Under the pieces are notes generated by a model that ran no database searches, was not told the origin of the DNA, and saw only the letters and a program-made list of their open reading frames with translations. A stretch of DNA of 24,642 nucleotides from an uncultured Chloroflexota bacterium (GTDB taxonomy: Bacteria; Chloroflexota; Anaerolineae; Anaerolineales; Anaerolineaceae). How positions within the stretch are numbered: position 1 is the stretch's first letter; the number at the start of each line of letters is the position of its first letter. A program made the position numbers and the translations under genes. Shown piece by piece: positions 1 through 24,642 of this stretch. The stretch lies in the NCBI GenBank assembly GCA_902795255.1, contig CADBKS010000018.1, positions 1 through 24,642 on the forward strand, written 5' to 3'.

Positions 1-2
1 TC

Positions 3-1289
3 CAGCACGACCTTGAAATGAAGCTTTCCGCAAAACAGCTGACGATCGAAGCGCCGATCCCCGGGAAGACCTATGTAGGGATCCAGATCCAGAATAAAAA
101 ACGGACGCCGGTCTCCCTCCGCGAAGTGATCGAATCCGAGGATTTCCGCAGCCATCATTATGAACTCGGCATCGCACTCGGAAAGGATATCAACGGCAAG
201 ACCTTCGGCGCAGACCTGACCCGTATGCCGCATTTGCTGATCGCAGGTGCCACCGGCTCCGGTAAATCGGTCTGTCTGAACGCGATCCTTTCCTGCCTGC
301 TGCTGCACAACTCCCCGGAAAAACTGAAGCTGATCCTTGTGGACCCGAAACGCGTCGAACTGACCGGCTACAACGGGATCCCGCATCTGATCACGCCGGT
401 CGTTACCGACACACAGCAGGTCGCGAACGTCCTGCAGTGGGTCCTGCGTGAAATGGATATGCGCAACCTGCATTTCATGGAAAACGGCGTCCGCAACATT
501 CAGGACTACAACCATAAGTATCCGTCCAAACAGCTGCCCTACATCGTGATCGTGATCGATGAGCTGGCGAACCTCATGATGGAAGCAGGGGCAGAAATCG
601 AAGCATCCATCGTCCGCCTTGCCCAGACCGCCCGCGCGATGGGCATCCACCTGATCGTGGCGACCCAGCGTCCTTCCCACGATGTCATCACCGGCACCAT
701 CAAAGGCAACCTGCCTACCCGCATCGCATTTGCCGTGGCGGCTTATGTGGACAGCCAGGTGATCCTTGACCGGACGGGAGCAGAGAAACTCTTCGGCAAA
801 GGGGATATGTATTTCCTTTCCGTAGAAGCCACGAGCCTCAAACGCCTTCAGTGCGTTTATGTATCCGATGACGAGATCCGCAGGATCGTGGATTACTGGC
901 AGAAAAAACCGCGCACCGATAACGAACAGAACAGCGATCCGGACCTGGTGAACGTACCGCAGCCGGTCACGGAAAAGGTATTCCGTCCTCCGGAACTCAG
1001 CGGCGGGACCCTTACACAGCTTCCGCTTTTCAACGAACCGGCCCCGCCGCTCAAAAAGGACGGCGATGTACTTTATGACGAAGCGGTCAAACTGGTGCAG
1101 CGGAACGGACGGGCCACCCAGAACATGCTGGTGCGTCAGCTCGGGATCGGCTACAGCCGCGCGGTGAAGCTGCTGGCGCGGATGGAAGAAGAAGGCATCA
1201 TCGGACCGCCGGACCCGAACCCCATGGTCCCGCGCGAGATCCTGGATTACGGCAAATACGGTCCGGAAAATGACGGAGAAAAAGATTGA
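3..1289 (+). CDS. ftsK: DNA translocase FtsK/SpoIIIE, C-terminal part (5' end outside window)
   Basis: This is the motor part of the septal DNA pump that moves chromosomal DNA through the closing division (or sporulation) septum. The reading frame is open from base 3, and the first ATG at 18 lies inside the conserved beta/alpha-domain region (EAPIPGKTYVGIQI), so the true start and the N-terminal membrane domain are upstream of the window. Counting from base 18, a Walker A (GATGSGKS, about residues 77-84), a Walker B (VIVIDELANLMM, about 178) and the TARAMGIHLIVATQRPS motif are visible. The end carries the DNA-sequence-reading gamma winged helix (LYDEAVKLVQRNGRATQNML to about residue 405). The stop TGA overlaps the TTG start of the next gene, so the two are probably co-transcribed. 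FtsK and SpoIIIE cannot be separated without the N-terminus. Confidence 0.96.
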   Translation, partial: QHDLEMKLSAKQLTIEAPIPGKTYVGIQIQNKKRTPVSLREVIESEDFRSHHYELGIALGKDINGKTFGADLTRMPHLLIAGATGSGKSVCLNAILSCLLLHNSPEKLKLILVDPKRVELTGYNGIPHLITPVVTDTQQVANVLQWVLREMDMRNLHFMENGVRNIQDYNHKYPSKQLPYIVIVIDELANLMMEAGAEIEASIVRLAQTARAMGIHLIVATQRPSHDVITGTIKGNLPTRIAFAVAAYVDSQVILDRTGAEKLFGKGDMYFLSVEATSLKRLQCVYVSDDEIRRIVDYWQKKPRTDNEQNSDPDLVNVPQPVTEKVFRPPELSGGTLTQLPLFNEPAPPLKKDGDVLYDEAVKLVQRNGRATQNMLVRQLGIGYSRAVKLLARMEEEGIIGPPDPNPMVPREILDYGKYGPENDGEKD

Positions 1290-1738
1290 TCACCAAAGGC
1301 CTGGGATATTTTGAGATCGGCATCTTTCAGCCGAAACACTGGGAAAACGTCGGGACGCTCTGGCGCACTGCCTGGCAGCTCGGTGCGGCCGGAATCTTCA
1401 CGATCGGTGCCAAACCGAAACGCCAGATCACCGATGTGCTGCGGGTGGACAAACGCATCCCGCTGCGCTGTTATGAGGATTTTGACGCCTTTCTTGCCGC
1501 GCGTCCGCAGGGCGCGCAGCTGATCGGCATCGAAATGGGCGGTGAACTGCTGAGCACCTTCACCCACCCTGTCCGGGCCGTCTATCTGCTCGGCTCCGAA
1601 GTTAACGGGATTCCGAAAGAAGTCACCGCCCGCTGCGAACACGTACTGGAGATCGAATCCGTCAACTACCCGCCCTTCAACGTCGCCGTCTCCGGCGCCC
1701 TCGTGATGTACCACCGGCTGACACACGCTCTGAAGTGA
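1286..1738 (+). CDS. SpoU/TrmH-family RNA 2'-O-methyltransferase
   Basis: A 150-residue S-adenosylmethionine-dependent 2'-O-ribose methyltransferase of the SPOUT class, about the size of the minimal TrmL-type enzymes that consist of the catalytic knot domain alone. All three family motifs are present: motif 1 with Asn21 and Arg27 (ENVGTLWRTA), motif 2 (LLGSEVNGIP, about 110-119) and motif 3 (PPFNVAVSGAL, about 130-140). The start is TTG at 1286, overlapping the ftsK stop as TTGA with GGAG at 1274-1277. No other in-frame start gives a complete motif 1 region. The target could be tRNA position 34 (TrmL-like) or another RNA; I cannot decide from sequence. The gene is followed by a bidirectional terminator. 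Confidence 0.9.
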   Translation: MITKGLGYFEIGIFQPKHWENVGTLWRTAWQLGAAGIFTIGAKPKRQITDVLRVDKRIPLRCYEDFDAFLAARPQGAQLIGIEMGGELLSTFTHPVRAVYLLGSEVNGIPKEVTARCEHVLEIESVNYPPFNVAVSGALVMYHRLTHALK

Positions 1739-1806
1739 GCACCCGCAAAGGGATCCCAGTTTATCCGGGACTCCGCCTGAATAACTGGCAGCTGTTTGCA
1801 GACATG

Positions 1807-1834
1807 AAAAAAGCCTCCGGAACGGAGGCTTTTA
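1807..1834. terminator. Bidirectional intrinsic terminator between SpoU-methyltransferase gene and rplS
   Basis: A perfect inverted repeat with arms AAAGCCTCCG (1810-1819) and CGGAGGCTTT (1823-1832) closes a 3-nt GAA loop. It is flanked by an A run on the left and a T run on the right, so it can terminate both converging genes. Confidence 0.9.
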
Positions 1835-1861
1835 TAAACAAACTTTTCGGAAAGCGCCGGT

Positions 1862-2206
1862 TTAGAATTTCTGCTTGAGGCGGGCGCTCTTACCGCTGCG
1901 ATCGCGGAGGAAGTACAGACGGCCGCGGCGGACCTTGCTGTGGCGGTCCACAACGACTTTATCGATGCGGGGTGAGCGGGTCAGGAAAGTACGTTCGACG
2001 CCGATCCCGTTGGATGCGACACGGCGGACGGTGAAAGTGGAATTCGTACCGTTGTTGTGTGTATAGAGGACGATACCTTTGAATTCCTGGATACGTTCAC
2101 GGTTGCCTTCCTTGATCTTTACATGAACGGAGACCTGGTCACCGGGGAGCAGATCAGGGATATTCGGATTGACCGGAGCTTCAATAGTTCGTAAAATATC
2201 TGTCAT
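1862..2206 (-). CDS. rplS: 50S ribosomal protein L19
   Basis: Bacterial ribosomal protein L19, located at the 30S-50S interface. At 114 residues it matches the usual length. The sequence is typical throughout: PDLLPGDQVSVHVKIKEGNRERIQ near residues 18-41, FKGIV, then the RRVASNGIGVERTF block and the basic KVRRGRLYFLRDRSGKSARL tail. The ATG at 2206 is preceded by an AAGGTG ribosome site about 7 nt upstream. It is monocistronic here, converging on the SpoU-family gene, and has its own promoter and a structured leader (separate entries). In many Bacillota rplS sits with rpsP-rimM-trmD; those genes are not next to it here. Confidence 0.98.
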   Translation of the reverse strand: MTDILRTIEAPVNPNIPDLLPGDQVSVHVKIKEGNRERIQEFKGIVLYTHNNGTNSTFTVRRVASNGIGVERTFLTRSPRIDKVVVDRHSKVRRGRLYFLRDRSGKSARLKQKF

Positions 2207-2218
2207 TTTTTTACACCT

Positions 2219-2270
2219 TAACCTTTAGCAGGTTCCTTACAGAATCATGCACCGAAGTGCGCGAGAGTGG
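2219..2270 (-). promoter_or_regulatory. Candidate L19 5'-leader (autoregulatory RNA)
   Basis: Between the rplS promoter and its ribosome site the minus-strand RNA can form two small hairpins. The first is GCAC-UUCG-GUGC (2249-2260, a UUCG tetraloop). The second is AACC-UGCUAAA-GGUU (2220-2234), just upstream of the AAGGTG site. L19 leaders with compact hairpins are known in Bacillota. That this one binds L19 is inference from position and structure only. Confidence 0.45.
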
Positions 2271-2299
2271 ATTATAGCACAGTCTGCAAAACGTGTAAA
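2271..2299 (-). promoter_or_regulatory. Sigma-A type promoter of rplS
   Basis: On the minus strand TTTACA (2294-2299) and TATAAT (2271-2276) are separated by exactly 17 bp, with an extended -10 TGC. Transcription should begin near 2264, giving a leader of about 60 nt. Confidence 0.85.
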
Positions 2300-2304
2300 G
2301 TGTA

Positions 2305-2341
2305 GCAGCGCTGAGACGTGACAAATTCATCTCAATGCTGC
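2305..2341 (-). other. Imperfect hairpin upstream of the rplS promoter
   Basis: GCAGC-(2 nt)-TGAGA pairs with TCTCA-(2 nt)-GCTGC around a 13-nt loop. It lies between the GNAT gene end and the rplS -35 box. There is no U-tract, so it is not a classical terminator; it may protect the 3' end of the acetyltransferase transcript. A weak second promoter (TTGTTT, 16 bp, extended TGGTAAAAT; 2373-2400) lies just upstream of it on the same strand. Confidence 0.4.
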
Positions 2342-2472
2342 AATTCCTCGCATCATTTCGATCACGGCTATCATTTTACCACGTTTCCGGAAATAAACAA
2401 ATCCCGATTTTGAATTCGTGATAACCGGTTTTCAAGCGTTTTCATCAGCCGGAAAGGGCCGGAAGGACGGAT

Positions 2473-3000
2473 TCAGATCTGTTCGGGGAGAGGATCTCCG
2501 GCTGCTCCCTGACGGCTGAAAGTCAGCCGCATCTGGTTCCAGGCAGCGCCGCCGTGGACAGACTTGTCCGTCCGGCCCTCGCTGACAAACCCGAAGGAGG
2601 CATAATAATGCACCAGGGCATCCTTGCAGGTCAGCACCAGACCGTCCCTTCCCTGTGCTTCAGCCTCGCTCACCATCCGGCGCAGCAGTTCCCCGGCACA
2701 GCCCTGCCGGCGGTATTCCAGAAGGGTCGCCACGCTGAAGATCATCTGCCAGCGGCCGTTTTCATTATGCAGATCGGGCCGGGCAAACATCTCATCCGTC
2801 AGATCCGCCTCATCCGTCACGAACCCCGCGGTAAAGGAGACCAGGCGGTCCCCGTCAAACATCAGCCAGAAGTGGTCCCCATAGATCCGCAGCCGTCCCG
2901 CGAACTGTTCCCGGGAAGCTGCCTCCGCCGGCGGGAAACAGGCGGCCTCCACCGCCGCCACGGCATCCAGATCATCAAGCGTACCTTTTCGAATCAGCAT
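2473..3000 (-). CDS. GNAT-family N-acetyltransferase
   Basis: A 175-residue acetyl-CoA-dependent N-acetyltransferase. The N-terminus MLIRKGTLDDLDAV is the usual beta1-alpha1 of the family. Motif A is present as SVATLLEYRRQGCAGELLRRM (the R/Q-x-x-G-x-G/A acetyl-CoA phosphate loop), followed by LTCKDALVHYYASFGFV, the motif-B strand and helix. I place the start at the ATG at 3000 (GGGGGT ribosome site 5 nt upstream) rather than the in-frame TTG at 3021, because the homology begins there. It is the last gene of the minus-strand run, directly after another GNAT gene. The acceptor substrate cannot be predicted; small amines, antibiotics or protein N-termini are all possible. Confidence 0.88.
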   Translation of the reverse strand: MLIRKGTLDDLDAVAAVEAACFPPAEAASREQFAGRLRIYGDHFWLMFDGDRLVSFTAGFVTDEADLTDEMFARPDLHNENGRWQMIFSVATLLEYRRQGCAGELLRRMVSEAEAQGRDGLVLTCKDALVHYYASFGFVSEGRTDKSVHGGAAWNQMRLTFSRQGAAGDPLPEQI

Positions 3001-3021
3001 TTTTACCCCCGGATCCCGCAA

Positions 3022-3558
3022 TCAATACAGGATCTCCGAATAATCCGGCTCCAGCAGATGATTCAGCCGTACAAGCCCCGCGAAGCCCTCCGCATCCAGC
3101 GTTTCTCCCGCACAGAGCACCGCGTACCGGATGCCGCGCAGCATGGTAAAGCGCCCGGTCTCACGGAAACCGTTCCGAAGATAAAAGGCTCTCCGGCGTT
3201 CACGCTGTACATGATTTTCAGCCTCCGGGTCCGGCGGCTCCATATCCAGGACCGGCTGCCGGTCCGGAAACTGCCGGAGGAGCAGCCGGAGCGCTTCACC
3301 GCCCAGGCCCCGTCCGCGCAGGTCCGCCCGGATGGCGAAATAAGATATATACACGCATCTGCCATTCCGGAGCGTCAGCGCAAACCCGGCAGGCAGCGCA
3401 TCTTCGAAGAAGCCCCAGACCGCCGCATCCGCTTTTTCACCGTACGCCAGCATCTCATCAAGCGGGATCCGTTCAGCCGGCGGAAAGGCCTCCTCATTGA
3501 TCCGGGAAACAGCCGCAGCAGCCGGATCCTCCTTTGTGACCCGGCGGACCGTCAGCAT
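3022..3558 (-). CDS. GNAT-family N-acetyltransferase
   Basis: A 178-residue GNAT enzyme, unrelated in detail to the acetyltransferase that follows it. The acetyl-CoA loop reads IRADLRGRGLGGEALRLLL (about residues 76-94), and RRAFYLRNGFRETGRF (about 123-138) is the motif-B helix with the conserved Tyr. The ATG at 3558 lies inside the 3' end of the Nudix gene (7-bp overlap) and has no strong ribosome site of its own, so it is probably translated by coupling. The substrate is unknown. Two consecutive GNAT genes behind a Nudix gene look like a small stress or detoxification set, but that is inference. Confidence 0.87.
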   Translation of the reverse strand: MLTVRRVTKEDPAAAAVSRINEEAFPPAERIPLDEMLAYGEKADAAVWGFFEDALPAGFALTLRNGRCVYISYFAIRADLRGRGLGGEALRLLLRQFPDRQPVLDMEPPDPEAENHVQRERRRAFYLRNGFRETGRFTMLRGIRYAVLCAGETLDAEGFAGLVRLNHLLEPDYSEILY

Positions 3559-3977
3559 CCGTTTGTCATGTTCTTCAGAAAATCATCTGCGTGCCGAAGC
3601 ACCCTGCGGCGGCTTTCCGTCGGCAGTTTCTCCAGCGCCTCCTCAAAGGGGAAAAGCCCCGCCCAGACGGCATCCGTCGTGGAAGGCGCGAAGGGCTGAT
3701 CCGAATATTCCGCCAGAAAATAGACCACATCCTTCATCACATCCGGCTTTTTCAGCGGAGAATAGGATTCTCCGTCCCGGAACCCCGGAATGATCACCGG
3801 CCTGAGGCCGGTCTCTTCCCATATTTCCCGGAGCGCGGTCTGTTCTTCCGTCTCTCCGGTCTCAACGTGGCCTTTCGGGAAACTGAACTGCCCGCTGTGC
3901 TGTTCCACCAGCACATAGCGGAGCTTTCCGCCGTCCCGGGTATAAACCACCGCACCGCATGATTTTTCTTTCTTCAT
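3552..3977 (-). CDS. Nudix hydrolase
   Basis: A 141-residue single-domain Nudix pyrophosphohydrolase. A perfect Nudix box G-x5-E-x7-R-E-I-x-E-E-x-G-L runs from Gly36 to Leu58 (catalytic RE..EE at 50-55). The length, the N-terminus (SCGAVVYTRDGGKLRYVLVE) and the FPKGHVETGE run resemble diadenosine-tetraphosphate hydrolases of the MutT/Ap4A group; the exact nucleotide is not decidable. The ATG at 3977 has GGAG 7 nt upstream. It overlaps the next acetyltransferase gene by 7 bp and follows the HD-hydrolase gene after 62 bp that hold a strong hairpin. Confidence 0.93.
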   Translation of the reverse strand: MKKEKSCGAVVYTRDGGKLRYVLVEQHSGQFSFPKGHVETGETEEQTALREIWEETGLRPVIIPGFRDGESYSPLKKPDVMKDVVYFLAEYSDQPFAPSTTDAVWAGLFPFEEALEKLPTESRRRVLRHADDFLKNMTNGC

Positions 3978-3993
3978 AATTACGCTCCGATCC

Positions 3994-4023
3994 GCGTCTT
4001 ACCGGACCGCAGTCCGGGGACGC
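3994..4023 (-). other. Intra-operon hairpin between HD-hydrolase and Nudix genes
   Basis: Arms CCGGAC/GTCCGG (4002-4007, 4012-4017) close a 4-nt loop, and outer arms GCGTC/GACGC (3994-3998, 4019-4023) extend the stem across a 3/1 bulge. No U-tract follows in the transcribed direction, so it is more likely an mRNA-stability or processing element than a terminator. Confidence 0.5.
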
Positions 4024-4039
4024 GCTGATCCGGCAGATT

Positions 4040-4609
4040 TTATTTTTCTTCCCGGATCTTTTTACTGCTCCATTCGTCAACAGCCGCCCGCAAAGCAGTC
4101 AGATAAGGTGAGAACGCCATATTCTCCTGTCCGTAAGTGAACTGAAGGTCATATTCCAGCGGGAGCCAGGTGCTGATATCCGACTCATTGTGGGAGATCA
4201 GGGCTTCCAGCTTGTCAAGCGCTTTATAGAGCCGGGCTTCATCCGTCTGCAGCGCGTTCATTTCCTCAAGCAGCCCGAGCCACTCCGTCCGCTGCGGTTC
4301 GGGAAAGGCCTCGACCCAGTTCAGGAAAATCGCGTCCTCCTTCTCCGCATCCGCCTCCTGCTTTTTAAAGGCAGGAATATCCCCGGTAAAAGCTTCGCCA
4401 AGGTCATGGATCAGGCACATACGGATCACACGGTCCATATTCAGCCCGCGGAAATCCTCAACGCCGGTCAGCAGCATCGCCATCAGTGCCGTACGCCAGC
4501 TGTGGTCGGCAACACTTTCCCGCCGGCCGGATTCTGTCCAGCAATGGCGGGGCGTCGTTTTTAAAACAGCTGCCCGGGAAAGGGCAGCAAGCAGTTCTTC
4601 GGGAGTCAT
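4040..4609 (-). CDS. HD-domain hydrolase, YfbR/HDDC2-like 5'-deoxynucleotidase
   Basis: A 189-residue metal-dependent phosphohydrolase. The HD metal ligands are in order: His36 in SVADHSW, His68-Asp69 in CLIHDLGEAFTGDIP with Glu72 and Asp77 following, and a later Asp in ALDKLEAL (about 132). Together with the N-terminal Trp24 region this is the pattern of YfbR-type (HDDC2-like) nucleoside-5'-monophosphate phosphatases, which dephosphorylate dNMPs. Activity is assigned from family only. The ATG at 4609 has GAGG 5 nt upstream. It sits between the lipid kinase gene (38 bp upstream) and the Nudix gene, and both HD and Nudix products act on nucleotides, suggesting nucleotide-pool cleaning. Confidence 0.87.
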   Translation of the reverse strand: MTPEELLAALSRAAVLKTTPRHCWTESGRRESVADHSWRTALMAMLLTGVEDFRGLNMDRVIRMCLIHDLGEAFTGDIPAFKKQEADAEKEDAIFLNWVEAFPEPQRTEWLGLLEEMNALQTDEARLYKALDKLEALISHNESDISTWLPLEYDLQFTYGQENMAFSPYLTALRAAVDEWSSKKIREEK

Positions 4610-4647
4610 CAGTACCTCACTTTCTTACATCGGGGATCCGGAGCCTT

Positions 4648-5577
4648 TTATTTTCCGAAATCCTCCGAAACAACGATATCCAGCTTGTACGGGGAGATCT
4701 TCGAATAGAAATCATGACCGTTCCGGAAGATCGTTTCACCGTCGACCTGACTGAACAGGCCTTTTTTATCGGGATCCAGATGGACATGGACGGAAGCCGC
4801 CTGCATGGAAAGGATCCCGGGGTAGTCCAGTGTACCGGCGGAAAGGTGCGGGATCGTCAGCAGCAGCCGGGCTTTCGGCAGATTGCCGCCGACCATGCAG
4901 AGATCCAGCAGGCCGTCATCCAGCCTGAAATTCGGCGCAAGGCGGAACCCGCCGCCTTCCTGCCGCCCGTTCATCGCGGCAAACATTACGAAGGGATAAT
5001 CCGTCTCCTTGCCGTCGATCGTCAGATGCGCGTCCTGGACACACAGGTCATTGGCGATCGATTTGGCAATGCCGTAGATATAGGAGATCTTTCCCTTCAG
5101 GCGGGACAGCCCCGCGTAATAATTGATCGCGGATTCGATCCCGAATCCGGAGCCGTTCAGAAAATACCGTTCAAACGTCCCGTCACCCGCGGCACCGACA
5201 TCACAGCGAATGCGGCGGTCGCGGGCCAGGATCGCCACCGTCTGCTCCAGCCGGAGCGGCATGCCGATACAGGCACAGAAATCATTTCCTCGGCCATTCG
5301 GGATGATCCCGAGGGCCGTTCCGGTAAATCCCTGTCTCTGAGCACTGACAAGGCCGTTCACAGCTTCGTTGATCGAGCCGTCCCCGCCGGTAATAAAGAC
5401 CCGGTCAGCGCCCTCCTTCGCGGCCGCTTCCGCAAACTCCGCGGCCTGCAGCGGGGCCGTGGTCTTTTTCAGCTCGGCATCGATCCCGGCTTTCTGCAGG
5501 GCTTCCAGGATCTTTTCCGCACTGCTGCGGAAGGCCCCCTTCCCCGCGTATGGATTGAAGATCAGTACATTTTTCAT
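4648..5577 (-). CDS. Diacylglycerol kinase-like lipid kinase (DagK/YegS family)
   Basis: A 309-residue cytosolic or membrane-associated lipid kinase that would phosphorylate diacylglycerol or a related lipid with ATP. It opens with the typical NPYAGKG turn (8-14). The nucleotide-binding GGDGS motif (64-68) is followed by INEAVNGL and by PNGRGNDF (93-100), the family's P-x-G-T-G-N-D-F block with Arg for Thr. The C-terminal beta-sandwich includes FSQVDGE, the D-G-E motif. I start at the ATG at 5577, not the longer open frame, because the fold begins with MKNVLIFNP and this ATG overlaps the YgiQ stop as ATGA, with AAGGAG 11 nt upstream. Confidence 0.93.
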   Translation of the reverse strand: MKNVLIFNPYAGKGAFRSSAEKILEALQKAGIDAELKKTTAPLQAAEFAEAAAKEGADRVFITGGDGSINEAVNGLVSAQRQGFTGTALGIIPNGRGNDFCACIGMPLRLEQTVAILARDRRIRCDVGAAGDGTFERYFLNGSGFGIESAINYYAGLSRLKGKISYIYGIAKSIANDLCVQDAHLTIDGKETDYPFVMFAAMNGRQEGGGFRLAPNFRLDDGLLDLCMVGGNLPKARLLLTIPHLSAGTLDYPGILSMQAASVHVHLDPDKKGLFSQVDGETIFRNGHDFYSKISPYKLDIVVSEDFGK

Positions 5578-7274
5578 TTCCGCTTTTGCTCCTTTGTGAC
5601 CAGGATATCTTTCTGTTTCTGCCGTTTGACCGGATCTTTTTCGACAAAGATCGGCTGCATGGTGAAGGGATCCGTCTCCGTGACATACATCAGCGTTGAC
5701 CACGTGGAAGGCGTGGGCGTGAAGATCTGCGTCTGTTCCGGCGTCATGTGCAGCTGCTCATCCGCGTAGCGTTTGAGGAACTGCATATCCTTCAGCGTAC
5801 ATCCGGGATGGGCGGCAATGAAATAATAGGTCAGGAACTGTTTATGCGGGGCGTTTTTATTCAGGCGGTCGAACAGTTTGCGGAACTCCCGCAGCTTATC
5901 AACGCCCGGTTTTCCCATCAGTGCCAGGACCTTCGGACTGTCATGTTCCGGAGCGACCTTCATCTGTCCGGATACATGATAACGGCAGATCTCGTCCAGA
6001 TAATGCGTCCCGGCACCGGGATCGGCAAGGATCATGTCATAGCGGATACCGGAAGCCGTCACGATCTGTTTGACGCCGGGGATCAGGCGGGCGCGCTGCA
6101 GCAGCCCGGTCAGTTTCTCATGATCGATCGGCATGGAGGGACAGGGCTTCGGATAAAGGCAGCGCCGGTCTTTGCAGCCGCCGAAGCGCTGTTTTTTCGC
6201 GCATTCAAAGCCGTACATATTGGCCGTCGGGCCGCCCATATCCGGGATATACCCTTTGAAACCGGGCAGGGTGGTGATGTGCCGGATCTCCTTCAGGATC
6301 GATTCCTCCGACCGCCACTGCACCGTACGGCCTTCGTGGACCGCGATCGCACAGAAATTGCATTCACCGTAACAGCCCCGGTGGGTCGTAACGGAGAAGC
6401 GGATCGTCTCAAGCGCTTTGACTGCGCCCTGTTTTTTGTAATAAGGGTGGACGTCCCGTTCATACGGCAGCGCGTAGACCGCGTCCAGTTCCGGCTGGCT
6501 CATGGTTTTGGCGGGCGGGTTCTGGATCAGGTAGCGGTCCCCGTGTTTCTGGGCAAGCGTTTTTCCGTGGACGGGATCGCAGTTTTCATAAAAACTGCGG
6601 AACATGCTGATAAAGGCATTCTTATCGTCCCGCACCGTCTCGAACGGGGGCAGTTCCAGCGCGCCGTCCGGGATCTCCTTTGCCTTATAAGCGAGCCCGC
6701 GGATCTTTTCCGGTGAAAGGCCTTTTTTGAGCGCGAAGGCGAACTCCAGAACGGCCTTCTCGCCCATCCCGTAGATCAGATAATCAGCCTTGGCATCGAA
6801 AAGGATCGAGCCACGGATCTTATTGCTCCAGTAATCGTAATGGGCCACCCTGCGCAGACTGGCCTCGATCCCGCCGAGCATGATCGGACGGGTGTTTTTG
6901 TAATTTCGGCGGATGAGATTGGTGTATACCATACAGGCCCGGTCCGGCCGGCGGTTATTGACGCCTCCCGGGGTATAATCATCGCTTTTGCGCGGCTTTT
7001 TGGATGCGGTGTAATTCGCGACCATTGAGTCCACCGCACCGGCGGATACGCCCCAGAAGAGCTTCGGTTCGCCGAGCCTGGTGATATCATCCGGACTGTT
7101 GATGTCCGGCTGGGCAATGACCGCGGTATTATAGCCCGCATTCTGCAGCACATGGCCGATCACCGCGATTCCCATATGGGGAGAGTCAATATAAGCATCC
7201 CCGGAGACCAGGATCACATCCGGAGCATCCCAGCCCAAAGCGTCGATTTCAGCCCGCGTCGTCGGTAAAAACAC
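5574..7274 (-). CDS. ygiQ: YgiQ-family radical SAM protein
   Basis: A 566-residue protein of the YgiQ (UPF0313) family. Its N-terminus (MFLPTTRAEIDALGWDAPD) and the VSGDAYIDSPHMG cobalamin-like-fold start are diagnostic. The radical SAM cluster motif C-x3-C-x2-C is CYGECNFC at about residues 300-307. A second Cys-rich stretch (CKDRRCLYPKPCPSMPIDH) about 60 residues later may hold another cluster. The reaction is not known for the family. The start is GTG at 7274, with an AAGGGGGG ribosome site 4-6 nt upstream. It is the first gene of the minus-strand run and overlaps the lipid kinase start. The upstream 172-bp gap has GC-rich inverted repeats but no promoter I would defend. Confidence 0.95.
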   Translation of the reverse strand: MFLPTTRAEIDALGWDAPDVILVSGDAYIDSPHMGIAVIGHVLQNAGYNTAVIAQPDINSPDDITRLGEPKLFWGVSAGAVDSMVANYTASKKPRKSDDYTPGGVNNRRPDRACMVYTNLIRRNYKNTRPIMLGGIEASLRRVAHYDYWSNKIRGSILFDAKADYLIYGMGEKAVLEFAFALKKGLSPEKIRGLAYKAKEIPDGALELPPFETVRDDKNAFISMFRSFYENCDPVHGKTLAQKHGDRYLIQNPPAKTMSQPELDAVYALPYERDVHPYYKKQGAVKALETIRFSVTTHRGCYGECNFCAIAVHEGRTVQWRSEESILKEIRHITTLPGFKGYIPDMGGPTANMYGFECAKKQRFGGCKDRRCLYPKPCPSMPIDHEKLTGLLQRARLIPGVKQIVTASGIRYDMILADPGAGTHYLDEICRYHVSGQMKVAPEHDSPKVLALMGKPGVDKLREFRKLFDRLNKNAPHKQFLTYYFIAAHPGCTLKDMQFLKRYADEQLHMTPEQTQIFTPTPSTWSTLMYVTETDPFTMQPIFVEKDPVKRQKQKDILVTKEQKRK

Positions 7275-7446
7275 AAAGCCCCCTTTTCGTCATCAAAATC
7301 GGTATTTCCGCATCACAGCAGCGGCCGGTCATTTTGCCGGCGCACCCGGCAGCCGGAAGCGTTTTCAGCAAGACGCGGCCATGCGTACAGGATGTGCAAG
7401 GCCGGGCTGACATCTCTTCACAGCGCCTGCGCGGAGGACCCGATCC

Positions 7447-9030
7447 TTATTCCTTATTTTTTATTTCTTTTATTTTTTTCCGGACCGGGCCGATCAGGCC
7501 GGTCGCAAAAACCACGGCGCTGCAGATACAGATATAGATCACCGTCTTCCAGAAGGGGAAGCGGCGGATGATATCGGCACCGTAGCGGCTGACGTACCAC
7601 TGGGTGAAGAAGCCGAGGAAGATCACTTCGATGGCGATCCAGCGGATGAGCCACCAGTCACGGCGCTTCAGGGCGAAATCGATTCCCCAGGCGGCGAAAA
7701 AGGCCAGCCACGGCAGGAAGATCATCCGGTACCGCGGATTATCGAACTGGTCGCCGCCCGCTCGCAGCGAGCTAATGAACATCCAGACGAGGATGAACAC
7801 CGCATTGACGATCATCAGACCGCGTTCCTGTTTATCGCGGATGCGCAGCACGGAGAATACCGCATAAAACAGGAAGGGAACCAGGATATACCAGCCGGCA
7901 GCCCGCCAGATCCCGACGACTTTCCAGTAGATCGTCGTACAGGTCCCGGCCTCCAAAGCACAGGCGGGAGCGGTCGGATAAACCAGGATCGCGGGCAGCA
8001 CCGGCTGCGTCAGTCCGTAAACCGCCACAAACAGGGAACGGAACTGTCCGCCGATCTCACCGACGACCCGTTCGACCCAGCCGGAGGCGGTTTCCGTGGT
8101 CACGATATCATACATGATCCATTCGCGGAAAGCAGGCAGCGCGACAATGACCGCCGCGAGGATGCCGATGACCGCAAGAATGATCCCGCACCACAGCCAG
8201 GCTTTGGAACGGGGAATGAGCATTTCCGCCCAGAACCACGCCGCGGAGATCCCGGCAAGAACGGCTGCCACCAGAGAGGAAAACGGCAGACAGGCCGCGA
8301 TGCAGCACACAAGGATGAACAGTGAGCGGCCCCGGTGCTCCCGCATCACCGAAAGCGCCCAAAAAGCGGCACAGAGAATGCCGAGCAGGAAGGGCTCCCG
8401 CATCGGGGAACCGGAGAAAAAGATCGCATCGGGATAAACCGCGAAGATCCAGCAGCCGATCAGGCAGATCCGCCTTCCCCAGCGGTCATTGAGCGCCCGC
8501 CAGAGAAACGGAAGTCCGAGCGCAGAGAAAAAGGCGCCGGCCAGCATGATCAGCGTATACCGCCGGGCATCCGGAGAAATATATTTATAAAGCCACATGC
8601 TCATGACCGCGAGCGCACCGTACTGGTCGTTGTTGTAATCCCGGGTCAGTGTTTCCGTAAAACTGACGTCCTCTTCATGAGTCACCGCCCAGGCCTCGGC
8701 ATCCCGCCGCCAGGCATCATCAAAAAGAAAGCCCTGCTTTTCCCGGCGTTCATTCGGATGGCCGTAGGTCGGGAGCAGATTCACGGTTGCCAGGCCGAAA
8801 GCCACCCGCAATCCGAGCGCCAGCAGCATCATGATCAGCAGCGTTTTTCCCCTTCCGGCCCATCTCCAGAGGACCGCACCCAGTCCGAAAAACAGCAGCG
8901 CGATACAGAACGCGGCACGGAATGTAACATCCGGAGCCCCCTGTGTCCAGTGCGCCACCGCCGCAGCGGTCCCCGCTGCCAGAATCAGGATGAAGAGTAT
9001 TGTAAGAATAAACGACTTCTTTTCAGACAT
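7447..9030 (-). CDS. Polytopic membrane protein, glycosyltransferase-39-like / envelope polysaccharide protein
   Basis: A 527-residue integral membrane protein with roughly a dozen hydrophobic segments. The first is about residues 7-27, others lie near 36-57 and 62-84, and the last is near 500-520 before a short basic tail (GPVRKKIKEIKNKE). Between the third and fourth segments lies a hydrophilic loop (about 85-145) rich in Asp, Glu and Arg. That is the usual location of the first extracytoplasmic loop in polyprenol-phosphate-sugar-dependent (PMT/GT39-like) transferases, but I see no single decisive motif. The ATG at 9030 has GGGAG 6 nt upstream and overlaps the GT4 gene end by 8 bp. As last gene of the polysaccharide operon it may transfer or polymerise sugar on the outside. 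Confidence 0.7.
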   Translation of the reverse strand: MSEKKSFILTILFILILAAGTAAAVAHWTQGAPDVTFRAAFCIALLFFGLGAVLWRWAGRGKTLLIMMLLALGLRVAFGLATVNLLPTYGHPNERREKQGFLFDDAWRRDAEAWAVTHEEDVSFTETLTRDYNNDQYGALAVMSMWLYKYISPDARRYTLIMLAGAFFSALGLPFLWRALNDRWGRRICLIGCWIFAVYPDAIFFSGSPMREPFLLGILCAAFWALSVMREHRGRSLFILVCCIAACLPFSSLVAAVLAGISAAWFWAEMLIPRSKAWLWCGIILAVIGILAAVIVALPAFREWIMYDIVTTETASGWVERVVGEIGGQFRSLFVAVYGLTQPVLPAILVYPTAPACALEAGTCTTIYWKVVGIWRAAGWYILVPFLFYAVFSVLRIRDKQERGLMIVNAVFILVWMFISSLRAGGDQFDNPRYRMIFLPWLAFFAAWGIDFALKRRDWWLIRWIAIEVIFLGFFTQWYVSRYGADIIRRFPFWKTVIYICICSAVVFATGLIGPVRKKIKEIKNKE

Positions 9031-10153
9031 GTGAGCTCCCGTTCAGATAGATCCCGGCACGGTTCTGCCAGGTATACCGTGCGGAACGCCGTTTCGCCTC
9101 AGCGCCAAGGCGCTCCCGAAGTTCGGGACGGTCCAGCACCATGCGGAGTCCGCGCTCCCAGGAGCCGGTATCCTCGGGCGCACAGAAGACAGCACAGCTT
9201 TCGTCCAGGACCTCATGGATCACCGGCAGATCGCTGCTGAGAATGCAGCGTCCCTCCGCCATATATTCAAACATTTTCATCGGAGAACAGATCTCGGCGG
9301 AATTACCGCCGCCGGACCCCGCGATCTGCTTTCCGTACGGCATCAGCAGCACATCACAGGCCGCCTGCGCAAGCGGCAGCTTCGTCCGCGGAAGCGTTCC
9401 GTGGAAAGTGATGTTCGCAAGACCCTTTTCAGCGGCTTCTTCCCGGCAGGCTTTCACGGCATCCTCCGTACCGCCGAACCAGTGGAAATCCGCCTCCGGG
9501 AACCGGGCGGCCAGCTCCGTAAAAAGCCCGCTGCCGCGTCCGGCATAAAGATGGCCGCTGCAGGAGACCGCCGGGCGGTCCGGCGCAAATCCCATCTGCC
9601 GTTTCGCCTCAGCCGCATCCGGCAGACCGGCGTAATCCTCCGGCGAAAAGCCGTTCGGCATGATCAGGCAGTCTTCCGCTTTCAGGTGCGGGAAGCGTTC
9701 CAGGAGCCGGTCCCGCAGTGCTTCCGTGATGCAGAGCACCTTTTTGGGGGCTTTCGCGCGGGTATACATATCGAACCAGCGCACCCCGCCGCCGACCGGC
9801 AGGTCATGGACCTCATAGGCGGAAGGGATTCCGCGGAAAGCGGCCGCCGCCGCGATCTGGATCGTCCATGTATAGTGGACGTCCGCCCCGATCTTCTTTC
9901 CCGCCTTCAGCACATTCAGGGTAAAATCCACCCGGTGCAGCCGCGGGTCCGAAGTCAGCCGGCGAACCGGGAACGGGTCGCAGTACAGCCCGTACCGGTC
10001 CCGGACTTCACTGAAAGCCGCCTCCCCGCTGCCGGGGACAAAAAGATGCACATCATGCCCGAACCGGCGCAGTCCGTCACAGGCCATCAGGACCTGGATG
10101 CTGTTGGCTGTCGCCGAAGGGACCTGAGAAGTAGCAGAACAGGCAATGATCAT
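9023..10153 (-). CDS. Glycosyltransferase family 4 (GT-B fold)
   Basis: A 376-residue cytoplasmic glycosyltransferase using a nucleotide sugar. The N-terminal Rossmann half begins MIIACSATSQVPSATANSIQ and contains the YEVHDLP loop (about 118-124). The C-terminal donor-binding half has FHGTLPRTKLPLAQAACDVLLMPYG (about 250-275) and the PMKMFEYMAEGRCILSSDLP block (about 290-309), the E-x7-E region of GT4 enzymes. The ATG at 10153 overlaps the flippase stop as ATGA. The set of epimerase, flippase, GT4 and membrane transferase points to a surface glycan. The donor and acceptor sugars are not predictable. Confidence 0.92.
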   Translation of the reverse strand: MIIACSATSQVPSATANSIQVLMACDGLRRFGHDVHLFVPGSGEAAFSEVRDRYGLYCDPFPVRRLTSDPRLHRVDFTLNVLKAGKKIGADVHYTWTIQIAAAAAFRGIPSAYEVHDLPVGGGVRWFDMYTRAKAPKKVLCITEALRDRLLERFPHLKAEDCLIMPNGFSPEDYAGLPDAAEAKRQMGFAPDRPAVSCSGHLYAGRGSGLFTELAARFPEADFHWFGGTEDAVKACREEAAEKGLANITFHGTLPRTKLPLAQAACDVLLMPYGKQIAGSGGGNSAEICSPMKMFEYMAEGRCILSSDLPVIHEVLDESCAVFCAPEDTGSWERGLRMVLDRPELRERLGAEAKRRSARYTWQNRAGIYLNGSSHV

Positions 10154-11544
10154 GCTTTTTTCCCTCTTCTTTTTACCGCGGGGACCACCGGCAGCTGCTT
10201 TTCAGCCCGGCGCAGGTCATAAAGCCCGCGGGCCGTCATGATCAGCACGGAAACCGCCAGATAAGCGGAAAGCAGGATCGCCTCGATGTAATAGGCGCCG
10301 CGCGGGACCAGGACGACTGTCAGGAACAATTTCGCCAGCATCGTATAGAAGCTGACCCAGGTCGCGTAATCCGCCTCGTTGAAGGTCAGCAGCAGCGTCC
10401 TGTTCCAGAAAAGGATGTTGGCGGTCCCGTAACCGGCCATCAGGATCATGATGATATTGTAAGCCGGCAGGAATTCCTCCCTGAAGATCTGAATGGAAAG
10501 GCCGAGGAACCTGACCTCATGGAAGAGCAGCGGTTTGCCCAGGAAAAGCAGCCCGAGGAAAGCCGCCCCGGTCCATACGGCCGAAAGGGTCGTGATCTTT
10601 CCCAGCAGCCGGCGGATCCGGCTCCAGTCCTTCCGGATGATCGCGCGGTTCATCTCCGGGTAGGAAGTATCGATCAGCGGATTGATCGGGGTGAGGACCA
10701 TGTTGATGACCGTCATCGCCGTCTTGTAATACCCGGCGTGAAGCGGGCTCAGCAGCGCTCCGACCCAGAGCAGCTCACCATCCCTCGCGAAGAGGTTGAT
10801 CGTAGAGCTGATATTGGTCGAGATCGTGAATTTCAGGATCGACTTTTTGTCATCGATCAGCCGGAGCGGCGCTTTCCACCAGTTCTTACCGATGAAGTTC
10901 GGCAGCCACAGCAGGCAGAGGATCACCGGGATCACCCCGAGCAGGATCTTCCCGATCAGATAAGCGCTCAGGATCCCGATGAGGCCGAGATTTCGCTTTG
11001 TCGCGAAAAGGACGATCAGCGCGACGATCACGTTCTGGACCAGGCTGACCAGCGCGATGGAGCGGTAGCGGTTGATGACCCGCAGAATGCCGTTGGCGGT
11101 CTCCATCACGATCCCGCCGAGAATGCTGATGCCGTAAAACAGGATCAGATTGCTCAGGCCGGCATCATCCAGAAAGATCCGCGCCCCGAGTTTCGCGGTG
11201 CAGGCCATGAAAATGAACGCGAAAAGCGAAGTGACCGCCTCGACTCCGGCGGCAAATTTGATCAGTGCGCCGGTTTTCGGGTGGTCCTGATTGACATAAG
11301 CCTCCCCGACAAAACGGACGACGACCTCGTTCATCCGGAAGGAGAAAAGCTTGTTGACGTTGGTCACATAGCTGGTGATCAGCCCCAGAACACCGTAATT
11401 ATAGACGCCAAGCCGGCGTGTAATAAAAATGGTGAGGAAGACGGAGATGAGGTTCGAAAGGATCAGATACGTGGAATTCCGCAGTACACGGCGGAGTACA
11501 CGGTCATTGAACCAGCCGGCCAGCCTGTCGATCAGATTCTGCAT
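10150..11544 (-). CDS. Wzx-like polysaccharide flippase (MOP superfamily)
   Basis: A 464-residue membrane transporter of the MATE/oligosaccharide-flippase superfamily, which moves lipid-linked glycan units across the membrane. The N-terminus RNSTYLILSNLISVFLTIFITRRLG (about residues 23-47) is the characteristic first helix pair, and LGVYNYGVLGLITSYVTNVN follows. About 12 to 14 hydrophobic segments cover the rest, and the tail is basic (VVPAVKRRGKKA). I use the ATG at 11544, which overlaps the epimerase TGA as ATGA, rather than the longer frame from 11589. The position between epimerase and GT4 genes fits export of the glycan they build. Confidence 0.93.
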   Translation of the reverse strand: MQNLIDRLAGWFNDRVLRRVLRNSTYLILSNLISVFLTIFITRRLGVYNYGVLGLITSYVTNVNKLFSFRMNEVVVRFVGEAYVNQDHPKTGALIKFAAGVEAVTSLFAFIFMACTAKLGARIFLDDAGLSNLILFYGISILGGIVMETANGILRVINRYRSIALVSLVQNVIVALIVLFATKRNLGLIGILSAYLIGKILLGVIPVILCLLWLPNFIGKNWWKAPLRLIDDKKSILKFTISTNISSTINLFARDGELLWVGALLSPLHAGYYKTAMTVINMVLTPINPLIDTSYPEMNRAIIRKDWSRIRRLLGKITTLSAVWTGAAFLGLLFLGKPLLFHEVRFLGLSIQIFREEFLPAYNIIMILMAGYGTANILFWNRTLLLTFNEADYATWVSFYTMLAKLFLTVVLVPRGAYYIEAILLSAYLAVSVLIMTARGLYDLRRAEKQLPVVPAVKRRGKKA

Positions 11545-12515
11545 CAGATCCGGATACCTTTCAGAAAATCCCGCTCCTGAAGGTACCATTCCACCGAGCG
11601 GCGGAGACCTTCGTCCAGTTCCACCTGCGGATCCCAGTTCAGCAGCTTTCTGGCTTTGCTGATATCAGCAAGATTGGCGAGCATATCCGCCTTCACGACG
11701 GGCAGGTGCTCAATGACCGCTTCTTTCCCGATCAGGCCTTCCAGCTTCCGGATCAGATCGTTGATCGAGATCGATTCATGTCCGCCGAGATTCATCACTT
11801 CAAAGCCGACCTCCTTCAGTCCGAGGATACAGCCGCGGGCGATATCATCCACATAGGTAAACCCGCGGGTCTGGGTGCCATCCCCGTTCAGCAGGATCGG
11901 TTCGCCCTCCGTGATCCAGCGGATAAATCGGTAGATCGCCATATCCGGGCGCCCGGCCGGGCCGTAAACCGTGAAGAAGCGGAAAATCGTTACGTCGATG
12001 CCATACAGATAATGGTAGGCATGGCACTCCGCCTCCGCCCCTTTCTTACTGGCGGAATACGGCTGGAGCGGACGGTCCGAAGAGGCAGTCTCATCGGTCG
12101 GATACGGCGCGTTTTCGCCGTAAATGCTGGAGGTCGAGGCCTCAATAAATTTTTTCACATCATGGCGGCGGGCGCATTCCAGCAGGTTGAGCGTTCCGCC
12201 GGTATTGACATTGAGATACAGCCAGGGATCCTTCATGCTCAGGCGGACGCCCGGGATCGCGGCCATGTTCACGACCGCGTCAAAGCGGTTCGCGGCAAAC
12301 AGTTTTTCAAGTCCCTCAAAATCGGTGATATCCGTCCGGGAAAAACGGAACCCGTCCCGGTCTGTCAGTTTTTTCAGGCGGTATTCCTTCAGGCGCCGGT
12401 CATAAATATCGTTCAGGCAATCGATACCCGTAACTTCCGTTCCTTCATCCAGGAGCATTTCGGAGATCTTCGCCCCGATAAACCCGGCAGCCCCGGTAAC
12501 TAAGACATGTCGCAT
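11544..12515 (-). CDS. NAD-dependent epimerase/dehydratase (UDP-glucuronate 4-epimerase-like)
   Basis: A 323-residue short-chain dehydrogenase of the extended class acting on a nucleotide sugar. The NAD-binding G-x2-G-x2-G is GAAGFIG (8-14). The catalytic triad is visible as Ser in STSSIYG (128-130) and Tyr153-x3-Lys157 in PYSASKK. The FFTVYGPAGRPDMA run (about 178-191) resembles UDP-glucuronate/galacturonate epimerases (CapI/Uge), but a UDP-glucose 4-epimerase or dehydratase cannot be excluded. The ATG at 12515 has AAGGG about 6 nt upstream. It is first in the polysaccharide operon, behind a 141-bp gap with palindromic DNA. Confidence 0.9.
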   Translation of the reverse strand: MRHVLVTGAAGFIGAKISEMLLDEGTEVTGIDCLNDIYDRRLKEYRLKKLTDRDGFRFSRTDITDFEGLEKLFAANRFDAVVNMAAIPGVRLSMKDPWLYLNVNTGGTLNLLECARRHDVKKFIEASTSSIYGENAPYPTDETASSDRPLQPYSASKKGAEAECHAYHYLYGIDVTIFRFFTVYGPAGRPDMAIYRFIRWITEGEPILLNGDGTQTRGFTYVDDIARGCILGLKEVGFEVMNLGGHESISINDLIRKLEGLIGKEAVIEHLPVVKADMLANLADISKARKLLNWDPQVELDEGLRRSVEWYLQERDFLKGIRI

Positions 12516-12554
12516 AAAAAGCCCTTATCTATCCAACTAAGATCTAAGAAAGAA

Positions 12555-12588
12555 GCTGTCCGCAGCCCGGATCCGGGGCATCGGCAGC
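12555..12588 (-). other. Extended imperfect palindrome in the epimerase leader
   Basis: A perfect 12-bp palindrome CCCGGATCCGGG (12566-12577) is flanked by further matching arms (CCG/CGG and GCTG/CAGC). On the minus strand it is followed by a pyrimidine-rich TTCTTTCTTAG. It could be an attenuator or a terminator for read-through from nagA. Confidence 0.35.
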
Positions 12589-12622
12589 CGGTTCCTTCTC
12601 CGTATTCTGTTATAAAATGAGA

Positions 12623-12642
12623 GCCCCGCGTGCTGCGGAGGC
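12623..12642 (-). terminator. Probable intrinsic terminator of nagA
   Basis: On the minus strand GCC(U)CCGC pairs with GCGGGGC across AGCAC with one bulged U, and is followed by CTCATTTTAT. It lies 15 bp after the nagA stop. The weak T-run makes the call moderate. Confidence 0.5.
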
Positions 12643-12656
12643 CATTTTCTGACCTG

Positions 12657-13841
12657 TCAGGCTTCAGCTGCCGGCCGGCTGCTGAAAACCGTATGTCCTT
12701 CAATGATCGTCTGTCTGACCGTAAAGTCCGCATCCAGCAGGACCAGATCGGCCAGCTTGCCTTTTTCGATCGAGCCGGTCTCCCCGTCGATCCCGATCAG
12801 GCGGGCAGCGTTCAGGCTGCTGCACGGCCAGGTCTCCTCCAGCGAGGCACCGCTGTTGACCGTGAAATTCTTCAGCCCGCGCTCCATCGTCAGGGCACTT
12901 CCCGCCAGCGCACCGTTGGGAATGCGCAGCTCCGTGCCGTTATGGCTCACGATGAATTCCTGCCCGGCTTCTTTCTGAACATAGTGCCCGTCCGGCAGTC
13001 CGGAAGGACGGATCATATCGGTGATCAGGACCATCCGGTCCCGCCCTTTGGCGGCCCAGGCGATCTTCTGCGCAGCCGGGTGGGAGTGGATGTTGTCGCA
13101 GATCAGTTCACAGAAATAGCCGTCCAGAGCCAGCGCGCTGCCGACCGTCCCGGGCTCCCGGTGATTGAACGCCCCCATTCCGTTGTAAAGATGGGTCACG
13201 CTGCGGAAACCGTGGTCCAGCGCCTCCCGCATCACTTCAAAGCCCGCGGCCGTATGTCCGGCGGAGACGCTGGCACCTTCTTTAGCGAAAATATCCGCGG
13301 CAGCCATATTCTCCGGGAATTCCGGGGCGATCGAGATGCGTTTGATCACACCCGCATCGAGGAATGCATAACATTCGTCCGGCGTGGCAAGGCGGATAAA
13401 TGCCGTATCCTGCGCACCGCATTTGGCGGCATTGAAATAAGGTCCTTCCAGATGGACCCCCAGGATCTTCGCAAAGCTCCCGCGCCTGCCGACGAACTCA
13501 TTCACACAGCGGATCGCTTTCACCGTCTGCTCACGCCCGGCCGTCATGGTGGTCGGCAGAAAAGTCGTCACCCCGTGGCGGACATGGTAAGAGGCGATCT
13601 CCAGGATCCCCTCCGGATCCGCATCCATTGTGCAGTGCCCGAGGCAGCCATGGGTATGGATATCGATCAGCCCCGGCAGCAGGTTCAGCCCTTCGGCTTC
13701 GATCACCTTATCCGCTGCCTGCAGGGGCGCTTCCCCTTCCCCGAAATCGGCGATCCGTTCGCCGTCCGTCAGCAGCCAGCCAATGAAGGAAGGCCGTCCC
13801 GGTGTAAATATATGCGCGCTGCGGATCAGTTTTTTGCTCAT
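12657..13841 (-). CDS. nagA: N-acetylglucosamine-6-phosphate deacetylase
   Basis: A 394-residue amidohydrolase that removes acetate from GlcNAc-6-phosphate, feeding amino-sugar recycling or catabolism. The length is normal. Metal and substrate motifs are in order: LIDIHTHG (His62, His64), HLEGPYFN with the metal-binding Glu (about 133-140), SAGHTAAG (about 197), THLYNGMGAFNHREPG (about 218-233), and the catalytic Asp in LITDMIRPSGLPDGHY (about 276-291), here TDM instead of the commoner TDA. The ATG at 13841 has GGGAG 6 nt upstream. nagB, the usual partner, is not adjacent. Its proximity to the envelope operon may reflect wall-sugar recycling, but a terminator lies between them. Confidence 0.96.
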   Translation of the reverse strand: MSKKLIRSAHIFTPGRPSFIGWLLTDGERIADFGEGEAPLQAADKVIEAEGLNLLPGLIDIHTHGCLGHCTMDADPEGILEIASYHVRHGVTTFLPTTMTAGREQTVKAIRCVNEFVGRRGSFAKILGVHLEGPYFNAAKCGAQDTAFIRLATPDECYAFLDAGVIKRISIAPEFPENMAAADIFAKEGASVSAGHTAAGFEVMREALDHGFRSVTHLYNGMGAFNHREPGTVGSALALDGYFCELICDNIHSHPAAQKIAWAAKGRDRMVLITDMIRPSGLPDGHYVQKEAGQEFIVSHNGTELRIPNGALAGSALTMERGLKNFTVNSGASLEETWPCSSLNAARLIGIDGETGSIEKGKLADLVLLDADFTVRQTIIEGHTVFSSRPAAEA

Positions 13842-13941
13842 TTTTTACTCCCGATCGATCACGCCGCAGGTGGCCCCGCGGCTGCAGTTCCTGTCCGGAT
13901 CATAACCGGAAAGCCCGAAAACAGGCGCTTTCCATAATTCT

Positions 13942-13997
13942 AAATTATAACCATTTCAAATCAAAAACAGGGAAGAAATTCAATTATCGTTTATAAT
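13942..13997. promoter_or_regulatory. Divergent promoter region for nagA (-) and the tRNA (+)
   Basis: The 171-bp gap between nagA and the tRNA is abruptly A+T-rich from about 13930. On the plus strand TATAAT at 13992-13997 lies 15 bp before the tRNA. On the minus strand a TATAAT lies within ATTATAACC (about 13944-13949) facing nagA. Neither has a good -35 at 16-18 bp, so only the -10 boxes are supported. Confidence 0.5.
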
Positions 13998-14012
13998 CGA
14001 GAACGTACGCTG

Positions 14013-14085
14013 GGGCCCGTAGCTCAGCGGTCAGAGCAGGCGGCTCATAACCGCTTGGTCGCAGGTTCGAACCCTGCTGGGCCCA
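14013..14085 (+). tRNA. tRNA with CAT anticodon (probably tRNA-Ile2, otherwise elongator Met)
   Basis: A complete 73-nt cloverleaf. Acceptor stem GGGCCCG/TGGGCCC (one G-T pair); D arm GCTC-8 nt-GAGC; anticodon stem GGCGG/CCGCT with loop CTCATAA (anticodon CAT at 14046-14048); variable loop TGGTC; T arm GCAGG-TTCGAAC-CCTGC; discriminator A. The 3' CCA is not encoded. The anticodon arm and variable loop closely resemble bacterial Ile2 tRNAs, whose C34 is changed to lysidine by TilS, more than Bacillus-type elongator Met (loop TTCATAC). It is not an initiator because the 1-72 pair is matched. The accessory DNA begins at its 3' end. Confidence 0.95.
14064..14085 (+). other. Putative attachment site in the tRNA 3' end
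   Basis: The T arm plus acceptor 3' strand of the tRNA faces an integrase gene 237 bp away, and base composition changes here. Tyrosine recombinases commonly use this part of a tRNA as attB. The matching direct repeat expected at the far end of the element is not in the window, so the boundaries are inferred. Confidence 0.4.
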
Positions 14086-14102
14086 CTGAACACCTATGCG
14101 CA

Positions 14103-14121
14103 ATTCGGAACTTTTCCGAAT
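14103..14121. repeat. Perfect 7-bp inverted repeat after the tRNA
   Basis: ATTCGGA and TCCGAAT flank a 5-nt spacer, 18 bp past the tRNA end. It could be part of tRNA 3' processing or a recombinase-binding site near the attachment core. Function is not shown. Confidence 0.4.
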
Positions 14122-14127
14122 CTTAAC

Positions 14128-14164
14128 AAAACAGAACTTCCGATTTTCCGGAAGTTTTGTTTTT
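14128..14164. terminator. Strong intrinsic terminator after the tRNA
   Basis: A 15-bp stem with one G-T pair (14128-14142 with 14149-14163) closes a 6-nt loop. The 3' arm ends TTTTGTTTT, giving a U-rich tail for the tRNA. The 5' arm begins with an A run, so it may also stop minus-strand transcription coming from the integrase. The remaining DNA up to the integrase stop is A+T-rich and holds no gene that I can see. Confidence 0.85.
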
Positions 14165-14321
14165 ATTAATGAGTAAATCATTATATATTAAGAATCATTA
14201 AGGAATAAATGGCGATTTTTCGTTAAGGTTCTAAAAAAGTCACTTTTTGCAGCACGAAATCCAAATGGTTTTTAAAATGTATTTGAATTGGCTCATCCAA
14301 GCGGTTTTTTCCTCATCATAA

Positions 14322-15476
14322 TCATTTATTTACGAGTTTTCCAAGCAAATCCAGCATCAAATCCAGTTTTTCTTCAGTCAGTTTGTCTCTGGAAGGCAGG
14401 TTTTGTCGTTCAGTATCTTCGCACATGGTGCTGATTGCATCTGTAATTTGATCCATATTCCGCTGTCCATACCCTGCCGCAACTGCCGGAGTATCTCCGA
14501 TGTTTCGTGCGATCGTTTCCATATCTGCATAGTTCTTCGCAAATCTTTTCAAATACAATACATGCAGATGACGAAGCGTATGCGGACGATGATAGGTGAT
14601 ACCAACCTTTTCGCACAAGTCCATAAGATCTCTGCGATATCCTGATGCCCTGGAGATTCCTGGTTTCTGTGAAAAATCGATCAATCCGGTCGTACAGGAA
14701 AATGGAGCAAACCAGTAAGGGTAGGGATGGAATTCGGCAGTAACCTCATCCGGAGCCGGAATATCCCCAACCTGTTCCAGGTACCGTGTTTTTACGATTT
14801 TCTGCCATTCACGCACGGTTTCAAGCATTCCGCTTACTTCCGAGTTATTGATCAAAGCAGTCCGGATATTTTTGGAATTCTTCAGATGCGTTCCATGTTC
14901 AACCATCTGGATAATAAACGGTTTGTCATTCTGAAGATAAACATCCGTAAAAGGTAATGTCACCAGTGCGCCGTCACGAAGTCCGGAAAGGAATCCCATC
15001 AGCATCGCCGCTTTTGCCCGCTTCATATTCAATGTTTCCGGCCGATAGTCAGCAACCTTCAGGATATCTTCAAACTTGTAAGCATCAGTGGAGATCTGTT
15101 CCATCTTCCAGTTTGTATTGCGGCGATCACGAATCCGGATCGCATCAATATAATCATCCGAAATATTGATCTTTTTCTTCTTCCGCAGCCACACCAGAAA
15201 ACGTTTGGTATACTCGAGGATCTTCCGGCGGTATTCAAATTCCAGCCTGGTATCGGTGATTTCACTTTTCAGATTATACAGAAAAGCCGTGAAACTTTCT
15301 CTTTCCACTTTTTCAATTTTTGCGATCGGCGTCATGCCGGCATAAATGATAAATTTCATGAGTGCATTTCTCATTGCTGCCAGCGTTTTTTCACTGTAAA
15401 TGCCCTCATTTCTGAGGCTTTCAATATAGTCATTTAAAAATGCCCAATTTGTTCGGTTGATCGGTTCATCGTTCAT
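14322..15476 (-). CDS. Tyrosine recombinase/integrase
   Basis: A 384-residue site-specific recombinase, likely responsible for integration and excision of the island at the adjacent tRNA. The SAM-like core-binding domain is about residues 8-100 (VERESFTAFLYNL, YTKRFLVWLRKKKKI). Catalytic residues seen: Arg167 in FLSGLRDGALVTL, His299-x2-Arg302 in HRPHTLRHLHV, and the nucleophile Tyr336 in AAGYGQRN. Where most members have His or Trp (the LGH motif), this one reads NIGDTP with Asp328. A hydrophobic C-terminal helix (KLTEEKLDLMLDLLGKLVNK) follows. The ATG at 15476 overlaps the upstream small-protein stop as ATGA. The gene is oriented toward the tRNA. Confidence 0.9.
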   Translation of the reverse strand: MNDEPINRTNWAFLNDYIESLRNEGIYSEKTLAAMRNALMKFIIYAGMTPIAKIEKVERESFTAFLYNLKSEITDTRLEFEYRRKILEYTKRFLVWLRKKKKINISDDYIDAIRIRDRRNTNWKMEQISTDAYKFEDILKVADYRPETLNMKRAKAAMLMGFLSGLRDGALVTLPFTDVYLQNDKPFIIQMVEHGTHLKNSKNIRTALINNSEVSGMLETVREWQKIVKTRYLEQVGDIPAPDEVTAEFHPYPYWFAPFSCTTGLIDFSQKPGISRASGYRRDLMDLCEKVGITYHRPHTLRHLHVLYLKRFAKNYADMETIARNIGDTPAVAAGYGQRNMDQITDAISTMCEDTERQNLPSRDKLTEEKLDLMLDLLGKLVNK

Positions 15477-15898
15477 TCTTGTGTTTCTCCTTCATAATTC
15501 TTTTTCGAGGCAAATCTGCAGAAGATCCTTCCGCAATTGGGGCAGATATACTGATAAACATCGATCTTTTTTCTTCTCAGGATATTCACCGGTTTATCCG
15601 GCAGGACGACAACCTGTTTGCAGGAAACACATACGTTTTCATTAGTGTTGACGGTCTGTTTGGTATAGGTTTTGTAATACCAGTCCCGGAATGCCTTACC
15701 ATTGACCACCAATGTGCGGCTGCCTTCCGGCTTTACAAAAGGATGTCCATCCATGTGGCAATAAACGCGGTAGATTTGACGGCGGGCAAAACCAATATGA
15801 TCAGCGAGCTCATTGGTGGTGTAGTCCATATTCAACAGAGACCGCATTCTCAATTTCTGTTCCTTGTTCAATTCACCTTTGCGATGAAAAATCTGCAT
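15473..15898 (-). CDS. Small HTH plus zinc-ribbon DNA-binding protein (candidate excision/regulatory factor)
   Basis: A 141-residue protein, not matched to a named family by me. Residues about 26-48 (YTTNELADHIGFARRQIYRVYC) have the spacing of a helix-turn-helix of the AlpA/excisionase-like kind. A middle basic segment with WYYKTY follows. The C-terminal half has a zinc ribbon, C-x2-C at 90/93 and C-x2-C at 119/122, with one more Cys at 127. I start at the ATG at 15898 because GGAGG (15905-15909) lies exactly 6 nt upstream; a longer open frame reaches 15931. It is translationally coupled to the integrase, suggesting a directionality factor or a regulator of excision. That role is inference. 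Confidence 0.72.
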   Translation of the reverse strand: MQIFHRKGELNKEQKLRMRSLLNMDYTTNELADHIGFARRQIYRVYCHMDGHPFVKPEGSRTLVVNGKAFRDWYYKTYTKQTVNTNENVCVSCKQVVVLPDKPVNILRRKKIDVYQYICPNCGRIFCRFASKKNYEGETQE

Positions 15899-15981
15899 GA
15901 TTGTCCTCCGTATCCTCCTGAAGTTTAGCAAATAAGACTCCGGCCGAAACCGTTTTCCATTGATGTCTCTCTACAAGCCAC

Positions 15982-16007
15982 GGGGACAGTTTTTATCGAG
16001 TTAACGA
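15982..16007. repeat. Copy 1 of a GGGGACAG-N11-TTAACGA motif
   Basis: GGGGACAG at 15982-15989 and TTAACGA at 16001-16007 are 11 nt apart. The same pair with the same spacing occurs at 18501-18526. This copy is 84 bp upstream of the small HTH/zinc-ribbon gene. It could be an operator shared by the two minus-strand transcripts of the island. Confidence 0.5.
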
Positions 16008-16073
16008 GAATTTGCAGTAATCTGTTTGTAACCAATTCTTCACAAGGATTTCAGACTGCCCCATATACAAAAA

Positions 16074-16173
16074 GTGACGGGTAGTGACGGGTAATTCTTA
16101 TCCTGTTTTTTTTTTTTTTTTTTTAAAAAAAAATAATTTGAACAGTATAGATTTTCCCGTCACTACCCGTCAC
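16074..16173. other. Candidate replication origin: inverted iterons flanking an AT tract
   Basis: The left arm (16074-16091) and right arm (16156-16173) are perfect 18-bp inverted copies. Each contains GTGACGGG twice in tandem; on the left two complete GTGACGGGTA decamers run from 16074 to 16093. Between the arms lie 64 bp of very A+T-rich DNA with a run of 19 T (16106-16124) followed by 9 A (16125-16133). The primase-helicase stop codon is 7 bp from the right arm. Iterons on both sides of an AT-rich melting region next to the initiator-helicase gene are the known design of SaPI-type satellite origins. The origin role itself is inferred. Confidence 0.7.
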
Positions 16174-16179
16174 CGCGAC

Positions 16180-18471
16180 TCAAACTCCGAGCTTTGATTC
16201 CTGTGACAGCAGGCCGATCCCATCAAAGATCTTGCCCTTGTTTGTTTTCCGCTTGTTAAATCCCTTTGACTGCAAACCGGAAACAAATGACTTTACGCCG
16301 CGGGGGTGCTCGCCGTTTTTTTGGCAATATTCCTTGTATTCGTCATAAAGCTTACCGGAGCTGGTGCTGAACCCTGTTCCGAGGACACAACAGGCATCGA
16401 TAAAATCATTGATCCAGTCATTCTGTTCACGATACTCTGCAGTCGCAGTTGCCACAACAGAAGGCATGGTAAACTCAAATCCAAATTGATAAGCTTTTCG
16501 GGCTCCTTCAATGATCCAGGACAGGATTGCAGGACCGGCATTCTTTACGAGAAAATCTGTATAGTTTTTGATGTCTGTGGCTTTCGGAATTTTCGTATTG
16601 AACGGGATAACGATCAAACGCCGCCAGATCCCGTTATCAATAGATTTGACATTTGGGAGATGGTTTGTATACAGGATCGCTGTATGGGAAGGAATAAAGC
16701 TGAAAGGCTGTTTGAATTTTATTTCGCCCAGAATCGGATCCGTCGAACAAATTTTTTTGACCATCGACGTGCTGAGCGTCTGATTTTCCTCCAATTCGGA
16801 AGCAATCACCAGACGTTTTCCTTTCAGTTCCGCAATTTCAGCACCGAGGTTCACCTTACTGTTGCTCATCAGCAAATTTGTCGAGATGACCCCACCATAA
16901 GATCCAAATACATGTAGAATCGTATTCCAAAATGTCGATTTGCCATTGCCGCCATCTCCGATGGCTATGATCAGCCCTTCACGCAATACTTTGCCGAAAG
17001 CTGCGGTACCAACTGACATCTGTACATATTCAATCAGAGCCTTGTCACCGGAAAAGAAGAGATCCAGCGCATCCAGCCAGAGCTGCTTTCCCTGATCGTC
17101 GGCAGAAACGAGCGTCATTTTGGTAAAATGGTCTTCCGGTCGGTGTTCACGCTTTCCCGCCAATCCCTCTGGAAGATAATAAGCCTCGTCTGGCGTATTG
17201 AACAGGTTGGGATCACTATCAAATACGTTGAAATCGACCTGCACCATCGGTTTTACTGCATCCAGAACTGCCTTCATATGGTTCATATTCCGGTATTTCA
17301 GAACATACTTATGGTACAATTCTGCCTTGGTATAGCGAATAAGCAGGCTTAGCTCCAGCGGAGTTAATTCTTCTATTTTTGCCTTTTTCAGCTGCTCGAT
17401 AGAGCATCCCTTGGCTTCTGCTTCTGCTTCTGCCGATTTTACCGAGTCTTCCGCATCAGCAAGCTGCATATCAAGGAATTCCTCAATAGCTCCGACCGCA
17501 TACTGATCGGAATATGACCAGATCTTATCGTTATAACGGAGATAACCCGTTGAATCCGTATAAAGGATCTCATCACCAAACTCCCGGACAAAGACTTTTC
17601 CCTGACCAATATCGGTATAATCCGAAGGCTCCATTGACGCTTCCGCCTGGATTTCACCTTCCGCCGGGCAATAATGACTGGCACTCTTCCAGATTGATTC
17701 CAATTCTTTTGCCGAAAGCGGTGGGATGCATTTCTCTGCTTCCTGGTCAAAGAGAGCTCTTGTCCGATCGGAAAGCCCAAACCGCTTCATAACCCGCATT
17801 GCATAGCGAAAAAGCGTGGAATTACGCTCTCCTTCCTGAATAATTGGCTGACCTGTTTTTGTTTTCTCAGGATCATTTGAAACAGCAGCTTTCGTATCCT
17901 GGGCTTCCGTATTATTGACAATGTTTTCATCTTTTGTCGGGAACTTTGGCATTTGATCGATCGTTTTTGATCCTTCATGCCACACAATATCCTCTTCAGT
18001 AACAGGGCTGCCAAAGATAAATCGTCCGGCATCCAATGCATTATTGTCGAAAAACGGATAATGGATATATAGTCTGCTCTTGAGTCTTGCATAATCTGAT
18101 TTGGATGCACACTCATTAATCGGAAAATACATGTGAAAACGCGGACGTTCAGATTTTTCACCCTTTTCCTTCATATTATTCCGGCTGGGTACCAATACAA
18201 ACGAATAATCGCCAAATAAAGATATCATACTGTCCGCGTTCAGCCAACCTTCCGGCTTGTCGGTCTGATCATTATCGCAGTCCATCACAACGACATTGGA
18301 TTTGATGAAGTTGTCATTACTCCGGCGGTTGTCCTTGTATTCGGCACATACATGATCAAAGCCCATAGCATGCGCCATATCAATCACATCTTTGATTTCC
18401 AGCTTATCCGGATAGATCACATTCGTCTGGTTTTCGATCACACCATCATGAAAAAAGATATCGAATTTCAT
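16180..18471 (-). CDS. Primase-polymerase / SF3 helicase fusion (P4/D5-type replication protein)
   Basis: A 763-residue replication initiator typical of satellite phages and integrative plasmids. N-terminal archaeo-eukaryotic primase-like domain (about 1-165): catalytic acidic pair Asp64 and Asp66 in VVVMDCDND, then RPRFHMYFPI with His113 and DAGRFIFG. A PriCT-type linker (about 205-270, ERNSTLFRYAMRVMKRFGLS to ELESIWKSASHY) follows. After the D5_N region comes the superfamily 3 helicase core: Walker A GDGGNGKST near residue 507, ASELEENQTLS as the acidic motif, and LYTNHLPNVKSIDNGIWRRL with the sensor and arginine-finger region. The ATG at 18471 has only a weak ribosome site (AAAGGA 14 nt upstream). 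The origin candidate abuts its 3' end. It should unwind and prime the island's own replication. Confidence 0.92.
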   Translation of the reverse strand: MKFDIFFHDGVIENQTNVIYPDKLEIKDVIDMAHAMGFDHVCAEYKDNRRSNDNFIKSNVVVMDCDNDQTDKPEGWLNADSMISLFGDYSFVLVPSRNNMKEKGEKSERPRFHMYFPINECASKSDYARLKSRLYIHYPFFDNNALDAGRFIFGSPVTEEDIVWHEGSKTIDQMPKFPTKDENIVNNTEAQDTKAAVSNDPEKTKTGQPIIQEGERNSTLFRYAMRVMKRFGLSDRTRALFDQEAEKCIPPLSAKELESIWKSASHYCPAEGEIQAEASMEPSDYTDIGQGKVFVREFGDEILYTDSTGYLRYNDKIWSYSDQYAVGAIEEFLDMQLADAEDSVKSAEAEAEAKGCSIEQLKKAKIEELTPLELSLLIRYTKAELYHKYVLKYRNMNHMKAVLDAVKPMVQVDFNVFDSDPNLFNTPDEAYYLPEGLAGKREHRPEDHFTKMTLVSADDQGKQLWLDALDLFFSGDKALIEYVQMSVGTAAFGKVLREGLIIAIGDGGNGKSTFWNTILHVFGSYGGVISTNLLMSNSKVNLGAEIAELKGKRLVIASELEENQTLSTSMVKKICSTDPILGEIKFKQPFSFIPSHTAILYTNHLPNVKSIDNGIWRRLIVIPFNTKIPKATDIKNYTDFLVKNAGPAILSWIIEGARKAYQFGFEFTMPSVVATATAEYREQNDWINDFIDACCVLGTGFSTSSGKLYDEYKEYCQKNGEHPRGVKSFVSGLQSKGFNKRKTNKGKIFDGIGLLSQESKLGV

Positions 18472-18500
18472 ACCCGTTTAAATAGTCCTTTGAAACCTAT

Positions 18501-18526
18501 GGGGACAGAAATAGAAGGTTTAACGA
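18501..18526. repeat. Copy 2 of the GGGGACAG-N11-TTAACGA motif
   Basis: GGGGACAG at 18501-18508 and TTAACGA at 18520-18526, with 11 nt between, match the copy at 15982-16007 at all 15 fixed positions. It lies 30 bp upstream of the primase gene and in the divergent gap before the helicase operon, a suitable place for an operator. Confidence 0.5.
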
Positions 18527-18584
18527 AACCAACCGAAAAAAATTTACATTTTGATAACAGAACCCGCACCTTAAAAAATCACGA

Positions 18585-18613
18585 TATAATTTAACAACTG
18601 ATGAAAGTGGTGA
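18585..18613 (+). promoter_or_regulatory. -10 box and start-deciding ribosome site of the helicase operon
   Basis: A TATAAT at 18585-18590 lies 26 bp before the helicase start; no good -35 is visible at 16-18 bp, so it may need an activator. AAAGTGGTGA (18604-18613) matches the full Shine-Dalgarno AAGGAGGTGA at 8 of 10 positions and lies 3 nt before TTG 18617. An in-frame TGA at 18611 excludes any earlier start. Confidence 0.55.
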
Positions 18614-18616
18614 ATA

Positions 18617-21600
18617 TTGAAAATCATTGATAATATAAACGAGCTCGTAAAAGACGATCTTGAGAAAACTATTCGCAAGGGCAGCAAGGTATCAATTGCA
18701 GCTGCTTGTTTTTCGATGTATGCCTATAGTACGCTCAAAAAACAGTTAGATTCCGTCGATGAATTCCGTTTCATATTTACCTCTCCTACATTTGTCACGG
18801 AAAAGAGTGAAAAACAAAAACGGGAATTCTTTATTCCCCGGCAGACACGGGAACAAAGTTTATACGGGACAGAATTCGAAATCAAACTTCGCAATGAGAT
18901 GACACAAAAGGCGATCGCCCGAGAGTGCGCGGATTGGATCCGTCAAAAAGCACGCTTCAAATCCAATGTTACCGGCGAGAATATGATCGGTTTCATGACC
19001 GTGGCAAATTCTACGGAAGAGGCGGCATACACACCGATCGGCGGTTTCACGACTGTTGATCTCGGTTGTGAACGGGGCAATAACAGCTATAACATGGTTA
19101 CCCGTATGGAAGCTCCATTTTCCATGCAGTACATGAATCTTTTCAACTCACTCTGGAATGATCGGATCAAATTGCAGGATGTTACCGAAAAAATCATTGA
19201 TAATATAACCACGGTTTATAACGAAAATTCTCCGGAATTCATCTATTTTATGCTGCTTTATCATGTTTTCAGTGAATTTCTGGATGACATTTCTGAGGAT
19301 GTCCTTCCGAATGAAGCTACAGGATTCAAGCAAAGCAAGATCTGGTGTATGCTTTATGATTTTCAGAAAGATGCTGTCCTTGCGATCATCAACAAACTGG
19401 AAAAATACAATGGCTGCATTTTAGCAGACAGCGTCGGGCTCGGAAAAACCTTTACTGCGCTGGCGGTAATCAAATACTATGAAAACCGCAATAAAAGCGT
19501 TCTGGTATTATGTCCAAAAAAGCTTTCAGATAACTGGAATACATTCAAAGATAACTATGTCAATAACCCAATCGCTTCAGACCGGCTGAATTACGATGTA
19601 TTGTTTCATACGGATCTTTCACGAAAAGGCGGGATTTCAAATGGTCTGGATCTTGACCGACTGAATTGGGGAAACTATGACCTGGTCGTGATCGATGAAT
19701 CCCATAACTTCCGAAATGGTGCAGGAACCCACGCCAACACGCAGGAAAACCGTTATGTGAAATTGATGGAGAAGGTAATCCGTACCGGTGTGAAAACAAA
19801 AGTGTTGATGCTTTCGGCAACACCGGTAAATAATCGTTTTACCGATCTGCGCAATCAGCTTGCCCTTGCCTATGAAGGAAATGCGGATATCATCAATGAA
19901 AAACTTTCAACCAAAAAGTCCATCGATGAGATATTCCGACAGGCACAAAAAGCTTTTAATGAATGGAGCAAACTGAAACCGGAAGAAAGAAAAACGGATG
20001 TCCTGCTTAGAAAACTGGATTTTGACTTTTTTGAGCTTCTTGACAGCGTGACGATTGCCCGATCCCGCCGGCATATTGAGAAATATTACAATATGGCTGA
20101 TATCGGCCAGTTTCCGCAGCGGCTAAAACCGGTTTCTATTCGATCCGAGCTTACAGATTTAGGGAGCGCAATCACCTATAATCAGATTTATGAACAACTT
20201 TCCTATCTGACCCTGTGTATTTATACCCCTTCCAACTATATTTTTCCGAGCAGGCTGTCCAAATATACGGAATTAGCTCATAACAAGGGAAATAATCTGA
20301 CACAGCAGGGGCGTGAACAGGGTGTTCAGCGGTTAATGAGCATCAACTTGCTCAAACGACTGGAGAGTTCGGTTTATTCATTTCGACTGACTTTAGAGCG
20401 TATCCTATTTCATATCAGACAGACTATAGATGCCATTAATGCTTTTGAAAAACGTGGTTCTGGCAGCCTTGACCTGACTGAGGTCTCTGAAGATGACCTG
20501 GATCTTGATGACAGCAATATGGACGATTTCATTGTGGGTAAAAAGGTCATGATCGATCTCAATGATATGGATTGGGTAACCTGGCGTGCAGAGCTGCAGC
20601 AGGATGCCGAAACATTGGAACTATTGAGCTTGATGGTGAAAGATATTTCGCCGGAACATGACAGCAAACTTCGGGATCTGTTTCAGCTTCTTGACAAAAA
20701 AATGCAAAATCCGCTCAATGAAGGGAACCGCAAAATTCTGATTTTTTCCGCATTTTCGGATACCGCGGAATATCTTTATGACCATGTCAGCGCATATATG
20801 AAAAAGCGCTATGGTCTGAATTCTGCTGTTATTACGGGAACGATTGAAGGACGAACGACAATCAAAGGGTTGAAGCCGACTTTAAACAATGTACTGACCT
20901 GTTTTTCGCCCCTTTCAAAAAACAGAGATGTCCTGATGCCGAACAGTACAAATGATATTGATCTTCTGATCGCCACGGACTGTATTTCTGAGGGTCAAAA
21001 CCTGCAGGATTGTGATTATCTGATCAATTATGATATTCATTGGAATCCGGTGCGGATCATCCAACGCTTCGGTCGGATCGATCGTATCGGCAGCCGGAAT
21101 CAAGTCATACAATTGGTCAACTTCTGGCCGAACATGACGCTGGATGAATATATCAATCTAAAATCGCGCGTGGAAACGCGCATGAAGATTTCTGTTATGA
21201 CCTCCACCGGAGACGATGACCTGATCAATCCTGAGGAACAGGGTGATCTGGAATATCGTAAACAGCAGCTAAAACGGCTTCAAGAAGAAGTGGTTGATAT
21301 CGAGGATATGTCCGATGGAATTTCCATCATGGACCTCGGGCTGAATGAGTTCCGGCTGGACCTATTGGATTATATCAAGACTCATGACGACCTGAGCACA
21401 AAGCCGAAAGGACTGCATGCAGTCGTTCAGGCGGATAATGGAAATCCGGAAGGTGTGATCTTTGTTTTGCGGAATGTCAATGACCATGTGAACATTGACC
21501 ATCAAAACCGGATCCATCCTTTCTATATGATCTATATTGGGATAGATGGAGAAATCATTTGCGATTATCTGAATCCCAAAAAATTGCTGGACACAGTTCG

Positions 21601-21859
21601 GCTGCTTTGCCGCGGAAAGAGTGAACCGCTTCTTTCCCTATGCCGGAAATTCAATGCTGAAACCGATGACGGACGGAATATGAAAGAAATCTCCGACTTG
21701 CTGAACGAAGCGATCGGATCGATCATCAATGTAAAAGAAGAAAGCGATATTGACAGTCTGTTCTCTCCGGGAGGGACTTCGGCATTATTGTCGGATATCA
21801 GCGGGTTGGAAGACTTTGAACTGATCTGTTTTCTGGCGGTTATGGAGAAAGATTCATGA
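18617..21859 (+). CDS. SNF2-type helicase with PLD-like N-terminal domain (putative defence component)
   Basis: A 1080-residue superfamily 2 ATPase starting at TTG. Residues about 1-200 look like the PLD-like N-terminal fold of a helicase family (KVSIAAACFSMYAYSTL, FRFIFTSPTF). There is no H-x-K and in fact no histidine before His216, so this domain is unlikely to cut DNA. The motor has DSVGLGKT (271-278, Walker A Lys277), DESH (360-363), LMLSATPVNNR (about 397-407) and the C-terminal RecA-like motifs ATDCISEGQNLQ and IQRFGRIDRIGS (about 815-826). It probably translocates on double-stranded DNA. The TGA overlaps the DUF4391 ATG, so the genes are coupled. Its genomic partners suggest a restriction-like anti-phage role; this is inference. 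Confidence 0.88.
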   Translation: MKIIDNINELVKDDLEKTIRKGSKVSIAAACFSMYAYSTLKKQLDSVDEFRFIFTSPTFVTEKSEKQKREFFIPRQTREQSLYGTEFEIKLRNEMTQKAIARECADWIRQKARFKSNVTGENMIGFMTVANSTEEAAYTPIGGFTTVDLGCERGNNSYNMVTRMEAPFSMQYMNLFNSLWNDRIKLQDVTEKIIDNITTVYNENSPEFIYFMLLYHVFSEFLDDISEDVLPNEATGFKQSKIWCMLYDFQKDAVLAIINKLEKYNGCILADSVGLGKTFTALAVIKYYENRNKSVLVLCPKKLSDNWNTFKDNYVNNPIASDRLNYDVLFHTDLSRKGGISNGLDLDRLNWGNYDLVVIDESHNFRNGAGTHANTQENRYVKLMEKVIRTGVKTKVLMLSATPVNNRFTDLRNQLALAYEGNADIINEKLSTKKSIDEIFRQAQKAFNEWSKLKPEERKTDVLLRKLDFDFFELLDSVTIARSRRHIEKYYNMADIGQFPQRLKPVSIRSELTDLGSAITYNQIYEQLSYLTLCIYTPSNYIFPSRLSKYTELAHNKGNNLTQQGREQGVQRLMSINLLKRLESSVYSFRLTLERILFHIRQTIDAINAFEKRGSGSLDLTEVSEDDLDLDDSNMDDFIVGKKVMIDLNDMDWVTWRAELQQDAETLELLSLMVKDISPEHDSKLRDLFQLLDKKMQNPLNEGNRKILIFSAFSDTAEYLYDHVSAYMKKRYGLNSAVITGTIEGRTTIKGLKPTLNNVLTCFSPLSKNRDVLMPNSTNDIDLLIATDCISEGQNLQDCDYLINYDIHWNPVRIIQRFGRIDRIGSRNQVIQLVNFWPNMTLDEYINLKSRVETRMKISVMTSTGDDDLINPEEQGDLEYRKQQLKRLQEEVVDIEDMSDGISIMDLGLNEFRLDLLDYIKTHDDLSTKPKGLHAVVQADNGNPEGVIFVLRNVNDHVNIDHQNRIHPFYMIYIGIDGEIICDYLNPKKLLDTVRLLCRGKSEPLLSLCRKFNAETDDGRNMKEISDLLNEAIGSIINVKEESDIDSLFSPGGTSALLSDISGLEDFELICFLAVMEKDS

Positions 21860-22506
21860 TCGGTTTGCCAAAAAGCACAGAATTTAACCGGCGTATTCCG
21901 AAACAGAAATTTTATGAAAATCTGGGCGTAACGCCGACACAAAAACGTTTTTTTATTGATCAGATCAACACGATCTGGTGGCGGAATAAAATTGCTCCGG
22001 CAACAATGAACCTCGCTGCCGGAAAAACCGTGAGCGAAATTGAAGTGTTCGAGATAAAGCTTTCGATTTCACAACTAGATGAGTCTGTGTTACAACTGAT
22101 TGATCAGGAAATTCCGTATCATATACTCTTTCTGTTGGAATTTGATGGAAAATATCAGGCATGGACGGCATATAAGGAAGCAATAGCTACCGGTAAAAAT
22201 GCCTTCAAAGTTGGAGCTTACTATCACACCGATTGGATAACGGAATCTGAACTTCCGCTGCATTCCGATGGCCTGAACATGGATCAGGTCTATGAGAATT
22301 TTGTCCGTCAGATCGCCGGGGAGGTTTTGAAGGCTGAAAATGAAGAGAGCCTGAAGGAAGCAGTCGAACGGGACACACAGAGAAAGCAACTTGAAAAGCA
22401 GATCGCTGCGCTGCAGGCAAGAATACGGAAAGAAAAGCAATTGAATAAGCAAATACAGATGAATGCAGATTTGAAAAAGCTGAAAAAGGAACTTGAGGTG
22501 TTATAA
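21856..22506 (+). CDS. DUF4391-like protein
   Basis: A 216-residue protein that I recognise as DUF4391-like. It opens with GLPKSTEFNRRIPKQKFYENLG; the core (about 25-150) alternates hydrophobic strands with conserved aromatics (INTIWWRNKIAP, FLLEFDGKYQAWTAYKE, AYYHTDWI). The last 60 residues (about 155-216, rich in Glu, Lys and Gln, e.g. QLEKQIAALQARIRKEK) should form a coiled coil, suitable for holding a complex. The ATG overlaps the helicase stop as ATGA, and the methyltransferase ATG follows one base after the TAA. As I recall, this family often sits between a helicase and a type III-like methyltransferase gene. Its biochemical function is unknown to me. Confidence 0.8.
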   Translation: MIGLPKSTEFNRRIPKQKFYENLGVTPTQKRFFIDQINTIWWRNKIAPATMNLAAGKTVSEIEVFEIKLSISQLDESVLQLIDQEIPYHILFLLEFDGKYQAWTAYKEAIATGKNAFKVGAYYHTDWITESELPLHSDGLNMDQVYENFVRQIAGEVLKAENEESLKEAVERDTQRKQLEKQIAALQARIRKEKQLNKQIQMNADLKKLKKELEVL

Positions 22507-22507
22507 C

Positions 22508-24394
22508 ATGGAAAAGATGAGAATGGAAACTTCGGATTTATCCTCGGAAAATGTAGAAAAGATCGGCAATTTATTTCCAAACTGTACTACAGAGACTATC
22601 GATGAAAAAGGCAAGCCGAAAAAAGTTATCAACTTTGATTTGCTGAAACAAATGCTTTCCGGAGACGTCGTCGAAGGTGACGAAGCTTATGAATTCACCT
22701 GGGTCGGGAAGAAAGCTGCTATTCTCGAAGCCAATAAACCCATCCGGAAGACATTGCGTCCCTGTCCGAAAGAAAGTGTGAACTGGGATACTACTGAAAA
22801 CCTCTACATTGAAGGTGATAACCTCGAAATCCTAAAGCTCCTGCAGGAGAGTTACCTCGGAAAAATAAAAATGATCTACATTGATCCGCCCTACAATACC
22901 GGAAATGACTTTATATATCCTGATTCTTATATTATGGAAAGTGAAGAATATGAAACAGGAACTGGCTATTATGATCAGGATGGAAATATAAATTATAGCC
23001 GTGAAAATGGGATCTCCCAGGGAAGATATCATTCGGATTGGTGTTCACTGATTTATTCGAGACTGATGCTTGCAAGAAATTTGTTATCGGATGACGGTAT
23101 ATTATTTGCTTCTATCGATGATAACGAACTTTCTAATCTTATAAAAATAGGGCAGGAGGTCTTTGGCGCAAGTAATTATATCGGTACTTTTATTTGGGAA
23201 AAAAGAAAGAATAGAGAAAATAGAAAAATAATATCAGTTCGCCATGATTATATAGTTTGTTTTCTAAAGGACTATGATCAAAGAATTAATGCGATTGGAT
23301 TAGAGGAAATGGATGAAGCTGCATTAAAGCGTTATCAAAATCCAGATAATGATCCAAGAGGCCCATGGAAATCAGATCCCGCACATGCTCAAGGAGGACA
23401 TGGTACAAAATCACAGTTTTATACATTAATTGCCCCCAATGGAAAACAACACGCATTGCCAAGTGGGAGATGTTGGGTTTATACACAGAAAGAAATGGAA
23501 AGAGCGATTGCCGAAAATAGGATTTGGTTTGGTCAGGATGGAAATGGAGTGCCTCGTATAAAAACATATTTATATGCAAAAGAAAGAGGGTAGACACCAG
23601 AAACACTGCTTTTTGCAGATAAAGTTGGGACAAATGATTCGGCCAAAAGAGAACTTGTGTCTTTGTTCGATAATCTTGCTGTTTTTGAGACGCCAAAACC
23701 AATATCTCTGATAAAACATCTTCTAAAAATTTGTAAGGATGGGCAAAACGGAATCTACATGGATTTCTTCAGCGGTACTGCAACAACTGCACACGCTGTT
23801 ATGTTGCAGAACGCAGAGGACAGTGGAAATAGAAAATTCATTATGGTTCAGCTTCCGGAACCGTGTAATGATAATAGTGAAGCCTATAAAGCTGGATTTA
23901 ATACAATTTCAGATATTGGTAAAGAAAGAATTCGAAGAGCAGGTAAGAAAATAAAAAAGGATAGTCCATTGACCACAAAAGATTTAGATATTGGATTTCG
24001 TGTGTTCAAATTAGATAGTTCTAATATGAAAGATGTCTACTATAGCGTAGGAGAAACCAATCAAACAGATTTGATCGAGATGGCTTTCAATATCAAAGAA
24101 GATAGGACAGACCTTGATCTTTTTTTTAGCTGCCTATTGGAATGGGGGCTGCTGCTTTCGCTGCCCTATACTTCCGAAAGGATAGGAAACTACACAGTTC
24201 ATACATATAATGATGGGGATCTCATTGCCTGCTTTGATATGAATGTTCCTGAATCAGTAATCAAAATCATCGCAAAACGCAAGCCTCTTCGTGCTGTGTT
24301 CCGCGACAGTTCTTTTGCCGATGACTCTGCAAAAATCAGTGTTGGGGAAATCTTTAAGGTTCTTTCTCCGGACACCCGGATAAAAGTGCTTTAA
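22508..24394 (+). pseudogene. Type III Mod-like adenine DNA methyltransferase, interrupted by an in-frame TAG
   Basis: The frame from ATG 22508 (GAGGTG 7 nt upstream, inside the DUF4391 gene end) to TAA 24394 encodes 628 codons, the normal length of a type III Mod subunit, but codon 362 (23591-23593) is TAG. Before it: the N-terminal MEKMRMETSD region, motif IV DPPY (126-129, in KMIYIDPPYNTGNDF) and the target-recognition region. After it, in the same frame: TPETLLFADKVG, TPKPISLIKHLL and the SAM-binding motif I DFFSGTATTAHAV (about 419-431). The order IV then I is the beta class of N6-adenine methyltransferases. The 361-residue product would lack SAM binding. A sequencing error, a recent nonsense mutation or read-through are all possible. 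A second mod gene follows directly. Confidence 0.85.
23591..23593 (+). other. In-frame amber codon splitting the Mod gene
   Basis: TAG stands between ...YAKERG and TPETLLF, where related Mod proteins continue without a break. There is no frame change on either side. One base change from CAG, AAG, GAG, TGG, TTG, TCG or a Tyr codon would explain it. Confidence 0.9.
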
Positions 24395-24454
24395 TCCGTT
24401 TACGATATTATTACTCGTCTATTTATGCATAACATCGGACAGGATGGAGAAAAA

Positions 24455-24642
24455 ATGGAAAAAATGAGAATGGAATCACCGGATTTACAGCAGGATAATG
24501 TAGAGAAGATTGCTGCCATGTTCCCGAATTGTGTGACAGAAGCTTTGGATGTAGAACGAAGCACGGCGGAAAAGAAGGTTTACCGCAAAGTTGTGAATTT
24601 TGAAATGCTGAAGCAGATGCTTTCCGAGGACATGCTCGAAGG
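24455..24642 (+). CDS. Second, paralogous type III Mod-like methyltransferase (N-terminal 62 codons; runs off window)
   Basis: ATG 24455 has GGAG (24446-24449) 5 nt upstream. The visible 62 codons start MEKMRMESPDLQQDNVEKI and continue with FPNCVTEALD and KVVNFEMLKQMLSEDM. They align throughout with the N-terminus of the Mod gene just before it (MEKMRMETSDLSSENVEKI, FPNC, KVINFDLLKQMLSGD), with a short insertion near residue 35. This is therefore a tandem paralogue, diverged enough not to be a recent copy. The 60-bp gap after the first Mod gene has no terminator, so it is in the same operon. An in-frame ATG at 24425 is a less likely start. The catalytic motifs lie beyond the window. Confidence 0.85.
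   Translation, partial: MEKMRMESPDLQQDNVEKIAAMFPNCVTEALDVERSTAEKKVYRKVVNFEMLKQMLSEDMLE

Follow-up and report, generated by a model that had tools for sequence, protein, structure and literature searches.

Textbook type III restriction needs two genes, and its Res slides on DNA and does not pump. EcoP15I follows this plan, with two genes and the composition Mod2-Res1. On the Lactococcus lactis plasmid pLd8, a PLD-SNF2-helicase-C helicase adjoins a type IIG-like adenine methylase with a TaqI_C domain, and in the part of the paper that treats this operon the authors' guess is that cleavage falls to the PLD domain (PMC6098607). In BREX-related Type-2 loci, as the relevant section of the source describes them, an HKD domain is fused to a Swi2/Snf2 helicase, an N6-methylase is present in the locus, and other nucleases occur where the HKD fusion is missing (PMC12839542).

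We analyzed a stretch of 24,642 nucleotides from an uncultured Chloroflexota bacterium (contig CADBKS010000018.1), here called the window, and compared the operon at its right end with these systems and with relatives in other genomes. The features discussed below are as follows.

14013-14086: tRNA-Met, on the island
14322-15476: weak match to an integrase, below cut-off, on the island
18617..21859, + strand: HEL, 1080 aa, TTG start; an SNF2 motor preceded by a degenerate, PLD-like N-terminal domain (about residues 1-240)
21856..22506, + strand: DUF4391 protein of 216 aa with an alpha/beta core and, at about residues 166-215, a coiled-coil tail
22493..24394, + strand: Mod 1, a single type III N6-adenine methyltransferase frame with an in-frame TAG at 23591-23593
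24425..24642, + strand: Mod 2, start of a second type III Mod (72 codons), which runs off the end of the window

According to the ORF calls, HEL, DUF4391 and the downstream type III methylase all lie on the + strand, and the HEL and DUF4391 frames overlap in the sequence ATGA. A first-pass annotation of this DNA had described four coupled genes; that description largely stands, but the count of Mod genes does not, as there is one broken Mod and the start of another.

Relative to EcoP15I, Mod and the Res found in relatives are homologous to the two subunits, the mod-res order is the same, and Res joins a motor to a PD…ExK nuclease; the difference is that two more conserved genes, HEL and DUF4391, stand in front and that the operon has slots for passenger genes. 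The pLd8 operon, compared by description rather than by sequence, likewise has a PLD/SNF2/helicase-C helicase next to an adenine methylase, but that methylase is type IIG-like and Res is not mentioned in the part of the paper describing it, whereas here the Mod is type III, relatives encode a Res, and HEL has lost the PLD motif (PMC6098607). BREX-related Type-2 loci share the HKD and Swi2/Snf2 helicase and the N6-methylase but, in the section describing them, have a DUF499 ATPase and DUF3780 at their base (PMC12839542); the Pfam matches of the window's operon include neither. Models of DrmD, the helicase of DISARM class 1, also match the C-terminal helicase region of HEL, but the score is 158.1 bits against an NCBIfam equivalog cut-off of 610, and no other DISARM genes are among the profile matches of the operon.

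Comparison across loci shows that the gene order HEL-DUF4391-Mod-Res recurs in different bacterial phyla as well as on one archaeal plasmid. In a PF14335 survey of 299 genomes, all from one phylum, DUF4391 was present in 25 genomes at 28 places; HEL lay directly upstream at 27 of these, and a Mod within about 1.5 kb downstream at 25. Thus, the families do not co-occur rarely but keep a fixed order, and the helicase and DUF4391 protein, which the first-pass annotation proposed as an extra module with a putative sensing or effector role tied to the methylation state, are a recurrent partner of the type III-like system. Among 87 loci picked by DUF4391, all four genes are on one strand in 52, another 6 lack DUF4391 alone in the ORF calls, and the remaining 29 are mostly on short or cut contigs. 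With tblastn, 100 of the 100 loci examined gave a DUF4391; 93 of these loci had been chosen through DUF4391 itself and 7 through HEL. Viral loci that carry a close HEL and extend at least 6 kb downstream of it have all three partners in 32 of 35 cases (near-duplicates included), and the four genes stand in order in 12 of 14 plasmid regions, some with passengers. Plasmid MEALZ_p of Methylotuvimicrobium alcaliphilum 20Z (L088) carries the set at 6720-15846. Starting from close Res genes with at least 6.5 kb upstream, we found HEL, DUF4391 and Mod in 29 of 33. Because HEL and DUF4391 are constant partners in close relatives, we regard the locus as a variant rather than a classical type III system.

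We consider it probable, at roughly 60%, that these genes are the left part of a variant type III restriction-modification system of four genes, HEL-DUF4391-Mod-Res, and that DUF4391 tethers a nuclease-dead SNF2 translocase to Mod-Res. By analogy with EcoP15I, Mod would recognize and methylate an asymmetric site, and Res would cut unmethylated DNA with a PD…ExK nuclease joined to an SF2 motor. HEL would be an SNF2 translocase on double-stranded DNA whose N-terminal PLD (HKD) nuclease decayed after Res supplied the cut, and DUF4391 would tether it, with a core that corresponds to the N-terminal domain of a sister-system methylase and a coiled-coil tail that docks on Mod-Res. We infer the physical coupling, the translocation on target DNA and the restriction of phages or plasmids. 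If type III systems of four genes, with an SNF2-type motor in addition to Res, are widespread, they would alter the two-gene picture and make the motor's contribution testable, and the large DUF4391 family would gain a concrete role to test.

The window ends before a Res could come into view. In relatives, Mod is followed by a Res that has motor motifs and an intact PD…ExK nuclease motif, and the suggestion that the helicase and DUF4391 replace Res is therefore not supported. Among Mod+Res loci, the motif is present in 130 of 131 Res proteins longer than 900 aa, the sole exception (L039) running off its contig, and the motor and PD…ExK motifs are invariant in 11 aligned Res sequences. The Res profile matches EcoP15I Res at 3.5e-101.

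The 1080-residue SNF2 helicase was annotated correctly, with Pfam matches to Helicase_C (2.9e-15) and SNF2-rel_dom (1.3e-12). Among known defence-system profiles, HEL matches PADLOC C3a139, 'HKD+Snf2', over its whole length (residues 2-1075, 5.3e-124, 413.6 bits). It keeps the SNF2 motor motifs Walker A, DESH, SATP and QRFGRIDR; the HxK of the HKD catalytic motif of C3a139 is absent in an alignment with relatives, in agreement with the earlier remark that no nuclease motif is visible. The label "PLD-like" is upheld as far as HEL aligns with relatives that have an intact PLD motif, but residues 1-245 match no Pfam family at E 0.01. The structure prediction for HEL is poor (pLDDT 60.9).

The state of this motif depends on the partner. 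A sister architecture, new in this analysis, consists of HEL and an Eco57I-type methylase with a DUF4391-like N-terminus, without Res. HxK is kept in 28 of 28 HELs coupled to the Eco57I-type methylase versus 1 of 138 coupled to Mod+Res, and 137 of the latter have lost both HxK and GSSN. With one HEL per 60% identity cluster the counts are 11/11 versus 1/22, and per 50% identity cluster 4/4 versus 0/10. As read from these motifs, the decayed site suggests that cutting has passed to another protein of the system, which would make HEL an example of a nuclease within one protein decaying where a partner supplies another. The exception, L389, has PLDc_2 and RE_endonuc matches both above cut-offs and, carrying both nucleases, is a possible intermediate; two HELs (L479 and L480) are partially decayed. 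The tree has a weak backbone and places L389 within the decayed group, so loss of the HEL nuclease followed by re-acquisition is also possible.

The DUF4391 protein matches PF14335 at 2.3e-59 (201.6 bits against a curated cut-off of 29.9), and its predicted structure is a core that ends in a pair of long helices (residues 166-192 and 196-215), which bears out the coiled-coil tail first described. The identical protein is encoded on nine listed contigs, of which the longest has 88,593 bases. Our literature search returned no described function for DUF4391, the name occurring in one paper, as a table row. Profile comparison shows a fusion-like homology to the sister-system methylase. Aligned with hhalign, DUF4391 and the methylase N-terminus give 95.1% (E 3e-8, 164 columns), while six control stretches reach 0.1-1.6%; an earlier, narrower profile comparison gave 2.2%. 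PF14335 is found in 18 of 26 Eco57I-type methylase partners at E 0.01 or better, and in the precomputed domains of 40 of 120 listed homologues (manual count); the single-protein matches inspected are below the family cut-off. More tentatively, HEL-DUF4391 may be a portable module, motor plus adaptor, that entered methylase-nuclease systems of different kinds. In its original form, HEL would cut by its own HKD and DUF4391 would be part of the methylase; on joining Mod-Res, the nuclease role would pass to Res, DUF4391 would become a separate tether whose tail docks on Res, and HEL would drive a possibly single-site type III restriction by double-stranded DNA translocation, with L389 as a living intermediate.

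Covariation among relatives connects the tail of DUF4391 to Res (rho 0.79, a value reached in 0 of 999 permutations), and no core piece of tail length exceeds 0.55. In the 25 loci with >500 bp between DUF4391 and Mod, the values against Res are 0.77 for the tail and 0.27 for the core; in the 12 loci without passengers they are 0.82 and 0.69. The core covaries about alike with HEL (0.57) and Res (0.52), and with the catalytic part of Mod, given Res, at -0.02. Against HEL, core and tail reach 0.57 and 0.53, the core being not better in 35% of subsamples. Such covariation can arise from co-inheritance of adjoining DNA instead of contact. HEL-DUF4391 could also serve modification or self-protection, for example by aiding Mod access to sites or restraining Res, rather than added restriction. 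The loss of the HEL nuclease motif with the motor motifs kept would suit such a role, as would the DUF4391-like N-terminus of the sister methylase, but the tail tracks Res no less closely than Mod (0.76-0.78 versus 0.67), and we judge this unlikely, though the strongest of the alternatives.

Slightly less probable is that HEL-DUF4391 and Mod-Res defend the cell independently of each other and share only a promoter, the former pair being an embedded passenger. Two operon slots are indeed often filled by other genes, partly defence-like: 82 of 133 loci have profile matches separated by >300 bp at one of these slots. In addition, 8 of 11 distant Res genes with room upstream belong to Mod-Res pairs without HEL. 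Passengers vary, however, whereas HEL and DUF4391 are near-constant beside close Res and Mod, the HEL nuclease motif depends on the partner, and the DUF4391 tail follows Res.

The Mod region bears on whether the window copy is decaying. The ORFs 22493-23593 and 23657-24394, listed as separate Mods, share one frame and match adjoining parts of PDLC03634 (2-355 at 9.7e-129 and 383-620 at 6.6e-84). Since a further Mod starts at 24425, the "two tandem Mods" reported earlier are one Mod broken by the TAG and the start of another. One Mod is likewise in pieces in 6 of 138 loci, and in L051 a broken Mod precedes a longer one. Decay of this copy is nevertheless improbable, a little more so than independent units: the HEL and DUF4391 frames are intact, Mod 2 follows Mod 1 directly, and the TAG may be a sequencing error. 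A Mod of these systems matches the solved Mods 6k0w and 4zcf. Across 56 relatives, sliding identity is 0.21-0.28 in the variable target-recognition part (positions 250-375) and 0.53-0.80 outside it (positions 0-200 and 425-600).

Finally, although the degenerate PLD domain is retained and well conserved across Mod+Res loci, it is very improbable that it still cuts through other residues, giving two working nucleases, as HxK and GSSN are gone in all but one of these HELs and the N-termini of the window HEL and of L090 have no Pfam PLD match.

The tRNA-integrated island of the first-pass annotation is partly borne out by the tRNA-Met, the weak integrase match and a P4-type primase match; the last 18-40 bases of the tRNA-Met occur once on the + strand of the window, so no right boundary is seen there. 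An E. coli form of the locus also exists, with a near-identical stretch in 10 of 5,426 complete E. coli genomes.

At the right end of the window, a 1080-residue SNF2 helicase (HEL) with a PLD-like N-terminal region is followed by a PF14335 protein (DUF4391) and type III adenine methyltransferase (Mod) genes. The operon and the features to its left are as follows.

Within 14013-18471: tRNA-Met, left of the operon
14322-15476, minus strand: tyrosine recombinase, weak match
16180-18471, minus strand: P4-type primase
18617-21859, plus strand: HEL, 1080 aa, with SNF2 and helicase-C domains (Pfam) and profile C3a139 'HKD+Snf2' (PADLOC)
21856-22506, plus strand: DUF4391, 216 aa, PF14335, its start overlapping the HEL stop
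22493-24394, plus strand: Mod 1, type III methylase PDLC03634, a single reading frame with an in-frame TAG
24425 to the window end, plus strand: Mod 2, type III methylase PDLC03634, start of the gene only

The first-pass annotation described two tandem Mod genes. A second Mod does start at 24425, but the first two ORFs are one Mod: its frame is broken by the TAG at 23591-23593, and the two ORF halves match adjoining parts of one profile. Among 138 relatives with both Mod and the type III restriction subunit Res, Mods stand in tandem at five loci (L080, L149, L197, L380, and L051), and in L051 the first is broken, as in the window. The tRNA-Met, the weakly matching recombinase, and the P4-type primase suggest a mobile island, with no right end seen in the window. 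Left of the tRNA, a nagA-like gene (12657-13841, minus strand; N-acetylglucosamine-6-phosphate deacetylase, TIGR00221, 304 bits) is likely the chromosomal flank.

A survey of 299 genomes from a single phylum found DUF4391 in 25, at 28 places (two genomes have two each, and one broken gene accounts for two of the places; two were recognised by PF14335 but missed by our own profile). HEL lies directly upstream at 27 of the 28, the remaining place beginning at a contig end, and Mod follows within about 1.5 kb at 25, so the helicase-DUF4391-Mod order recurs across genomes. In a sample picked by DUF4391 (80 of 101 genome loci plus 7 viral loci, 87 altogether), ORF calls recovered all four genes (HEL, DUF4391, Mod, and Res) in the same orientation at 52 loci; DUF4391 alone is missing from the calls in 6 more, and 29 are without one or more parts, mostly on short or cut contigs. 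No Res was found in the remaining 8.9 kb of L032 or 3.3 kb of L072. By tblastn, DUF4391 was detected in 100 of 100 loci (93 picked by DUF4391, 7 by HEL).

The Res proteins of relatives have PF19778 and ResIII domains and are related by sequence to EcoP15I Res (3.5e-101), and across 11 aligned proteins neither the motor motifs nor PD…E-T-K vary; a Mod matches solved type III Mods.

On these grounds we reject, for the family, the earlier suggestion that HEL and DUF4391 replace Res; the window stops inside Mod 2, and any Res of its own would lie outside the sequence covered.

On viral contigs, close HELs with at least 6 kb of room are accompanied by DUF4391, Mod, and Res in 32 of 35 loci; distant HELs have all three in 7 of 17, Mod and Res without DUF4391 by its own profile in 5, Res only in 1, and none in 4 (some of the loci are near-duplicates). 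In L175, one of the 5 without it, the gene missed by that profile is PF14335 at 1.6e-36. Approached from Res genes with 6.5 kb of upstream sequence, the full HEL-DUF4391-Mod set precedes 29 of 33 close Res (Mod only, 3; neither, 1), 13 of 21 of middle distance (HEL only, 1; Mod only, 7), and 3 of 11 distant ones, with Mod-Res lacking HEL in the other 8. On these counts, the HEL-DUF4391 module apparently became associated with a single part of the type III tree.

Among plasmids, 14 regions were inspected and HEL-DUF4391-Mod-Res is present in 12 of them, from E. coli, Citrobacter, two Acinetobacter (in one, Mod is broken by an insertion element), Aeromonas, Methylotuvimicrobium, Phaeobacter, Mycolicibacterium, Leuconostoc, Enterococcus, Brochothrix, and the archaeon Methanomethylovorans hollandica. 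In Enterococcus and Brochothrix, the annotation calls the second gene hypothetical. The Sphingobium set is broken by insertion elements, and the Neotabrizicola record stops after DUF4391. The form at L090 was matched in 10 of 5,426 complete E. coli genomes, in 9 over at least 80%.

Four distant viral HELs (L183, L184, L185, and L194) precede a protein of 1200-1560 aa in place of the usual partners; a fifth such locus, L181, is cut by the contig end. The protein is an Eco57I-type methylase, with a TaqI_C specificity domain in three of the four, and in these three PF14335 matches weakly near the N-terminus. The L185 methylase has no PF14335 match at 0.01; its gene (3336-8018) encodes a C-terminal DUF3800 domain (PADLOC PDC-M04A). 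Across 28 HEL-methylase loci, the large ORF was obtained in 26, and in an all-Pfam scan 18 of these N-termini matched PF14335 with E no higher than 0.01 and 3 matched MmeI_hel. PF14335 is among the precomputed domains of 40 of 120 listed methylase homologues (manual count). The DUF4391 profile compared with 119 methylase N-termini scored 95.1% (E 3e-8 over 164 columns), and six control stretches scored 0.1-1.6%; an earlier, narrower comparison had given 2.2%. Judged from these matches, the sister methylase includes a domain resembling DUF4391. The standard reasoning from gene fusions then makes it likely that DUF4391, where it is a free protein, touches the methylase or its complex. An operon of a PLD-SNF2 protein and a type IIG-like methylase on Lactococcus lactis plasmid pLd8 resembles this sister system by its published description, whose authors guess that the PLD domain does the cutting (PMC6098607).

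Sister HELs carry the full PLD nuclease motif (H-G-K, G-S-S-N-F-T, and N-x-E-L), whereas it is absent from the window HEL and other HELs beside Mod and Res. PLDc_2 matches the sister N-terminus at 2.4e-10 and was not found by Pfam scan in that of the window HEL. A sister HEL matched 23 of 345, 53 of 337, and 15 of 346 genomes of three phyla at 1e-60; we fetched 80 stretches hand-picked from this survey and the 299-genome one, and sorted 226 distinct HELs, each 1000 aa or longer, by partner. The catalytic HxK occurs in 28 of 28 HELs next to the Eco57I-type methylase and 1 of 138 next to Mod and Res. HELs for which DUF4391 or Mod was the only partner seen lack it throughout (0 of 31). Where there was room but neither partner was found, 14 of 15 have it (12 of the 14 being distant HELs), as do 8 of 14 HELs with flanks too short to classify. 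The single HEL among those 15 that lacks HxK, in L188 (5858-9073), has Res directly behind it (9073-12114), with neither Mod nor DUF4391 detected there. With one HEL per 60% identity cluster, the contrast is 11/11 (methylase) versus 1/22 (Mod and Res), and at 50% identity 4/4 versus 0/10. The three motor motifs tested are complete in most HELs of either kind: 135 of 138 beside Mod and Res, and 25 of 28 coupled to the methylase.

The sole exception among the 138, L389 (G025:C1), encodes two nucleases together, all genes on the minus strand: HEL (12516-15773; PLDc_2 43.5 bits, cut-off 27; motif intact), DUF4391 (11750-12511), Mod (9908-11743), and Res (6924-9896; RE_endonuc 129.4 bits, cut-off 23.4; nuclease motif intact). 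It is a possible intermediate. L479 and L480 partly keep the PLD motif, with a PLDc_2 match below cut-off in L480. Trees built from the motor part show HxK on the outer branches, and the Mod-Res HELs occur in several branches; unordered parsimony gives 3 changes, or 7 losses if HxK is never regained (manual count on the printed tree), on a weakly supported backbone for which two trees disagree over the position of the sister clade. Comparison shows that the nuclease motif of HEL is decayed where Res is present; our reading is that once HEL was coupled to Res its spare nuclease decayed, probably on more than one occasion.

We compared pairwise distances in 45 non-plasmid loci, taking the last 56 columns of DUF4391, its coiled coil, as the tail. 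The core covaries about alike with HEL (0.57) and Res (0.52); the tail reaches 0.79 with Res and 0.53 with HEL. For core pieces of tail length the highest value against Res is 0.55, and 0.79 was attained in 0 of 999 permutations. In 500 subsamples of 30 loci, tail exceeded core against Res in 98.8%, and core exceeded tail against HEL in only 65%. Shared inheritance possibly accounts for the tail-Res covariation. Mere adjacency is a weaker explanation, since 25 loci with DUF4391-Mod spacing above 500 bp still give 0.77 for the tail (core, 0.27); where such a gap is lacking (12 loci), the values are close (0.82 and 0.69). Given Res, the core against the Mod catalytic part gives -0.02. The Mod recognition part covaries with nothing (0.05 or less), which may reflect swapped specificity or saturation. 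The DUF4391 fold is predicted confidently (pLDDT 88.9), and comparison searches returned no clear match for it.

Comparison among relatives shows the four-gene set and the type III nature of its Mod and Res. In such a system, Mod would locate an unmethylated site and Res would engage as in EcoP15I, by analogy; HEL, held by DUF4391, might pump along the duplex, helping Res get to the cleavage position or stay there, or else clearing bound proteins, and Res would make the cut. Type III restriction-modification, HKD-SNF2 helicases, and the PLD-SNF2 plus methylase operon are already known. In the literature searched, we found neither the four-gene form as a standing variant, nor partner-dependent loss of the HKD motif, nor the relatedness of DUF4391 to a domain of a methylase; the word DUF4391 appears in one paper only, as a row of an enrichment table. 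The nearest idea seen is in a BREX survey: in systems centred on DUF499 it reports HKD-Snf2 helicases and, where the HKD domain is not fused, different nucleases (PMC12839542).

Gaps of more than 300 bp between profile matches separate DUF4391 and Mod in 65 of 133 loci and Mod and Res in 53 of 138, with at least one of the two in 82 of 133. From 115 ORFs between HEL and Res, which include artefacts such as antisense ORFs, we scanned 20 picked by cluster plus 6 plasmid ORFs, a selection that serves no frequency estimate. Passengers identified include a DUF1016/YhcG nuclease (PADLOC PDC-S02), RhuM (PDC-S05), TIR, ThsA-Macro, Schlafen AlbA_2, a YobI ATPase (Tmn model), GmrSD, an OLD-type ATPase-TOPRIM, a UvrD-like protein, and AAA_21 with DUF4276. 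Four scanned ORFs had no Pfam match at 0.01. In L015 (9140-9976) and L049 (9172-9999), an additional, divergent DUF4391 gene separates HEL from the usual one; it is identified by PF14335 in L015 (2.1e-20) and by similarity alone in L049, and in the alignment it lacks the usual coiled-coil end. In L050 and L057 (8224-9963), a GmrSD-type gene (by Pfam in L050, by similarity in L057) lies between HEL and DUF4391, and this interval is a third, rarer slot.
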